NCBI RefSeq assembly: GCF_900231165.1
Contig: NZ_LT960614.1
Location: 2,168,550-2,232,549 of the forward strand
DNA from: Hartmannibacter diazotrophicus
GTDB lineage: Bacteria; Pseudomonadota; Alphaproteobacteria; Rhizobiales; Pleomorphomonadaceae
Reading direction: 5' to 3'
Length of the DNA stretch: 64,000 bases
The position numbers and the translations under genes were made by a program. Positions 1 through 64,000 of the stretch are shown here, in pieces; the first letter of the stretch is position 1; each line of letters starts with the position of its first letter. The notes beneath the pieces are model-generated. The model did no database searches. It was not told the DNA's origin and worked only from the letters and a program-made list of their open reading frames with translations.

Positions 1-84
1 TCGCGCAGGACCCTGCATCAGCAGGAAGGCGGCGGCAAAGAGCGCGCCGGCAAATGACTGAAGTGAACCACGCATGTGCAACAT
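1..84 (-). CDS. N-terminus of a secreted protein, cut by the left edge
   Basis: Only the first 28 codons are inside the window. They read MLHMRGSLQSFAGALFAAAF and continue LLMQGPAR, a short basic start followed by a hydrophobic stretch, which is what a Sec signal peptide looks like. A strong ribosome site (GGAGGT, reverse complement of 89-94) sits five bases before the ATG at 84, so the start is well supported; a second in-frame ATG three codons later is less well placed. The mature protein lies outside the window, so no function can be given. It is transcribed away from clpP. Confidence 0.55.
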   Translation of the reverse strand, partial: MLHMRGSLQSFAGALFAAAFLLMQGPAR

Positions 85-485
85 AGCACCTCCAGAAAGA
101 CTGTCCCAAAGACATCCTCTCATGGCGCGTCGTTGCGTGCGTCCTCAAACAGCAGGGTGAGCGAAGCGGCACGCCACGCGTCATGCTGATGGAAAAGGAT
201 AGCACAAACTTCCCGTCCGCAAAGAGCGGGCGATGAAGTTTTGTGCTGCGTAAAATATAGTCGACCCGAGCCGCCGGGCAGGATAGGCCTTGTTTGCCGG
301 GCGAACCGCGCGAGCGGAAGGCGGCAAACCGGCGTGTGGGAAAGGCCGATCTTTCCTCGTCCGGGTGCACACTATATTTAGGGCTTCGGGATAGCCAAGA
401 CAGGCGGCGGGATGTAACGATCCGCTCAACGATGGAGCGAAGTTCGGCCTGAAAACGGCCGGCGGCAGGAAGGTTCGAGGAAAGA
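85..485. other. Intergenic region between the divergent secreted-protein gene and clpP
   Basis: No coding sequence can be supported here. The stretch must carry the divergent promoters. Two AT-rich patches (around 252-262 and 371-380) are the best places for -10 elements, but I cannot assign a sigma factor. The clpP ribosome site (AGGAAAGA) lies just before 486. Confidence 0.5.
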
Positions 486-1118
486 ATGAAGGATCCGGTC
501 GAATATTACATGAACGCGCTGGTGCCGATGGTTGTCGAGCAGACGAATCGCGGCGAGCGGGCCTATGACATTTTTTCGCGCCTGCTGAAGGAGCGGATCA
601 TCTTCATCACCGGCCCGATCGAAGACACCGTTGCGACGCTCGTCAGCGCCCAGCTCCTTTTCCTTGAGGCGGAGAACCCGACCAAGGAGATCGCGATCTA
701 CATCAATTCGCCCGGCGGCGTGGTGACGTCCGGTCTTGCGATCTACGACACGATGCAGTTCATCCGTCCGAAGATATCGACGCTCTGCATCGGTCAGGCG
801 GCCTCGATGGGTTCGCTGCTGCTCGCTGCCGGCGAAAAGGGCATGCGCTTCTGCCTGCCGAACGCACGCATCATGGTGCATCAGCCCTCGGGCGGTTTCC
901 GCGGGCAGGCGTCTGACATCATGCTGCACGCTCAGGAGATTCTGAAGATCAAGCGCCGCCTCAACGAAATCTACGTCAAGCACACCGGCCGCGAACTCGA
1001 TGCGATCGAGGAGGCGCTGGAGCGTGACAATTTCATGACGGCCGAACAGGCGAAGGACTTTGGCCTGATCGACAAGGTGATCGAAAGCCGTGTCGCGCTG
1101 GACGGTGATGCGTCCTGA
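486..1118 (+). CDS. clpP: ATP-dependent Clp protease proteolytic subunit
   Basis: The 210-residue product is a full-length ClpP, the serine peptidase that forms the two-ring chamber of the cytosolic Clp protease. The nucleophile is the Ser in [11 protein letters not shown], the catalytic His lies in MVHQPSGG, and the early [19 protein letters not shown] and INSPGGVV segments are typical. The ATG at 486 follows an AGGAAAGA ribosome site and gives the usual Rhizobiales N-terminus [10 protein letters not shown]. It lies 350 bp upstream of clpX, its unfolding partner, with lon next, the standard order in this group. A 242-codon open frame on the opposite strand is a coding shadow. Confidence 0.97.
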
Positions 1119-1468
1119 CAGGGTTTGCGGCGACCTGGCGCAGGGGCTGCGCAAGTGGACGCGGCAATGAGGAAATTGGCAGGAGGCGCGGCATCCGCTC
1201 GTCTCTTGCCGGGCGGAATATGAGGTTTTCCGAAGGCTTGAAGGTCCGCATTTCTACGGCTGGATCTCTGGTCAAAGCCTCATAGCCCGTTAAGTATATA
1301 TTGATCCCTGGGCCCCCAACATGTTCTGATCGCTTCAAGCGTGATTTGTATCGGGTGTAGGGTTGAAAGGATCTCCTTGGTGTCGGGGCCTTGGCGGCGG
1401 ATGCGTCGCGAGGGGACACCTGGGCAAGTGCGGACGGCAACGTCCGACAACCGAGCAGGAACCGATTG
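1119..1468 (+). other. clpP-clpX intergenic region
   Basis: I see no gene here. A reading frame open upstream of clpX begins at 1391 but its extra 26 residues do not resemble ClpX. The region contains an AT-rich stretch near 1290-1301 and a small palindrome (CGCTTCAAGCG near 1330) that could belong to a clpX promoter, but no box pair was convincing enough to call. Confidence 0.4.
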
Positions 1469-2734
1469 ATGACCAAAGTCAACGGCGGCGAGTCGAAGAA
1501 CACGCTCTATTGTTCGTTCTGCGGCAAGAGCCAGCACGAGGTCCGCAAGCTGATTGCAGGGCCCACCGTTTTCATCTGTGACGAATGTGTCGAACTCTGC
1601 ATGGATATTATCCGTGAGGAGTCGAAGTCCAATCTCGTGAAATCACGCGATGGCGTGCCGACGCCGGGTGAAATCCGCGCTGTGCTGGACGACTATGTCA
1701 TCGGGCAGCAGCAGGCCAAGAAGGTTCTGTCGGTCGCGGTTCACAACCACTACAAGCGCCTGAACCACGCCGCCAAGAATTCCGACGTCGAGCTGGCCAA
1801 GTCCAACATCATGCTGATCGGACCCACCGGCTGCGGCAAGACCCTGCTCGCCCAGACGCTCGCCCGCATCATCGACGTGCCGTTCACGATGTCCGACGCG
1901 ACGACGCTGACCGAAGCCGGCTATGTTGGCGAGGACGTGGAGAACATCATCCTCAAGCTGCTCCAGGCCGCCGACTACAACGTCGAGCGTGCCCAGCGCG
2001 GCATCGTCTACATCGACGAGGTCGACAAGATCTCGCGCAAGTCCGACAACCCCTCGATCACCCGCGACGTCTCGGGCGAGGGCGTGCAGCAGGCGCTGCT
2101 GAAGATCATGGAAGGCACGGTCGCTTCCGTTCCGCCGCAGGGCGGGCGCAAGCATCCCCAGCAGGAGTTCCTGCAGGTGGACACGACCAACATCCTGTTC
2201 ATCTGCGGCGGCGCTTTTGCAGGTCTGGAAAAGATCATCTCCGAGCGCGGGCGGTCCACGTCGATCGGCTTCGGCGCGCAGGTGGTCGCTCCCGAGGACC
2301 GGCGTACCGGTGAGCTCTTCTCCGCGGTGGAGCCAGAGGACCTTCTGAAGTTCGGTCTGATCCCCGAGTTCGTCGGCCGTCTTCCGGTTCTGGCGACGCT
2401 CGAGGACCTTGACGAGGAAGCCCTGGTCACGATCCTGTCCGAGCCGAAGAACGCCTTGGTCAAGCAGTACCAGCGCCTGTTCGAGATGGAAGACGTGGAG
2501 CTTACCTTCCACGACGAGGCGCTGCGCGCCATCGCCCGCAGGGGTATCGAACGCAAGACCGGCGCCCGTGGTCTTCGCTCGATCATGGAATCGATCCTGC
2601 TCGACACGATGTACGAATTGCCGGGCCTTGAAGGCGTGCGCGAGGTCGTCATCAGTGCCGACGTGGTCGAGGGCAAGGCCCGTCCGCTCTACATCTACGC
2701 CGATCGCGTCGGCGAGACGGAAGCGACGGCCTGA
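1469..2734 (+). CDS. clpX: ATP-dependent Clp protease ATP-binding subunit ClpX
   Basis: The 421-residue AAA+ unfoldase recognises tagged substrates and threads them into ClpP. An N-terminal C4 zinc-binding domain is visible (CSFCGK and CDECVELC), followed by Walker A GPTGCGKT, Walker [10 protein letters not shown], and the GYVGEDVE and [19 protein letters not shown] segments diagnostic of ClpX. The ATG at 1469 was chosen because it starts at [18 protein letters not shown], the normal ClpX N-terminus, after an AGCAGGA ribosome site; the longer in-frame start at 1391 adds unrelated residues. It shares the clpP-clpX-lon arrangement of the order. Confidence 0.97.
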
Positions 2735-2753
2735 GCTGGAACAGGGCATGATT

Positions 2754-2776
2754 GGGGCGCCGGTGAGGCGCCCCTT
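2754..2776 (+). terminator. Candidate weak terminator or attenuator after clpX
   Basis: An 8-bp perfect stem (GGGGCGCC at 2754-2761 with GGCGCCCC at 2767-2774) closes a 5-base loop 20 bp after the clpX stop. Only two T residues follow, so termination may be weak and some transcription may continue towards lon. The remaining 275 bp to lon show no gene. Confidence 0.5.
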
Positions 2777-3051
2777 GAAAGCTGTTCATGGACGGCACAT
2801 CTGGTAGGATGCGCCGCAGGACAGCGGAAGATGCACTGGAGGGGCAGGGACCCGGGCTTGTGAAGACGGGAACTGCCTGCATAGGACGAATGCTTCCCCC
2901 CGGAAGCCTATTCCGTACTGCGTTTCCCGTGACAACCGGCGCGCCTGAAAGGCACCCAAGCCATATCAGGCCTTACCTGCGTCGGCCGCCGTGACCGGTG
3001 ACCTCCCAACATCGAGTTGCGACGGGCCAATTTTGAAGGAAACAACGAACG

Positions 3052-5466
<2,415 letters not shown>

Positions 5467-5505
5467 CGATCAGGGCGGGCATCTCCTGCTGACACAATTG
5501 AGAGA

Positions 5506-5532
5506 GGCTCCGGCATTCGCCGGAGCCTTTTT
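5506..5532 (+). terminator. Rho-independent terminator of lon
   Basis: A perfect 9-bp stem (5506-5514 with 5519-5527) closes an ATTC tetraloop and is followed directly by TTTTT. It lies 40 bp after the lon stop on the same strand. Confidence 0.9.
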
Positions 5533-5845
5533 CGTATGTACGGGGTGGACCCACCCGACGTTGGCGGCAGGTGGTATGCCCGGAGCGCTGTTGCCATGTT
5601 GCGGGCATCGCAGCGCTGCCCCTCGCTCCTGCGCGGTGGCATTTGAAAACGGCGGTTTCCCGCCCGATCGGGCAAGAATGAGCGGCTGGCAGGTGATTCT
5701 TTGCCCTCGAATGGCCCGGTTCCGTCAAGTCGGAGGCGCCAAGGTTCGGGCATTTTTTGTGCCGAAGTGACGTTTCTTTCATCGTGAAATGCCCCAAAGG
5801 TCGCACTTTGTCAGAAAACAGCGGAATTCCGGGAAAAAAGTGCTT

Positions 5846-5874
5846 TTGACCTCTTGCATTTCCCTCCAATTCTG
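5846..5874 (+). promoter_or_regulatory. Candidate sigma70-type promoter of hupB
   Basis: TTGACC at 5846-5851 and ATTCTG at 5869-5874 are separated by 17 bp and lie about 75 bp before the hupB start. The -10 match is modest. The 313 bp between the lon terminator and this promoter show no gene. Confidence 0.45.
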
Positions 5875-5905
5875 AGGAGTGTCGCCCGCGTGGTGCAGGC
5901 CGACG

Positions 5906-5921
5906 GGGGGGTCGGCCCCCC
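5906..5921 (+). other. G/C stem-loop in the hupB leader
   Basis: Six G residues, a TCGG loop and six C residues form a very stable small hairpin, 29 bases before the hupB ATG and between the candidate promoter and the ribosome site. Without a following T-run it is not a terminator. It could protect the leader RNA or affect translation of this abundant protein; this is inference. Confidence 0.45.
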
Positions 5922-5950
5922 AGAAGCAGACTGCAAGAGGATTCAAGAGT

Positions 5951-6226
5951 ATGAACAAGAATGACTTGATCGCGCAGGTCGCCGAGAAGGCTGATCTGAC
6001 CAAGGCTCAGGCCGGTCAGGCCGTTGACGCGCTCTTCGATGCGATCACGGCTTCCCTGAAGACCGGCGACGAAGTGCGCATCGTCGGCTTCGGCAACTTT
6101 GTCGTCACCGAGCGTGCCGCCACTGAGGGCCGTAACCCCCAGACGGGCGCGACGATCCAGATCCCGGCCTCCAAGCAGCCGAAGTTCCGTGCTGGCAAGG
6201 GTCTCAAGGACGCCGTCAACGGCTGA
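5951..6226 (+). CDS. hupB: DNA-binding protein HU
   Basis: The 91-residue product is a histone-like HU protein that bends and compacts DNA as a dimer. It starts [20 protein letters not shown], contains the dimer-forming [14 protein letters not shown] segment, and has the DNA-binding arm [24 protein letters not shown]. The ATG at 5951 is preceded by CAAGAGG; an in-frame start at 5879 would add 24 unrelated residues. HU following lon is the usual arrangement in proteobacteria. A clear terminator follows. Confidence 0.97.
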
Positions 6227-6327
6227 TCTGTGAGGTCTAGATCGTTCGTGGCGCCGTGCTTGCTGGCAGTGTCACTGAGCGGTCGAACCGAAATGTCATG
6301 ACGGCTCCCTGGAGCCGGCAAGATTTG

Positions 6328-6366
6328 GGATGGCGATCACTGCAACGGTGATTGCCATCCTTTTTT
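6328..6366 (+). terminator. Rho-independent terminator of hupB
   Basis: A 13-bp stem (6328-6340 with 6348-6360, one G-U pair) is followed by TTTTTT. It lies 100 bp after the hupB stop. A second small perfect hairpin (GGCTCC/GGAGCC near 6303-6316) lies just before it. The rest of the stretch up to the tRNA gene holds no supported gene. Confidence 0.9.
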
Positions 6367-6565
6367 GTTGCAAGAGCAGTGGCGACCGCCTAAACGATTG
6401 GTCGCCTCACCGGAGCGACCTGTTTTCTCTCCGCGCTGGCGGACCTGGAGACGTCCTGCATGGATCAGGCGTTCCGCCTGGCGGAGACAGGCGCCAGGGG
6501 GCATTCGGAGGGTTGCGCCGGAAAGTCCATGCCGATGGCCGCCGTCATGAACGGCGTTTGAGGGC

Positions 6566-6641
6566 GGGCGGTTAGCTCAGTTGGTAGAGCGCCTCGTTTA
6601 CACCGAGGATGTCGGGAGTTCGAGTCTCTCACCGCCCACCA
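6566..6641 (+). tRNA. tRNA-Val (anticodon TAC)
   Basis: A 76-base cloverleaf with acceptor stem GGGCGGT/ACCGCCC, D-arm TTAGCTCAGTTGGTAGAGC, anticodon arm CTCGT-TTACACC with anticodon TAC, T-arm GGAGTTCGAGTCTCT and an encoded CCA end. The anticodon reads valine GUA codons. Confidence 0.97.
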
Positions 6642-6770
6642 ATCCTCCCCGAAGTTCAGAAACATGCACGCCGGCGGCACGTGCGGCTTCACCGGAATTT
6701 GCGCGTCCCGGCGCATTCGCCTCTTGACGAAACGCCCCGCGATTTCCAATTCTCAGGTCGTCATGAAATG

Positions 6771-6787
6771 TGGTATGCCAAATACCA
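6771..6787. promoter_or_regulatory. Short palindrome, possible operator
   Basis: TGGTAT (6771-6776) and ATACCA (6782-6787) form a perfect inverted repeat around GCCAA, 135 bp before the small hypothetical gene at 6923. The shape recalls operators of GntR-type repressors. No cognate regulator is next to it, so this is a sequence observation only. Confidence 0.3.
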
Positions 6788-6922
6788 TCAGAGTGAGGCG
6801 GCAGGAAACCGGCGCTTGCCGGTCCGAAGGCTGCCCGAGCTTTGGACAGTGAGAGGACCTTGCCCGATTTCGAGTAATCGACGGGGAAAGAAGAGGTCGC
6901 AATCCTCGTGGGGGAAAGATCG

Positions 6923-7270
6923 ATGAGCGCAGTTGCCGCCAAGACCGTCTATGCTGGAGATCATTCGCCGCTGGTGATTTATCTTGCCAAGCTGGACGAG
7001 ATGATCCGTGCCGATCAATACAAGGAGGCCGCCGAGACCTTCGCGGCGTTCGAAGCCGAACATCCGGGCAATGACTATTTCGTCGAAGAGGCCCTGCCGT
7101 ACAAGATTCAGAATCACCTCACGACCAAGTCGGGCCATCCGACGGCGGTTGTGAAGCTGACGTTGAAGCATCCGACCTGGGCGGTTGACGTGGTCAAGGC
7201 CTTCCACGAACCGGCGCATTTCGCCGAGTACATGGCCAAGCTTGAGAAGACGATCACCGATCTGGTCTGA
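6923..7270 (+). CDS. Conserved hypothetical protein, 115 residues
   Basis: I do not recognise a named family. The product is soluble, with no signal peptide or membrane segment; it reads MSAVAAKTVYAGDHSPLVIY and continues with helical, acidic sequence. The ATG at 6923 is preceded by GGGGGAAAG at a normal distance; a GTG five codons upstream overlaps that ribosome site and was rejected. It stands alone between tRNA-Val and a convergent helicase gene and is followed by a terminator-like hairpin, which supports it being a real transcription unit. Confidence 0.7.
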   Translation: MSAVAAKTVYAGDHSPLVIYLAKLDEMIRADQYKEAAETFAAFEAEHPGNDYFVEEALPYKIQNHLTTKSGHPTAVVKLTLKHPTWAVDVVKAFHEPAHFAEYMAKLEKTITDLV

Positions 7271-7295
7271 TCGGCCTCAAGTCCATAGCTGACGA

Positions 7296-7337
7296 GCCGC
7301 CACGATGACCGGGAAACTCCGGTTTTCGGGCGGCTTT
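7296..7337 (+). terminator. Candidate terminator after the small hypothetical gene
   Basis: GCCGCC (7296-7301) pairs with GGCGGC (7329-7334), with an inner ACCGG/CCGGT stem, followed by TTTGTC. It lies 26 bp after the gene's stop codon. The T-run is short. Confidence 0.55.
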
Positions 7338-7446
7338 GTCATTTAGGGGTATGGGCTTGCGGCAATGTCCGCCTGCCGTCCGTCAGGGAGCCGGCACCCG
7401 GGCGATACAACGGCCCCGCACAGCGAAGGCGAGGCCGTCTCTTTCC

Positions 7447-9264
7447 TCAGGGGCCGTGCCGCGTCGGCTTCGGGCCTTGACGCTTTCCGGGCTTTGCGGC
7501 GGCAAAGGGCTGCCCCTTCTTGCGCGGCGCCTTCGGCCCGTGGGTCTTGGACTTGGCGCCTTGTGCGTCGCCCGCATGGCCGAGGTCCTTGCGCGGCCTG
7601 CGCCCGGATTTGGCGGGGCGGGCAGGGCGGCTGGGGCCGCGTCGATCCATGTCCTCAAAGAGGTCGCCGTCGTGGCGGACAATGGTCACTCCCCGGTCGA
7701 GATGGCTCGGGCCGCTGATCGCCGTCGCATAGGCCTCGGCCGCATCCCCGGAAATCTCGAACAGCGTCGCCTCCGGCAGGATGCGGATCGAGCCCACCTG
7801 CGAGCGTGTGATGCCGCCGGCCTTGCAGATGATCGGCAGCAGCCATCGCGGATCGGCGCCCCGGTCCCGGCCGATCGAGAGGCGGAACCAGACGCCGCTT
7901 TCAAAGCGCGCCATCGGCCGTTCACCAAGGCTGGCCTTCGGAGGCGGAGGCACAAAGGCGTCGACGAGTTCGGGTGCCGGATGGTTCTGGGCGCGCAGCC
8001 GCAGGAAGGCCGCCGCCAGTGCCTCTGGCGAATGCTGCTCGACGAGCGCGGCGACCGTCTCCGCCTCGTCCGTTCCGGGTTCGGCGAGCGGAAACACCTC
8101 GCCAAGAAGCCGCTCGCGCTCCAATGCAAGCAGGGACTCCTGCGTTGGCGGCGGCATCAGGCTGGCCGAAACCCGCGCGCGGGAGAGCAGGCGCTGGGCG
8201 CTGCCGCGCCGGTGCTGCGGAGCGATCACGACGCAGGTGCCGCTGCGGCCCGCGCGTCCCGTGCGTCCGGACCGGTGCAGCAGAGTCTCGGGATTGGACG
8301 GCAGGTCCGCGTGAATCACCAGATCGAGATTCTTCAGGTCGATGCCGCGTGCGGCGACGTCGGTCGCAACGCACACCCGCGCCCGCCCGTCGCGCATGGC
8401 CGCCAAGGCATTCGTCCGCTCGTCCTGGCTGAGTTCGCCGGAGAGCGCCACCACGGCAAAGCCCCGGTTGGCAAGGCGGCTCGCCAGATGCCGCACGCCC
8501 TCACGCGTGCCGCAGAAGACGATGGACCGCTCGGCATCGAAATGCAGCAGCGTGTTGATGACGGCGTTTTCCCGCTGGTTGGGCTGCACCGGCATGATCT
8601 TGTAGTCGATGTCGGCGTGCGCCGTGCGGGCGTCTTCCGTCGCGATGCGGACCGCGCCGCGCTGGAACCGCTCGGCAAGGGAGACGACGCCATGGGGCAT
8701 TGTCGCCGAGAAGAGGAGGGTCCGCCGGTCAGGGTTGGCCGCACCCAGGATGAATTCGAGATCCTCGCGAAAACCGAGATCGAGCATCTCGTCGGCTTCG
8801 TCGAGAACCGCGCCGCGCAGGGCGTCGATCCGCAGCGAGCCGCGTTCGATGTGATCGCGCAGCCGGCCGGGCGTGCCGACAACGATGTCGGCGCCCGCGG
8901 AAAGGGCGCGCATTTCCGAGCGCATGTTCATGCCGCCCACGCAGGTGGCAATCCTGGCGCCGGTGTCCGCATAGAGCCAGTCGAGCTCCGTCTTGACCTG
9001 CAGCGCAAGTTCGCGCGTCGGCGCGACGACGAGGCCGCGCACGATCCGGCCGGGAGCAACCTTCTCGTCGGCGCCGATCAGTGTCGGGGCCAGGGCCAGT
9101 CCGAAGGCGACGGTCTTGCCGGATCCTGTCCGGGAAGAAACAAGCAGGTCAGAGTTTTCCAGCGCCGGATCGCACATGGCGACCTGCACAGGCGTGAGTG
9201 TATCGTAGCCGCGCTGGCTGAGAGCGCGGGCGAGGGGCGGAGAAATGTCTCCGGCGTCTTTCAT
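7447..9264 (-). CDS. DEAD-box RNA helicase with C-terminal DbpA-type RNA-binding domain
   Basis: The 605-residue helicase should remodel RNA, probably in ribosome assembly or cold response. Motifs in order: Q-motif near TPVQVAM, Walker A SSRTGSGKT, PTRELALQ, TPGRLRDH, DEADEML, SATMP, and the C-terminal helicase motifs ATDVAARGIDL and HRSGRTGRAG. A DbpA-like RNA-binding fold follows (around FRLSIGRDRGADPRWLLPIICKAG cut short here), and the tail is a basic Lys/Arg/Pro-rich extension. The ATG at 9264 begins MKDAGDISPPLARALSQRGY, the normal helicase start; a much longer open frame upstream adds no homology. DeaD/CsdA and DbpA are both possible names, so none is given. Confidence 0.93.
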   Translation of the reverse strand: MKDAGDISPPLARALSQRGYDTLTPVQVAMCDPALENSDLLVSSRTGSGKTVAFGLALAPTLIGADEKVAPGRIVRGLVVAPTRELALQVKTELDWLYADTGARIATCVGGMNMRSEMRALSAGADIVVGTPGRLRDHIERGSLRIDALRGAVLDEADEMLDLGFREDLEFILGAANPDRRTLLFSATMPHGVVSLAERFQRGAVRIATEDARTAHADIDYKIMPVQPNQRENAVINTLLHFDAERSIVFCGTREGVRHLASRLANRGFAVVALSGELSQDERTNALAAMRDGRARVCVATDVAARGIDLKNLDLVIHADLPSNPETLLHRSGRTGRAGRSGTCVVIAPQHRRGSAQRLLSRARVSASLMPPPTQESLLALERERLLGEVFPLAEPGTDEAETVAALVEQHSPEALAAAFLRLRAQNHPAPELVDAFVPPPPKASLGERPMARFESGVWFRLSIGRDRGADPRWLLPIICKAGGITRSQVGSIRILPEATLFEISGDAAEAYATAISGPSHLDRGVTIVRHDGDLFEDMDRRGPSRPARPAKSGRRPRKDLGHAGDAQGAKSKTHGPKAPRKKGQPFAAAKPGKRQGPKPTRHGP

Positions 9265-9526
9265 TGTGTCGCTTTCGGTATCGGTTGGCCCTCGGGTCAC
9301 CATCGCAATATTGCAGGTGAGGGGCCGACAGTTTGCATGATCGGTATTCGTCCCGGCTTGCCACGTCAATTCATCTTGGCGCTTGGCTGACCTGCATGCG
9401 CGACGCGCGGACCTTGGCGCACGCCAAACATGACAAAAAAATAATCCAACGCCGCGGGTGGCTTTAGTATGGATAGTGCAATGAAGGCCCCGAACAAGGT
9501 GGCCACGGACAAACGGGAGGTGAGCA

Positions 9527-9883
9527 ATGTCCAGAACCCTGGCAATCCTCACGACCGGCCTCGCCATTCTCTGCGCCCCCGCCTGGGCCCAGAGCGGTCG
9601 CGGTCTCGTCAACGACTATCCGACCGACGTGCGCGCGGACTATGTCTTCGGCTGCATGAAGGTGAACGGCGAGACGAACGATTCGCTGCGGCGCTGTTCC
9701 TGCTCCATCGACCTGATCGCGACGATCGTGCCCTACAAGCGCTACGAGGAAGCCTCGACCTTCATCAGCCTTGGCATGATCACCGGCGAGAACGGCGCGC
9801 TCTTCCGCTCGACTGAAGAATCGAAGGCCTCGATCGGCGATCTTCGCCGCGCCCAGGCGGAAGCCGAAATGCGCTGCTTCTGA
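9527..9883 (+). CDS. Small secreted cysteine-containing protein beside the xox locus
   Basis: The 118-residue product has a clear signal peptide ending at AWA (residue 21). The mature part carries four cysteines (43, 57, 59 and 117), including a CSC pair, so disulfides or metal binding in the periplasm are possible. The ribosome site GGGAGGTGAG precedes the ATG. It converges on the SoxYZ-like gene, with a shared terminator between them. I do not recognise the family. Its position next to quinoprotein accessory genes suggests, but does not prove, a role in periplasmic alcohol oxidation. Confidence 0.8.
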   Translation: MSRTLAILTTGLAILCAPAWAQSGRGLVNDYPTDVRADYVFGCMKVNGETNDSLRRCSCSIDLIATIVPYKRYEEASTFISLGMITGENGALFRSTEESKASIGDLRRAQAEAEMRCF

Positions 9884-9909
9884 TCGACGCCTGTCAGATA
9901 GAGAGAAAA

Positions 9910-9941
9910 GGCCCGGCATCATGCAGATGCCGGGCCTTTTT
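9910..9941. terminator. Bidirectional terminator between convergent genes
   Basis: An 11-bp perfect stem (9910-9920 with 9926-9936) is followed by TTTTT on the plus strand and flanked by AAAA on the other side. It can therefore end both the small secreted gene (plus) and the SoxYZ-like gene (minus). Confidence 0.88.
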
Positions 9942-9973
9942 CGCATTGTGCCAGCCTGCGGCCGTGCCTGCGA

Positions 9974-10801
9974 TCAGCTTCCGCTGCGCGGCTGCTGGGC
10001 CCAGGCGCCGTGGAACGCCGCGCCGTCCGTGTCCGTGGCGTCGACCGAGACTTCCTCGCCATTCGGGATATAGGCGAAGCGGAAGTTCGGGTTCTCGGAG
10101 ATCGAGATGCCGCCTTCCATCTTGAGGATCAGGTCCTTGCCCTGGTTGACCGTCAGTTCGTTGATGAAGCGCGGCGGAATGTAGTTGAGCGTGACCTGGT
10201 CCTTCTGCAGCCCGGAATTGTTCGGGTGGTGGATCATGATCTGTGCCTGCCTGCGGCCGGGTGCATCGCCGTCCTGCTGGGGGAACTCGCGGAATTTCAT
10301 CTTGCCCATTTCGGCCAGCGCCAGGGCCTGGTCCTTGCCGGCCGGCGCGGAGCAGCCGCCCGCCGCCTTCACGTAGCGCTCGGTGACATAAAGCTGCCCG
10401 TCGCTCGTCTCGGCCACGACGTGCACGTTGGTATAGGCGTTGACGCGCACGCGCGTCTCGATATGGCTGACGCCGGCGGATTTGCCGAGCGTGAATTCCG
10501 CCGCGACCGGGGCTGGGTTCTCGTCGATGACCAGCGTGACCTTGTCGATCGAACGGCTGTCGCCGGGGGGTAGCGTGAAGTTCATGGCGATCGGAACGAT
10601 CGCGGCGTCTTCGGCGCGATAGGGCGCATCGAGGCTGATGATGCCGGCGCCGTCCTGCATCGGCCGGTCGGCGAAGACGTTCGTCACAAGGTCGGCCCAG
10701 GTTCCGGTGGGCTTGTCGAGCGCAAGGGCCGGGGCCGTGAGGACCGCCGTTGTAAGACAGGCCGCGCCTGCCAGGCTCAGGACGGATTTGAATGAAGTCA
10801 T
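9974..10801 (-). CDS. Quinoprotein dehydrogenase-associated SoxYZ-like carrier protein
   Basis: The 275-residue periplasmic protein resembles a fusion of SoxY and SoxZ, the thiosulfate carrier pair, in the form found next to PQQ-dependent dehydrogenases. A signal peptide (LSLAGAACLTTAVLTAPALA) starts it. The SoxY-like half ends with VKAAGGCSAPAG, where Cys150 matches the carrier cysteine, although here it is internal rather than at a C-terminal tail. The SoxZ-like half follows (MIHHPNNSG, INELTVNQG). The ribosome site GGGAGG lies before the ATG at 10801. It is downstream of the metallohydrolase gene on the same strand. The carried group is unknown. Confidence 0.88.
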   Translation of the reverse strand: MTSFKSVLSLAGAACLTTAVLTAPALALDKPTGTWADLVTNVFADRPMQDGAGIISLDAPYRAEDAAIVPIAMNFTLPPGDSRSIDKVTLVIDENPAPVAAEFTLGKSAGVSHIETRVRVNAYTNVHVVAETSDGQLYVTERYVKAAGGCSAPAGKDQALALAEMGKMKFREFPQQDGDAPGRRQAQIMIHHPNNSGLQKDQVTLNYIPPRFINELTVNQGKDLILKMEGGISISENPNFRFAYIPNGEEVSVDATDTDGAAFHGAWAQQPRSGS

Positions 10802-10919
10802 GGTGTCGTTGCCTCCCTGCGGCATATTTTGACGAATGCTAACATACAAAGACATCCGACTCATCCCGCAAGTTCGGGCGCAAATGATCTTTGCGTGATC
10901 CTGCTTGCGGCAAATGAGC

Positions 10920-11948
10920 CTATTCCCATTCAAGCTCCGCATAGGCGGCCGTCGCGTTGCGCGTATTGAAGTCGTCGAAGAGCTGCCATTTCCCGGCTTC
11001 GGACTGGCCGGCCGTCTTGACGGCATTCGACATCGGCGTGCCGGAGGCAATGGCTGAACGGACATCCTTGGCGAGGATGTTGAAGTAGTTCCGCTCCGGG
11101 TCGAGGGCGGCCGGCATGGACGCCGCCGCGGGGCCATGCCCGGGCACGACGGTCTTGGCGGGAATCGCGGCGAGGCCGTCCAGCGTTTTCAGCCAACCGA
11201 GAATCGATCCGTCGATCGACGGCAGGTGATCGAGAAAGACGAGATCGCCGGCAAACAGAAGGCTGACGTCGGGAACGAAGACGGTGAGATCGTTGTCCGT
11301 ATGCGAGACCGGCCATGACGTCAGCTGAATCGTCCGCCCGCCGAGATCAAGCGTCATACTTTGGTCGATAGTGAGGGTCGGCGGAATGATCCGGACGTCG
11401 GCCAGAAGAGCGTCGCCCATTAGCGATTCGTTGGCCTTGACATAAAATTCTCCCTTGGCGGCCATCGCCCTTGGAAGGTCGGCATGACCGACGAATGTCG
11501 CCCCGGTCGGAAGAAATGCTGCATTGCCAAATATATGGTCGGGATGGACATGCGTGTTGATCACGTAGCGGATTGGAAGCGCGGTCTTCTTGCGGATGGC
11601 TGCGAGCAGTTCGCGGCCCTCCAGGGCGCTGCCGCCGGTGTCGACGACCGCGACCGCATTGTCTCCAATGATGAAGCCAATATTCGCGATCGCCCCGATA
11701 TTGTCCTTCCTCATCAGGTCAATTTGGCCTTCATGAACGAAAATTCCCTTGTCGACCTCGACAACAGGCAGGGGGCGAACGGTCTCCGCAACGGCTACCG
11801 GCGCGAGCGCGGCAATGATCGAACCGGCCAGCATGAGACGCTTCGAAAGTACCCTCATCAATGGAATGGCACGTCGGAATATCGCCCTTGACGCGATATT
11901 GCAGCGCAACAAGAAATTGCAGGAAGTAGGGTTGGGAAGGATGGACAT
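10920..11948 (-). CDS. Quinoprotein relay system zinc metallohydrolase (metallo-beta-lactamase fold)
   Basis: The product is a SoxH-related periplasmic hydrolase. Metal ligands are visible in THVHPDHIFGN (HxHxDH), in PVSHTDND, in FAGDLVFLDHLP and in VVPGHGPA. A hydrophobic export segment (LMLAGSIIAALAPVAVA) lies near the N-terminus. The ATG at 11948 was chosen because AGGAGCGCTC precedes it; a start at 11858, just before the export segment, would give a more ordinary signal peptide and remains possible (342 or 312 residues). It is divergent from xoxF and upstream of the SoxYZ-like gene, which suggests that the two proteins work as a pair. The substrate is not known. Confidence 0.88.
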   Translation of the reverse strand: MSILPNPTSCNFLLRCNIASRAIFRRAIPLMRVLSKRLMLAGSIIAALAPVAVAETVRPLPVVEVDKGIFVHEGQIDLMRKDNIGAIANIGFIIGDNAVAVVDTGGSALEGRELLAAIRKKTALPIRYVINTHVHPDHIFGNAAFLPTGATFVGHADLPRAMAAKGEFYVKANESLMGDALLADVRIIPPTLTIDQSMTLDLGGRTIQLTSWPVSHTDNDLTVFVPDVSLLFAGDLVFLDHLPSIDGSILGWLKTLDGLAAIPAKTVVPGHGPAAASMPAALDPERNYFNILAKDVRSAIASGTPMSNAVKTAGQSEAGKWQLFDDFNTRNATAAYAELEWE

Positions 11949-12392
11949 GAGCGCTCCTGGTGGCATTGAAATGCTCTTGAAAAGGGATGCGGCAAGGGGA
12001 GGTTGGCCATTTTGCCGCAGGTCTCGGGTGGCATCTCCGAAATGCCGCATTTGAGCCATTTTGGGCCCAGAAGCCTTCATTGGCATATTAAATCGCTTTA
12101 ATTTGATGACCCTGTAGAGACTTGCGGGCTTCGAGAAAGCTGACTACAGTCTGCGTCAGCCGCCGATTTCGACGGATCTTGCGTTTGAGGGAATGCTTGG
12201 TCTGATTCGAAAACCGCAGCAGGGATATAAGAATGGATACGCCAACCGTATCAAGAAAACGCCCTGTAGGTTGTGACACGCTGTCGGAGGCTGTCCCTAT
12301 CGTTTGAAGGTTGATGTCCGGGTCCGGTAGCCTGTGCAGTCGCCTGCAAATCGATCACAACGCTGAAGAAGTGTGCTCTAGGGAGAAGACTA
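11949..12392. other. Divergent control region between the metallohydrolase gene and xoxF
   Basis: This stretch should hold both promoters. No box pair was clear enough to call. A 63-codon frame on the minus strand (12088-12279) is rich in Arg/Lys and shows no family resemblance, so it was not accepted as a gene. The xoxF ribosome site (AGGGAGAA) lies at its right end. Confidence 0.45.
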
Positions 12393-14201
12393 ATGAAAAA
12401 AGCAGTCAAGTTCGCCTGCATGACGGCCGCCGTTGCGCTGCTGGCCTTCCCGGCCTCGGCAAACGATGATCTGGTCAAGATGAGCCAGAACGCGGCCGAT
12501 TGGGTCATGCCGACGGGCAACTACGCCAACACGCGCTATTCGGAACTCAGCCAGATCAACAAGGACAACGTCGGTAGCCTGCAGGTTGCCTGGACGTTCT
12601 CCACCGGCGTGCTCCGTGGCCATGAAGGTGGTCCGCTCATCATCGGCGACACGATGTATGTGCACACCCCCTTCCCGAACATCGTCTACGCGCTCGACCT
12701 CAACGACGACGGCGCGATCAAGTGGAAGTACGAACCGAAGCAGGATCCGAACGTGATCCCGGTCATGTGCTGTGACACCGTCAACCGTGGTGTGGCTTAC
12801 GGCGACGGCAAGATCATCCTCTACCAGGCTGACACCACCGTGGTGGCTCTGAATGCCGAAAGCGGTGCCGTCGAATGGTCGGTGAAGAACGGTGATCCGG
12901 CCAAGGGCGAGACCGGTACGTCCGCTCCGATGGTCTTCAAGGACAAGGTTCTGATCGGCATCTCGGGCGGTGAATTCGGCGTCCGTGGTTCCGTGACCGC
13001 CTATAACCTCAAGGACGGCTCCCAGGCGTGGCGCGGTTACTCGATGGGCCCCGACAGCGACACGCTGATGGACCCGGAGAAGACCACGGCGCTCGGCAAG
13101 CCGGTCGGCAAGGACAGCGGCACGGCGACCTGGGAAGGCGATCAGTGGAAGATCGGCGGCGGCACCACCTGGGGCTGGTATTCGTACGATCCTGAACTGA
13201 ACCTCATCTATTACGGTTCGGGCAACCCCTCCACGTGGAACCCCGCGCAGCGCCCGGGCGACAACAAGTGGTCGATGACCATTTGGGCTCGCGATGCCGA
13301 CACCGGCACGGCTAAGTGGGTCTATCAGATGACGCCCCACGACGAGTGGGACTTCGACGGCATCAACGAGATGATCCTCACCGATCAGCAGATCGACGGC
13401 AAGGATCGCAAGCTCCTCACCCACTTCGATCGTAACGGCTTCGGCTACACCCTCGACCGCGAGAGCGGCGAACTGCTGGTCGCCGAGAAGTACGATCCGG
13501 TGGTAAACTGGGCGACGGAAGTCGTGATGGACCCGAACAGCGACCAGTATGGCCGCCCGCAGGTCGTCGCGCAGTACTCCACCGACCAGAATGGTGAAGA
13601 CGTGAACACGACGGGCGTCTGCCCGGCGGCTCTCGGCACCAAGGACCAGCAGCCGGCGACCTACTCGCCGAAGACTGAACTGTTCTACGTGCCGACCAAC
13701 CACGTTTGCATGGACTACGAGCCCTTCCGTGTCTCGTACACCGCCGGCCAGCCCTACGTTGGTGCGACGCTCTCCATGTATCCGGCTCCGAACAGCCATG
13801 GCGGCATGGGCAACTTCATCGCCTGGGACGGCAAGAAGGGTGAGATCAAGTGGTCGCTCCCCGAGCAGTTCTCGGTGTGGTCGGGTGCTCTGGCCACCGC
13901 TGGCGACGTCGTGTTCTACGGCACGCTGGAAGGCTACCTGAAGGCGGTCGACGCCGAGACGGGCAAGGAACTCTACAAGTTCAAGACCCCGTCGGGCATC
14001 ATCGGCAACGTCACCACCTATGAGCATAGCGGCAAGCAGTATGTCGCGGTTCTCTCGGGTATCGGTGGCTGGGCCGGTATCGGTCTCGCCGCTGGCCTAA
14101 CCGATCCGAACGCCGGTCTGGGTGCCGTGGGTGGCTATGCTGGTCTCAGCAAGTACACCGCTCTCGGCGGTCAGCTGACGGTCTTCTCGCTGCCGAAGTA
14201 A
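12393..14201 (+). CDS. xoxF: Lanthanide-dependent PQQ methanol dehydrogenase XoxF
   Basis: The 602-residue periplasmic quinoprotein oxidises methanol (and probably formaldehyde), passing electrons to cytochrome c. A signal peptide ends near ASA (residue 23). The eight-bladed propeller sequence shows the adjacent disulfide cysteines (Cys126-Cys127 in MCCDTVN), tryptophan-docking blade repeats, and [11 protein letters not shown]. In that segment Asp320 is the catalytic base and Asp322, two residues later, is the extra acid that marks lanthanide enzymes; calcium-type MxaF has Ala there. Followed by cytochrome, binding protein and CXXCW genes on the same strand. There is no mxaI-like small subunit nearby. 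Confidence 0.96.
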
Positions 14202-14224
14202 TCGGCTGACGAAGAAATAAATCT

Positions 14225-14263
14225 GGAGCCCGGTGCATGCTGGAAATGTGTGGACCGGGCTCC
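14225..14263 (+). terminator. Long hairpin after xoxF, without a T-run
   Basis: A perfect 10-bp stem (14225-14234 with 14254-14263) closes a 19-base loop 24 bases after the xoxF stop. The bases after it (ATCTATGTTG) do not form a T-run, so it may stabilise the 3' end of xoxF mRNA or partially terminate. The next 300 bases up to xoxG hold no gene. Confidence 0.6.
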
Positions 14264-14563
14264 ATCTATGTTGTGTGATCTTCAACGTCTTTGGCCGGAA
14301 ACCCGGCTGGCGAATGGAACGAAGGTCCTTGATTAGCCTTTCGTATGCTGTGCTCTCATGTCTCATGTCTTGGAGTACGGGGTAACGGTAGGCTTTTCGC
14401 TCTGCCTGATGGGTGTCGAACGGGACGCCCGGGGGTGGAGAGCGCAAAAATGACAAACGGCCGATCAAACCGACGTGGGTCCAATCCGGGACCTCATGAG
14501 ATCCGCTAACGGCCGAGCCAAGAAATCGCGCCATGCGAAAAATTTGAGGACTGGAGAGGATTT

Positions 14564-15070
14564 ATGCCCCTTAGAAAACTGACATTGGCGGTGGCGATGG
14601 TTCTGTGTGCGAGCACGGCTCTTGCCGCCGACCACGTGGCCGTCGAACAGGATGAAGATACCCATCTGTGGAGGGATGCCGACGGCAATCCGACCTACAA
14701 GATCGGTGAAGACGGAATTCCCGACTACCACACCTATATCGGCTACAAGCGCTACACGGCCAATTGCATGCCCTGCCATGGCCCCGATGGCGAAGGCAGC
14801 ACGTTCGCTCCCAAGCTGACCGACTCGCTGAAGGGTTTCGGTTACGACCACTTCCTCGATGTGGTTTCCAGCGGGCAGCAGAACGTCTGGCATCCCAACA
14901 ACAGCGTGATGCCGGCTTGGGGTACTGACCTCAATGTCATGTGCTACGTCGATGACATCTATGTCTATCTGCGGGCCCGCGCGGACGGAAATCTCGGCCG
15001 CGGCGAACCCAAGCGCCCGCCGAATGACAAGGCTGCCAAGGAAGCCGCCTATTCCTGCCTCGGCTTCTGA
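14564..15070 (+). CDS. xoxG: Cytochrome c partner of XoxF
   Basis: The 168-residue periplasmic c-type cytochrome should accept electrons from XoxF. A signal peptide ends at STALA; the single haem site is CMPCH (Cys68, Cys71, His72), and Met116 in NSVMPAWG is the probable axial ligand. The ATG at 14564 follows a GGAGAGGA ribosome site. It resembles cytochrome cL, and its place between xoxF and xoxJ fixes the role. A cysteine near the C-terminus (SCLGF) is outside the haem motif. Calling it XoxG rests on context plus the cytochrome cL-like architecture. Confidence 0.92.
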   Translation: MPLRKLTLAVAMVLCASTALAADHVAVEQDEDTHLWRDADGNPTYKIGEDGIPDYHTYIGYKRYTANCMPCHGPDGEGSTFAPKLTDSLKGFGYDHFLDVVSSGQQNVWHPNNSVMPAWGTDLNVMCYVDDIYVYLRARADGNLGRGEPKRPPNDKAAKEAAYSCLGF

Positions 15071-15130
15071 CCACGCTCGCGACGCACTGTTTGGCGATTG
15101 ACCTCTCTTGAGGCAGCGCGAAACGACATT

Positions 15131-15200
15131 GATGCCCCTCGAAGCCAGGTTGCGCCGTTCCGCCAGAGTGCGGAGCGCTGTATCGGTTTCGAGGGGCATT
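15131..15200 (+). terminator. Long intercistronic hairpin between xoxG and xoxJ
   Basis: A 16-bp stem (15131-15146 with 15185-15200, of which 12 bp are a perfect run and two are G-U) encloses a 38-base loop that can itself fold, and is followed by TTTTGTC. It begins 60 bases after the xoxG stop. It may be a terminator, or a processing site separating the xoxFG message from xoxJ. The 200 bases from there to xoxJ hold no gene. Confidence 0.65.
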
Positions 15201-15404
15201 TTGTCTTCGGAGCAAGTCGTCTGGTCCGCGGACCCGGTCGAGGTCGCTCCGGTGGATGGATTAAGAATTGGTCATAATGGGTTGGCAATAGAGATTTTTT
15301 GCCGATGACCTGACATGGTGGGTGGAGTTTGAACCCACTGGCAGACCTGTCAGCGAGAGACAGGCACCTGAACGAAAAAAACGAGATCGGGAGGACGACG
15401 ATCC

Positions 15405-16280
15405 ATGAACAAGCAGCTTGCAGTGGCCCTGATTGCCCTCGCTGCCATGACTTGCGGCCTTCGCCCGGTACTGGCGCAGACGGCCGTAATGCCGGCCCCT
15501 GGTGCGGACACGGAGACATTCGGCGAGGCGATCGAACTCGTGGATCCGGATGTGCTGCGCGTTTGCTCGGACCCGAGCAACCTGCCGTTTTCGAGCGAGA
15601 AACTCGACGGCTTTGAAAACAAGATCGCGGATCTGATCGGCGAGAAACTCGGCAAGCCGGTGTCCTACAGCTGGTTCCCGATGGCGACAGGCTTCGTGCG
15701 CAAGACGCTGGGCGAGCATCGCTGCGACGTCATCATCGGCTACGCGCAGGGCAACGAACTGGTCCAGAACACCAACGCCTATTACCGCACGTCCTATGCC
15801 TTCGTCTTCCCGGAAGGCAGCGATCTCGAAGGGCTGCAGTCGCTGGACGACCCCCGGCTGAAGTCGAAGAAGATCGGCATCATTGCCGGAACGCCGCCCG
15901 GCAACAACATGGCCCACTATGGCCTGATGGGGCGGGCAAAGCCCTATCCCCTGATGATCGACACCCGGGTTGAATCGTCAGCCGCGAGGATGATGAAGGA
16001 TCTGGATGCCGGCATCATCGATGTTGCCATCCTTTGGGGGCCGATGGCTGGCTACTACGCCAAGCAGGATGCGACCCCGATGAAGGTCGTGCCCATGGTC
16101 AAGGAGACGTGGGGTCCGCGCATGGCCTATCGCATTACCATGGGCGTTCGCCGCACGGACCAGAACTGGAAGCGCCAGCTCAACACGCTGATCCGCGAGA
16201 ACCAGGACGAGATCAACAAGATCCTGCTCGACTATGGTGTTCCGATCCTGGATGAGCGCGATCAGCCGATCACGCAGTGA
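15405..16280 (+). CDS. xoxJ: Quinoprotein-associated periplasmic binding protein XoxJ
   Basis: The 291-residue exported protein belongs to the family of solute-binding-like proteins found with PQQ alcohol dehydrogenases (MxaJ/XoxJ), thought to help activate the dehydrogenase rather than feed a transporter. The signal peptide ends at PVLAQ; the fold begins at LRVCSDPSNLPFSSEKLDGF, which is the family's hallmark start, and continues with GTPPGNNMAHYG and a binding-protein C-lobe. No transporter subunits are adjacent, as expected for this role. GGGAGGACGACG precedes the ATG. Confidence 0.93.
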   Translation: MNKQLAVALIALAAMTCGLRPVLAQTAVMPAPGADTETFGEAIELVDPDVLRVCSDPSNLPFSSEKLDGFENKIADLIGEKLGKPVSYSWFPMATGFVRKTLGEHRCDVIIGYAQGNELVQNTNAYYRTSYAFVFPEGSDLEGLQSLDDPRLKSKKIGIIAGTPPGNNMAHYGLMGRAKPYPLMIDTRVESSAARMMKDLDAGIIDVAILWGPMAGYYAKQDATPMKVVPMVKETWGPRMAYRITMGVRRTDQNWKRQLNTLIRENQDEINKILLDYGVPILDERDQPITQ

Positions 16281-16287
16281 CGGGATC

Positions 16288-16869
16288 ATGCGGCGTCGTC
16301 ACATAGGGGCACTGGCCTTCGGCAGCGCGCTGGCCGCGTTCGGCTGGATACAGGCGGGCGTCGCCGGCGAACAGCCGGTGCCAGAGCCCGGCGACTACCG
16401 GCAGGAAGACTACCGGGCACCGGTGCCGTCGACCTTGGCCGGCGGCAAGGTTCTCGACACGGCGGCAGCGAAGGTCCTTTGGCAGACGGGCGAGGCGGTG
16501 TTCGTCGACGTTCTGCCGGTGCCGCCGAAGCCGAAACTGCCGCCCGGCACCTACTACCGCGAAAAGCCGCGCGACGACATTCCCGGCAGCATCTGGCTGC
16601 CCGATGTCGGCTACGGACGCCTGCCGTCCGACATGGAGGCCTATTTCGCCGACAATCTGAAGGAGGCGACCGGCGGCGATCTCGATCGGCCGGTGGTCTT
16701 CTATTGCCTCGCGGACTGCTGGATGAGCTGGAATGCCGCCAGGCGCGCGATCGCCTGGGGCTACAAGGCGGTCAGTTGGTATCCGGACGGGACCGACGGC
16801 TGGTCCTTCGAGGATCTGCCGCTGGAGCGTCGCAAGCCCGTTCCAAGGCCAGGTGAGCAGCAAAACTGA
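16288..16869 (+). CDS. PQQ-dependent catabolism-associated Cys/Trp-motif protein (rhodanese-like)
   Basis: The 193-residue exported protein matches the family of PQQ-associated CXXCW-motif proteins. The N-terminus MRRRHIGALAFGSALAAFGW is a signal peptide. The motif reads CLADCWMSWNAARRA (Cys140, Cys144, Trp145), with three residues between the cysteines. The surrounding fold is rhodanese-like (VFVDVLP, SIWLPDVGYG, GYKAVSWYPDGTDGW). It starts seven bases after the xoxJ stop, so it is translationally linked; a longer frame from 16234 overlaps xoxJ and was rejected. It may act in periplasmic thiol or sulfur chemistry with the SoxYZ-like protein; that link is inferred from context. Confidence 0.88.
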   Translation: MRRRHIGALAFGSALAAFGWIQAGVAGEQPVPEPGDYRQEDYRAPVPSTLAGGKVLDTAAAKVLWQTGEAVFVDVLPVPPKPKLPPGTYYREKPRDDIPGSIWLPDVGYGRLPSDMEAYFADNLKEATGGDLDRPVVFYCLADCWMSWNAARRAIAWGYKAVSWYPDGTDGWSFEDLPLERRKPVPRPGEQQN

Positions 16870-16915
16870 CGATCGGTATCAGCGCTCGGGACTGAAGGCG
16901 CGTCGAACAAGTGCC

Positions 16916-17719
16916 TCAGGTCATCGCAAAGAAGCGGACATGCTTGCTGAAATGCGGATGGCGCAGCCCGAAAAGGTGATGCAGCACGGAATCGACGTCT
17001 TCCGGGTAGAAAGGTTTGCGCAAAAAGGCGCAGGCGCCAACTTTCTGCGCGGCCTGATCGAGCGCGTCTGAATATTCTGTCGACATCAGGATCACGTCGG
17101 ATTTGTTGGCCTCGACCGCAAGCTGCTCGGCGAGTTCCATGCCTGTCATGCCCGGCATGTTGAAATCTGCGAAAACAATCCGGAAGGTCTGGCGGCGGAC
17201 CGCGTCAAGGGCGCCATGCCCGTCCTCCGCCTCGACGACATTGAGGTTGAAGATGCTGCGGCTGAGCACTTTCAGCACGATCTTGCGCACCGTCGCCGAG
17301 TCGTCCACGACCAGAATGTCGAACGGCTTCTTGATGGTGGTGAAGGTATTGAGGACAAGGCCGACATCGAGCTTGCTGAAGGGTTTGGTGAGAAAATCAT
17401 AGGCGCCGAACGCCTTCAGCAAAGACTCCGAATGGTCTGTGAGCGAGTTCGACATCGAAATGGCAAAGGTGTCGCTCTTCTTCAAATGAAGCGCGCCCAT
17501 GACTTCCACGCCGCTGATATGCGGCATGTGGATGTCGAGAAACGCGATGTCGAAGGACTCGCTCTCAAGTCGTTCGATCGCTTCGCGGCCGTCGGAGACA
17601 AGCGCGAACTCACATTGCACTCCGGTTTCCGTCAGCGCCATTTCCACAAATTTCCTGACCGTCGACGAATCGTCGGCGATCATGACTTTGATCGGTTTGA
17701 TCTTGGTGATGTTGTTCAT
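16916..17719 (-). CDS. Response regulator with two receiver domains
   Basis: The 267-residue product is two CheY-like receivers in tandem and nothing else. The first has DDSSTVRK, phosphoacceptor FLDIHMPHISG and LTKPF; the second has DDSATVRK, phosphoacceptor FADFNMPGMTG and LRKPFYP, so both look able to be phosphorylated. There is no output domain, so it probably acts by protein contact, as in chemotaxis or a phosphorelay. The start at 17719 begins MNNITKIKPIKVMIADD; 15 codons upstream are open but unlike the family. It is convergent with the xox locus and no kinase is nearby. Confidence 0.88.
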   Translation of the reverse strand: MNNITKIKPIKVMIADDSSTVRKFVEMALTETGVQCEFALVSDGREAIERLESESFDIAFLDIHMPHISGVEVMGALHLKKSDTFAISMSNSLTDHSESLLKAFGAYDFLTKPFSKLDVGLVLNTFTTIKKPFDILVVDDSATVRKIVLKVLSRSIFNLNVVEAEDGHGALDAVRRQTFRIVFADFNMPGMTGMELAEQLAVEANKSDVILMSTEYSDALDQAAQKVGACAFLRKPFYPEDVDSVLHHLFGLRHPHFSKHVRFFAMT

Positions 17720-17969
17720 CAGCCATGAAACCCTGCGAAAAAATTCAGCGAACCATAAGCACAATGAGCATAAAAAATTCTAAATGGATTTAAATTGAAT
17801 GGAACTCGCAGAAAAAGGACGGGCGCCGTCTGTGGTCGAGGTGGAATCGAGTGGCCTCAGGCGCCTGTCGGCAGCACCCGGAAGATATCTGACGACGTCA
17901 GACAGGCCGAGACCCGGACGCTGCCAAACCCGTCCGCGATTGCCAGGCAGACCCTCGTGCACCGTTGCG

Positions 17970-18704
17970 TCAGGCGATCGTCTCGGGAAACCGGACCATC
18001 AGTTCCTGGCGCTTGGCTTCAATGAAGTCCTCGCCACGCTCTTGATGCGGCGTATCGAGAGCGATCTCCGCAAGCACGTGACTTGGACGCCGGGAAAGCA
18101 GCACCAGCCGGTCGGCGAGTTGGATCGCCTCGCGGATATTGTGCGTGACCAGCAGCGTCGTGGTGCGGCGGCCTAGCCAGACCTCCAGGATGAGCGCGCG
18201 CAGTTTCTGTGCCGTAGTTTCATCCAGCGACGTCGACGGCTCGTCGAGCAGCAGGAGATTGGGGTCGATCACGAGCGCCCGCGCGATCGAGACGCGGCGG
18301 GCGAGACCCAGCGACAACTCGGTCGGAAAGCGCTGCGTCATGTCGGAAATGCCGAGCGCCGCGTAGAGAGAGGCGGGGTCGTTCGCATCGGGCGTCGGCA
18401 GAACGAGCCGGACATTCTGGTCCACCGTTCGCCAGGGCAGCAGCCGCGGCTCCTGAAAGACATAACCGATGCGGGTGTCCGCCGGCAGATGAACTTCGCC
18501 CTTGTAGGCATGGTCGAGCCCGGCAAGGATGCGCAGCGTTGTCGTCTTGCCGCAGCCGGACGGGCCGATCAGCGCGGTGAAGCTTCCCGGCTGAAGCGCG
18601 AGAGACAGACCCTGGACGGCCAACACGGAAGAGCCATCCGCCCCCCGGAACCGCTTTTCGTCGATGTGGATTTCAAACGGTACGGACGCGCCAGCGGTTC
18701 GCAT
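17970..18704 (-). CDS. ABC transporter ATP-binding protein, NitT/TauT-like
   Basis: The 244-residue ATPase energises import by the permease encoded just upstream, which it overlaps by 32 bases. Walker A is GPSGCGKTT, the Q-loop is VFQEPRLLPW as in the nitrate/taurine/sulfonate family, Walker B is LLLLDEPSTSLD, and the H-loop is LLVTHNIREA. The ABC signature reads LSLGLARR instead of LSGGQ, a divergent but not unique form. No substrate-binding protein gene is next to it, so the substrate cannot be assigned. Confidence 0.9.
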   Translation of the reverse strand: MRTAGASVPFEIHIDEKRFRGADGSSVLAVQGLSLALQPGSFTALIGPSGCGKTTTLRILAGLDHAYKGEVHLPADTRIGYVFQEPRLLPWRTVDQNVRLVLPTPDANDPASLYAALGISDMTQRFPTELSLGLARRVSIARALVIDPNLLLLDEPSTSLDETTAQKLRALILEVWLGRRTTTLLVTHNIREAIQLADRLVLLSRRPSHVLAEIALDTPHQERGEDFIEAKRQELMVRFPETIA

Positions 18705-19452
18705 GAGCTTCCAGGGGCTGGAGGATGAGAATTTCGATCGTCAGCATGACGAAGACGAAGGAGAGCGCATAGGCAAGGATGCTGGCAACGTCGAAGAGCT
18801 GAAAGAAGAGATTGAGCTGAAAGCCGATGCCGTTGGAACGGCCCATGAGTTCGACCACCAGCACGATTTTCCACACGAGCGAGAGACCGGAGCGCGCCGC
18901 CGCCGCCAGATAGGGCTGAAGCTGCGGGATCACGATCTCGAAGAGGCGCTTCTTCCAGTCGAGCCGGAAGGCCTTTGCCATCTGGTCGAGATCGGGATCG
19001 AGCGCCCGGGCGCCTTCGCGTACCGTCACGATGACGTTGGGCAGCTTATTGAGCGCGACCGCGCCGATCGCGGCCGATTCATTGAGCCCGAACCAGATGT
19101 AGGCGAGGATGATGATGACGAGCGCGGGAATGTTCAGCAGCACGATGAGCCAGACGTCGAGCGCGCTGTTGACCGCGCGGCTGCGCCCCATCGCAAGTCC
19201 GATCGCCGAGCCGATGAGCATGGCCGACGTGAAGGCCGCGGCGACCCGGCCCAGCGTGACGGAGAGGTGGTAGGGCAAGTCGCCGCTCGCGATCTCCTGG
19301 ATCATGATGTGGACGACGGCCCAGGGCGAGGGCAGGTAACGGCTCTCCATCAGGACGGCGAGCGCCGACCAGACGAGCACGAGCGAAACGGCGGACAGCA
19401 GCGGGCCGACGAAACGGCGGTTCTCAGCACGCATCGGCGGAACCTTCATCAC
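18673..19452 (-). CDS. ABC transporter permease, NitT/TauT-like
   Basis: The 259-residue integral membrane protein has about six hydrophobic segments and the coupling-loop region EGARALDPDLDQMAKAF, which contacts the ATPase, followed by IVIPQLQPYLAAAARSG, a typical motif for this family. It is translationally coupled to the ATPase gene (32-base overlap). The start at 19452 (MMKVPPMRAENRRF) puts the basic N-terminus in the cytosol. The 264 bases upstream contain no binding-protein gene; they hold three degenerate copies of a 12-base repeat near 19680-19714. Confidence 0.88.
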   Translation of the reverse strand: MMKVPPMRAENRRFVGPLLSAVSLVLVWSALAVLMESRYLPSPWAVVHIMIQEIASGDLPYHLSVTLGRVAAAFTSAMLIGSAIGLAMGRSRAVNSALDVWLIVLLNIPALVIIILAYIWFGLNESAAIGAVALNKLPNVIVTVREGARALDPDLDQMAKAFRLDWKKRLFEIVIPQLQPYLAAAARSGLSLVWKIVLVVELMGRSNGIGFQLNLFFQLFDVASILAYALSFVFVMLTIEILILQPLEAHANRWRVRTV

Positions 19453-19716
19453 CGGCGCTGGCGATGACGTCTCTGGATAGGGGCGTGAAAGGACGCGTGG
19501 CGAATGACCCCACGGTGAACTCCCTGATCCGGCCGCATCACGATGGCCGTTGTCTGTCGCCCGAGTGTCATTGCCAGGAATGACCCCGACCGGAAATGAT
19601 CCGGAGGCGATTGTTTTCTTTCGAAAACTCTAGACGAGTAGCTGCGCCGGGTCAGGTGAACAAATCGTAACGTTGCCGGCGTTTTGCCCGGTGTCTTGCC
19701 CGGCGTCTTGGCAGGA

Positions 19717-20940
19717 TCAGGCGGAGCGGGGGAGCGATGTCTCCGCCGCCAGTTCCGGCGGTTTCCAGCCGTAGATCCAGTCCATCCGCGAGCGCAGTCC
19801 GACCTCGCCGAAGAGACCGATGGCCGCATTTCGGGCAAACGCCTTGAGTCCGGAAAAGCCGTAGACCTCGACATTGCGGTTGGCCGTGTCGATCACCCGC
19901 CGCACGCGGGCGCCGCGCATGGCCTCATATCGCTTCAGCGCCTGCGGAATGTCGCCGTGGCCGAAGAGCAGGGACCCGAGCACCGCCGCATCCTCGATGG
20001 CCATGGCGCCGCCTTGCGCGGCGGTTGGCAGCATCGCGTGGGCGGCGTCTCCCATGAGCGCGATGCGGCCTCTGGCCCACGGGCCCGACGGATCGACGGC
20101 GCAGAGTGCCCACTTGCGCCAGGTTTTCGGCAGACCAAGCAGATGACGGACCTGGCGCGGCCAGTCCTGATAGCAGGAGAGGACATCCACGGGCGAGGCC
20201 GGATGATCCCAGCCTTCCTCGCGCCAGTCGGCGGCCAGAATCGCGACGAGATTGAGTTCCCGCGCGGAACGGACGGGATAGTGGACAAGATGGCGGCCGG
20301 CGCCCATCCAGAGATTGGTCTCGCCGAGGAGTTGGTCGCGCTGGCCGTCGGGCAGGCTTTCCGCAGGGGTCGTCGCCCGGAAGGCGATCTTGCCGGAGTA
20401 GCGCGCCGGAGCGCCACCGAGAAGCCGGGTGCGGACCTCGCTGCGCACGCCGTCGGCGCCGATCAGCACGGGCACGCGGACCGGCTTGTCCTCCATCCCG
20501 AGACGAGCGGCAACGCCATCCTCGGTCTCTTGCGCCTCGCCGAGCGGGCAATCGAGCTTGAGGGCGATATTCGGTTCGGCGCGAACGGCGTCGAGCAGGA
20601 CGGACTGCAGATCGGCCCGGTGAAAATTCCAGTAGGGAGCGCCATAACGGCTGGCCGCCGATGCGCCGAGCGGCAGCGTGGCGATCGGCTGGTTGAGCCG
20701 GGCATCGAAGACGCGGAGCGCTTCGATCGCGACGCCCTTCCTGGCGAGCTCCGGCCCAAGCCCAAGCGCGAGCAGGACATGCGCGGCGTTGGGTGAAATC
20801 TGGATGCCGGCTCCGACTTCCGACAGTGCGCTTGCCCGTTCGGCAAGGACCACCTGCCGGCCCTGTCGCGCAAGGACCAGGGCCAGCGTCAGCCCCGCGA
20901 CGCCGGCACCGACGATCAGGGCATCCGCATCAAAGGACAC
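19717..20940 (-). CDS. FAD-dependent monooxygenase (salicylate hydroxylase/UbiH-like)
   Basis: The 407-residue flavoprotein has the N-terminal dinucleotide motif VGAGVAGLTLALVLARQG, the middle GADGVRSEVR motif that binds FAD and NADPH, and the C-terminal GDAAHAMLPTAAQGGAMAIEDAAVL that contacts flavin ribityl. These define class A aromatic hydroxylases. The substrate cannot be read from sequence. It stands alone, with a short zinc-binding protein gene upstream on the same strand, 53 bp away. Confidence 0.9.
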   Translation of the reverse strand: MSFDADALIVGAGVAGLTLALVLARQGRQVVLAERASALSEVGAGIQISPNAAHVLLALGLGPELARKGVAIEALRVFDARLNQPIATLPLGASAASRYGAPYWNFHRADLQSVLLDAVRAEPNIALKLDCPLGEAQETEDGVAARLGMEDKPVRVPVLIGADGVRSEVRTRLLGGAPARYSGKIAFRATTPAESLPDGQRDQLLGETNLWMGAGRHLVHYPVRSARELNLVAILAADWREEGWDHPASPVDVLSCYQDWPRQVRHLLGLPKTWRKWALCAVDPSGPWARGRIALMGDAAHAMLPTAAQGGAMAIEDAAVLGSLLFGHGDIPQALKRYEAMRGARVRRVIDTANRNVEVYGFSGLKAFARNAAIGLFGEVGLRSRMDWIYGWKPPELAAETSLPRSA

Positions 20941-20993
20941 GTCAGTCTCCAGACAATTTCTTCCATCCGGACCACGTCGGGCCAGAAGGATGC

Positions 20994-21239
20994 TCAGGCC
21001 GCCTCGACGTCCCAGGCGCAGCCGGCCGGAACCGAGTCCGTGCCGTGCAGCGAAGCATCATACTTGTAGAGAGTCGAGCAATAGGGGCAGATCTTCTCGT
21101 CGTCATCGCCCATGTCGAGGAAGACATGCGGATGGTCGAACGGGGGCTTGGCGCCGACGCACATGAATTCGCGTGCGCCGATGCGGACGACATCCACGCC
21201 AGCGTCATTTTGAAAATGCGGGACGACCGAATGAGCCAT
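20994..21239 (-). CDS. Short zinc-finger protein, zf-CHCC (NDUFS6-like)
   Basis: The 81-residue product has the layout of the bacterial counterpart of respiratory complex I subunit NDUFS6: EFMCVGAKPPFDHPHVFLDM followed by KICPYCSTLYKYD, giving Cys, His, Cys and Cys zinc ligands. In alphaproteobacteria this protein is associated with complex I. The ATG at 21237-21239 gives MAHSVVPHFQND; a longer open frame upstream lacks homology. It is divergent from the hydrolase gene at 21467. Confidence 0.88.
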   Translation of the reverse strand: MAHSVVPHFQNDAGVDVVRIGAREFMCVGAKPPFDHPHVFLDMGDDDEKICPYCSTLYKYDASLHGTDSVPAGCAWDVEAA

Positions 21240-21466
21240 GAGGATCGACTTTCCTGATTTCGCAACACGTGGAGCGACGATGCGGCGCACCTTATCCGCT
21301 CGGTGCGGGGATGTGTAGACGGTTTCGGGGATTTTGAGAACAGCCGGGCATTGAAACACCGTCGTCATCGGTGCAGCAGTTTCTACGCACCGGAGCGGCT
21401 TCGAACGCTATGCTCCCCGCCACACCTGCCGCGAGTCGGCCAGATTGCCATTGACCGGAACAAAGC

Positions 21467-22216
21467 ATGCCGAGTTTCAGCCACAACGGACTTGAGTTTT
21501 CCTACCTCGACGAGGGGGAGGGCGAGCCGATCCTTCTCATCCACGGCTTTGCCTCCAACAAGATGATCAACTGGAGCTACACGAGCTGGGTGACGACCCT
21601 GACCAAGGCGGGCCGGCGTGTGCTTGCCATCGACAACCGGGGCCACGGCGAAAGCGTCAAGCTCTACGATCCGGAGGATTACACGTCCTCGAAGATGGCT
21701 AGCGACGCCGTGGCGCTGCTCGACCATCTCGGCCTGAAGAGCGCCGACGTCATGGGCTATTCCATGGGCGCGCGCATCGCCTCCATCATGGCGCTCGAGG
21801 CGCCGGACCGTGTCCGCGGCCTCATCTTCGGCGGCCTCGGCATGGGGCTCGTCTCCGGCGTCGGAGGCTCGGCGCCCATCGTGGAGGCGCTGGAGGCCAA
21901 GTCCATCGACGACGTCACGGACCAGACCGGGCGCATGTTCCGTGCCTTCGCCGAGCAGACCAAGAGCGACCTCAAGGCGCTGGCCGCCTGCATGCGCTCC
22001 ATTCGCCAGAAGGTCAGCCCGGAGGATGTCGGCAAGATCACGCATCCGGTCCTCGTCGCCGTTGGCACCAAGGACACTGTCGCGGGCTCGGCTGACGAAC
22101 TGGCAGCGCTGTTGCCGAACGGCAAGGCGCTCAACATCGAGGGTCGCGACCACATGCTGGCCGTCGGCGACAAGGTCTACAAGGCCGGCGTCCTGGAATT
22201 CCTCGACGCGCTGTAA
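21467..22216 (+). CDS. Alpha/beta hydrolase
   Basis: The 249-residue protein has the complete catalytic set: oxyanion region LLIHGFASNK, nucleophile Ser in GYSMGARIAS, acid in VAVGTKDTVAG, and His in GRDHMLAVGDK. No signal peptide is present, so it is cytosolic. The family includes esterases, lactonases and dehalogenases, and the substrate cannot be decided. Its stop lies 18 bp from the convergent enoyl-CoA hydratase stop. Confidence 0.9.
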   Translation: MPSFSHNGLEFSYLDEGEGEPILLIHGFASNKMINWSYTSWVTTLTKAGRRVLAIDNRGHGESVKLYDPEDYTSSKMASDAVALLDHLGLKSADVMGYSMGARIASIMALEAPDRVRGLIFGGLGMGLVSGVGGSAPIVEALEAKSIDDVTDQTGRMFRAFAEQTKSDLKALAACMRSIRQKVSPEDVGKITHPVLVAVGTKDTVAGSADELAALLPNGKALNIEGRDHMLAVGDKVYKAGVLEFLDAL

Positions 22217-22234
22217 AACCGCGCAGGCCGAGGC

Positions 22235-23026
22235 CTATCGCCCCGAAAAGGCGGGCTTGCGCTTCTCGGCAAAGGCGGCCCGTCCTTCCGCGTAGTCGGC
22301 GCTGTTGAAGCAGCGGTCGGCGGCGGCAAGCGCGGCCTTGCGCTCGGGGCTTCCCGGCGGCGTTTCGAGCGTCGCAATGGCGGATTTCGCGGCCATCTGC
22401 GTCAGCGGTGCAAGATCGGCAAGGCCAGCCACATAGTCGGCGACGTAGCAGGCAAGCGCATCCCTGGCAACGAGACGGTCGAGGAAGCCGAGGCTCTTGG
22501 CTTCGGCCGCGTCGAACTTCCGGGCGGTGAAGATCAGGTCCTTGGTGCTCGAAGGACCCAGCAGACGCACGAAGTCGGCGATGGCGTCGGGCGGATAGGC
22601 AAGGCCGAGCTTGGCGGCCGGAATGGCAAAGGTCGCGCCTTCCGCGCCGATGCGGATGTCGCAGGCGGCGGCAAGCCCCATGCCGCCGCCCATGCAGAAG
22701 CCCCGGATCATCGCGATGGTCGGTTTGGACGCCGAGCGGAGCGCCGCAAAGGAGTCTTCGTTGGCGGCCTCGTAGGCGCGCGACGTCTCGGCGTCCCTGC
22801 GCACCGTCGCGAACTCGGAAATATCGGCGCCTGAAATGAACGTCTCTTCGCCTGCGCCGCGCAACACGATGACCCGGACGGCGGGATCGGCGTCGAGCGC
22901 CGCGACGGCCGCCGGCAGGGCTTGCCACATCGCGAAGGAGACCGCGTTGTGGCGCCGTGTGTTGTCCACAACCAGCCAGCCGACATTGCCTTCGATGAAC
23001 GTTCTGATTTCGCCTTGCTCGGCCAT
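22235..23026 (-). CDS. Enoyl-CoA hydratase/isomerase family protein
   Basis: The 263-residue crotonase-fold enzyme shows the CoA-binding and oxyanion segments GAGEETFISGADISEF and MIRGFCMGGGMGLAAACDIRIG. These fit hydration or isomerisation of an acyl-CoA. The glutamate of the second catalytic segment is not obvious (AKLGLAYPPDAIADFV), so true hydratase activity is uncertain. The start at 23026 (MAEQGEIRTF) follows GGAAAG; longer open frames upstream are without homology. Confidence 0.88.
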   Translation of the reverse strand: MAEQGEIRTFIEGNVGWLVVDNTRRHNAVSFAMWQALPAAVAALDADPAVRVIVLRGAGEETFISGADISEFATVRRDAETSRAYEAANEDSFAALRSASKPTIAMIRGFCMGGGMGLAAACDIRIGAEGATFAIPAAKLGLAYPPDAIADFVRLLGPSSTKDLIFTARKFDAAEAKSLGFLDRLVARDALACYVADYVAGLADLAPLTQMAAKSAIATLETPPGSPERKAALAAADRCFNSADYAEGRAAFAEKRKPAFSGR

Positions 23027-23304
23027 GGGCGGGCTTCTTTCCTTGTCCGGTTGGCATGAAACGCAATGGCCGCCGACGATGACGGACGAGGGTCCGCACC
23101 ATGTCGGGGAACTGCGCGATGCATTCAACATCTCGTTATCGACTTTGAGGGCCGAGTGAAGCAACTTTTGCCGAAGCTGTGCTAAAGTGCGCCAAATTGA
23201 CCCAAACACGGGGCCAAGCTGATCGAAACACAGGGAAGGGCGGGCGCTTGCGATACGGCCGTTGAAAGGGCCCAAAAAGCGCAGAAGTCCCGGAAGGCGG
23301 AGAC

Positions 23305-24150
23305 ATGGCAAATTCCTCAATGGGTAGCGGCGCGCGGACCCCGGTCCGGCGGCTGGAGACGGTCGATCCGGTGTGGCATCGCCTGCGCGAAGAGGCCGAG
23401 GCGGTCGTCTCGCGCGAGCCGGCGCTCGGCGGTTTTCTCCATCGCACGATCCTCGACCAGACGCGGCTGGAGGATGCGGTTGCCGAGCGGGTCGCCGACC
23501 GGCTCGATCATTCCGTCGTGCCTGCCGCGATGATTCGTCAGGCCTTCCGCGAGGCGATCGATGACGATGCCTCCATCGGCGAGGCCTTCCGGGTCGACAT
23601 CGGTGCGGTTTTCGATCGCGATCCCGCTTGCGACCGCTTCATCGACCCGCTGCTCTATTTCAAGGGCTTTCATGCCATCGAGGCCCAGCGGCTGGCTCAC
23701 TGGCTGTGGATGCGCGGGCGTCAGGATCTGGCGCTCTATCTCCAGTCGCGCATGTCCGAGGTCTTCCAGGTTGACGTCCATCCCGAGGTCAAGCTCGGCC
23801 GCGGGCTTTTCTTCGATCACGCCACGGGCATCGTCATCGGCCAGACAGCCGTGATCGAGGACGACGTCTCGATCCTCCAGGGCGTGACGCTGGGCGGAAC
23901 CGGCAAGGAATCGGGCGACCGCCATCCGAAGATCCGCAAGGGCGTGCTGATCGGTGCGGGCGCGAAGGTGCTCGGCAACATCGAGGTCGGCGCCTGCTCG
24001 CGCGTTGCCGCCGGCTCGGTGGTGCTGCGGCCCGTGCCGCCCTGCACGACGGTGGCTGGCGTGCCGGCCCGTGTGGTCGGTGAGGCGGGCTGCTCCGAAC
24101 CGGCGCGCACGATGGACCAGATGCTGGCCGCATCCGAACCCGGCAACTAA
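23305..24150 (+). CDS. cysE: Serine O-acetyltransferase
   Basis: The 281-residue enzyme makes O-acetylserine from serine and acetyl-CoA, the first committed step of cysteine synthesis. The N-terminal alpha-helical domain (DPVWHRLREEAEAVVSREP) and the left-handed beta-helix with hexapeptide repeats (GRGLFFDHATGIVIGQTAVI, GVTLGGTGKESGDRHPKI) are typical CysE, including the catalytic DHATG histidine. GGAGAC precedes the ATG. It is followed by a DUF3126 gene, an arrangement common in the order. Confidence 0.95.
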   Translation: MANSSMGSGARTPVRRLETVDPVWHRLREEAEAVVSREPALGGFLHRTILDQTRLEDAVAERVADRLDHSVVPAAMIRQAFREAIDDDASIGEAFRVDIGAVFDRDPACDRFIDPLLYFKGFHAIEAQRLAHWLWMRGRQDLALYLQSRMSEVFQVDVHPEVKLGRGLFFDHATGIVIGQTAVIEDDVSILQGVTLGGTGKESGDRHPKIRKGVLIGAGAKVLGNIEVGACSRVAAGSVVLRPVPPCTTVAGVPARVVGEAGCSEPARTMDQMLAASEPGN

Positions 24151-24373
24151 CTGTCACGCGGGTGCCGGCGAGTGGCGCCTGCAATCCGCGCCGCCGGGAA
24201 CGTGGCCTCGGGTTGGACACAGGGGCTTCGTCGGGGCTTTCAATCGTAGTTCGGGAAATTCCCGACCCAAGGGTTGGAAGCGCCGCGCGGCTGTGTCATA
24301 CGGCTTTCTCAAGCGCTTTCGGCGGCCCGTTTGCCGCCGGGAGCCGGATGCCAAAGCAAGGTGAGAAACGCTT

Positions 24374-24580
24374 TTGACCAGCGAAGAACTCCAGAAAATC
24401 GAAAACTTCCTGCGCAGGACCTTCAATTCGCCCACCATCAGCGTGCGGATGCGGCCGAAGAAGGATGACTCGGCGGAAGTTTACGTCGGTGAGGAATTCA
24501 TCGGCATCGTCTTCAAGGACGAGGAGGATGGCGACTACAATTTCAATATGGCCATCCTCGACGTCGATCTTGAAGACTGA
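24374..24580 (+). CDS. DUF3126 family protein, 68 residues
   Basis: The short acidic protein (TSEELQKIENFLRRTFN at the start, YNFNMAILDVDLED at the end) matches DUF3126, a small conserved alphaproteobacterial family of unknown function found next to cysE. It begins with TTG, supported by AAGGTGAG eight bases upstream; no ATG or GTG start in frame gives the family N-terminus. The 223 bases between cysE and this gene hold no other feature. Confidence 0.85.
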   Translation: MTSEELQKIENFLRRTFNSPTISVRMRPKKDDSAEVYVGEEFIGIVFKDEEDGDYNFNMAILDVDLED

Positions 24581-24639
24581 CCAGTTCGGAAGCCGGAAGC
24601 AGTCTCTTGGGCTGCTCCGGCCTCCCGCTGTTCAAGGCG

Positions 24640-25434
24640 TCAGCTCGGAAAGACGCCGAAACGGACCATCAGGGCATTCATGGCCCGTGACAGTTCCCGC
24701 CACTCGGGCAGGAGCCCGCGTCGGAAGCGCAGCTGGACGGAAAGTCCCCCGCTGGCATTGACCTCGCTGATGCAGGTCGTCGGGTAGCCCGTGCCGTCCT
24801 CTCGCATGCAATGCACGGTGAAGGGCCTGGTCGAACCGGGCTCGAAATAGACCTCCTCGCCGGGCAAGCCGGAATCTTCCGAAAGCTTCCTCCCGACCAG
24901 CCCCTCCGGGGCCTTCAGCCGGTCATCAGTGAAGAAGTGCTGGTAGACGCTGGACAGCCGTCCGGCGCTGTCGGTGGCCGACTGTTGCTTCTGGATCGTC
25001 AGATAGAAGAAGGGCGGCGTTGCGGACGTGTCGGCGAAGTCCTTCGCCGTCGCGCTGGTATAGCCCTCCAGCGACGGCCAGTGAATCTGCAGATCGAGAC
25101 GCAAAACCTCGCCCTCCCGCCGTTCGTTTCCATAGCGGATCATGTTCGCGGGCACGGTGAGGCGCATGCCGTTGACGCTCACGGCGAGCGGCGTCGGATC
25201 GGAAGACTTGTCTTCGGTTTCGAATAGATCCGACGACCACCTGAGGCCGAAATTGATCACGAGCATCGCCCCCGCGATCATCAGCGAAATCGAGGCAAGG
25301 CGCAAAGGCCAGCTCGTCCGCTCCGTTCGCCGGAATCGGCGCACCTCGAAGTCGCTTTGGCTGAGATCGATCGGGCTGGTCCTGGTCGACGTGGCCGCCT
25401 CCCATTTTGAAACGGAACTGTACCGGGAAGGCAC
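24640..25434 (-). CDS. Hypothetical membrane-anchored protein
   Basis: I do not recognise a named function. The product has a basic N-terminal part (FEVRRFRRTERTSWP), one transmembrane helix (SLMIAGAMLVINFGL) and a roughly 190-residue soluble domain expected outside the membrane, with two cysteines near the C-terminus (HCMREDG and TTCISEV). The start is uncertain: the frame stays open to 25614 but overlaps the divergent gene there, so GTG at 25434 was taken; a TTG closer to the membrane helix is also possible. The other upstream residues look non-coding. Confidence 0.65.
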   Translation of the reverse strand: MPSRYSSVSKWEAATSTRTSPIDLSQSDFEVRRFRRTERTSWPLRLASISLMIAGAMLVINFGLRWSSDLFETEDKSSDPTPLAVSVNGMRLTVPANMIRYGNERREGEVLRLDLQIHWPSLEGYTSATAKDFADTSATPPFFYLTIQKQQSATDSAGRLSSVYQHFFTDDRLKAPEGLVGRKLSEDSGLPGEEVYFEPGSTRPFTVHCMREDGTGYPTTCISEVNASGGLSVQLRFRRGLLPEWRELSRAMNALMVRFGVFPS

Positions 25435-25586
25435 AAATCTGAGTATGAAACTATTGCTGCAAGATCGATTATCGTGGTTAATTTCCCGTAAATGCGGTAC
25501 TTTTTCCAAACGGTACGGCGATTGCTCCAGTGAGACCAACAGTCCTGTTTTTTGTGCCAGTTTGATGGCTCTGGAGGCTTTGGGGT

Positions 25587-25919
25587 ATGACGGGTACGGA
25601 GCTTTATGCAGCATTCATGGTGACGCTTTCGGGCTTCGTTGCGTCCGGGGTGATTGCGTCCTTCTATCAGCTGGTCACGACCCGGCCCTGTCGCTTCGAG
25701 CTTGCCGAGGAGGGGACCTTTCCCGTCATCGCCGCCATCATCACCTGCATGTTCGCAGGTCCGGTGATCCTGATGCGCAATGCGCTTCGCGCGCGCCGGA
25801 TCGAGCATCGCCCGGTCAGCTGGCTCTTCGCCACCACGCTGATCGCCGGCGGATGGAGCCTGTGTTCGGGCACCGTCGTGGTCTCGTTGTGCATGGCCTT
25901 GGGCCACAGCTTCACCTGA
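25587..25919 (+). CDS. Small integral membrane protein
   Basis: The 110-residue product has three hydrophobic segments (FMVTLSGFVASGVIASFY, VIAAIITCMFAGPVILM, WLFATTLIAGGWSLCSG) and no recognised catalytic motif. It resembles an uncharacterised membrane family seen in Rhizobiales. It is divergent from the anchored hypothetical gene at 24640-25434. A clear terminator follows. Confidence 0.75.
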   Translation: MTGTELYAAFMVTLSGFVASGVIASFYQLVTTRPCRFELAEEGTFPVIAAIITCMFAGPVILMRNALRARRIEHRPVSWLFATTLIAGGWSLCSGTVVVSLCMALGHSFT

Positions 25920-25997
25920 TCCGGTCAGGAGACCTGGGGGCTGGCGCCGAGGCCGGATGAGGGAGCCTCGAAGTCGACGGCCGATGATGACCCGTTG

Positions 25998-26020
25998 GAG
26001 CCCGGCTTTGCCGGGCTCTT
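25998..26020 (+). terminator. Terminator after the small membrane protein gene
   Basis: A perfect 9-bp stem (25998-26006 with 26010-26018) closes a TTT loop and is followed by TTGCCGTTT. It lies 80 bp after the stop codon. Confidence 0.7.
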
Positions 26021-26080
26021 GCCGTTTCAAGGGCCTTCCTTCGATAGCCCGTCGTCACCGATTTTCAGAAACAAATTTTC

Positions 26081-26112
26081 AAAAACAAAACGGCGGCCCG
26101 AAAGGCCGCCGT
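26081..26112 (-). terminator. Rho-independent terminator of rpmG
   Basis: A perfect 9-bp stem (26090-26098 with 26104-26112); read on the minus strand it is followed by TTTTGTTTTTG, so it ends transcripts coming from rpmG. Confidence 0.88.
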
Positions 26113-26163
26113 CTTTGCATTCATCGATGGTGTGTCGCTGGCGCGGGTGACGCGCCGGCGGAC

Positions 26164-26331
26164 TCACTTGATCTTGGTTTCCTTGAACTCGACGTGCTTG
26201 CGCGCGATCGGGTCGTACTTCTTCATGACCATCTTGTCGGTCATGGTGCGGGAGTTCTTCTTGGTGACGTAGAAAAAGCCCGTGTCTGCCGTCGAAAGCA
26301 GCTTGATCTTGATGGTCGTTGCCTTGGCCAT
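26164..26331 (-). CDS. rpmG: 50S ribosomal protein L33
   Basis: The 55-residue basic protein starts [20 protein letters not shown] and ends [11 protein letters not shown], a textbook L33 of the large ribosomal subunit. It lacks the zinc-binding cysteines of the CXXC-type L33, so it is the C-minus form. It has its own terminator. Confidence 0.97.
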
Positions 26332-26506
26332 GACGCCAACATCCTTCCGAATGAGAGGAATTTCGGCCGCGCTGGCCGAGGCCGGTCCGAAAGGGCCGAC
26401 AGTTGCGGCGCAAACTAGTCAAACCGCGGCGAATGTCAAGGATCCTTCACAGTCTGCCCCGGCGACATTTCATCTGCGGAACTGGGCTGGCCGCTTGCTG
26501 GGCCCG

Positions 26507-27028
26507 ATGAATGGCCCCGGTCTTGGTAAGGCGGCGCCGGACTTGGTAAGAGAGGGCGTGTGCCTTTGGAGACCGGACCCCTTGCAAGTTCTTTTTGCGC
26601 TTCTGCTGCTCGTGTCTGCGCTGACCTTTCCCCTCGGCGCGACCTTGCCGCTGCTGACGGTGGACCGGCTCTATTTTTTCGAGGAAGCGCCCTCGCTCGT
26701 CGCGATTCTGCTGCAGCTCTGGACCGACGGCGACCGCCTGCTGGCGTTCGTGGTCTGTCTGGCCTCGCTGGTCTTTCCGCTGATGAAATTGACGGCCCTG
26801 TTCCTCGGCGGCTTTGGCGCGGCGACCTCCATCGTCCGGCATCTGCACGCGCTCGGCCGATGGTCGATGATGGATGTGCTGATCGTGGCGCTGGTGATCT
26901 TTGCGGCCAAGACGAGCGGCTTTGCCACCGCCGTCACCCAGCCGGGCCTCTGGTTCTATCTGGCCTCGGCGCTTTCCGCCGCTTTGGCCAGCCTGGTCCT
27001 GGAGAAGGTGAGGGCGGTCAGCAAATGA
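26507..27028 (+). CDS. Paraquat-inducible protein A family membrane protein
   Basis: The 173-residue product has about four membrane segments and matches one half of PqiA: FPLGATLPLLTVDRLYFFEE, LVFPLMKL, GRWSMMDVLIVALVIFAAK and the helix before the C-terminus. PqiA partners with PqiB-type proteins to move lipids between membranes; no pqiB is present here, so the role is open. The start is uncertain: ATG at 26507 was taken, but a GTG near 26559 just before CLWRPDP is possible. It overlaps the convergent acetyltransferase gene by 11 bp. Confidence 0.75.
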   Translation: MNGPGLGKAAPDLVREGVCLWRPDPLQVLFALLLLVSALTFPLGATLPLLTVDRLYFFEEAPSLVAILLQLWTDGDRLLAFVVCLASLVFPLMKLTALFLGGFGAATSIVRHLHALGRWSMMDVLIVALVIFAAKTSGFATAVTQPGLWFYLASALSAALASLVLEKVRAVSK

Positions 27029-27626
27029 CGGGCACCTGCGGCGTGGCGCTCTCCGGCAGGAGACCCACGAGCCGCGGATCGTCGCAGACCTCCACCTGCA
27101 CGTCATAGGCGCGAAAGCCGCTTGCCATGTAGAAGGGCAGGGCGCGCGGGGAATCGAAATGGCATGTGTGGACGAAGACCCGCCGCGTCTCGGGGCTTGC
27201 AAAGGCGATCCGGAGACCGGCGTCCATCAGCCAGCGGCCGATGCCCTTGCCCTCGATGCCCGGAACGAGCCCGAAGAAGGCAAGCTCCACATTGGCCGGA
27301 TCGGTGAAGTCGAGTTCGACGATGCCGACAGCCTCGTCGCCGCGCCTCGCGAGCTGGATGTCACGGCGAGGGTCAGAGAGGAGCGCCGCAAGCGCCGTCT
27401 CGTCCATCGCCAGGCGCGACCACCACATCCAGTCCTCGCCGATCCGGCGAAAGAGCGCCCGGAACTCCTCGGTGCCTATGCCATCCGCCCGCTCCAGGCG
27501 AAAACCGTCCGGGCAGGGAAATGGCGCGCCCTCGGGAGCAACCGTCCGCTCGAGGAAGGTGACAACGGTTGCGATCTTGCCCTTTGGAACCGGGTGGAAG
27601 CCGTCCGCGAGTGCCTTGGCGGTCAT
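27018..27626 (-). CDS. GNAT family N-acetyltransferase
   Basis: The 202-residue protein carries the acetyl-CoA binding signature FFGLVPGIEGKGIGRWLMD (motif A, Q/R-x-x-G-x-G/A form) with flanking beta strands GIVELDF and FVHTCHFDSPRALPFYMASGF. The acceptor is not predictable. Its start overlaps the NUDIX stop by four bases (27623-27626), so the two are translationally coupled, with DUF983 at the head of the group. Confidence 0.88.
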   Translation of the reverse strand: MTAKALADGFHPVPKGKIATVVTFLERTVAPEGAPFPCPDGFRLERADGIGTEEFRALFRRIGEDWMWWSRLAMDETALAALLSDPRRDIQLARRGDEAVGIVELDFTDPANVELAFFGLVPGIEGKGIGRWLMDAGLRIAFASPETRRVFVHTCHFDSPRALPFYMASGFRAYDVQVEVCDDPRLVGLLPESATPQVPVIC

Positions 27627-28369
27627 AGCGTCTCGTGCACGAAAGTCTCCCCGACGGGACGGTAGAAGACGGCGGGGCCACCAGGTGACAAAGCCGGATC
27701 CTTGACGAGCCGGTTCTTCAGGTCGTGGATCACCGAGCGTGTGATGCGCGGAAGTTCCAGATCGTCCGCCTCGTCGAGTGTCGGCCAGGCGATGTTCTCA
27801 AGTTCGCCGGTCCCCGCGACGCCGTCCGGCGCGAGCGCGATGGCGTCGGCCCAGACGACGAAGAAGCGGCTGTCGAATCGGCGGACCCGTCCCGGCGGCG
27901 TGATGGCGCGCGCAAGGAGCCGAAGCGCGCCAAGGTCTGGCGCAACGCGTGCATCGCGAAAGGGCGCCCAGTCCTCGCAGACCACGCGGGCAAGATCCGT
28001 CTCGCTCTTGCCGATCAGGTAGCCCGTCTCTTCGGCGGTCTCGCGCAAGGCGCAAAGCGCCAGCCCGCGCGCCCGGGCAGCGCTCGGCTTCGGCCGCATG
28101 CGGTCCATCAGGCGGTCGCGGACGATGGGATCGAGTTCGCTCGCCGCGAAGGCGCGGCCGTCCGTCGGATCGACCCGCCCACCGGGGAAGACGTAAGCCG
28201 CCGGCATGAAGGCATCCTTGGCGGGCCGCCGGCCCATGAGCACGCGGATACCCGACAGCGTCTTGTCGAGGATCAGGATGGTCGCCGCATCCTTCGGGCG
28301 GAGGTAGCCGGGCTTCTCGCCGTTGGCGCCGGTCCGGTTGCCGGTGCGCCCGTGCATCGGCGCGTTCAT
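27623..28369 (-). CDS. NUDIX hydrolase
   Basis: The 248-residue enzyme should hydrolyse a nucleoside diphosphate linked to another group. The NUDIX core is visible as FPGGRVDP followed, after an insertion, by LCALRETAEETGYLIG with the REx2EExG metal-binding signature. The long spacing between the GG segment and the RE helix resembles the NUDT7/NUDT19-like (CoA diphosphatase) branch. It starts at the stop of the DUF983 gene and is four-base coupled to the acetyltransferase. Confidence 0.9.
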   Translation of the reverse strand: MNAPMHGRTGNRTGANGEKPGYLRPKDAATILILDKTLSGIRVLMGRRPAKDAFMPAAYVFPGGRVDPTDGRAFAASELDPIVRDRLMDRMRPKPSAARARGLALCALRETAEETGYLIGKSETDLARVVCEDWAPFRDARVAPDLGALRLLARAITPPGRVRRFDSRFFVVWADAIALAPDGVAGTGELENIAWPTLDEADDLELPRITRSVIHDLKNRLVKDPALSPGGPAVFYRPVGETFVHETL

Positions 28370-28830
28370 CAGGCGGTCTCGACGCTGAGGGCAGGATCGC
28401 GCGGGATGTCGTCTCCCTCCTGCGAGCGGGGATCGAAGCCGTGCATGTAGCGCGCCCACTGGAAGCCCACGACCGCACCCTTGATCGGCTGCAGCAGGGC
28501 GAGCGACATGACGAGCGCAAGTGTCGGCCACAGCGTCATCTGCAGCCAGAGCACCGGATGAAAGGCCGTTTCCACCATCAGGACCAGCGGCACGATGACA
28601 TGGCCGACGATGACGATGGTGAAATAGGGGGCCGCGTCGTCCGATCGCTCGTGCGAGAGGTTTTCGCCGCAGGCCTCGCAGGCCGGAACGACCTTGAGGT
28701 ATTTGCGGAACAGCCGCCCGTTGCCGCAGGCGGGGCAGCGGCAAAGGAAGCCGGACCGCATGGCCGGGCCCAAGGGGCGCTTCGGCAGCTCGTCTTCCGG
28801 TGCGGCAGGCTTCCACGTCTCAATCGTCAT
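28369..28830 (-). CDS. DUF983 zinc-ribbon membrane protein
   Basis: The 153-residue protein starts with a four-cysteine ribbon (CRCPACGNGRLF and CEACGENLSHE) and then has two membrane helices (YFTIVIVGHVIVPLVLMV and LWPTLALVMSLALLQPIKGAVV). This is the DUF983 family, whose function is not known. In many relatives it lies between rnr and the NUDIX gene; here no rnr is found upstream, so the neighbourhood is broken on this side. Confidence 0.9.
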   Translation of the reverse strand: MTIETWKPAAPEDELPKRPLGPAMRSGFLCRCPACGNGRLFRKYLKVVPACEACGENLSHERSDDAAPYFTIVIVGHVIVPLVLMVETAFHPVLWLQMTLWPTLALVMSLALLQPIKGAVVGFQWARYMHGFDPRSQEGDDIPRDPALSVETA

Positions 28831-29281
28831 GCGTCATCTGCTCCAGCCAGTGCGGCGTTCAGCCGAATTCGTGCGGTCATCGGATCGCTCGGGTGGTTCG
28901 TCCCGGCTCCACAGCACCCTCAAGACCCGCTCCGACGGTCCTGCCAAGGATATGCGCGCGGCCCGGTGCTCTTTTGAGGGTCGGGGCGATGCGGTTTCCA
29001 CCGGTCCGGCAGCCTTCGAGCGAAAGCGCAAGGCAATGCCTTGCAGATCGTCTCGGCGATCGGATCGGAATGCGCTCCGGCATCCTTCCCGATGACCCGT
29101 TTTCCCAGTCTTAATGCGATTGAGCCGGCCATGGAAGTGGGCTGTGCCGATCGGTCGCTGACATGGCGAACGCAGAGCCGATTGCGGGACGGGCGGGAAG
29201 GGGCAAATCTGCCGGAATGCCGGCCGTTCGGTGCAATGAGGCTGGTCCGGACAAGACCCTTCGATCTGTTGCGACTTTCGC
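28831..29281. other. Intergenic region between DUF983 and tRNA-Ser
   Basis: No gene can be supported in this stretch. Short open frames on both strands show no family resemblance or ribosome sites. In related genomes the exoribonuclease gene rnr would be expected beside DUF983, so this may be a rearrangement border. Confidence 0.4.
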
Positions 29282-29310
29282 TTGACCGAATCCGCACGAT
29301 CCTCTAGGCA
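29282..29310 (+). promoter_or_regulatory. Candidate promoter of tRNA-Ser
   Basis: TTGACC (29282-29287) and TAGGCA (29305-29310) are 17 bp apart, ending 10 bp before the mature 5' end of tRNA-Ser. The -35 is good and the -10 is weak. Confidence 0.45.
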
Positions 29311-29320
29311 TGGCGCCGCT

Positions 29321-29412
29321 GGAGACGTGGCCGAGAGGCTGAAGGCACTCGTTTGCTAAATGAGCATACCCCCAAAAGGGTATCGAGGGTTCGAATCCCT
29401 CCGTCTCCGCCA
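29321..29412 (+). tRNA. tRNA-Ser (anticodon GCT)
   Basis: A 92-base tRNA with acceptor stem GGAGACG/CGTCTCC, the long variable arm of serine tRNAs (TACCCCCAAAAGGGTA), anticodon loop TTGCTAA giving GCT, T-arm GGGTTCGAATCCC and an encoded CCA. It reads AGC and AGU codons. It borders a stretch with accessory character to its right. Confidence 0.96.
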
Positions 29413-29587
29413 CTTTTTCTTCGGCACTGTGCCGAAAAGCTCAACTCCCCCTTGGAATAACAAGTGGCGTCGTCCCAAGTTGGTTCGGCAGTATTTGCTG
29501 CTGATTGCGACAAGCCGAACTGTGACGGGGTATTTTCCCGGGGTACTAGGCGGCGTAGACAAATTCGGACTGTGTGAGAGCCTCCGA

Positions 29588-29863
29588 TTATTCTGCTCCG
29601 CTAAACCACGCTGCGGTGACGATAAATCGTTCTGCATGCTTTGGGGAGCGGAACGGTCCAATCATTCTCCCCCCATGTCGTTCTCTGAATTCGGCTCCGT
29701 CCACCCATTCGCTTTCAAGCAAATAGGTTTGTCCGTTGTCGAACTTGCGAATTTCAGCAGAGCGTTTTCCGTCCCCGCTGTAGAGCGTTTTGGCAACTTG
29801 ATACATTGCTCCGTCGAGTGACTTGTCGCTCGTCCCGCCAAAAAGCCGCTTCCACCAGTCCAT
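29588..29863 (-). CDS. Hypothetical protein, 91 residues
   Basis: I do not recognise a family. The soluble product begins MDWWKRLFGGTSDKSLDGAM and ends with a compact basic/aromatic section (RMIGPFRSPKHAERFIVTAAWF). The ATG at 29863 has AGGAG eight bases upstream, so it is preferred over the longer open frame that starts at 30070 and would overlap the transposase remnant. The 175 bases between tRNA-Ser and its stop hold only a 7-bp hairpin. Confidence 0.65.
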   Translation of the reverse strand: MDWWKRLFGGTSDKSLDGAMYQVAKTLYSGDGKRSAEIRKFDNGQTYLLESEWVDGAEFRERHGGRMIGPFRSPKHAERFIVTAAWFSGAE

Positions 29864-29984
29864 TGTCCAACTCCTGAAGTCAGACACTTTGTCGGATAGC
29901 CTTGGAATCTCCAGCGCCGGCAAAAAGGATGGCGGCGTTGGCATGATTGACTGATCGATTGCTCTTGGCCACTCGCGGGGCGGG

Positions 29985-30164
29985 TTCACCAGTAAGCGTC
30001 GCTGCTTGGCTGATGCCATCGGACGACCGCTCGCCTTCCTTCTGACGGCCGGCGAGGCGCCAGACTGCAAAGTCTATTACACCCTGATCGGCCTGCCCGA
30101 GCGCACGCCGAATGCTTTGCTTGCCGACAAGGGCTGCGATGCCGATGCAATCCACGCCGCCTAA
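29985..30164 (+). pseudogene. Remnant of an IS5-family (IS427-like) transposase
   Basis: The frame from 29985 encodes FTSKRRCLADAIGRPLAFLL and TAGEAPDCKVYYTLIGLPER, then PNALLADKGCDADAIHAA and a stop. This matches the DDE-domain middle of IS5/IS427-type transposases (AFFLTAGEx2D...ALLADKxYDADAI). No start codon, no catalytic C-terminal part and no terminal repeats remain, so it is a dead fragment of about 60 codons. The rest of the gap between 29864 and 30239 shows no other gene. Confidence 0.8.
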
Positions 30165-30239
30165 TCCGGAAGGCCGGGTATTTCCGTCGCAGCATGTCGA
30201 ACCCTGACGGCAAGCTGAAGTTCACGCCAGCTGTCGAGG

Positions 30240-31406
30240 CTAGTCGGAGACGTCCGGCGAGACTTTGTCTGGCCCATGTGGATATTCGGTACTGTAGCTG
30301 TGCGTAGTCTTTTCGATCGGCCGGTCGCCGAGAGATTGATCGCGACCATAAATCGTCGTGTGTAGACCCCAGTAGAGCGACCCATACAGGGTGAAGGCTA
30401 GCAGCAAGCCGACCGGGATACTGGAAATAGGCGATTTGAACGCGGGCAGGAACTGTGTCTGCCGACTGGGATCGGCGGCAACCGCGAGCAGAACAGCCAT
30501 GATCAGCCCGTGTCCGATCAGGTCCGTGCGTCCAAAGGGCCAGACCGCTGCCGTGAAAATAACGAGAAGCGCAATCGCGGAAAGCCTTCGGATAAGAGGC
30601 GTCCAGACCAGGCCGAAACCAAGTGTGAATTCCGCGACCCCCGCCATCGGAATGAAGACGTCGCGCGGTAGACCGAACGTCAGAAAGGGTCGTTCGACGA
30701 CCAGCGGATAAAACCAGGTCGGATAGGCAAATTTTTCGAGGCTCGACCACATCAGCGCGACGGCCAGTCCCCAACGAAGCGCCTCGATCCTTCGTGATCT
30801 CCATGTCTCGCGCGACAATGGTTCCAGGAAGAGATATGCGGCCACACCCAGGCCCAGTGAGAGGTAGTCCAGGAGGTGAAAAAGGTCGTAGTCCCGCAGT
30901 GCCAGGAGCCATAAGCCGACGATCCCGAAACCCGCGAAAGGCATGGTTCGGCGCGAGAAGATCAGCGCGGCGAGAACGAGTTGAAGCCAGGATACCCATT
31001 CCGCAGGAGTCTTTAGGTCAGGTGTGAGATAGATTCCGCCGACCGCGAATACGGCCACGAAGAATGCGGCAATGATCGCACGCAGGTAGTCATCGACCCG
31101 TGTCCAGAGAGGGGTGGTCAGGCCGTCAAGCACGTCGAGCGCACCCGCGCCAAACCGGCTCTTCTCGACAATGCGGGTGACGACGAAGAAGACGAGCGTG
31201 AGGCAGATGCCGAGCCAGAACCAGCGATCGGCGAGCGTTTTGCCGACCGGTGCCGGCTGGGCGGCGGCGATATATGGCGCGAACCATTTGACGTGCGCCG
31301 CGGCGCCCATCGGGAATGCGGTGAGAAGGAAACTTGTTGCCACTCCCACCAACATGACGGATGTGGCGAACTTTGGCCCTCCGACGAGTAACCGAACCCT
31401 CTTCAC
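30240..31406 (-). CDS. Multi-pass membrane protein with an AHVKWF motif, unknown function
   Basis: The 388-residue protein has about ten hydrophobic segments. After the first helix comes AHVKWFAPYIAAAQPAP, a charged/aromatic motif placed on the outer face. Further helices include WFWLGICLTLVFFVV, AIIAAFFVAVFAVGGIYL and a C-terminal half recalling DoxX-like proteins (LTFGLPRDVFIPMAGVAEFTLGFGLVW). I cannot name a function. It is downstream of, but not coupled to, the aldo/keto reductase gene, with 115 bp between. Confidence 0.75.
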   Translation of the reverse strand: MKRVRLLVGGPKFATSVMLVGVATSFLLTAFPMGAAAHVKWFAPYIAAAQPAPVGKTLADRWFWLGICLTLVFFVVTRIVEKSRFGAGALDVLDGLTTPLWTRVDDYLRAIIAAFFVAVFAVGGIYLTPDLKTPAEWVSWLQLVLAALIFSRRTMPFAGFGIVGLWLLALRDYDLFHLLDYLSLGLGVAAYLFLEPLSRETWRSRRIEALRWGLAVALMWSSLEKFAYPTWFYPLVVERPFLTFGLPRDVFIPMAGVAEFTLGFGLVWTPLIRRLSAIALLVIFTAAVWPFGRTDLIGHGLIMAVLLAVAADPSRQTQFLPAFKSPISSIPVGLLLAFTLYGSLYWGLHTTIYGRDQSLGDRPIEKTTHSYSTEYPHGPDKVSPDVSD

Positions 31407-31521
31407 CGCAGCGTCCTCCTGGTCTGGTCAGGACGACGGTAGGCGTGACGCGGTACGGTGGCTTTGCGGATCTTGCTATGGTCTTGGTCGTGCTTGCCTT
31501 TTTGCAAGGAAGGGCGTGAGC

Positions 31522-32532
31522 TCAGCTATCCGACGGTAGGGGAGCTGCGGGATTGACCAGTTCGGCGCTGCGCAGGTCGCGCCAGAATTCGGGCGGGATC
31601 GTTTCCGCAAAGGCAGCACTGTCTTCTGCTATGCGCTCGGGACGGCTGGCGCCCGGGATGACCCCGGCGACGACGGGATTGGCGAGCGCAAAGTGCAGAC
31701 CGGCGGCCTTCATCGATATGCCGTGCCGGTCCGCGATCTCCTTGATCCGGGCCACACGCACAAGGATTTCCGGCGTTGCCGGCGCATACTCGAAATTCGG
31801 GCCGCCGACGAGCGCACCGGAGCTATAGGGGCCACCGACGACGATGCCCAGACCCCGTTCGGCGACGGCGGGCATGACGCGCTGGAGCGCCCGATCGTGA
31901 TCGAGGAGCGTATAGCGACCGGCCAGCAGAAACCCATCCGGGCGCGGTTGCTCGAGTTCCAGGAGAAGCTCGATCGGCTCCACCCGGTTCACCCCGAGGC
32001 CCCAGGCCTTGATGACGCCCTCGTCGCGGAGCCTGTCCAATACCCGGAAGGCGCCGAGGCGCGCGCTTTCGAACACGGACAGCCATGCGTCGCCGTAGAA
32101 GTCCTGGGCAACATCATGGACCCAGACGATATCGATGCGATCGGTCTGAAGCCGCTCCAGGCTGCCCTCGATCGACTTGAGCGTCGCTTCGGCGGAATAG
32201 TCGTCGACGACCTTGTTCGGACGGCCGTACCTGAAGACACCATTGTCGCCAAAGCTGATCTCGCTTCGGTCCTCCTCTTCATCGAGCACAAGCCGACCGA
32301 CCTTGGTGCTGATGACGTAGCCGGCACGCGGCTTGTCCGCCAGCGCAGCGCCCATGCGGATCTCCGCGAGGCCGGCACCATAGAACGGCGCATTGTCGAA
32401 ATACCGGATGCCATCTGCCCAAGCGGCTTCCACGGTCGCGAGCGCTTCGGCCTCTGGAATGGCGCGGAACATGTTGCCGAGCGGTGCTGCACCAAAGCCA
32501 AGCGAGCTGGGGAGAATGTCCTTCAATGACAT
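31522..32532 (-). CDS. Aldo/keto reductase
   Basis: The 336-residue NADPH-dependent oxidoreductase has the TIM-barrel family features: RYFDNAPFYGAGLAE with the catalytic Asp and Tyr, KVGR with the catalytic Lys, WVHDV in the His position, and the cofactor-binding VIPGASRPERIAED near the end. It resembles the branch of D-threo-aldose 1-dehydrogenase and pyridoxal 4-dehydrogenase. The ATG at 32532 follows AGAGGAAAT. It is downstream of the DJ-1/PfpI gene on the same strand, 63 bp away. Confidence 0.9.
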   Translation of the reverse strand: MSLKDILPSSLGFGAAPLGNMFRAIPEAEALATVEAAWADGIRYFDNAPFYGAGLAEIRMGAALADKPRAGYVISTKVGRLVLDEEEDRSEISFGDNGVFRYGRPNKVVDDYSAEATLKSIEGSLERLQTDRIDIVWVHDVAQDFYGDAWLSVFESARLGAFRVLDRLRDEGVIKAWGLGVNRVEPIELLLELEQPRPDGFLLAGRYTLLDHDRALQRVMPAVAERGLGIVVGGPYSSGALVGGPNFEYAPATPEILVRVARIKEIADRHGISMKAAGLHFALANPVVAGVIPGASRPERIAEDSAAFAETIPPEFWRDLRSAELVNPAAPLPSDS

Positions 32533-32595
32533 AAGTTTATTTCCTCTGGTTCTGTTGGCAGATGTCGAGGCGCTGTCCGGCAAGCTGAGATGATT

Positions 32596-33252
32596 TTACA
32601 GTCGTTCAAGGACCAGCCTCGCAACGGCGGCCGACGATGCGGGATTTTGCCCGGTGATCAGACGCCCATCGCAAATAGCGTTCGGGGTGAAGTTTTCGGC
32701 GGCCACATGATCGCCACCAAGTTGTTCGAGCCGCGTTTCCAAAAGGAACGGCACCGTATCCTCGCCGTGTCCTGCTCTCTCCTCGGCGTCGGTGAACGCT
32801 GCAATCCGCCGACCGGCAATGAAGGGCGTCCCGTCGGTCCGGCGCATGCCGGCGAATACCGCGGGCGCGTGGCAGACCGCCGCAATCACGCGTCCGGCTG
32901 CCTCGAAGTGGAAGAGCAGGTCGTGGAGCTTGCGATTATAGGGCATGTCGAAAACGGTGCCGTGGCCGCCCGGCAGATAGACCGCGTCGTAAGGTTCAGC
33001 ATCGAGAGTGTCGAAGGCGGGTGTGCCGCAGAGTTTGGCAACCGCCGGAGCCGAGGTTGCGGATTCTTCGCCAGTGGAAAGGCTGCGCGGATCGATCGGG
33101 ACATCGCCGCCTGCCAGCGAGGCCACAGTCACCCTATGTCCGGCTCCCTCGAATGCGAGAAACGGGACCAGGAATTCTTCGAGCCATAGGCCTGTGCGAC
33201 CTCCATCCAACAGGCGGTCGTGGCTTGTGGCGATAATCAGGATGTTGGCCAT
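32596..33252 (-). CDS. DJ-1/PfpI family protein (Hsp31-like type 1 glutamine amidotransferase fold)
   Basis: The 218-residue protein shows the nucleophile elbow VIAAVCHAPAVFAGM with the catalytic Cys and adjacent His, the upstream PGGHGTVFDM loop and TGLWLEEFLVPF with the partner Glu. Members act as glyoxalase III, chaperone or deglycase-type enzymes against reactive carbonyls. Its neighbour is an aldo/keto reductase, which suits a shared carbonyl-handling role, though this is inference. Confidence 0.88.
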   Translation of the reverse strand: MANILIIATSHDRLLDGGRTGLWLEEFLVPFLAFEGAGHRVTVASLAGGDVPIDPRSLSTGEESATSAPAVAKLCGTPAFDTLDAEPYDAVYLPGGHGTVFDMPYNRKLHDLLFHFEAAGRVIAAVCHAPAVFAGMRRTDGTPFIAGRRIAAFTDAEERAGHGEDTVPFLLETRLEQLGGDHVAAENFTPNAICDGRLITGQNPASSAAVARLVLERL

Positions 33253-33333
33253 GGAGTGTTCCCCCGTGTCTCAGGCCGGCGAGAAAGCGTGGTGCGTCGA
33301 GCAGGCTCAGCTTTCGCTGAGTGCCGATGCGTG

Positions 33334-34575
33334 TCAGGTCCGCCTTGTTGTGATCGCCGCGAAGAGAGCCAGACCAATTGCCGTCAGCGCAAACCCCGCC
33401 CAGGCCGTCGATAGCAGGCCAAAGCCCGCTCCGATCGTGAGACCGCCCGCCCAGGCACCGAGAGCGTTGGCGATATTGAGCGAGGCAAGGTTCATGGCCC
33501 CCATCAATGTGGCCGACTCAGGCGCGAGGCCGGTCAGCTTGACCTGAATGGTCGGGATGGCCGCCATCATGGCAGCGCCGACTCCGAAGAAGGCCACAAA
33601 CAGGATGATCGGGTTGGCACCCCAAAGTGCGAGGACTACGAGAATGGCGAGCGTGCATCCGTAGCCCAGAACGATACCGCGGTCCGAGTATTGGTCCGCG
33701 AGCCGCCCGCCGGCGAGATTGCCGACTGTCATGCCCGTTCCGAACAAGGCAAGGGCGATTGGTATGACGGAAGGCGGGAAACGGATCAGATCGGTCACAA
33801 GCGGCGCGATGAACGTGTAGACGGCGAAGATGCTGTTGATGCCGAGGGCGGCGACCGCCATCATGAGCCAGACGCGGGCTTTGCGAAGGCCGCTCACTTC
33901 GTGAAGGATGGAAGCACCGCCCAGTGCGGCGCTCTTGGGAAGAAACACCCAGAGCGAGGCCAGCGACACAAGTCCCAGGGCGCACATGCCGAGATATGTT
34001 TCCCTCCAGCCCATGGTTTGTCCGAGGAACGTGGCGAGCGGTGAGCCGACGATCGTCGCAATGGTCAAACCGGTCATGACGATCGCAAAGGCCTGGCCTG
34101 ATCGCCCGGCGCCCAGCATATGGGACGCTACCACAGCGCCGGCGCCGAAATAGGCCCCTTGCGGAAGGCCGCTGATGAAGCGTGCAACGACGAAGAGCGG
34201 GAAATTGGTTGCGGCGGCGGACAACAGGTTGCCGAGAACAAAGACTCCGATCAGCATCAGAAGCAGGGTCCGGCGGTTCAACTGCGCAGCGACAAGCGTG
34301 AGCAGCGGCGCACCAACCACGACACCTATGGCATAGGCCGTAATCGCATGGGTTGCGGTGGGAAGATCGACTTCGAGCGTGTGCGAGAACAACTGAATGA
34401 TCCCCATGCTGGCGAACTCGGTCGTTCCGATACAGAAGGTGCCGAATGCAAGCGCCAGCAATGTCATCCCGCCCCTTTTTATTCCGGGGGAGGTGGCGTT
34501 ATCGTCTTGCTGAAGTGTCTCGTCCGTAACGGCTCTTGCGGCTTCGACGATTTCTCCCTGGCTGGATATCGACAT
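33334..34575 (-). CDS. MFS transporter, DHA1/AraJ-like
   Basis: The 413-residue carrier has 12 hydrophobic segments and drug/H+ antiporter motifs: FGTFCIGTTEFASMGIIQLF in helix 1, the NRRTLL loop between helices 2 and 3, and FGTGMTVGNLAGGRLADQYSDR between helices 7 and 9. Family members export sugars, arabinose or drugs. The substrate is unknown. It lies 81 bp upstream of the DJ-1 gene on the same strand. Confidence 0.88.
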   Translation of the reverse strand: MSISSQGEIVEAARAVTDETLQQDDNATSPGIKRGGMTLLALAFGTFCIGTTEFASMGIIQLFSHTLEVDLPTATHAITAYAIGVVVGAPLLTLVAAQLNRRTLLLMLIGVFVLGNLLSAAATNFPLFVVARFISGLPQGAYFGAGAVVASHMLGAGRSGQAFAIVMTGLTIATIVGSPLATFLGQTMGWRETYLGMCALGLVSLASLWVFLPKSAALGGASILHEVSGLRKARVWLMMAVAALGINSIFAVYTFIAPLVTDLIRFPPSVIPIALALFGTGMTVGNLAGGRLADQYSDRGIVLGYGCTLAILVVLALWGANPIILFVAFFGVGAAMMAAIPTIQVKLTGLAPESATLMGAMNLASLNIANALGAWAGGLTIGAGFGLLSTAWAGFALTAIGLALFAAITTRRT

Positions 34576-34711
34576 GTGCTGTCTCCGTTTGAGAATGCGC
34601 GAATGCTGCGCGCCGGACGCGGCCAGTCCGTGCGCGGACCGCCGTGTGGCCGCGGCGCCGTTCTGACTGAAAGAAGAGTTGACCCGTGGCCGGCGACCGA
34701 CCGCACCGACC

Positions 34712-34921
34712 TCAGTTCGGATCGGTTCTGTGGCTCGTGTGGTAACGGACCGACCACCAGTGGGAGATCAGGCCGATGCACCAACCGAGCAGCACCCATC
34801 CCACCCAGTAGGGCGGGCCGACCATCACGTTGACGGCAAAAAGGACGATGATTGTCGCGACAAATGCGGCAGCGTGGATGCGCAGGCCGAGCAGCATCTG
34901 GGCGGGGCTGGCGTTTTTCAT
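34712..34921 (-). CDS. 2TM-domain small membrane protein
   Basis: The 69-residue product reads MKNASPAQMLLGLRIHAAAF and has two membrane helices (FVATIIVLFAVNVMV and WVGWVLLGWCIGLISHW) joined by a short GPPYW turn. This fits the 2TM domain family, small membrane proteins often attached to or near regulators. No function can be given. Confidence 0.75.
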   Translation of the reverse strand: MKNASPAQMLLGLRIHAAAFVATIIVLFAVNVMVGPPYWVGWVLLGWCIGLISHWWSVRYHTSHRTDPN

Positions 34922-35221
34922 GATTTGCTCGCTTGGCTCTGGTTCGTGATCGGGACCGCCGAGCCGCGTTCTTTCGACAATGCGAAGTCGCCAGCCTGGG
35001 TGCTCGCTGACAGGCTAGTCATGTTGGCCCACGGTGTTCTTTGCGTTTGTTGCGGTTGTTCTGGCTGGAATTGCTCGGTATCGGCCTTGTCCGCGGAGTG
35101 TGCTGATGTCGCAGGGCAGGAGCGGCGGGACAGCTTGCCGATCGACCGAATTCCGGACGCGTCCGGTCTCCATCGACCGGCAAGCTGTTGCGCGAGCGGG
35201 CTTTCGCGCGGAAGCCGGATG
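34922..35221. other. Intergenic region, 300 bp
   Basis: No gene, terminator or operator could be supported. The open frames on either strand have no ribosome site or recognisable sequence. Confidence 0.35.
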
Positions 35222-35980
35222 TCAGTGAATGCTGTCCACCGCTGCGACAATCGCATCGGCCACGGCCTGCGGCTGCGAAAGCATGGCGACGTGGCTTGAG
35301 GGAACATGGACGACCGTCGCCTTCATCGTGTCGGCGAAGATCTGCTGCAGCACTGGCGGGATAATCTGGTCGTTGTCAGCCACCACGTACCAACTGGGCT
35401 TCTGGGTGAAGGCCGCCGTGGTGACCTTGCCGTCGAACGCAACGTTGGCCAAAGGCGCCTGGGTGGCGGCCAGAAGAGCGGATTCGTCGGCCGGGATGTC
35501 CGGCGCGAAGTAATGCGCCATGCCTTGCGCCGACCAGCTCAGGACGCCGCTGGTGTCGGCATGCACCTCCTTCAGCCATTCGGGAGGGTGTGGCGCCGCG
35601 CCGACGATCGCGTTGATCGATTGGCCTTCGGAGGGCGCGAAGGCCGCGACATAGACAAGCGCGCGCACCTTGTCGCTGTTGCCAGCCTCGGTGATGACCG
35701 CCCCGCCATAGGAGTGACCGACCAACACGACATCGCCGGGCTGGTCTTCGATCACGCGACGGGTCGCTGCCACGTCGGCCTCAAACGAGGAGAGAGGATT
35801 GTGAACCGCGACAACGTTCAGGCCCTGCGCCTGAAGCAGCGGCACGACCTTTGACCAGCTCGAACCATTGGCCCAGGCGCCATGCACCAGCACGACCGAA
35901 GGCTTTTCGGACGCGATTGCAGCGGAGCCGATCGCCGTGGTCGCGACGGTGGCGGCTGCGATGACTTTTCTGATGGACAT
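35222..35980 (-). CDS. Secreted alpha/beta hydrolase
   Basis: The 252-residue protein has a signal peptide (MSIRKVIAAATVATTAIGSA ending near IAS) and a complete esterase-type triad: VLVHGAWANGSSW, nucleophile Ser in LVGHSYGGAVI, acid in VVADNDQIIP and His in PSSHVAML. It resembles exported esterases of the methylesterase/hydroxynitrile lyase-like branch. The ATG at 35980 follows a weak ribosome site; the open frame continues upstream without homology. It is downstream of the strictosidine synthase-like gene. Confidence 0.87.
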   Translation of the reverse strand: MSIRKVIAAATVATTAIGSAAIASEKPSVVLVHGAWANGSSWSKVVPLLQAQGLNVVAVHNPLSSFEADVAATRRVIEDQPGDVVLVGHSYGGAVITEAGNSDKVRALVYVAAFAPSEGQSINAIVGAAPHPPEWLKEVHADTSGVLSWSAQGMAHYFAPDIPADESALLAATQAPLANVAFDGKVTTAAFTQKPSWYVVADNDQIIPPVLQQIFADTMKATVVHVPSSHVAMLSQPQAVADAIVAAVDSIH

Positions 35981-36111
35981 GGCTTCGCCTTTGCTTGGCT
36001 TGCCGCCGTAGCGGCGGTTGGAATGCGGCGCGGCCGCGCCTTGCGCCCGAATCTTCGATTTTCGGCCGGCGCTGCGACCTCGGGCAGCGCGCATGGCCAC
36101 AAGAGCGGCAA

Positions 36112-37227
36112 TCAGTAGGGGACCCATCCGATGCGACGGGCGTGCAGGCTGTGGATGAACAGGCGATCGGCGGTTTCGGTAGCGCCGGTGGTTTCGGGAT
36201 AGAGACCCGAGGGATCCTGAAGATCGTCCAGAACGTCACCGTCCTCGTTGATCGCAAACACATGTCCGTAGGGCTTGCCGGTCGGCAGCAGCGAGCGTGG
36301 CAGACGCAGGAGGATCTTTCGCAGGAAGGGCCACTCGGAGAGCGAATCCGCAGCCGGATTGCGCGGCCTGAAAAGGCCTACCCATATCCGGCCATCGAAA
36401 CCGCGGAGCAGGTTGTCGGGATAGCCGGGCACGTTGTCGAGCAATACCCGCGCCTGGCTCGAACTTGCCTGAACGTCGATATTCCGCGCGCTGGCGTCCA
36501 CTCGCCAGATCCGATAGCGGCCCGTCTCGTTGACAAACAGGTTCTGCTGATCGGAGCCGAGCGCCAATCCGTTCGCGAAGGAGAAGCCGCGCGCGACGAC
36601 TTCCGTGTTTCCGGTCGCGGGATCGTAAGCCAGAACCCGGCCGGTCGCCGATTGCTCGATGATGTCGAGAATGCCGGCGTCCAGTGTCCCGCCCCATTTC
36701 CGCGGGTCGAACCGCGTGGAGGATTGGGTGAAGTAGACCATGCCGTTCAAGGTCACGACGACCGAATTGGCGTAGCTGATGGGATCGTCGGCGCTGACGC
36801 GATCAGCCAAAACCGTGACCTTGCCGTCGGGATCGATTGCGAGCAGTCCCTTCATGGCATCGGCCGCGATCATGCGTCCGCTGGCATCGAAATCGAACCC
36901 GAGAACGCGCCCGCCCGTGTTGGCGAAGATCGTCTGGTCCGTGCCGTCGAGATCCATGCTCAGAATGTCGCCACTGGTCATGGCGGCGTAGAGCCTGCCG
37001 TCCTTTCCGATGGCGATGTGCTCCGGTCCGAACTCGTCTCCGATCTCGATCAGATTGATGTTGGAGAGGCGCGTGTTGGCGGCATGCGGTCCGACATATC
37101 CCGGCGGGACGAAAGCCTGCCAGGAGACGGGTTCGACCGGAACGGGCCAGAAGCAGACGTAGCCGACAGCGATAAGGATCAGCAAACCGACAGAGGCAGC
37201 AATGTTTCGCAGTATCGTCGGTCTCAC
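36112..37227 (-). CDS. SMP-30/strictosidine synthase-like beta-propeller protein
   Basis: The 371-residue product has an N-terminal membrane anchor (SVGLLILIAVGYVCFWPV) and a six-bladed propeller with repeated GxDGRxYAA-type strands. The segment NSVVVTLNGMVYFTQSSTRF matches the conserved core of the strictosidine synthase family, which in bacteria includes lactonases and other hydrolases. Activity cannot be assigned. It is 69 bp downstream of the AraC regulator gene on the same strand. Confidence 0.82.
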   Translation of the reverse strand: MRPTILRNIAASVGLLILIAVGYVCFWPVPVEPVSWQAFVPPGYVGPHAANTRLSNINLIEIGDEFGPEHIAIGKDGRLYAAMTSGDILSMDLDGTDQTIFANTGGRVLGFDFDASGRMIAADAMKGLLAIDPDGKVTVLADRVSADDPISYANSVVVTLNGMVYFTQSSTRFDPRKWGGTLDAGILDIIEQSATGRVLAYDPATGNTEVVARGFSFANGLALGSDQQNLFVNETGRYRIWRVDASARNIDVQASSSQARVLLDNVPGYPDNLLRGFDGRIWVGLFRPRNPAADSLSEWPFLRKILLRLPRSLLPTGKPYGHVFAINEDGDVLDDLQDPSGLYPETTGATETADRLFIHSLHARRIGWVPY

Positions 37228-37296
37228 GTTACCTCTCCCGGCCGGAAATGCGGCGGATGTCGAGGACTTTCTAAAGCGAGCAGGCCAGCCGGTATT

Positions 37297-38220
37297 TCAG
37301 TCGATTGCGGAGAAAGGGGCCGAAATTGCTGTATCGGCCCGGACTGTGCGATGCCGGCCGCGAAACTGACCCGGCGTCGTGCCTGTGACCTTGCGGAACA
37401 TGCGGGTGAAGTTGGCCTGCGAGCCGAACCCTGTGTCGAGGGCGATCTCGGCGATGGAAAGTTGCTCCTTTGCCAGCATTTGCTGCGCAAGACGGATTCG
37501 CCGGTCGATCACGAAGCGATGCGGCGGCAATCCCGTCGCCTGATGGAAGAGCCGTGAAAAGTGGAACTGGCTCAGGCAGGCCTCCCGCGCCAATTCCTCG
37601 AGGGATATGTCCTCGCCCAGCCGGGCGTCTATGAAGTCGAGCACGCGCCGCAACCGCCTGCCGTCGAGCGAGGGAGCGCGCGCAGCCTGCGGGCTGTCGG
37701 CCATGTAGTTGCCGATCAGATGTGCGGCGAGCGTTGTCCGCAACCCTTCGGCGAGCAACCGATCCATCGGCTGGGTGTCGCGGCCGATGAGGCCATGCAG
37801 CGCCCGGCCGATCTGCGAAAGCGTCGTGTCGGTCAGGGCACCGACATAGGCGAGCCGGACCGCGTTCGCGTCGATGCCATAGGTGTCGAGCGCACTGCGC
37901 TCCAGCAAGGTCTCGGGAAGATAGACAAGAAGGCACTCCACGGAGCCGTCGAGCTCCAGTCGCGTCTCATGGGTGCCTGCCGGCACGAGCCAACTGGTTC
38001 CTTCGCGTGCCAGCCCCTCCTGCGTCACCCCGTCTCCTGTGCGCCGCACCCTGGCCCGGCCCGACAGAATGTAGACCAGTTCCGTGCATGCCGGTCTCAC
38101 GCAATTTTGCGCGCCCGGTCCGATCTGCCTCAGTTCGACGCGCATGGCGTCCCATTCTGCCGGCCTGCCAATCAATGAGCTGGATTGGTATTTCTCGTTC
38201 CCATGCGTCGCGAGTGTCAT
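37297..38220 (-). CDS. AraC family transcriptional regulator
   Basis: The 307-residue protein has an N-terminal cupin-like sensing half (VRPACTELVYILSGRARVRR) and a C-terminal double helix-turn-helix: ISLEELAREACLSQFHFSRLF and LSIAEIALDTGFGSQANFTRMF followed by TGTTPGQFR. It likely controls neighbouring genes to its left, with which it shares a strand, and perhaps the divergent regulator at 38485. The inducer is unknown. Confidence 0.9.
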   Translation of the reverse strand: MTLATHGNEKYQSSSLIGRPAEWDAMRVELRQIGPGAQNCVRPACTELVYILSGRARVRRTGDGVTQEGLAREGTSWLVPAGTHETRLELDGSVECLLVYLPETLLERSALDTYGIDANAVRLAYVGALTDTTLSQIGRALHGLIGRDTQPMDRLLAEGLRTTLAAHLIGNYMADSPQAARAPSLDGRRLRRVLDFIDARLGEDISLEELAREACLSQFHFSRLFHQATGLPPHRFVIDRRIRLAQQMLAKEQLSIAEIALDTGFGSQANFTRMFRKVTGTTPGQFRGRHRTVRADTAISAPFSAID

Positions 38221-38484
38221 GTCCAGCCTCTCCAGGCATCGGGCAAACCGGCGCGGGCGGACAGAACGATCGATCCGGCTTCAAAACATGCGCCTGGCCT
38301 CGGGCCATCTGCGCGAGAGTTTGACGCGTGTGCCGCAACCGGGCGAGTTAAGCGCGGTTAAAAGCGGTAAAGATGCGAGGGAGCAAGGAAGCCGGTCATT
38401 GTCGCGCAGGAGATTTTGGCGTCATGCTAAGATTGGCAACGGAGGCGGCTGCATTGGCTTCGTGGATGCGCTCAAGGGCAATGT

Positions 38485-41346
38485 ATGACGGATAGAACCC
38501 CGCCAGCCACGCGACTATTCCAGTTTGGGCGGTTCAGATTGTTTCCCGAGCGGCACATGCTGCTTCTGGACGATCGGCCAGTCCGGGTGGGTGGGCGTGC
38601 GCTCGACATCCTGACCGTGCTGATCGAGCGGGCAGGCGACATCGTCAGCAAGCGCGAACTTCTGGCGCGGGTCTGGCCCGATACCGTGGTCGAGGAAAGC
38701 AATCTCAAAGTGAACATGGTCGCGCTACGACGCGCTCTGGAGGCAGAGCCGGGTGCACCTCAGTGCATTGCGACCATTGTCGGCCGAGGCTATCGATTTA
38801 TCGCCCCGGTTCAGCTGGAGGCGACGCTGAAGCCGGAATTCAATCCGCTTCCGCTTCCGCTTGCGGCACGCAACCAGAACCTTCCGACCATGGCGAAGTC
38901 GCGGATTGTCGGGCGCGAGGAGGACATCTGCTCGATCGCCGCTGAACTGATGGACTGCAGGCTGCTGTCGATCGTTGGAGCGGGCGGCGTTGGCAAGACC
39001 ACGGTGGCGCTTGCCGTCGCGGAGCGACTGCTCGGGTCCTTTCGCGATGGCGTCTGGCTCGTGGACCTCTCCACCATAAAAGATCCGAAACTCGTGCCCA
39101 GCGCGATTACCACGGGGATTGGCCTGGCGGCGCATTCCGCAAACACACTCGCTGCTCTGATTGAGTTCCTGCGTACGCGCGAAATGCTGCTGGTCCTCGA
39201 CAATTGCGAACACGTGATCGAAGGCGTCGTCTGCGCCGTCGAGCGTCTGCTGACATCCGCCGCCGGTGTCAAAATCCTGGCAACGAGCCGGGAACTGCTG
39301 CGCGCACGGGGTGAAAGGGTCCGCAGATTGCGTGGTCTCGACGTGCCGGAGGCGAATGTTCACCTCGCTGCCGAAGACGCGCTCGCCTTCCCCGCAATCC
39401 AGCTCTTCGTGGAGCGTGCCACCGACAGGCTGGAGACTTTTGAACTCAAGGATTCCGATGTCGCCGATATCGCGGAAATCTGCCGCAGGCTCGACGGCAT
39501 AGCCTTGGCGATCGAGCTCGCTGCGACGCATGTGGAAGCATTCGCGATACGCGACCTGCTGAACCAGCTCGACGGACACTTCCGTCTGCTCGACGGAAAT
39601 CGCGGCGGTGTCGAGCGTCATCGCACGCTGACAGCGACGATCGACTGGAGCTATGCGCTGCTTTCGGAAACCGAAAGCGCGGTCATGCGCCGTCTCGCGA
39701 CCTTCGCAGGTGTATTCTCGCTCGAATCCGCCTGCGCCGTTGCCGCCGGCGGCGATCTCGATAGCTTGCATGTGGTGGAGAATCTTGCCGGACTGGTGGC
39801 AAAGTCGCTTGTCGCCGCGGAAGTGCATGGTGACGATCTGCTGTATCGCATGCTCGACACAACGCGCGCATATGCCCTGAAAAAGCTCGCAGCCAGCAAT
39901 GAGTTCGATGAGGCAAGACGGCGCCATGCCGAGCAATGCCTCGTGCTCCTTTCGCAGGCCGCTGCCGACTCGGAGCGTTTGTCGAGGAGTGAGTGGCTTC
40001 TTCGGCACGCGCCAAAGACGGATGACATGCGCAACGCCATGCGGTGGGCGTTCACCTCGACATCCGACCCGGCCCTTGGTGTCCGATTGACTGTTGCCGC
40101 GATTCCGTTCGGCAAGCAGGTCTCGCTTGTCGAAGAATGCCGCATAGCGGTGGAAAGGGCGCTTGACGATCGTTTCAGCGCATTTCGTTCGCTACGCGAC
40201 GATCTCGTTTTGAACCTGAGCCTCGGCGCGACGCTTCTGCACACGCGCGGTCCGATGGTGGAGGTCAAGACTGCTCTGACGACGGCACTTCGTCTTGCTG
40301 AGGAGATCGCGGACACCGAGTTGCAACTGTCGTGCCTGCGCGGTCTTTCGGAATATGAGCTATGGACGGGCGATTCTCATTCCGCGATTGCGATCGCCGG
40401 CAGAATTCGAGAACTCGAAGCCGACGCAAATGAATTGAATGCCGGCAGCGGCGATGCGCAGGAAGGATCGGCACTGTCCTGGATTGGCGCGCTTGCGGCA
40501 TCCAGGCTCCAGCTTGAGAAGATCGTCCGGCGTCCGCTTGGCCAGAGCCTTCGGCCGGACATTGCCCGTTACGAATTCGACCAGCGTCTCACCGCCGAGG
40601 GCGCCCTCGCGACAGTTCTCTGGCTGCAGGGCTTCCCGGATCAGGCAATCGCTGTTGCGAAACGGCAGCTTGCGGAAGCCGAAGCATCCAATTACGCGGT
40701 TTCCCTGTGCTACGCGCTGCTGCACGGCTCGGCAACGATCGCAATGTATGTGCGGGATTACACAGCGGCCCGGAACTTTATGGATCGCGGCATCGAACAT
40801 GCCACTCGCCATGGATTGACGATTTGGCAGGCGATGGTGACGGGCGGCAGCTCCCGACTGAGCCTGTATCTGGGCCAGACACTTGACCTGACACATCTTC
40901 GCGAAAATCTGGCCGAAGTACGGAGAGGCGGCTTCCGCCTTCGCTACCCCAATTATCTTACCAACTATGGCGAGGCACTCGCCCGGCAGGGTGATCTCGC
41001 AGGTGGGCTGGCCGCCATCGACGAGGCGTTGGCGATCTGCAGGGATACCGGTCAGGTTGTCGGTATACCGGAAATACTGAGGATCAAAGGCAATGTTATC
41101 CGGTTTCAGGATAAGGCAGGTTTCGACAAGGCTGAGAGCTGCTACCGCGAATCCATCCGCATTGCCCAGAAGGACCAGGCGCTTTCCTGGGAGCTCCGCT
41201 CAGCAATGAGCCTGGTGAAGCTCATGCGCCAAAAAGGTGGCGACAGGGAGCCTGAGAATGGACTGGTGTCGACCTATGGGCGCTTCACGGAGGGCTTTTC
41301 GACCGGCGACCTGCGCAATGCGCGCCGATTGATCGAAAGCCTTTGA
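38485..41346 (+). CDS. Large regulator: OmpR-type winged helix plus STAND-like ATPase and helical repeats
   Basis: The 953-residue protein begins with a winged-helix DNA-binding domain (RVGGRALDILTVLIERAGDI to TIVGRGYRFIAPV, residues about 10-110). An ATPase follows with Walker A IVGAGGVGKTT, Walker B-like MLLVLDNCEHV and RRLDGIALAIELAATHV, typical of the winged-helix/AP-ATPase regulators. The C-terminal half is helical, TPR-like. Such proteins sense a ligand through the repeats and use nucleotide switching to control transcription. It is divergent from the AraC gene (264 bp apart). Target genes are unknown; the MFS gene downstream is a candidate. Confidence 0.88.
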   Translation: MTDRTPPATRLFQFGRFRLFPERHMLLLDDRPVRVGGRALDILTVLIERAGDIVSKRELLARVWPDTVVEESNLKVNMVALRRALEAEPGAPQCIATIVGRGYRFIAPVQLEATLKPEFNPLPLPLAARNQNLPTMAKSRIVGREEDICSIAAELMDCRLLSIVGAGGVGKTTVALAVAERLLGSFRDGVWLVDLSTIKDPKLVPSAITTGIGLAAHSANTLAALIEFLRTREMLLVLDNCEHVIEGVVCAVERLLTSAAGVKILATSRELLRARGERVRRLRGLDVPEANVHLAAEDALAFPAIQLFVERATDRLETFELKDSDVADIAEICRRLDGIALAIELAATHVEAFAIRDLLNQLDGHFRLLDGNRGGVERHRTLTATIDWSYALLSETESAVMRRLATFAGVFSLESACAVAAGGDLDSLHVVENLAGLVAKSLVAAEVHGDDLLYRMLDTTRAYALKKLAASNEFDEARRRHAEQCLVLLSQAAADSERLSRSEWLLRHAPKTDDMRNAMRWAFTSTSDPALGVRLTVAAIPFGKQVSLVEECRIAVERALDDRFSAFRSLRDDLVLNLSLGATLLHTRGPMVEVKTALTTALRLAEEIADTELQLSCLRGLSEYELWTGDSHSAIAIAGRIRELEADANELNAGSGDAQEGSALSWIGALAASRLQLEKIVRRPLGQSLRPDIARYEFDQRLTAEGALATVLWLQGFPDQAIAVAKRQLAEAEASNYAVSLCYALLHGSATIAMYVRDYTAARNFMDRGIEHATRHGLTIWQAMVTGGSSRLSLYLGQTLDLTHLRENLAEVRRGGFRLRYPNYLTNYGEALARQGDLAGGLAAIDEALAICRDTGQVVGIPEILRIKGNVIRFQDKAGFDKAESCYRESIRIAQKDQALSWELRSAMSLVKLMRQKGGDREPENGLVSTYGRFTEGFSTGDLRNARRLIESL

Positions 41347-41459
41347 GGGGCAGGTATCGGCGCGTCCTCCGGTCCATCCGAACCTCGCTGGCCAGAGGCT
41401 TCGCCGCGAATTTCCGCCGAGACGCTGATGCGGTGCGGGCCGTCAGATGCTAGACCGCG

Positions 41460-42824
41460 ATGCAACCCTTGTCGGCGCTGGTGGCTCCCATGATCTTTCC
41501 CAAGAAGGCGGTGTCCGATCCGCCGCTGGCCTCACGGCAGAACGCCGCATGGTATGCGGTTGTGGTTCTGTGCCTGGCGCTTCTGCTTTCCTACACGGAC
41601 CGCCTCGTTATCAATCTGGTGGTCGATCCGATCCGCACAGAGCTGGCGCTGACCGATGTCGAAATCAGCTTTCTGCAAGGCGCCGGTTTCGCGCTCATCT
41701 TCGCGCTCGCCGGGCTGCCGTTCGGCCGTCTCGCCGATGCTGTCAATCGGCGGAACCTGATCTCGGGCGGCCTGCTGATATGGTCGCTTGCCACAATATG
41801 TTGCGGCCTTGCGGCCGACTTCGCCGGGTTCTTCGCGGCGCGCCTCGCTGTGGGTCTCGGGGAAGCGGCGCTGGTGCCGGCGGCATCGTCGCTGATTATC
41901 GATCTCTTCTCGCCGCATCGCCGCGGGACCGCGCTCGGCGTGTTTTCGCTCGGGGCCACATTCGGTGCGGGTGGGGCCATCCTGATTGGCGGCATATTGT
42001 TGGGCTGGATCGATGCGGGTTATTTCAAGTTCCTGCCTATCGTCGGAGAACTTGCGCCCTGGCGGCAACTGTTTATCGCGGTTGGACTGCCGGGGATCGT
42101 GATGCTGCCCTTGCTCTTGTTGATTTCAGAACCGAGGCGCTTCAACAGCTCTGGACTGATGCCTGTTTCCCAGGTTCTGCGCAGGCTTGTTGCCGACAAC
42201 GGCACCGTCCTGCGGGTCTGCCTCGTCAAAGGCGTGCTTGCTATCGGCGACAACGGCATCTTTGCGTGGATGCCGACGCTGTTGCAGCGCGTGTATGACC
42301 TGACCGCTCTTGAGGTCGGGGCGCTCGTTGCGCTCGCCGTTTCCGGAAGCGGCGCGACGGCGTCCGTTGTTGGAGGAGCGCTGTCTGACAGCGTTGCCCG
42401 CCGCTGGGGTGTCGAGGCGCGCATTGTTCTGCTGCTGGGCTGCTACGCTCTGACGGTTGCCGGCGCCGTTGTTCTCTACTTCGCGCAGAGCGGCTCGCAG
42501 GCGGCGCTTGCATTTGGCATCTGGGCATTCGGTTCGATCGGTGCCTATGTCATCGGCCATGTCGTCATGCAGGAGAAGGTGCCAAGCGAAATGCGTGCGA
42601 CCACCATCGCACTGTCGCTCGCCACCATCGGCCTGGTCGGGATTGGACTGGGCCCGACGCTGGTTCCCTTGGTGGCGGGTCGTGTACTGGAGGGCCCGGC
42701 GACGCTCCAGTCCGCCATGGCACTCGTCGGAATTGTGGCGTCGTTGTTGTCCTTCGTGATGATCTGGCCTCCTGTCCGCAAAAGTCTTCTGGCCTTGACG
42801 ACTGCACCGGAACAAGCAGGCTAG
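41460..42824 (+). CDS. MFS transporter, spinster/ACS-like
   Basis: The 454-residue carrier has 12 membrane helices with MFS motifs: LLLSYTDRLVINLVVDPIRT in helix 1, LPFGRLADAVNRRNLISGG after helix 2 and a matching SDSVARRWGVEAR loop in the second half. The family exports lipids, sugars or carboxylates. The start at 41460 has no strong ribosome site, and an ATG ten codons downstream (MIFPKKAV) is possible. It lies 113 bp after the large regulator on the same strand. Confidence 0.85.
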   Translation: MQPLSALVAPMIFPKKAVSDPPLASRQNAAWYAVVVLCLALLLSYTDRLVINLVVDPIRTELALTDVEISFLQGAGFALIFALAGLPFGRLADAVNRRNLISGGLLIWSLATICCGLAADFAGFFAARLAVGLGEAALVPAASSLIIDLFSPHRRGTALGVFSLGATFGAGGAILIGGILLGWIDAGYFKFLPIVGELAPWRQLFIAVGLPGIVMLPLLLLISEPRRFNSSGLMPVSQVLRRLVADNGTVLRVCLVKGVLAIGDNGIFAWMPTLLQRVYDLTALEVGALVALAVSGSGATASVVGGALSDSVARRWGVEARIVLLLGCYALTVAGAVVLYFAQSGSQAALAFGIWAFGSIGAYVIGHVVMQEKVPSEMRATTIALSLATIGLVGIGLGPTLVPLVAGRVLEGPATLQSAMALVGIVASLLSFVMIWPPVRKSLLALTTAPEQAG

Positions 42825-43320
42825 CGGGTCTCACACCGGCCGCCGATCAACAGCATAGCGCCAAACCCCGAGCACAGCCGCGTCAGCGGTCATCTCCAAT
42901 GAAACAGCAAGACGCGCAAAGAACATCGCCCGGCGGCAGTCGTATCTTCCGCTCATGTCCCGCCCACGAACGCATCCGCCGGCACCTTGTCCGGGTTCAG
43001 CGTCAATGAGACAATTACGGTCTAACGGATAGAGGAGGATTCTTGGCTCATCGTAACCCTTCAAGGCGCGAAGATGAGACGGAAATCCGGGACACAGAAG
43101 GAACCGGCGGAGAAGGCTGATCGAGGCCTGGAGTCAGGACGACATTGAGAGCCGTCCTCGCATGACCCTTGGTCATCTTACCCCGGCAGAATATGCTGTC
43201 GACACATCCAGTTGACCCGCCCCGATCGGGCCAAGCCAAGCCAGAAACGAACGCTGACTCCGGACCATTGCCTCCAGACACTTGTCGTTCGTGCTTTACG
43301 TGGCGGGCGCTTTCCCTGGC
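42825..43320. other. Intergenic region, 496 bp, between convergent genes
   Basis: No gene or clear terminator could be supported between the MFS gene and the GntR gene. The small open frames are low quality. This is the right border of the accessory stretch. Confidence 0.4.
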
Positions 43321-44058
43321 TCAGGCTTGAGACCTCAGGCGCGTGAAACTCATGGAGATGTGCGCGCGGCGCAGATGGGCGGCTGCCGCAAGGTCGCCGA
43401 TTTCGATCGCCGCGAGAATGTCGGCGACCTCCCGCGAGAAGACGAACACCTCGCGGGCGAGGAATTCATCCCGGTCAGCACCGATCTGAGCCAATGATTT
43501 CAACCAGATACGGGACGTCTGATAGTAAAGCCGCTCGGAAATTTCCTGAAGGGGTTCGTTGGCGGTCAGCCGCATCAGGACATGAAAGAATTCCATGTTG
43601 AGCCGGGCGAAGGTCTTGGCGTCGGGTCTGTCGAGCAGCGTTTGCGTGCGGATGTGAAGGGCGTGGAAAAGATCGATCGTCTCGCTCGTCGGCGGCACCG
43701 GCGAGAGCTTGCCGAGCATTTCGGCAAGCTCCATGCGAAGTTGGTAGACATGGGTGAGGGCCACCAGATCGACGTCGCTGACGATGGTTCCGACCCCGTG
43801 GACGGATGTCAGCAGGCCCTCCGACTCCAGCCGGCCGAGAACCCTTCGCAGCGGCGTGCGGCTGACGCCGAATTCCGCCGCCAGCACCTCTTCGCTGAGG
43901 CGTGTGCCGGGTGGGTAGTCCAGAAGGCAGATGCGCGTTCTCAAGATGCCGTAGAGATGCCTGAAGCGTTCGCGTGCATTGCCGGAAAGTCCCCCCTCCG
44001 GGCGCACTTGTGCCGCGATGGGCCCGTCGGACGGTATCTCATGCTCGGCGTCTGTCAT
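43321..44058 (-). CDS. GntR family regulator with FCD domain, probable regulator of ectoine catabolism
   Basis: The 245-residue regulator has an N-terminal winged helix (LSEEVLAAEFGVSRTPLRRVLGRLE cut to its key part, GVSRTPLRRVLGRL) and a C-terminal all-helical FCD ligand domain (FARLNMEFFHVLM, AHLRRAHISM). It is five bases downstream of doeB on the same strand, so it belongs to the doeAB operon and may be autoregulated. The ectoine regulator described in rhizobia and Ruegeria (EnuR) is a MocR-type fusion; this is not, as there is no aminotransferase-like domain. The TTGTACACAA-like sites upstream of doeA and ehuB suit this family. Confidence 0.9.
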   Translation of the reverse strand: MTDAEHEIPSDGPIAAQVRPEGGLSGNARERFRHLYGILRTRICLLDYPPGTRLSEEVLAAEFGVSRTPLRRVLGRLESEGLLTSVHGVGTIVSDVDLVALTHVYQLRMELAEMLGKLSPVPPTSETIDLFHALHIRTQTLLDRPDAKTFARLNMEFFHVLMRLTANEPLQEISERLYYQTSRIWLKSLAQIGADRDEFLAREVFVFSREVADILAAIEIGDLAAAAHLRRAHISMSFTRLRSQA

Positions 44059-44063
44059 GGTTG

Positions 44064-45230
44064 TCACGCTTCCAGCTTGGTTTTCAGGCCAGTAAGCACA
44101 TCCAGGCATCGTTGCAACTGGTCGATCGCGATGAATTCGTCCGGCTTGTGCGCCTGCTCGATGGATCCGGGGCCGCAGACGACGACCGACAGCCCATGCG
44201 ACTGAAAGAGGCCAGCTTCCGTGCCGAAGGAGACGACGTCGGCGCTGCGCTCGCCGGTGAGTTCGAAGACGATGTCGCGCGCCGCGTTGTCGTCGGCCGG
44301 CTCAAGCCCTTCCACCTCGCCGATCACCTCGGTCACGATCTCCGCCTCCGGGGCGGTGCGCCGCATGGCCGGCAGCAGCACGTGATCGCAAAATTGCCTG
44401 AGGCCTGACTTGACGTGCAGGGCATCGCTGCGGTTGACGGGGCGCATTTCCCATTCGACCTCGCAGTGACCGGCGATCGTGTTGCGCGCGTTGCCGCCGG
44501 AGATCCGCCCCACCTGCACGGTTGTCCAGGGCGGGTCGAAGCGGTTGCCCTTCGGGGCAAGACCCTTCAGTTCCTCGCCGATCTCCATCAGGTGGCACAT
44601 GTAGCGCGCGGCCGCTTCCACGGCGTTGGCGCCCTTGTCGGGTGCCGAGCCATGACCTTCGCGGCCGGTGAAGCGGGTCGTGTATTCGTAGCAGCCCTTG
44701 TGCCCCTCGATGACCTTCATCATCGTCGGCTCGCCGATGATGGCGAGCGAGGGTCTGAGATCGTTGGCTTCGAGCTCCGAAACGAGATGGCGGGCGCCGA
44801 AACAGCCGGTCTCCTCGTCATAGGTGAAGGCGAAGTGGAGCGGGCGGGAGAGTTGTGCCTCGGCGAAGACCGGCGCAACGGCAAGGGCAGCGGCAATGAA
44901 GCCCTTCATGTCGCAGGTGCCGCGGCCATAAAGCCTGCCGTCCTCCTCGCGCAGCGCGAAGGGGTCGCTGGTCCACGCCTGGCCCTCGACGGGCACGACG
45001 TCCGTATGGCCGGAGAGGATGATACCGCCGTCGCCTTCTGGGCCAAGGGTGGCGAAGAGGTTGGCCTTGTTGCCGTCCTCGCCGCGCATCAGCGAGATTC
45101 GCGCGCCGCAATTGCCAAGCTTTTCGGCCGCGTAGGTAATGAGCTCCAGATTGCTCTCCGAGGAGACGGTCGGAAAGGCAATCAGATCGGCAAGGATCGC
45201 CCGGGTATCGTCGAGAAGGTCGGAAGACAT
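44064..45230 (-). CDS. doeB: N-acetyl-L-2,4-diaminobutyrate deacetylase (ArgE/M20 family)
   Basis: The 388-residue metallohydrolase removes acetyl from N-acetyl-diaminobutyrate, the product of ectoine ring opening. M20 metal ligands are visible: ILSGHTDVVP, GRGTCDMKGFIAA, YDEETGCFGARH, and a C-terminal GPGSIEQAHKPDEFI. Sequence alone would say acetylornithine deacetylase; the location 17 bp after doeA and opposite the ehu/eut genes makes DoeB the better name. The ATG at 45230 gives MSSDLLDDTRAILADL. Confidence 0.9.
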   Translation of the reverse strand: MSSDLLDDTRAILADLIAFPTVSSESNLELITYAAEKLGNCGARISLMRGEDGNKANLFATLGPEGDGGIILSGHTDVVPVEGQAWTSDPFALREEDGRLYGRGTCDMKGFIAAALAVAPVFAEAQLSRPLHFAFTYDEETGCFGARHLVSELEANDLRPSLAIIGEPTMMKVIEGHKGCYEYTTRFTGREGHGSAPDKGANAVEAAARYMCHLMEIGEELKGLAPKGNRFDPPWTTVQVGRISGGNARNTIAGHCEVEWEMRPVNRSDALHVKSGLRQFCDHVLLPAMRRTAPEAEIVTEVIGEVEGLEPADDNAARDIVFELTGERSADVVSFGTEAGLFQSHGLSVVVCGPGSIEQAHKPDEFIAIDQLQRCLDVLTGLKTKLEA

Positions 45231-45247
45231 GGCGTCCCGCTGCAAGG

Positions 45248-46432
45248 TCAGTCCTTGACGAAAAGCTGGCGCGGCCGGTCGCAGAAACATTCCGCCGGAC
45301 CGCGCTCGCCGATGAGGATGCTCTCGGTGATTTCGAGGCCCCAGCCGTCCATCCACAGGCCCGGCATGAAATGGAAGGTCATGCCGGCCTCCAGCACCGT
45401 CTTGTCCTCCGTGCGCAGCGAGATCGTCCTCTCGCCCCAGTCCGGTGGATAGGACAGGCCGATCGGGTAGCCGCAGCGGGCGCCGCGCTCGATGCCGGCC
45501 CGCTCCAGCGGGGCGCCGAGGGCCTCGGCGATATCGCAGGCCCGGTTGCCGGCGACAGCCTTTTCAAGACCGGCCTCGAGACCCTCGACGAGCGCCTTTT
45601 CGGCTTCGAGAAGATATTGCGGCGGCTTGCCGAGAAAGACGGTGCGGCAGAAGGGTGTGTGATAACGGCGATAGCAGCCGGCGATCTCGAAGAAGGTCGC
45701 CTCGCCGGCCTGGAAAGGACGCCCGTCCCAGGTCAGGTGAGGGGCGGCGGCATCGGCCCCGCTCGGCGTCAGGGGCACGATCGCCGGATAGTCGCCCCAG
45801 TCATCGCCGATCCCGCGGACCGTGTCGGCATAGATCTCGGCGACGAGGTCGTTCTTGCGCAGGCCGGGCTGGATCCGCTCGACGATGCCGTCGACGACCT
45901 TCTCCGCAATCCGGGCCGCCTTGCGCATGAAGGCGATTTCCTCGCCCGATTTCACGCCACGCGCCCGGTTGACGAGCGCGGTTGCATCGAGGAAGGCGGC
46001 ATCGGGAAGTTCCTCCCGCAAGGTGAGGTAGGCCTTGGCCGAGAAATAGTAGTTCTCCAACTCGACGCCGATGCGCGCCTTTTCCCCGCCATGCTCCTTC
46101 AGCAGAACGGCCAGCGCCTGCATCGGGTGGCGCTCGGTCGACTGCACATAGTTGTCCGCATAGGGAACGATCCGGTCCTGCGTCATCCAGACGGTACGCA
46201 GCGCGCCGTTGGCGTCCTGGGTGCGGCCCCACCAGATCGGTGGGGCATCGGGCAGAACGATCACGCCCTGGTGCACATAGAAGGACCAGCCGTCGTAGCC
46301 GGTCAGCCAGGCCATGTTGGAAGGGTCCTCGACGAAGAGCATGTCGAGGCCGGCCTTGGCCATCGCCTCGCGCGTCTTCTTCAGTCGACGGTCGTACTCA
46401 GTCTGGGAAAACGGAAGCTGCAAAGCGCACAT
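45248..46432 (-). CDS. doeA: Ectoine hydrolase
   Basis: The 394-residue M24-family enzyme (also called EutD) opens the ectoine ring to N-acetyl-diaminobutyrate. It has the creatinase-like N-terminal domain (YDRRLKKTREAMAKAGLDML) and the pita-bread C-terminal domain (GYPIGLSYPPDWGERTISLR, MTFHFMPGLWMDGWG). Several of the usual M24 metal ligands are missing or changed, as is normal in ectoine hydrolases. The ATG at 46432 follows GGAGA; a longer open frame upstream crosses the operator region and was rejected. It is the first gene of the doeA-doeB-gntR operon. Confidence 0.92.
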   Translation of the reverse strand: MCALQLPFSQTEYDRRLKKTREAMAKAGLDMLFVEDPSNMAWLTGYDGWSFYVHQGVIVLPDAPPIWWGRTQDANGALRTVWMTQDRIVPYADNYVQSTERHPMQALAVLLKEHGGEKARIGVELENYYFSAKAYLTLREELPDAAFLDATALVNRARGVKSGEEIAFMRKAARIAEKVVDGIVERIQPGLRKNDLVAEIYADTVRGIGDDWGDYPAIVPLTPSGADAAAPHLTWDGRPFQAGEATFFEIAGCYRRYHTPFCRTVFLGKPPQYLLEAEKALVEGLEAGLEKAVAGNRACDIAEALGAPLERAGIERGARCGYPIGLSYPPDWGERTISLRTEDKTVLEAGMTFHFMPGLWMDGWGLEITESILIGERGPAECFCDRPRQLFVKD

Positions 46433-46475
46433 TTGGGTCTCCGCATGCTGCCTGTGTCGGCGGCAGTTGCCTTTA

Positions 46476-46485
46476 ATGTACACAA
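46476..46485. promoter_or_regulatory. Operator-like site, doeA side
   Basis: ATGTACACAA, a nine-of-ten match to the right-hand site, lies 44 bp before the doeA start. It fits the TNGT-N3-ACNA pattern bound by FCD-type GntR regulators. Its centre is 84 bp from that of the partner site, eight helical turns. Confidence 0.6.
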
Positions 46486-46532
46486 CACGATCAAAAATGG
46501 CAGATGTTTTTGGAAAATCCCGCGAAGAATTG

Positions 46533-46561
46533 TTGACATGCCGAGTGGGTTGGTCAAATTT
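46533..46561 (+). promoter_or_regulatory. Candidate sigma70-type promoter of the ehu operon
   Basis: TTGACA (46533-46538) is separated by 17 bp from AAATTT (46556-46561). The -35 is perfect and the -10 is AT-rich but imperfect. The right-hand operator overlaps the end of the -10 element, the ideal place for repression. Confidence 0.6.
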
Positions 46562-46569
46562 GTACACAA
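46560..46569. promoter_or_regulatory. Operator-like site, ehuB side
   Basis: TTGTACACAA forms TTGT/ACAA half-sites around AC, a form typical for FCD-type GntR repressors. It overlaps the -10 and start point of the ehu promoter and lies 37 bp before ehuB. The regulator encoded at 43321-44058 is the obvious candidate. Confidence 0.65.
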
Positions 46570-46605
46570 CAAGGTGAAAAGACCGCAACAAAGGGGAACT
46601 TCGTC

Positions 46606-47454
46606 ATGCGCTCCAGGATCTTGAAGGGAATTTTCGCGGGCTGCGTCGCGGCTCTGATGGCGGCGACCACATCGGCCAGTGCCGGCCCGCTGATGGACCG
46701 CATCAATGCGGGCGAGCCCATCCGCATCGGCTTTGCCAATGAAATCCCGTTCGCCTATCCCGCCGATGACGGAAGCCCCAAGGGCTTCGTCAACGTCTTC
46801 ACGATCGCCGTCCTGAAGAAGATGGGCTACGACAAGATCGAGCCGGTGCAGACGGAGTGGGGCGGGCTGATCCCGGGCCTCAAGGCCAACCGCTTCGACA
46901 TCATCACCGGCGGCATGAACATCCTGAAGTCGCGCTGCGAGAACGTGGCCTTCTCCGAGCCGATGGCGAAGGTCGGCGACGGCTTCGTCGTCGCGGCCGG
47001 CAATCCGAAGAAGATCACCGACTACAAGAGCATTGCCGACAGCGGTGCGATCATGGTCACCGGCGCCGGTTATTCGAACATCGAGGCGGCGAAAGCGGCC
47101 GGCGTGCCCGAAGCCAACATCATGCAGGTTCCCGGTCCGACCGAGATTCTGGCCGCCGTCAAGGCTGGCCGAGCCGATGCCGGTGCCGGCACTTACTTCA
47201 CGGTCAAGCAGCTGGCCGACACCACCGACGGTGCGCTTGAGGCGAGTGACCCCGATGCGATGCCCGAGGATTCCTTCAACTGGGCCGGCATCGGCTTCCG
47301 CAAGGATGACCAGGACTTCCTCGACAAGTTCAATGCCGCCGAGAAGGAGTATCTCGGGACGCCGGACATGCTGGCCGCGGTCGCCGAATACGGCTACGGC
47401 AAGGGCTCGCTTCCGGGCGACGTGACCACGGACTGGGTCTGCGCCAACCGTTGA
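46606..47454 (+). CDS. ehuB: Ectoine/hydroxyectoine ABC transporter substrate-binding protein
   Basis: The 282-residue periplasmic protein binds ectoine and 5-hydroxyectoine. After a signal peptide (GIFAGCVAALMAATTSASAG) come family-specific segments: GEPIRIGFANEIPFAYP, EWGGLIPGLKANRFDIITGG, SRCENVAFSEP, QVPGPTEILAAVKAGRADAG and the C-terminal GDVTTDWVCANR, all close to rhizobial EhuB. Length also matches. The ribosome site AAGGGGAAC precedes the ATG. It heads the plus-strand operon. Confidence 0.95.
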   Translation: MRSRILKGIFAGCVAALMAATTSASAGPLMDRINAGEPIRIGFANEIPFAYPADDGSPKGFVNVFTIAVLKKMGYDKIEPVQTEWGGLIPGLKANRFDIITGGMNILKSRCENVAFSEPMAKVGDGFVVAAGNPKKITDYKSIADSGAIMVTGAGYSNIEAAKAAGVPEANIMQVPGPTEILAAVKAGRADAGAGTYFTVKQLADTTDGALEASDPDAMPEDSFNWAGIGFRKDDQDFLDKFNAAEKEYLGTPDMLAAVAEYGYGKGSLPGDVTTDWVCANR

Positions 47455-47554
47455 CATGAGGCGCCGCGGACCCTCCAAAAGGGGCGCGGCTTCTTGAAGG
47501 CGCCCGGGCGCCCGCCCGCCGCCTTCGCCTGCTTGAACGGAAGGTCCGAGCGGC

Positions 47555-48223
47555 ATGTCCTATCTGGAATTTCTCGGCCAGTATGGTGACCGCATCCTCG
47601 GTGGTACGGCCATCACGATCCTCCTGACCGTGCTGGCGACTGTGCTTGCTGTCGCCATCGCGTTCCTCGCCGGAATGATGCGCCTGTCGGCCAACCCGGT
47701 CGCGCGCGGCGCGGCCACCGTCTATATCGAGATTTTCCGCGGCACGTCGCTGCTGGTCCAGCTCTACTGGATCTTCTTCGTTCTTCCGCTCTTCGGCATC
47801 ACGCTCGAGAAGTTCACCGCCGGCTTCGTCGCCGTCGGCATGAACCTTGGCGCCTATGGCGCGGAACTTGTCCGTGGCGCGATCCTATCGGTGCCGCGCG
47901 GGCAGTGGGAAGCGTCTCTTGCGCTCAACATGTCGCCGACGAAGCGGATGATCCGCATCATCCTGCCGCAGGCCGTGGTGACCATGCTGCCGCCCTGGGG
48001 CAATCTTCTCATCGAGTTGTTGAAAGGTACGGCGCTCGTCTCACTGATCGCGGTGGCCGACCTGATGTTCCAGGCCAAGCAGATCAACGGCACGACCTTC
48101 CTCTCCGCGCAGGCCTTCGGCACCGCGCTCATCATCTACTATGTCATTGCCCGCTTCCTGCTGACGCCTTTCATGCGTTGGCTGGAGCGTGTCATGGCCC
48201 GGCGGATGGGAAGGAGGGCCTGA
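47555..48223 (+). CDS. ehuC: Ectoine/hydroxyectoine ABC transporter permease EhuC
   Basis: The 222-residue inner-membrane permease belongs to the polar amino acid (HisM/GlnP) type. Helices such as AITILLTVLATVLAVAIAFL and the coupling segment GAILSVPRGQWEASLALNMS, followed by IILPQAVVTMLPPWGN, are visible. It follows ehuB by 100 bp, within which a G/C-rich stretch may separate messages, and is one base from ehuD. Confidence 0.92.
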   Translation: MSYLEFLGQYGDRILGGTAITILLTVLATVLAVAIAFLAGMMRLSANPVARGAATVYIEIFRGTSLLVQLYWIFFVLPLFGITLEKFTAGFVAVGMNLGAYGAELVRGAILSVPRGQWEASLALNMSPTKRMIRIILPQAVVTMLPPWGNLLIELLKGTALVSLIAVADLMFQAKQINGTTFLSAQAFGTALIIYYVIARFLLTPFMRWLERVMARRMGRRA

Positions 48224-48224
48224 G

Positions 48225-48896
48225 ATGTTCGACTGGCGCTGGGATTTCGTCTGGGAGATTCTGCCACGCCTTCTCTGGGCGACCGGCAACACCCTGCTTG
48301 CCGCCGGCATCGGCTATGGCATCGCCCTGGTCCTCGGCCTTGTGCTGGCGCTGGCACAGCGCACGCCGTTCAAGGTCGTGACGCTTGTCGTGCGTGAAGT
48401 GGTGGAATTCATCCGCTCCACGCCGCTGGTTCTGCAGATCTTCTTCGTCTTCTACGTCGGGCCGCAGTTCGGCATTCGCCTGTCGCCCTGGGTGGCGGGC
48501 ATGATCGCCATCGGCCTGCACTATGCCGCCTATCTTTCGGAGGTCTACCGGGGCGGGATCGACAGCGTCCCGCGCGGCCAGTGGGAGGCCTGCACGGCGT
48601 TGAGCCTCAGCCCGGCGCGCACCTATTTCCGCGTGATCATACCGCAGGCACTTCCGCCCGCGTTGTCCGGCATGGGCAACTATCTCGTCGGCATCTTCAA
48701 GGACACGCCGATGCTCTCCGTCATCGGCGTCGCGGAGCTGATGCATACGGCCAACGCCATCGGGTCCGAGAGCTACCGCTTCCTTGAACCCTATACGATG
48801 GTCGGCGTCATCTTCCTTGCGCTCTCCCTGCCGACCGCCGCCCTCATTCGCGCCTTCGAGGCCTTCGTGCGCCGTAAACTGGGGATGACCCGATGA
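48225..48896 (+). CDS. ehuD: Ectoine/hydroxyectoine ABC transporter permease EhuD
   Basis: The 223-residue second permease has the same fold as EhuC: LLWATGNTLLAAGIGYGIAL near the start and the coupling segment YRGGIDSVPRGQWEACTALS with IIPQALPPALSGMGNY. The ATG at 48225 follows AAGGAGGGCCTGAG, one of the best ribosome sites in the window; an upstream in-frame start inside ehuC was rejected. Its end overlaps ehuA by four bases. Confidence 0.92.
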   Translation: MFDWRWDFVWEILPRLLWATGNTLLAAGIGYGIALVLGLVLALAQRTPFKVVTLVVREVVEFIRSTPLVLQIFFVFYVGPQFGIRLSPWVAGMIAIGLHYAAYLSEVYRGGIDSVPRGQWEACTALSLSPARTYFRVIIPQALPPALSGMGNYLVGIFKDTPMLSVIGVAELMHTANAIGSESYRFLEPYTMVGVIFLALSLPTAALIRAFEAFVRRKLGMTR

Positions 48897-49711
48897 GCGA
48901 AGACATGTCCCGCTATCCCGTCCGGCTCACCGGCGACGACGTGCCGATGGTGCGCTTCATGAACGTCACCAAGAGCTACGGCGACCTCGTGGTGCTCGAT
49001 GCCCTCAACCTCGACGTTGCCGCCGGCGAGATGGTGACGGTCATCGGTCCGTCGGGCTCCGGCAAGACGACGGTCCTTCGGATGCTGATGACGCTCGAGA
49101 CGATCAACGGCGGCGTCATCTATGTCGACGGCGAGCCGCTGACCCATATGGAGCGCGGCGGTAAGCTGGTTCCTGCCAATGCGAAGCACATGCGCAAGAT
49201 GCGCGCGAACATCGGCATGTGCTTTCAGCACTTCAATCTCTTCCCGCACATGACGGCGCTGGAAAACTGCATGGAGGCGCCGGTGCATGTGCTCGGCCTT
49301 TCCAAGGACGAGGCGCGCGAGCGGTCGATCGAACTGCTCGGGCTGGTGGGGCTGGCCGACAAGGTCGACCAGCATCCCTCGCGCCTGTCGGGCGGGCAGC
49401 AGCAGCGCGTCGCCATCGCCCGCGCCCTTGCGATGCGGCCGAAGGTGCTGCTGTTCGACGAGGTGACGTCGGCGCTCGATCCGGAAGTGATCGGCGAGGT
49501 GACCAACGTCATCCGCACGCTCACCACAGAGCACAATCTCACCATGCTGATGGTCACCCACCAGATGGGCTTTGCCAAGGAAATCTCCGACCGCATCTGT
49601 TTCTTCTTCAAGGGGCGGATCGAGGAGCAGGGGCCTCCAGACGAACTGTTCGGCAATCCGCAGAAGGAGCGCACGCAGCAGTTCCTGAGTGCGGTCCGGG
49701 AGGCGATCTGA
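48893..49711 (+). CDS. ehuA: Ectoine/hydroxyectoine ABC transporter ATP-binding protein
   Basis: The 272-residue ATPase energises EhuBCD uptake. Walker A GPSGSGKTT, Q-loop MCFQHFNLFPHMTALEN, signature LSGGQQQRVAIARAL, Walker B VLLFDEVTSALDPE and H-loop LMVTHQMGFAKEI are all present. The ATGA overlap with ehuD shows translational coupling. In the rhizobial ehu operon ehuA comes first; here it follows the permeases. Confidence 0.95.
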   Translation: MSEDMSRYPVRLTGDDVPMVRFMNVTKSYGDLVVLDALNLDVAAGEMVTVIGPSGSGKTTVLRMLMTLETINGGVIYVDGEPLTHMERGGKLVPANAKHMRKMRANIGMCFQHFNLFPHMTALENCMEAPVHVLGLSKDEARERSIELLGLVGLADKVDQHPSRLSGGQQQRVAIARALAMRPKVLLFDEVTSALDPEVIGEVTNVIRTLTTEHNLTMLMVTHQMGFAKEISDRICFFFKGRIEEQGPPDELFGNPQKERTQQFLSAVREAI

Positions 49712-49784
49712 TGGAACGCCCGCCGGCTACTAGGTTGCCCTCGCCATGGTCCCGCGCTCGCAGAAGGGGATGATGGAGCATCCC

Positions 49785-50792
49785 ATGACGCTCTCGCTCG
49801 CCGATATCTTCGCCGCCCGGAACGCGATCTCCGGCATTGCCGTCCGCACGCCTCTCGTCCCGTCTCCGGCCATGACCGAGGTCGCGGGCGCACCCTTCCT
49901 GATGAAGCTGGAGACGACCCAGCCGGTGGGGGCCTTCAAGCTGCGTGGCGCGGTCAATGCCGTCAGCCGGTTGCCGGAGGGCACGAAAGGCGTTGCCTGC
50001 TGCTCGACCGGCAACCATGGCCGGGGCGTTGCCTATGCGGCGCACGCCAAGGGCATTCGGGCCGTCGTCTGCATGTCGCAATTGGTGCCGCAGGCCAAGG
50101 TCGACGGCATCCGCGCGCTCGGCGCTGACGTCAGGATTGTCGGCCGTTCGCAGGACGATGCCCACGCGGAAAGCATCCGGCTTTGCGAGAGCGAGGGGCT
50201 CATTGAGATTTCCCCCTTCGACGACCCGCATGTGGTCGCGGGGCAGGGCACTATCGGCCTTGAGATTCTCGAGGACTGCCCGGAGCTTGCAATGCTGCTC
50301 GTGCCGCTTTCCGGCGGCGGACTTGCCGGCGGTGTGGCGCTTGCGGCCAAGGCCATCAATCCGGCGATCCGGGTGATCGGCATCACCATGGACCGGGGCG
50401 CTGCGATGCATGCCTCCTTGAAGGCCGGCCATCCGGTCGAAGTGGAAGAAGTGGCCAGCCTTGCCGACAGCCTCGGCGGCGGGATCGGACTTCAAAACAG
50501 GCTGACATTCGATCTCTGCCGCCGCCACCTCGACGACGTGATCCTGGTGACGGAAGAGGAGATCTACCGGGGCATGCAGAGCATCTATTTCGACGAGCGC
50601 ATGGTGGCCGAGGGGGCGAGCGCCGTTGGCCATGCCGCATTGCTCGCCGGCAAGCTGCCCAAGGCTTCAGGGCCGATCGCCACCATTCTTACCGGCCGCA
50701 ATGTCGACATGGCGGCCTTCACGAAGGTGGTGACTGGCGAGGACGTGCCGCTCGGGGACGTCACCGTGAAAGGACAGCGCCATGCCGCATGA
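49785..50792 (+). CDS. eutB: Hydroxyectoine utilisation dehydratase EutB
   Basis: The 335-residue PLP enzyme resembles threonine dehydratase: PVGAFKLRGAVNAV carries the PLP lysine, CCSTGNHGRGVAYAAHAKG binds phosphate and VPLSGGGLAGGVALAAK is the glycine loop. In ectoine loci it takes part in turning hydroxyectoine into ectoine. The ATG at 49785 follows GGAG; in-frame ATGs at 49746 and 49770 are alternatives. It overlaps eutC by 11 bases. Confidence 0.9.
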   Translation: MTLSLADIFAARNAISGIAVRTPLVPSPAMTEVAGAPFLMKLETTQPVGAFKLRGAVNAVSRLPEGTKGVACCSTGNHGRGVAYAAHAKGIRAVVCMSQLVPQAKVDGIRALGADVRIVGRSQDDAHAESIRLCESEGLIEISPFDDPHVVAGQGTIGLEILEDCPELAMLLVPLSGGGLAGGVALAAKAINPAIRVIGITMDRGAAMHASLKAGHPVEVEEVASLADSLGGGIGLQNRLTFDLCRRHLDDVILVTEEEIYRGMQSIYFDERMVAEGASAVGHAALLAGKLPKASGPIATILTGRNVDMAAFTKVVTGEDVPLGDVTVKGQRHAA

Positions 50793-51774
50793 GATCGCCA
50801 TCGTCACCGAGCAGGACCTGCGCAAGGTCGTGAAACTCGATCTTGCGGTTGTCGATGTGGTCGAAAGCGCCTTTGCCGCCCTGGCCTCCGGCAAGGTGGT
50901 GATGCCGCCGGTCCTTTCCATGGCCATCCCTGAGGCGAATGGCGAGGTCGACGTCAAGACGGCCTGGCTGCCCGGGTTTTCGGGCTTCGCCATCAAGGTG
51001 AGCCCCGGCTTCTTCGACAATCCCAAGCTTGGCCTTCCGAGCCTCAACGGGCTGATGATCCTGTTTTCAGCGAAAACCGGCCTCGTCGAGGCGCTGTTTC
51101 TCGACAACGGATATCTGACGGATGTGCGCACGGCGGCAGCCGGCGCGGTCGCCGCCCGCCACTTGGCGCCATCGCGCGTTCAGACGGCTGGCGTGATGGG
51201 GACAGGCGTTCAGGCGCGGCTTCAGATCGAGGCGGCGCATCTCGTCCGCCCGTTCGAACAGGTTCTGGTCTGGGGCAGGGACCTTGCCAAGGCCGAGGCC
51301 TGCGCCGCCGACATCTCCGCACGGCTGAAAGTGCCGGCAAGGGCCGAGGCCGATCCCGCCCGGCTTGTTGCCGAAAGCCAGCTTGTCGTCACGACGACGC
51401 CGGCCCGCGAATCGATCCTCAAGGCCGACTGGTTGCATCCCGGCCTTCACATCACGGCCATGGGCTCCGATCAGGACGAGAAGAACGAAATCGAGCCGGC
51501 CGCGCTCGTCGCCGCGACGGCCTATGTCTGCGACCGCATCAGCCAGTGCGAAAAGCTCGGCGAACTGCACTCGGCAATTTCCGCAGGACTCTGGCAGGGG
51601 CCGCCGCCCGCCGAACTTGGCGACGTCGTCTTGGGCAAGTTCACGGCGCGCCGGTCCGAAGACGACATCACGATCTGCGACCTCACCGGGACGGGTGCGC
51701 AGGATACCGCGATCGCGACCTATGCGGAGAAGCTCTGTCGGTCGGTCGGGATCGGATCCCTGATCGCAGCTTGA
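50782..51774 (+). CDS. eutC: Ectoine utilisation protein EutC (ornithine cyclodeaminase family)
   Basis: The 330-residue NAD-binding protein belongs to the ornithine cyclodeaminase/mu-crystallin family: VDVKTAWLPGFSGFAIKVSP, YLTDVRTAAAGAVAARHLA, GVMGTGVQARLQIEA and ITAMGSDQDEKNE. Together with EutB it is thought to reduce the intermediate formed from hydroxyectoine. Overlap with eutB indicates coupled translation. No eutA gene precedes these two. Confidence 0.9.
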   Translation: MPHEIAIVTEQDLRKVVKLDLAVVDVVESAFAALASGKVVMPPVLSMAIPEANGEVDVKTAWLPGFSGFAIKVSPGFFDNPKLGLPSLNGLMILFSAKTGLVEALFLDNGYLTDVRTAAAGAVAARHLAPSRVQTAGVMGTGVQARLQIEAAHLVRPFEQVLVWGRDLAKAEACAADISARLKVPARAEADPARLVAESQLVVTTTPARESILKADWLHPGLHITAMGSDQDEKNEIEPAALVAATAYVCDRISQCEKLGELHSAISAGLWQGPPPAELGDVVLGKFTARRSEDDITICDLTGTGAQDTAIATYAEKLCRSVGIGSLIAA

Positions 51775-51796
51775 GAGTGGGCGGGAACCTGATCGG

Positions 51797-52303
51797 ATGC
51801 TGAAGCTCGATGCCCGCGACATCAAGATTCTCGCGGTTCTTGCCCGCGAAGGCCGCATTTCGAAGGCGGAACTGGCCGAGCGCGTCAACCTGACCGCGAC
51901 ACCCTGCTGGGAACGATTGCGCCGGCTGGAGGCGGCCGGCATCATCCAGGGCTACCACGCCGATATCGCCCTGAGCCGCCTCGGTCCCTCGGTCACGGTC
52001 TTCGTCATGGTGGAACTCGGCCGGCACAAGGCGGAGGACTTCCAGGTCTTCGAGCGGACGGTGGCCGATTTCGAGGAGATCGTCGCCTGCTGGGCGCTCG
52101 GCGGCGGCTTCGACTATCTCATGCAGGTGACGACGCGCGATATCGACCGCTACCAGCGTCTTATCGACGAGTTGCTGGCCCGGCGGATCAGCGTTGCCCG
52201 CTACTACAGCTATATCGTCACGAAGGGCGTGAAGACCGGCGGTGTGCCTCCCTTGGCGGCGCTGTTCGAAGACCTCTCCGAACTGCCGGTCAAATCCGGA
52301 TGA
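51797..52303 (+). CDS. doeX: Lrp/AsnC family regulator of ectoine degradation
   Basis: The 168-residue protein has an N-terminal helix-turn-helix (RISKAELAERVNLTATPCWERL) and a C-terminal RAM sensing domain (GGGFDYLMQVTTRDIDRYQRL, truncated here to its core). AsnC-type DoeX is a known component of the ectoine degradation locus in Halomonas, where it accompanies doeAB. It lies 22 bp after eutC on the same strand. It gives this locus two regulators, with the GntR one on the other arm. Confidence 0.87.
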   Translation: MLKLDARDIKILAVLAREGRISKAELAERVNLTATPCWERLRRLEAAGIIQGYHADIALSRLGPSVTVFVMVELGRHKAEDFQVFERTVADFEEIVACWALGGGFDYLMQVTTRDIDRYQRLIDELLARRISVARYYSYIVTKGVKTGGVPPLAALFEDLSELPVKSG

Positions 52304-52427
52304 TCCATCTGCCAGACGGCGATCTTTGGACAATTCCTCTGCCGGGGCCGAGGCAGGATGCACGGCATGGACATCGCGAGCGGCGCAATTGACGCCGCAT
52401 GACCACGCGCGGTCCGGGAGGATCATC

Positions 52428-53921
52428 ATGGCTCAGGCAGCACGACGCGAGCGGACCGGACCGGTCAGCTTTTCCGGCATTTCCGATGTCGGTCTCGTCA
52501 AGTCCTTTTCCTATATCGGCGGCCGTTGGCAGGCCGCAGGCAGTGGCGCGAGCTTTGCCGTCACCGATCCCTCGACCGGCGGCGAGCTTGGCCATGTCGC
52601 CCAGCTTTCCGCAGCCGAGAGCGCGACGGCTGTCGATGAGGCGGCCGCCGCTTTTCCGGCCTGGTCCGGGCTTTTGCCGCAGGAACGCTCGCGGCTGCTG
52701 CGCCGCTGGTTCGACCTCATGGTTGCGGCGCGCGAGGATCTCGCCCGCATCATGACGCAGGAGCAGGGCAAGCCGCTCTCCGAGGCGCGCGGCGAAATCG
52801 ACTATGCGGCGGCCTTCATCGAGTTCTACGCCGAAGAGGCCAAGCGCCCGAATATCGAGAGCGTCACCTCGCATCTGCCGGACGCCGAGATGGAGGTCTG
52901 GCGCGAGCCGGTTGGCGTCGCAGCGCTCGTCACGCCCTGGAATTTCCCGTCCGCGATGATCACCCGCAAGGCGGCGGCTGCGCTGGCCGCCGGCTGCACG
53001 GTCGTCGTCCATCCCTCCGGCGAAACGCCCTATTCGGCGCTGGCTCTGGCCGAACTTGCCGAACGGGCCGGCATTCCCGCCGGTGTCTTCAACGTCGTCA
53101 CCGGCAAGGCGCCCGAGATCGTCGAGCCATGGACCATGGATACGCGCGTGCGCGCCCTGTCCTTCACCGGCTCGACCGAAATCGGCAGGCTGCTCTATCG
53201 CCAGAGCGCCGACACGATGAAGCGTCTCGTCATGGAGCTTGGCGGCCACGCGCCCTTCATCGTCTTCGCCGATGCCGATCTTGATCAGGCCGTGGAAGAG
53301 GCCGTCAAGGCGAAGTTTGCGACCTCGGGGCAGGATTGTCTCGGCGCCAACCGCTTCTTCATCGAACGGCCGGTCTATGATGCCTTCTGCGAGAAATTGG
53401 CGGCGGCGACCAAGGCGCTCACCGTCGGGGCAGGTCTTGAGGATCGCGACATCGGGCCGCTGATGAACGAAAAGGCCGTGCAAAAGCAGGAGTCCCACGT
53501 CGCCGACGCGCTGGAAAAAGGCGCGCGGTTGCTGGTCGGCGGCAAACGCCATGATGCCGGGCCGTTGTTCTTCCAGCCGACGGTCCTCGCCAATGTGCCG
53601 GATGACGCGCTCATCATGCATGAGGAGACCTTCGGTCCCGTCGCCGCGATTGCCCCCTTCGACACGGAGGACGAGGCGCTGACCCGCGCCAACGCCACGG
53701 ACTATGGCCTCGTCGCCTATCTCCACACGCAGGATCCGCGCCGCATCTACCGCGCGAGCCGCACGCTGCAGTTCGGCATGGTCGCGGTCAATCGCACCAA
53801 GGTCACGGGCGCACCCATCCCCTTCGGCGGCTTCAAGCAGTCCGGCATCGGCCGCGAGGGCGCTCGCCTCGGCATGGAGGCCTTCATGGAAGTCAAATAC
53901 GTCTGCCGCGACTGGGCGTGA
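52428..53921 (+). CDS. doeC: Aldehyde dehydrogenase, probable aspartate-semialdehyde dehydrogenase of ectoine catabolism
   Basis: The 497-residue NAD(P)-dependent enzyme matches the succinate-semialdehyde dehydrogenase group: TPWNFPSAMITRKAAAAL, FTGSTEIGR, catalytic Glu in MELGGHAPFIVF and catalytic Cys in FATSGQDCLGANRF. In ectoine loci this gene product oxidises aspartate semialdehyde to aspartate (DoeC). The ATG at 52428 follows GGGAGGATCATC. The aminotransferase gene that makes its substrate follows 53 bases later. Confidence 0.87.
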   Translation: MAQAARRERTGPVSFSGISDVGLVKSFSYIGGRWQAAGSGASFAVTDPSTGGELGHVAQLSAAESATAVDEAAAAFPAWSGLLPQERSRLLRRWFDLMVAAREDLARIMTQEQGKPLSEARGEIDYAAAFIEFYAEEAKRPNIESVTSHLPDAEMEVWREPVGVAALVTPWNFPSAMITRKAAAALAAGCTVVVHPSGETPYSALALAELAERAGIPAGVFNVVTGKAPEIVEPWTMDTRVRALSFTGSTEIGRLLYRQSADTMKRLVMELGGHAPFIVFADADLDQAVEEAVKAKFATSGQDCLGANRFFIERPVYDAFCEKLAAATKALTVGAGLEDRDIGPLMNEKAVQKQESHVADALEKGARLLVGGKRHDAGPLFFQPTVLANVPDDALIMHEETFGPVAAIAPFDTEDEALTRANATDYGLVAYLHTQDPRRIYRASRTLQFGMVAVNRTKVTGAPIPFGGFKQSGIGREGARLGMEAFMEVKYVCRDWA

Positions 53922-53974
53922 ACGCCGCCCGAAGCCATCGATATCAACTCAAACCGCGCAATTGGAACAGACCC

Positions 53975-55342
53975 ATGCTCACCAACGACCAGCTTGCCCA
54001 ATGGGACCGGGAAAACTTCTTCCATCCCTCCACCCACCTTGCCCAGCATGCGCGCGGTGAAACGCCGAGCCGCATCATCACCGGCGGCTCGGGCGTGCAT
54101 ATCGAGGACCGGGACGGAACAAAGCTGCTCGATGCCTTCGCGGGGCTCTATTGCGTCAACGTCGGTTATGGCCGCACGGAAATCTCCGAGGCGATTGCGG
54201 CGCAGGCGAAGGAGCTTGCCTACTACCACGCCTATGTCGGACACGGCACCGAGGCTTCGATCACGCTGGCGAAGATGATCCTCGACCGGGCGCCGAAGAA
54301 CATGTCGAAGGTCTATTTCGGTCTTGGCGGGTCGGATGCAAACGAAACCAACATCAAGCTCGTCTGGTACTACAACAACATCCTCGGCCGGCCGGAAAAG
54401 AAGAAGATCATCTCGCGCTGGCGCGGCTATCACGGCTCGGGCCTGATGACGGGCTCGCTCACGGGCCTCGAACTCTTCCACAAGAAGTTCGATCTGCCGC
54501 TGGCGAATGTCCTTCACACCGAGGCACCGTTCTATTTCCGCCGCGCCGATCTCGGCATGAGCGAAGCGGACTTCGTCGCCCATTGCGCAGCGGAACTGGG
54601 ATCCCTCATCGAGCGCGAAGGCGCCGAGACCATCGCCGCCTTCATTGGTGAGCCCGTGCTCGGCACCGGTGGCATCGTGCCGCCGCCGAAGGGCTATTGG
54701 GACGCTATCGGCCCGATCCTGAAGAAGCACGACATCCTCATGATCGCCGACGAGGTCGTGACCGGTTTCGGCCGTCTCGGCACCATGTTCGGCTCCGATC
54801 ACTACGGCATCGAAGCCGACATCATCACCATCGCCAAGGGCCTGACTTCGGCCTATGCGCCGCTCTCGGGTTCCATCGTCTCAGGCAAGGTCTGGAAGGT
54901 GCTGGAGCAGGGTACCGACGAATTCGGCGCGATCGGCCACGGCTGGACCTATTCGGCCCATCCGATCGGGGCAGCGGCAGGCGTCGCCAACCTGAAGCTC
55001 ATCGACGATCTTGGGCTGGTGGAAAATGCCGGCATGGTCGGCGCCTATCTGAAGGCGGGGCTCGCCTCCGCGCTCGGCCATCACCCGAATGTCGGCGAGA
55101 TACGCGGCGAGGGAATGCTGGCGGCTGTCGAATTCGTCGAGGACAAGGAGAGCCGCAGCTTCTTCGATCCGGCAAAGAAGGTCGGGCCGCAGGTTTCGGC
55201 GGCGCTCCTGAGGCGCGGCGTCATCGCCCGCGCGATGCCGCAGGGGGATATCCTCGGCTTCGCCCCGCCGCTTTGCCTGACGCAGGCCGAGGCGGATGAA
55301 ATCGTCGCCAAGACGGCGGATGCCGTCAAGGAAGTCTTCTGA
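53975..55342 (+). CDS. doeD: Class III aminotransferase, probable diaminobutyrate transaminase DoeD
   Basis: The 455-residue PLP enzyme carries LLDAFAGLYCVNVGYGR, GGSDANETNIKLVWYYNN, DEVVTGFGRLGTMFG and ITIAKGLTSAYAPLSG with the PLP lysine. In the ectoine pathway it converts diaminobutyrate to aspartate semialdehyde. ATG at 53975 gives MLTNDQLAQWDRENFFHPST, the family start; a GTG at 53918 overlapping doeC by four bases would add 19 residues. It is the last gene of the plus-strand operon. Confidence 0.88.
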   Translation: MLTNDQLAQWDRENFFHPSTHLAQHARGETPSRIITGGSGVHIEDRDGTKLLDAFAGLYCVNVGYGRTEISEAIAAQAKELAYYHAYVGHGTEASITLAKMILDRAPKNMSKVYFGLGGSDANETNIKLVWYYNNILGRPEKKKIISRWRGYHGSGLMTGSLTGLELFHKKFDLPLANVLHTEAPFYFRRADLGMSEADFVAHCAAELGSLIEREGAETIAAFIGEPVLGTGGIVPPPKGYWDAIGPILKKHDILMIADEVVTGFGRLGTMFGSDHYGIEADIITIAKGLTSAYAPLSGSIVSGKVWKVLEQGTDEFGAIGHGWTYSAHPIGAAAGVANLKLIDDLGLVENAGMVGAYLKAGLASALGHHPNVGEIRGEGMLAAVEFVEDKESRSFFDPAKKVGPQVSAALLRRGVIARAMPQGDILGFAPPLCLTQAEADEIVAKTADAVKEVF

Positions 55343-55390
55343 ATTCCGCTGTGATCTGCTCCCCGATCCTTGGACCGTTTCCGGGATGAT

Positions 55391-55543
55391 TTAAGCGACT
55401 CTCTGCGCCTGCTGGCCGGTTTCGAACTGGTTGAAGTAGACCATGGCGGGCGGCTGTCCGCCATGGGCGGCGTGGGGCCGCTGGTGGTTTTGGAAGGTGG
55501 CCCATCGGCCGATGCCCGCCTTCGCCTGCGGGCTCGCAAGGCC
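55391..55543 (-). pseudogene. C-terminal remnant of an IS3-family transposase
   Basis: The last 50 codons of a minus-strand frame read AGIGRWATFQNHQRPHAAHG and GQPPAMVYFNQFETGQQAQRVA then a stop. This is the C-terminal signature of IS3-family transposases (YNHQRPHxAxGGxxP). The catalytic DDE core is absent. The sequence TGGACCGTTTCCGGGATGAT at 55371-55390, between the stop and doeD, could be the terminal repeat of the element. Confidence 0.82.
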
Positions 55544-55756
55544 GTCCCGCTCGGGCAGGAAAACGACGTCGAGGGCGCCGGCATCCGCATTGGCCGGTGC
55601 GTGATAGTGCGCCGGATCGTGTTTGACGATCAGCCTCGACCGCGGATCGATGTCGAGCCCTTCCATGAGGGCGCCGCCGATACCCCGGATTTGACCGCCG
55701 TAGCACTGCGACGCCGCGGTCTTCTCGTTGACGATCCGTCCGGCGGCGGCGGCCAC
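55544..55756 (-). pseudogene. Fragment of a xanthine dehydrogenase-type molybdopterin subunit
   Basis: About 71 codons read AAGRIVNEKTAASQCYGGQI, RGIGGALMEGLDIDPRSRLI and KHDPAHYHAPANADAGALDVV, matching the molybdenum-binding large subunit of xanthine dehydrogenase/aldehyde oxidase enzymes (RVINPKTARSQ...GGxxxGIGxALMEE...AEYHVPVNAD). The fragment is joined in frame to the IS3 remnant and lacks both ends of the gene. It must be what is left of a gene cut by an insertion or deletion. Confidence 0.78.
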
Positions 55757-56018
55757 GTGCAGGTTCGAAGGCTCACCAACCCGTGCCTTGGCATCATTGC
55801 TCCGCACCTCTCGCCAATGGCAGGGAGTGCCTTGAATCGTCTGTTGGTTTCCGGCAGGGGCCGGATTTCTGCTGTCTGAATTTTCGCCTACGGCACTTCT
55901 GAGGATTGGCATTTCCGGAGCTGATCCAGATGTCTCGCAATTGCGTCCGATCAGTGAGACAATCAATCAGAGTCTTCCCTTGGTATGCCAGAATACGGAA
56001 AAGCGGGGGCCGGTGATC

Positions 56019-57185
56019 ATGAAATCCTGGAAAGCAATGGTCGTCCTCTTGCTGCTGGCAGGCAGCTTCGGGGCGGACGCTCATGCACAATCGGCAGCGC
56101 CGGTTGTCACCGTGGCAAAGCCCGTCGTCCGCGATGTCGTCGACAACGACGAATTCATCGGCCGCTTCCAGGCCGTCAACGAGGTGTCCGTCAGGGCGCG
56201 CGTCGGGGGGTATCTCGACCAGATTCACTTCGTCGACGGTGCATTGGTAAAAAAAGGCGATCCGCTCTTCACCATCGATCAGAGGCCCTTCAAGGCAGCG
56301 CTCGACGAGGCGACGGCCGCCCTCGACGTTGCCAATTCGACGCTGGAATATGCGCAGGCGCAGTACCAGAGGGCGCAATCGCTGGCGCCGGGCGTTGCCC
56401 AGTCCGCCGCGACGCTCGACGATCGCCGGCGCGAATGGATCACGGCGCAAGCCAATGTTCGCGGCGCTCAGGCTGCGGTCGATCGCGCCAGGCTCGATCT
56501 TGACTACACGACCATCACCGCCCCGATCGGCGGTCGCATCGACCGGCATCTGGTCTCGATCGGCAATCTCGTCCAGGCCAATGACACGGTGCTCACGACC
56601 ATCGTTTCGCTGGACCCGATCGACTTCTATTTCAATGTCGACGAACGGCGGATGCTCAACTTCGCAAAGACCGCGCGCGACCGCGGCAGCGATCTGCAGC
56701 AGGGCAGCAGCGGCCTGCCCGTGAAGGTCTCGATCATCGATTCAACGCAAGAGCCCTTCGTCGGCAAGCTCGACTTCGCCGAAAACCGCATCGACAACGA
56801 GACCGGCACAATCCAGCTCCGGGCCCGGTTCGACAATCCGGACTACGTCCTGCTTCCCGGACTGTTTGGAAGGGCCTCCGTGGAGGCTTCGAACACCTAT
56901 AGCGCCATCCTTGTTCCCGATGAGGCCATCGGTTCAGACCTCAACCAGCGGGTCGTCTATGTCGTCGGTGACGATGGAACCGTCCTGTCGAGGCCCGTGA
57001 GGCCCGGCCCACGTCTCTACGGCTATCGCGTCATTCGCGAGGGCATGACCGGCGACGAAACGATCGTGGTGAAGGGGCTCGTCCGCGTGAGGCCCGGCAT
57101 GAAGGTCGAGGCCGAAATGGTAACGTTGCCTCCGGAAGCCGAAGTGGCTCCTCCAGAAAGCGTCCTGGAGGAGAACGCCCAGTGA
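56019..57185 (+). CDS. RND efflux periplasmic adaptor (membrane fusion) protein
   Basis: The 388-residue exported adaptor links the RND pump to an outer-membrane channel. A signal peptide (VVLLLLAGSFGADAHAQ) is followed by the lipoyl half-motifs VRARVGGYLDQIHFVDGALV and LDYTTITAPIGGRIDRHLVS, an alpha-helical hairpin between them, and the beta-barrel domain (FDNPDYVLLPGLFGRASVEA). There is no lipobox, so it is soluble or held by its partner. The ATG at 56019 was preferred to the longer frame from 55941. It overlaps the pump gene by four bases. Confidence 0.9.
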   Translation: MKSWKAMVVLLLLAGSFGADAHAQSAAPVVTVAKPVVRDVVDNDEFIGRFQAVNEVSVRARVGGYLDQIHFVDGALVKKGDPLFTIDQRPFKAALDEATAALDVANSTLEYAQAQYQRAQSLAPGVAQSAATLDDRRREWITAQANVRGAQAAVDRARLDLDYTTITAPIGGRIDRHLVSIGNLVQANDTVLTTIVSLDPIDFYFNVDERRMLNFAKTARDRGSDLQQGSSGLPVKVSIIDSTQEPFVGKLDFAENRIDNETGTIQLRARFDNPDYVLLPGLFGRASVEASNTYSAILVPDEAIGSDLNQRVVYVVGDDGTVLSRPVRPGPRLYGYRVIREGMTGDETIVVKGLVRVRPGMKVEAEMVTLPPEAEVAPPESVLEENAQ

Positions 57186-60100
57186 GATTCGCTCATTTCT
57201 TCATCAATCGACCGATCTTCGCATCGGTCCTCTCGATCATTCTGGTGATCCTCGGCGCCATTGCCTATACGCAATTGCCCGTCGCCCAGTTTCCCGAGAT
57301 TGCACCGCCGACGATCGTCGTGCGGGCTTCCTACCCCGGCGCCGATGCGGAGACCGTCGCGGCGACCGTTGCAACGCCGATCGAACAGGAGATCAACGGC
57401 GTCGAGGACATGCTCTACATGTCTTCCTATTCCACCAGCGACGGTGCTTTGGCGCTGACGATCACCTTCAAGCTCGGCACCGATCTCGATCAGGCGCAGG
57501 TTCTCGTCCAGAACCGTGTTGCCATCGCCGAGCCACGCCTGCCGGCCGAGGTTCGCAGCACCGGCATCACGACCTCGAAGAGTTCCCCCGACCTTCTGAT
57601 GGTCGTGCACGTCCTGTCGCCAAACAGCCGCTACGACCAGCTCTATGTGTCGAACTATGCGCGCAGCCGCGTACGCGACGTTCTGGTGCGCCAGGATGGC
57701 GTCGGCTCCATTTCGATCTTCGGCGAGCGCGAATATTCCCTGAGAATCTGGCTCGATCCGGAAAAGCTTGCCGGCTACGGCATGACGGCCAGCGATGTGA
57801 TCGCCGCCCTTCGCGAGCAGAACGTCCAGGTGTCTGGCGGCTCGATCGGGGCGCCGCCCAACAACGGAGAAAACGCGTTCCAGTATGCGGTCACGACACT
57901 TGGCCGCTTCTCGGATGCGAGGCAATTCCGTTACGTCGTCGTCAAGTCGTCGGGCGACGGACGGCTCGTCCAGTTGCAGGACATCGCTCGCATCGAACTT
58001 GGCGCGCGTGACTATGTGACGAACAGCTATCTGGACGGCAAGCCGGCCGTCGCGCTCGGCATTTTTGCCCGTCCCGGGGCCAATGCACTGGAGACGTCCG
58101 CGAGCATTCAGGCCACGATGGAACGGCTCAAGCAAGACTTCCCGCCGGGCCTCTCCTACGAAATCGTCTACAATCCGACCGAGTTCATCGCCGAGTCGAT
58201 CAACGAGGTCTACAAGACGATCTTCGAGGCGGCGATCCTCGTCGCGATCGTGGTGCTCGTCTTCCTTCAGTCATGGCGGACGGCGATCATTCCGATTGTC
58301 GCGATCCCGGTCTCCCTGATCGGCACCTTCGCGATGCTGCTCGCGCTCGGCTTCTCGCTGAACAACCTGACCCTGTTCGGCCTTGTCCTGGCGATCGGCA
58401 TCGTGGTGGACGATGCCATCGTCGTCGTCGAGAACGTCGAACGAAATCTGGCGCAAGGCATGTCGCCGCGGGATGCCTCGCACACGACGATGGACGAGGT
58501 CGGCGCCGCGGTCATCGCGATTTCGCTGGTCCTCATCGCTGTCTTCGTTCCGACCACCTTCATTCCCGGAATCACCGGACAATTCTACCGTCAGTTCGCC
58601 GTCACGATTTCGGTCGCGACCGCGATTTCTGCCATCAACTCTCTGACGCTGTCGCCGGCGCTTGCCGCGATCGTCCTGCGTCCGCATGACAATCATGCGA
58701 GCGGTGGCAATCCGATTTCGCGGATGACTCGTGTCTTCGCCGATGGGTTCAACCGCGGCTTCGACCGGCTGAGCCGCGGATATGCGTGGTGCGTCCTGCA
58801 TCTCGTGCAGACGCGCACGGCCTTGCTCGTCGGACTGCTGGTGTTTGCCTGCCTGCTCGGGTCCACCTGGTATATGGGCAGGATCGTACCCGGCGGGTTC
58901 ATTCCCCAGATGGACCAGGGATATGCGATCGTCGTCGTGCAGCTTCCGGAGGGCTCATCGCTGGCACGGACCGATGCGGCCGTGCGTCAGGCAACCGACG
59001 TCGCCCTGAAGACCGACGGCATTGCCCACGCCGTGGCTTTCTCCGGCTTCAGCGGAGCGACCTTCACCAACGCGTCCAACCAGGGTGTCATCTTCGCCAC
59101 CTTCGACCCGTTCGAGAAGAGGCTTGAGCATGGCCAAACGGCGGCCGCCGTCATCGGCGGCCTTTATCGGAACATGCAGGCTATTCAGGAGGCTTTCATC
59201 ATCGCGATCCCTCCGCCATCCGTGCGGGGCATCGGCAATGCGGGCGGCTTCAAGATGCAGTTGATGGACCTCGACAGCGGCGACATGCGACGGGTCCTCG
59301 GGCTGGCCTACCAGTTGGCCGGAAAGGCAAACGCCACGCCGGGACTGACCGGCGTGTTCACGACGTTCTCGGCTTCCACCCCGCAGTATTTTCTCGATGT
59401 CGACCGGGAGAAGGCCCGCATCCTGAACGTTCCGATCTCGAATATCTTCGAGACGTTGTCCAACAACCTTGGAATTGCATACGTCAACGATTTCAATGCC
59501 TTTGGTCGAACCTACCAGGTTCGGGCACAGGCCGATGAGCGTTTCCGGATGGACCGCGACGATATCCTGGGGTTGAGGGTCCGTTCCTCGACCAACGCCC
59601 TCGTTCCGCTCGGAACCCTTGTCGACATCAAGGATGTCAGCGGTCCGTCCCTTGTTCAGCACTACAACATGTATGTCTCCGTGCCGGTTCAGGGCAATCC
59701 GGCTCCGGGCGTCGCGACGGGCACCGCGCTCGAAAGCATGGAGAAACTGGCCGACGAGACGCTCGCGCCGGGCACGACCTTCGAGTGGACCGAATTGGCC
59801 CTCCAGGAGCGCAGCACCAGCAACATCGCGATCTATATCTTCGCTCTTTCGGTCGTCTTCGTCTTCCTCGCACTGGCGGCGCAATATGAAAGTTGGATCC
59901 TGCCGCTCGCGATCATCCTCATCGTTCCCCTGGCCGTGCTCGCCGCCCTGATCGGAGTGCATCTGCGCGGAATGGACAACAACATCCTCACGCAGATCGG
60001 CCTCATCGTCCTGATCGGTCTGGCCGCCAAGAACGCGATCCTGATCGTGGAGTTTGCACGGCAGGCTCAAGCCGACGGGAAGAGCCCAGTCGAGGCGGCA

Positions 60101-60343
60101 GTGGAGGCCTGCCAGTTGCGGCTGCGGCCGATCCTGATGACGGCCTTTGCGTTCATCCTCGGCGTCGTGCCGCTGATGATCGCGACGGGGCCGGGCGCCG
60201 AAATGCGTCAGTCCCTGGGAACTGCGGTCTTCTCCGGCATGCTCGGGGTGACGTTCTTCGGCCTCTTCCTGACGCCGGTCTTCTATGTGGTGTTGCGCTC
60301 GATCCGACGCTCACGGCCGTTGCCGGTGGAGAGCAAGGCATAA
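57182..60343 (+). CDS. RND multidrug efflux permease (HAE-1 family)
   Basis: The 1053-residue inner-membrane pump exports amphiphilic compounds using the proton gradient. It has the family start FFINRPIFASVLSIILVILG, two large periplasmic loops, helix 4 with the proton-relay pair in GIVVDDAIVVVENVERN, and late helices IGLIVLIGLAAKNAILIVEFA. Length is standard. It starts with GTG overlapping the adaptor stop (GTGA). No TolC-type gene or TetR regulator is adjacent, so the outer channel comes from elsewhere. Confidence 0.94.
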   Translation: MRFAHFFINRPIFASVLSIILVILGAIAYTQLPVAQFPEIAPPTIVVRASYPGADAETVAATVATPIEQEINGVEDMLYMSSYSTSDGALALTITFKLGTDLDQAQVLVQNRVAIAEPRLPAEVRSTGITTSKSSPDLLMVVHVLSPNSRYDQLYVSNYARSRVRDVLVRQDGVGSISIFGEREYSLRIWLDPEKLAGYGMTASDVIAALREQNVQVSGGSIGAPPNNGENAFQYAVTTLGRFSDARQFRYVVVKSSGDGRLVQLQDIARIELGARDYVTNSYLDGKPAVALGIFARPGANALETSASIQATMERLKQDFPPGLSYEIVYNPTEFIAESINEVYKTIFEAAILVAIVVLVFLQSWRTAIIPIVAIPVSLIGTFAMLLALGFSLNNLTLFGLVLAIGIVVDDAIVVVENVERNLAQGMSPRDASHTTMDEVGAAVIAISLVLIAVFVPTTFIPGITGQFYRQFAVTISVATAISAINSLTLSPALAAIVLRPHDNHASGGNPISRMTRVFADGFNRGFDRLSRGYAWCVLHLVQTRTALLVGLLVFACLLGSTWYMGRIVPGGFIPQMDQGYAIVVVQLPEGSSLARTDAAVRQATDVALKTDGIAHAVAFSGFSGATFTNASNQGVIFATFDPFEKRLEHGQTAAAVIGGLYRNMQAIQEAFIIAIPPPSVRGIGNAGGFKMQLMDLDSGDMRRVLGLAYQLAGKANATPGLTGVFTTFSASTPQYFLDVDREKARILNVPISNIFETLSNNLGIAYVNDFNAFGRTYQVRAQADERFRMDRDDILGLRVRSSTNALVPLGTLVDIKDVSGPSLVQHYNMYVSVPVQGNPAPGVATGTALESMEKLADETLAPGTTFEWTELALQERSTSNIAIYIFALSVVFVFLALAAQYESWILPLAIILIVPLAVLAALIGVHLRGMDNNILTQIGLIVLIGLAAKNAILIVEFARQAQADGKSPVEAAVEACQLRLRPILMTAFAFILGVVPLMIATGPGAEMRQSLGTAVFSGMLGVTFFGLFLTPVFYVVLRSIRRSRPLPVESKA

Positions 60344-60755
60344 CAACAGTGGGACACTGACTTCCAGAAATTGCATGCGGTGCCAAGACAAGGCGGGGGC
60401 ACCAAGATCGTCGCCAAATGGCTCCATTTGGGCGTTGCGCTTCGCATGCGACATACCCCAAATGCCGTCCCTGTTTAGAATTTCAGATAGCGTTTGCTAG
60501 GACTTCACCGCGGCTCGTACGGCGGCTCTGCTCGTGCACAGAGCCGCCGGCACAATGGGTCCGGAACGTCGCCATCGCAATGTGATGGGCGCGCGACGCG
60601 CTGAACAGGATCGCCGAGGTTGCGGCCATCCACGGACAGTCACCCTGGAACCGCAATTGGGGCAGCCATGGAAAGCCCACTGTCCCGGATGACGAGCGTC
60701 ATGGATTTTTGGGACGGCCGGGTGCGAGTTGGCCGCAGTGCCCGCGTCCGAAACG
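60344..60755. other. Intergenic region after the RND operon, with a 10-bp hairpin
   Basis: No gene could be supported. A perfect 10-bp stem (60521-60530 with 60539-60548) with an 8-base loop lies 178 bp after the pump stop, without a T-run. A minus-strand frame of 107 codons over this region includes a CPNC pair but no recognisable family, and was not accepted. Confidence 0.4.
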
Positions 60756-60782
60756 AAAAAACCCCGTCCACGAGGGACGGGG
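60756..60782 (-). terminator. Rho-independent terminator of the MFS gene
   Basis: Read on the minus strand, an 8-bp stem (CCCCGTCC with GGACGGGG, at 60762-60769 and 60775-60782) is followed by TTTTTT. It lies 160 bp after the stop of the MFS gene at 60943. Confidence 0.85.
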
Positions 60783-60942
60783 CTGAAGTCTAGGAGGAAA
60801 TGACTGGTCGCCGGAGGCATCCAGCCGAAACCCGGAGGCCCGCACGAGAAGGGCTTCCGAGCGACGGACCGGCCAAAGCATCAGCCGGTCCGACAGGGTG
60901 TCGCCGCGGGCGGTCTTCAGGCCGCGTCGGGACGAAACGGGA

Positions 60943-62238
60943 TCAGGCGTGCACGACTTTCGAGGTGTATTCGACGCCGTTGCCTTCGTGATGCCGGACC
61001 AGCATGGGCCTCAGCACCGTGATGGCGAGGACGGCGGCCAGGATGTCCATGCAGGCGACCGTATAGAGTACCGACGACCACGTGCCGGTCATCTCCATCA
61101 GGACGTTCGCCATCGGGACGAGCAGGGCGGCCACGCCCTTGGCGCAGTAGAGAACGCCGTAGATCTTGCCGATGTGGGCGCTGCCGAAGGTGTCGGCCGC
61201 CGTGGCCGAGAAGAGGCTGTAGACCTCGCCCCAGGCCAGGAAGACCATGCCGGACAGGAAGATGAAGGCCCACGGGTTGTGACCGAAGTAGGCGAGCGCG
61301 ACGATGCCGATACCTTCCATCGAGAAGGCGACGAACATCGTCTTCTCGCGGCCGATCTTGTCGGACACCCAGCCGAACAGCGGACGCGACACGCCGTTGA
61401 GGATGCGGTCCAGCATGAGGGCGAAGGGCAGGGCGGCCATGGCGAAGAAGTAGAGGTTGACCTCGAACTCCTTGACCCCAAGGTCGGACGCGATGACGCC
61501 GAGCTGAGCCACCGCCATCAGGCCGCCGGTCACCGTGCAGGTGAACATCAGCAGCATGACCCAGAAGACCTTGGTCTGCAGTGCTTCCTTGAGGGTGTAG
61601 TCGCGCCGGCTCTGGAGCACGGAGCTGGAGAACTGGACTTCGTTCTTGCCCGGAGCCTTGAGGCCGAAGGAGGCGACCAGGATGACGGCGCCCTGCAGCA
61701 GGCCGAACCAGAAGAAGGCCGTCTGATAGCCGCTCGACTCGATCACGGCGGCGATCGGCAGGATCGTGAGGGCGGTGCCGGAGCCGTAGCCGGCCGCCGT
61801 CATGCCAACCGCGAGGCCGCGGCGGTCGGGGAACCATTTCAGGGCGTTGTTGATGCAGGTCGCGTAGACGCAGCCGACACCGATGCCACCGGCGACCGCG
61901 CCGACGTAGAAGCCGGTGAGCGAGGTGGCATAGGAATCGATGACCCAGGACGTGCCGGTCAGAAGACCGCCGAACAGCACGACGTTGCGCGGGCCGTAGC
62001 GATCGATGAAATAGCCGACGATGGGCGAGGCCCATGTCTGGACGACGACGAAGATGGTGAAGGCGACCTGGATCGCGGCGCGCGTCCAGCCATGCGTTTC
62101 CTGGATTTCGGGAACGAAGAGCGTCCAGGAATACTGAATGTTTGCGGCGGCGACCATGCAGACCATGCCGGTCACGAGCTGTGCCCAGCGGTTGGCCGTC
62201 GGGGATGCCGGCGGAGCGGTAAGTGTTTGAGCTGACAT
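60943..62238 (-). CDS. MFS transporter of the oxalate/formate antiporter type
   Basis: The 431-residue carrier has 12 hydrophobic segments and the family hallmarks NIQYSWTLFVPEIQETHGWT near the start, VGYFIDRYGPRNVVLFGGLL, FPDRRGLAVGMTAAGYGSG and GWVSDKIGREKTMF. OFA members exchange oxalate and formate or move other small carboxylates. ATG at 62238 follows AAGGAAACG; a TTG seven codons upstream is open. A sigma54 promoter with two upstream palindromes controls it, and the regulator gene is next upstream. Substrate cannot be proven from sequence. Confidence 0.9.
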   Translation of the reverse strand: MSAQTLTAPPASPTANRWAQLVTGMVCMVAAANIQYSWTLFVPEIQETHGWTRAAIQVAFTIFVVVQTWASPIVGYFIDRYGPRNVVLFGGLLTGTSWVIDSYATSLTGFYVGAVAGGIGVGCVYATCINNALKWFPDRRGLAVGMTAAGYGSGTALTILPIAAVIESSGYQTAFFWFGLLQGAVILVASFGLKAPGKNEVQFSSSVLQSRRDYTLKEALQTKVFWVMLLMFTCTVTGGLMAVAQLGVIASDLGVKEFEVNLYFFAMAALPFALMLDRILNGVSRPLFGWVSDKIGREKTMFVAFSMEGIGIVALAYFGHNPWAFIFLSGMVFLAWGEVYSLFSATAADTFGSAHIGKIYGVLYCAKGVAALLVPMANVLMEMTGTWSSVLYTVACMDILAAVLAITVLRPMLVRHHEGNGVEYTSKVVHA

Positions 62239-62375
62239 TTTGAGCGTTTCCTTCTTCAAAACCGAGGCGCCTTGGCGGGCCGTTCTTGTCTTGGTTTTTG
62301 GGACATCAGTCCGGTCTAGAGAGTGTCGGGTCGGCAGGTCTCCTTGGCTTGGTCGGGATCATTGCCTCTCGTGAT

Positions 62376-62392
62376 GGCAACGCTCGTGCCAA
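62376..62392 (-). promoter_or_regulatory. Sigma54 (-24/-12) promoter of the MFS gene
   Basis: On the minus strand TTGGCACGAGCGTTGCC has TGGCAC, five spacer bases and TTGC, the full consensus with correct spacing between the invariant GG and GC. It lies 137 bp before the MFS start, pointing towards it. Confidence 0.85.
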
Positions 62393-62485
62393 GACAGGCC
62401 ATTGCAGGCATGTCGCCGTAAAATATTGGAATTACTCAAAATTCTATCGAGGTTGGCCGAGCCCGGTTCATAGGGGCATGGGTCT

Positions 62486-62505
62486 GTCGGCGGATTTCCG
62501 CCGAC
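62486..62505. promoter_or_regulatory. Upstream activator site 1 (palindrome)
   Basis: GTCGGCGGA and TCCGCCGAC, a perfect 9-bp inverted repeat with a TT centre, lies about 94-113 bp upstream of the -24 element. It matches the second site in 18 of 20 positions. This is the usual place for sigma54 activator dimers to bind. Confidence 0.75.
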
Positions 62506-62517
62506 GATGGCCGGGGC

Positions 62518-62537
62518 ATCGGCGAAAATCCGCCGAC
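62518..62537. promoter_or_regulatory. Upstream activator site 2 (palindrome)
   Basis: Read on the minus strand it is GTCGGCGGATTTTCGCCGAT, 18 of 20 identical to site 1. The two centres are 32 bp apart, three helical turns, so two activator dimers would sit on the same DNA face. The bases between it and the regulator gene hold no gene. Confidence 0.75.
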
Positions 62538-62645
62538 GCCATCGGGCCGTGCGGTCAGCACCCACGGATGACGGCACCAGCAGCATCCGGTCCGAAGGAC
62601 AGTCCGTTTCAGGGGATGGGGAAAGGTTGGCGGCGCGCGCCCGGA

Positions 62646-64000
62646 TCAGGCCTGCCGCGTGCTGCTCTGGCGCTCGGGACCGGCAAAGGTGCTGCGGTCG
62701 ATGCCGAGCCTTGCCATCTTCTCGTTCAGCGTCCGGCGCGGAACACCAAGCCGGTCCATGACGGCGGCAATGTTGCCGCCCGTTTCCGCAAGACAGCGTT
62801 CGATGATCTGCCGTTCGGCCTGCTCCAACTGGTCGGCCAGGGAAAGCCCGCCCGCCTGTTCCGCCGAGGACTGGCCCAACTGGGGCTCCAGCGCTTCACC
62901 GAAGCCGAGGGCATAGCGTTCGGCCGCATTGCGCAATTCGCGCACATTGCCGGGCCACGTATGTGCCCTGAGAGCGGCGAGCGTCGCGGCTCGGATCGGT
63001 CGCTTTTCCCGTCCGTGCCGCTCGCAGCTCAGGGCTACGAAATGCTCGAACAGCAGGACGATATCGTCCGGCCGCTCTCGCAGGGGCGGAATGTGCAGTT
63101 CGACCACGCAGAGTCTGTAGTAGAGGTCGGACCGGAACCGGCCCTCGTCGCCGGCCAGCCGAAGGTCGACCTTGCTTGCGGCGATCGTTCGGGTGTCGGC
63201 CTCGATCTGCCGGTTGGAGCCGAGCCGCTCGATGGTCCGCTCCTGCAGGGCCCTCAGCAGCTTGGCCTGAACGGCGAGCGGCATGCTCTCGATTTCATCG
63301 AGGAAAAGCGTGCCGCGGTGGGCGAACTCGAGCTTGCCGACGCGCCGTGCCACGGCACTGGTGAAGGCGCCGGCCTCATGCCCGAAAAGCTCGCTCTCCA
63401 CCATTGTCTCGGGAATGGCCGCGCAGTTGATGGCGACGAACTGATTGCGGGCGCGGCGGCCGAAATCATGGATCGATCGTGCGATGAGATCCTTGCCGAC
63501 TCCCGTCTCGCCGCGCAGCACGACGGAGGCGTCGCTGGCGGCGATTTCCGCAACGGCCGCCCGCAGCCGGCGAGCTTGCGGCGATGTCCCGACGATGCGC
63601 GCCTCGAGCGCGTCCTCCGCAACGGAGCGCCTCAGCATGCGATTGTCGAGGACTAGGCGGCGTTTCTCGCAGGCCCGGCGAACGATGTCGGTCAGGCGGT
63701 CCGGCGCGAAGGGCTTTTCGATGAAGTCGTAGGCGCCGAGGCGCATGGCCTCCACCGCCGTCGTGACGTCGCCATGGCCGGTCATCACGACCACAGGCAC
63801 GTCGGCGTCGAGCGCGAGCACGCGTCTCAGCAAGTCCATGCCGTCCATGCCCGGCAGCCGCAGATCGGTGACGAGAATGCCGGGATGCCCGCCTGCAATG
63901 GCCTGGAGGGCCGGAGCGGCGGATGAATGGGTCTCGACCTCGTAGCCGGCCAGCGTCAGCCACTGGCCGACGGACTGGCGCATGTCCTCTTCGTCGTCGA
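62646..64000 (-). CDS. DctD-like sigma54 response regulator, 5' end beyond the right edge
   Basis: The visible 451 codons start inside the receiver domain (DDEED, then MRQSVGQW; phosphoacceptor LVTDLRLPGMDGMD; KPFAPDRL). A central AAA+ domain follows with Walker A GETGVGKD, GAFTSA in place of the usual GAFTGA, Walker B GTLFLDEIESM and the sensor segments. A Fis-type helix-turn-helix (AETGGNIAAVMDRLGVPRRT) ends it. Such proteins activate sigma54 promoters from upstream sites once phosphorylated. The sensor kinase gene probably lies beyond the edge. It should act on the MFS gene downstream. Confidence 0.92.
   Translation of the reverse strand, partial: DDEEDMRQSVGQWLTLAGYEVETHSSAAPALQAIAGGHPGILVTDLRLPGMDGMDLLRRVLALDADVPVVVMTGHGDVTTAVEAMRLGAYDFIEKPFAPDRLTDIVRRACEKRRLVLDNRMLRRSVAEDALEARIVGTSPQARRLRAAVAEIAASDASVVLRGETGVGKDLIARSIHDFGRRARNQFVAINCAAIPETMVESELFGHEAGAFTSAVARRVGKLEFAHRGTLFLDEIESMPLAVQAKLLRALQERTIERLGSNRQIEADTRTIAASKVDLRLAGDEGRFRSDLYYRLCVVELHIPPLRERPDDIVLLFEHFVALSCERHGREKRPIRAATLAALRAHTWPGNVRELRNAAERYALGFGEALEPQLGQSSAEQAGGLSLADQLEQAERQIIERCLAETGGNIAAVMDRLGVPRRTLNEKMARLGIDRSTFAGPERQSSTRQA

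Follow-up and report, generated by a model that had tools for sequence, protein, structure and literature searches.

The window, a 64,000-nucleotide stretch of the Hartmannibacter diazotrophicus genome, carries an ectoine import and catabolism cluster made up of two divergent gene groups. The leftward group, on the minus strand, is led by doeA/eutD, which encodes ectoine hydrolase (45248..46432). It is followed on the same strand by doeB, encoding an ArgE/M20-type deacetylase (44064..45233), and by the gene for an FCD-type GntR regulator (43321..44058). The regulator gene is therefore the third on the doeA strand, downstream of doeA and doeB, and its product, with a predicted six-helix (VanR-like) C-terminal domain, is the proposed operator-binding protein. 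The rightward group, on the plus strand, begins with ehuB, encoding the ectoine-binding protein (46606..47454), and continues with ehuC, ehuD, ehuA, eutB, eutC, asnC/doeX and an aldehyde dehydrogenase gene (together 47555..53921); asnC/doeX, of the AsnC/Lrp type, occupies 51797–52303, and the aldehyde dehydrogenase gene closes the group at 52431–53921. EhuB scored 201 bits against TIGR02995, above the cut-off of 190.9, and DoeA scored 610.3 bits against TIGR02993, slightly under the cut-off of 613. The protein encoded near the cluster at 38485–41346 has 953 residues and combines a winged helix (Trans_reg_C) with an NB-ARC/AAA region; its match to TPR is weak.

The 173-bp intergenic region between doeA and ehuB contains two palindromes of the WTGTRYACAW class, which we refer to as operators 1 and 2. 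Operator 1, ATGTACACAA at 46476..46485, stands 43 bp upstream of the start of doeA (46432) and has counterparts in relatives; operator 2, TTGTACACAA at 46560..46569, lies 36 bp before the ehuB ATG (46606) and overlaps the ehu −10 region. The initial annotation had reported these two decamers at exactly these positions, the left one ahead of doeA and the pair eight helical turns apart, and we confirmed each of these points: the start-to-start spacing is 84 bp, or 8.0 turns at 10.5 bp per turn. The site is a 10-bp palindrome, W-TGT-RY-ACA-W, rather than a directional decamer, and eight turns is the value of this genome alone; the relatives differ but stay near whole turns.

Taken by itself, the window offers modest evidence for the sites, since WTGTACACAA with at most one mismatch gave three matches against 0.98 expected, and three were reached in 7 of 100 shuffles. 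In the whole genome, TTGTACACAA was found once, and ATGTACACAA appeared once among the one-mismatch matches. The full pattern WTGTRYACAW occurs at 10 sites (20 strand hits) in the 5.45-Mb genome, two of them in the doeA–ehuB region, and by simple arithmetic ten randomly placed sites are expected to give ∼0.004 pairs within 250 bp. The other eight sites lie elsewhere, and the pattern read backward gave one site; other FCD regulators of this genome may use the same palindrome. A candidate third site in the intergenic region, TTGTTGACAT (46530–46539), was rejected because it coincides with the −35 element TTGACA, matches a loose pattern, lacks the central RY and is out of phase with the operators (54 and 30 bp).

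The ehu promoter has on the plus strand a −35 element, TTGACA (46533..46538), which starts 27 bp ahead of operator 2, and a weak −10 region (46556..46562) assigned from the −35 register as AAATTT with a 17-bp spacer or AATTTG with an 18-bp spacer. A candidate doeA promoter on the minus strand, TTGACC-17-AACAAT (46529..46557), recognized by its match to the consensus, stands face to face with the ehu promoter and overlaps it. When the relatives were compared, TTGAC began 26 bp ahead of the operator in 14 of the 22 EhuB-side rows and 27 bp ahead in 2, making 16 in all; in one more row the distance was 29 bp, and five rows had no TTGAC, the background TTGAC rate being 0.00075 per position. This register, together with a 17-bp spacer, makes the −10 hexamer overlap the ehuB-side operator, and so the earlier assignment of the right-hand site to the ehu −10 holds for the relatives as well, the −10 of the window itself being weak. 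On the doeA side, no constant −35 was found among the relatives.

The regulator had been assigned to the FCD-type GntR proteins, and the matches to PF00392 (65 bits) and PF07729 (42.8 bits) exceed their cut-offs, identifying a GntR winged helix and an FCD domain. An AlphaFold2 model (21 sequences, pLDDT 87.3) showed the winged helix and six C-terminal helices after residue 97; on this model, the regulator belongs to the VanR group of FCD proteins, with a six- rather than seven-helix C-terminal domain. In a sequence search of solved structures, Atu1419 (6z74) came first with E 2.8e-8, a small margin over 7xp0/PmiR (3.8e-8) and 7u5q (6.5e-8). Foldseek ranked Atu1419 after 7u5q, and in VIA-align, McbR/YncC, 2hs5, AlkR, PmiR and 7u5q (Z 19.6–20.9; 19.9 for AlkR, a VanR protein) and two others fit better than Atu1419 (Z 16.7).

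The DNA-contact residues R31, E34, R45, T46 and R49 of Atu1419 align with R53, E56, R67, T68 and R71 of the regulator, R67 being the counterpart of the palindrome-reading Arg45; the palindrome class fits these contacts, but the sites had been picked by that pattern. The initial annotation had suggested that the FCD family favors such sites, and the 10-bp palindrome is of the FCD type: Atu1419 is reported to bind ATGTATACAT (PMC7797058), and its contact residues are conserved in the regulator. The zinc ligands of Atu1419, Asn137, His141, His192 and His214, align with N154, F158, V211 and H233, the last two with low confidence, and among the 21 sequences F158 is nearly invariant and H233 is the only invariant histidine. 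With His141 replaced by F158, and His192 by V211 in the low-confidence part of the alignment, zinc-dependent sensing by the regulator is unlikely.

With the FCD protein as query, 22 loci were found among the GTDB species contigs, of which 20 were full-length relatives. Further genome searches, whose lists overlap, found matches in 1 of 20 genomes of the regulator's own family (the window itself), 27 of 397 of the order, 7 of 385 of the class, 2 of 43 and 1 of 11 of two more orders, and 37 of 394 of the family of a Ruegeria locus; the 19 other sampled members of the regulator's own family had no match for the FCD gene. Because few genomes per searched group match, the gene is patchy in its distribution. 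A plasmid search for it returned six records, three of which were examined. Before counting, we dropped two partial weak matches (L029 and L030), the window itself (L031) and two loci at ∼40% identity from other clusters (L056 and L057), and three loci were removed as duplicates (L032, L041 and L116). Loci without exact sites were retained (L060, L063, L108, L112, L118, L127, L139, L009 and L033), and the final set comprised 86 non-redundant FCD loci. The contig JAHVJD010000004.1, titled Nocardioides marinus (L020), carries an FCD gene identical to that of a genome from the Ruegeria-family search (L116) and is probably misnamed or contaminated.

A doeA-like gene with more than 40% identity to that of the window was present in 68 of the 86 FCD loci, and in 60 the identity was at least 60%. 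The gene opposite doeA across the control region was ehuB, eutB, asnC or another; in a second arrangement the FCD gene follows ehuA, and in a third it lies opposite ehuB. As controls we used 40 of 72 same-order genomes that have doeA and no FCD match, chosen mainly among the highest doeA scores. FCD scoring covered, in most genomes, the six top-ranked candidates of a first look, and a distant FCD copy elsewhere in the control genomes is possible; the fetched stretches of the 40 control loci contained none.

The 400-bp stretch preceding doeA contained one or more WTGTRYACAW sites in 60 of the 68 FCD loci, and two or more exact ones in 40; none was found in the 40 loci without FCD, 13 of which have AsnC/DoeX. 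Over the 86 FCD loci (1,003 kb) we counted 133 WTGTRYACAW decamers versus 6 arm-swapped and 20 centre-swapped ones; the respective counts in the controls (627 kb) were 2, 0 and 6. The motif is thus present at FCD-linked doeA and ehuB and absent at doeA loci without FCD, indicating that it stays with the FCD gene, and the search in other genomes that the initial annotation had proposed as a check came out in its favor. Because the sites were chosen by pattern, their internal conservation is no independent evidence; outside the decamer, G before and C after were preferred (68%).

Absence of the motif in genomes carrying the regulator had been named as an observation that would speak against the operators. 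As a rule this was not seen, since an exact site occurs in 77 of the 86 FCD loci; it was seen for an unlinked doeA alone, in three genomes. In these (G209, G162 and G188) ehuB stands opposite the FCD gene, with a site pair 94 bp apart (L038–L040); the best doeA match is elsewhere, beside doeB and opposite asnC (L143, L144 and L145), and all three of these unlinked regions lack an exact motif. The FCD protein therefore does not have to control doeA in all genomes: its regulon may cover uptake only where doeA is unlinked, and asnC may control doeA where doeA has moved away. This result concerns other genomes and not the linked arrangement of the window, and so it leaves our weighing of the possible readings unchanged.

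The gene content of the loci differed in a further respect. An ArgE/M20-type deacetylase (at least 250 bits) was present in 54 of 86 FCD loci and 12 of 40 controls, and an AstE-type DoeB in 12 of 86 FCD loci and 21 of 40 controls; two enzyme families thus serve the deacetylase step, partly tracking the regulator. At 18 of the 40 control doeA loci, neither FCD nor EnuR was present within the examined stretch.

The distance between paired sites was found to be quantised, the set of spacings over the loci being 63, 73–74, 82–86, 93–97, 103–108 and 124–129 bp. An exact pair within 250 bp was present in 50 of the 86 non-redundant FCD loci, at 23 bp in one locus, 73–74 bp in five, 82–84 bp in nine, 93–95 bp in ten, 97 bp in two, 103–107 bp in 18 and 124–125 bp in five. 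With the 23-bp value set aside, the exact spacings gave R = 0.81 at 10.5 bp with a phase of −0.3 (n = 49), and 47 of the 49 were no more than 2 bp from a whole turn. Control distances, which are approximate because gene starts were extended from tblastn hits, were flat: R was 0.10 for operator to doeA start (n = 35), 0.15 for operator to the other start (n = 41) and 0.02 for intergenic length (n = 32).

Where an exact pair was lacking (36 loci), a spacing-blind matrix was used to choose the highest-scoring site not inside a mapped gene, together with the best partner 30–200 bp from it. Partners with a score of at least 7 were found in 26 of these loci and gave R = 0.82; of the ten loci without a partner at this threshold, four had no anchor, two had a weak partner only (79 and 85 bp) and four had none. 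In the combined set, 71 of 75 spacings fell within 2 bp of whole 10.5-bp turns, compared with 28.6 expected if they were evenly spread, and those more than 2 bp out of register were L010 and L130 (97 bp), L121 (129 bp) and L135 (108 bp). Spacings of 6, 7, 8, 9, 10 and 12 turns occur, and none of the 75 is at ∼115 bp (eleven turns). The two operators are thus placed where one tetramer could hold both, and the placement on one helix face first noted in a single genome is common to most of its relatives. The 23-bp spacing of L027 (Hoeflea) was considered as a refutation and rejected, since TTATATACAA at 7414, a palindrome with one mismatch, is 83 bp from one of its exact sites and 106 bp from the other; this palindrome was a post hoc find and was left out of the 75.

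Many loci inherit their spacing, and in a tree-based test we paired loci on branch-disjoint paths of the FCD tree whose spacings differ by at least 5 bp. With exact sites, nine tree-disjoint pairs gave a mean cosine of 0.57 (p 0.004–0.007), and with matrix partners included, 12 pairs gave 0.66 (p 0.0001–0.0004); L027 was included in both, and without it the exact-only mean cosine was 0.70. These p-values are approximate because the tree is only partly resolved, 37 of its 83 inner branches being open. When one locus was kept per 60% identity cluster, the 13 exact spacings again gave R = 0.81 (p = 6e-5).

We consider it likely that an FCD/VanR-type repressor acts in the manner of the tetrameric Atu1419, bridging both operators so that the divergent promoters lie within a single short loop. 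Both palindromes would be operators of the FCD-GntR protein encoded at 43321–44058, and without inducer this regulator, probably a dimer of dimers, would grip both simultaneously. The whole-turn separation puts both sites on one side of the helix, and the 84-bp segment with both divergent promoters would close into a short loop. Operator 2 would cover the ehu −10, operator 1 would stand between the candidate doeA promoter and doeA, and one complex would shut both import (ehu–eut) and hydrolysis (doeA–doeB). Because the regulator gene is the third on the doeA strand, the complex would also shut the regulator's own expression. By analogy with EnuR, a catabolic intermediate, perhaps N-alpha-acetyl-diaminobutyrate, would release the repressor. 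Since loop length and phase matter most below ∼150 bp in lac (PMC2682762), a regulator bridging 63–125 bp should leave the number of turns free and allow little freedom of phase.

The main rival to a loop is a pair of independent operators, on each of which an FCD dimer blocks its own promoter, the whole-turn spacing then coming from promoter phasing or ancestry. The ehuB-side operator is fixed in place on its own promoter, in keeping with such an arrangement, and 10 of the 86 loci have no partner at threshold. However, whole-turn phase was seen both in the loci with the TTGAC register (n = 26, R 0.86) and in those without it (n = 23, R 0.81), as well as for each common pair of flanking genes. 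Phase is therefore not a by-product of one promoter arrangement, and we rejected its origin from one fixed promoter geometry. Spacing is also larger where the intergenic region is longer (r = 0.54, n = 23), and the criterion described in PMC4494728 reads such a correlation as a sign of independent sites. As reported in PMC7797058, moreover, Atu1419 is able to bind a single palindrome, and dimers are the rule in the family, Atu1419 being presented as the first tetramer. Yet independent operators have no need of a shared face, and the spacings keep near whole turns not only across the loci as a whole but also where spacing changes between tree-disjoint loci. We therefore regard independent operators as unlikely.

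A different assignment would give the sites to the AsnC/Lrp-type DoeX (51797–52303) instead of the FCD protein. Lrp-type octamers can wrap phased DNA, and the asnC gene belongs to the cluster in the window. In Halomonas elongata, DoeX is described as binding a 46-nt stretch immediately upstream of doeA (PMC3187862). Against this, none of the 13 AsnC-bearing controls without FCD has the motif upstream of doeA, and the three unlinked doeA–asnC divergons lack it, yet the FCD–ehuB region of the same genomes has it. We rejected this assignment as very improbable. That the sites are operators of EnuR (MocR/GabR), the described regulator of other ectoine clusters, whose consensus ATTGT-N6-ACAAT shares the TTGT/ACAA half-sites (PMC8739950), is less probable still and was also rejected: the half-site spacing here is N2 versus N6, no exact ATTGT-N6-ACAAT occurs in window positions 38001–54000, the regulator has an FCD domain and not the aminotransferase-like PLP domain of EnuR, the nearest match in its own genome is 34% identical and ∼1.6 Mb distant, and EnuR was seen within the examined stretch of none of the 86 FCD loci versus 22 of 40 controls, many FCD stretches being shorter than the 16-kb controls so that an EnuR gene may lie farther off.

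The looped FCD repressor suggests a broader proposal, which we favor on balance and with less assurance than the loop itself. Ectoine consumption in Alphaproteobacteria would have a second, so far undescribed control system, an FCD/VanR-type tetrameric looping repressor with a sensor domain unrelated to that of EnuR and without an intact zinc site, which holds both divergent promoters shut within a single loop. Under selection, this loop would have stayed at whole turns (7, 8, 9, 10 and 12, with 6 in one locus) even as the sequence, the partner genes and the distance diverged. If true, the spacing pattern would amount to evidence of DNA looping in a GntR family obtained from sequence only. The analysis also points to a probable regulator of ectoine catabolism, with its operator and architecture, for bacteria that have no EnuR in their clusters. 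According to one survey, enuR is present in 456 of 539 ectoine consumers, leaving 83 without it (PMC5924519), a group to which FCD clusters may belong.

Among known systems, the closest comparison is with Atu1419, a VanR-group FCD GntR repressor of Agrobacterium fabrum with structures 6z74, 6za3 and 6za7, described as a tetramer in which each dimer can hold a palindrome and for which a loop was proposed (PMC7797058). Its 10-bp palindrome fits WTGTRYACAW, with the essential G3 forming part of the motif, and two such palindromes lie between two genes that Atu1419 represses, one of them on a −10; Atu1419 also represses its own gene (PMC7797058). In contrast to the regulator described here, Atu1419 serves the hydroxycinnamate pathway with methylene-tetrahydrofolate as the proposed effector, and its sites are 190 bp apart (PMC7797058). 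It also binds zinc, whereas the regulator of the window has F158 and, in a low-confidence alignment, V211 at the positions of His141 and His192. Looping by Atu1419 was proposed, in the account given in PMC7797058, from its own promoter regions and structure and not from cross-species spacing; the present analysis extends this proposal of looping in GntR regulators from a single protein to a pattern countable over many species.

EnuR/EutR/EhuR share with the FCD regulator the pathway, the targets, a GntR-type DNA-binding domain and predicted operators that overlap the promoter core (PMC8739950, PMC5320631, PMC5924519). They differ in having a PLP-aminotransferase domain in place of FCD and the operator ATTGT-N6-ACAAT, and in being unseen at the FCD loci. 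The regulators named with ectoine catabolism in the literature searched, of which few subscription papers were covered, were EnuR, DoeX and PucR, and among the matches listed there we found no FCD ectoine regulator. Nor did the listed matches include a study that compared the helical phase of FCD operators between species; whole-turn spacing has come up for the half-sites of CytR (PMC3454398) and, at two or three turns, for the direct repeats of MocR factors (PMC5320631). The family of the regulator and the looping device proposed for it are thus both known; it is the pathway use and the mode of demonstration that we did not find described.

Loop repression in lac and ara (the latter named in PMC8012715) likewise relies on two sites and a loop, with loop length mattering most below ∼150 bp and phasing observed (PMC2682762); unlike here, the proteins belong to other families and the loop was shown experimentally. 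In the FadR-subfamily divergons (Suvorova et al. 2015, PMC4494728), two GntR sites of the GT-N2-AC class also lie between divergent operons. The test applied there was the correlation of spacing with intergenic length, and the text of that study makes no mention of 'period', '10.5', 'phase' or 'ectoine'. That earlier correlation criterion would call length-correlated pairs such as those described here independent; quantised operator spacing provides a general test that indicates coupling even where spacing grows with intergenic length.
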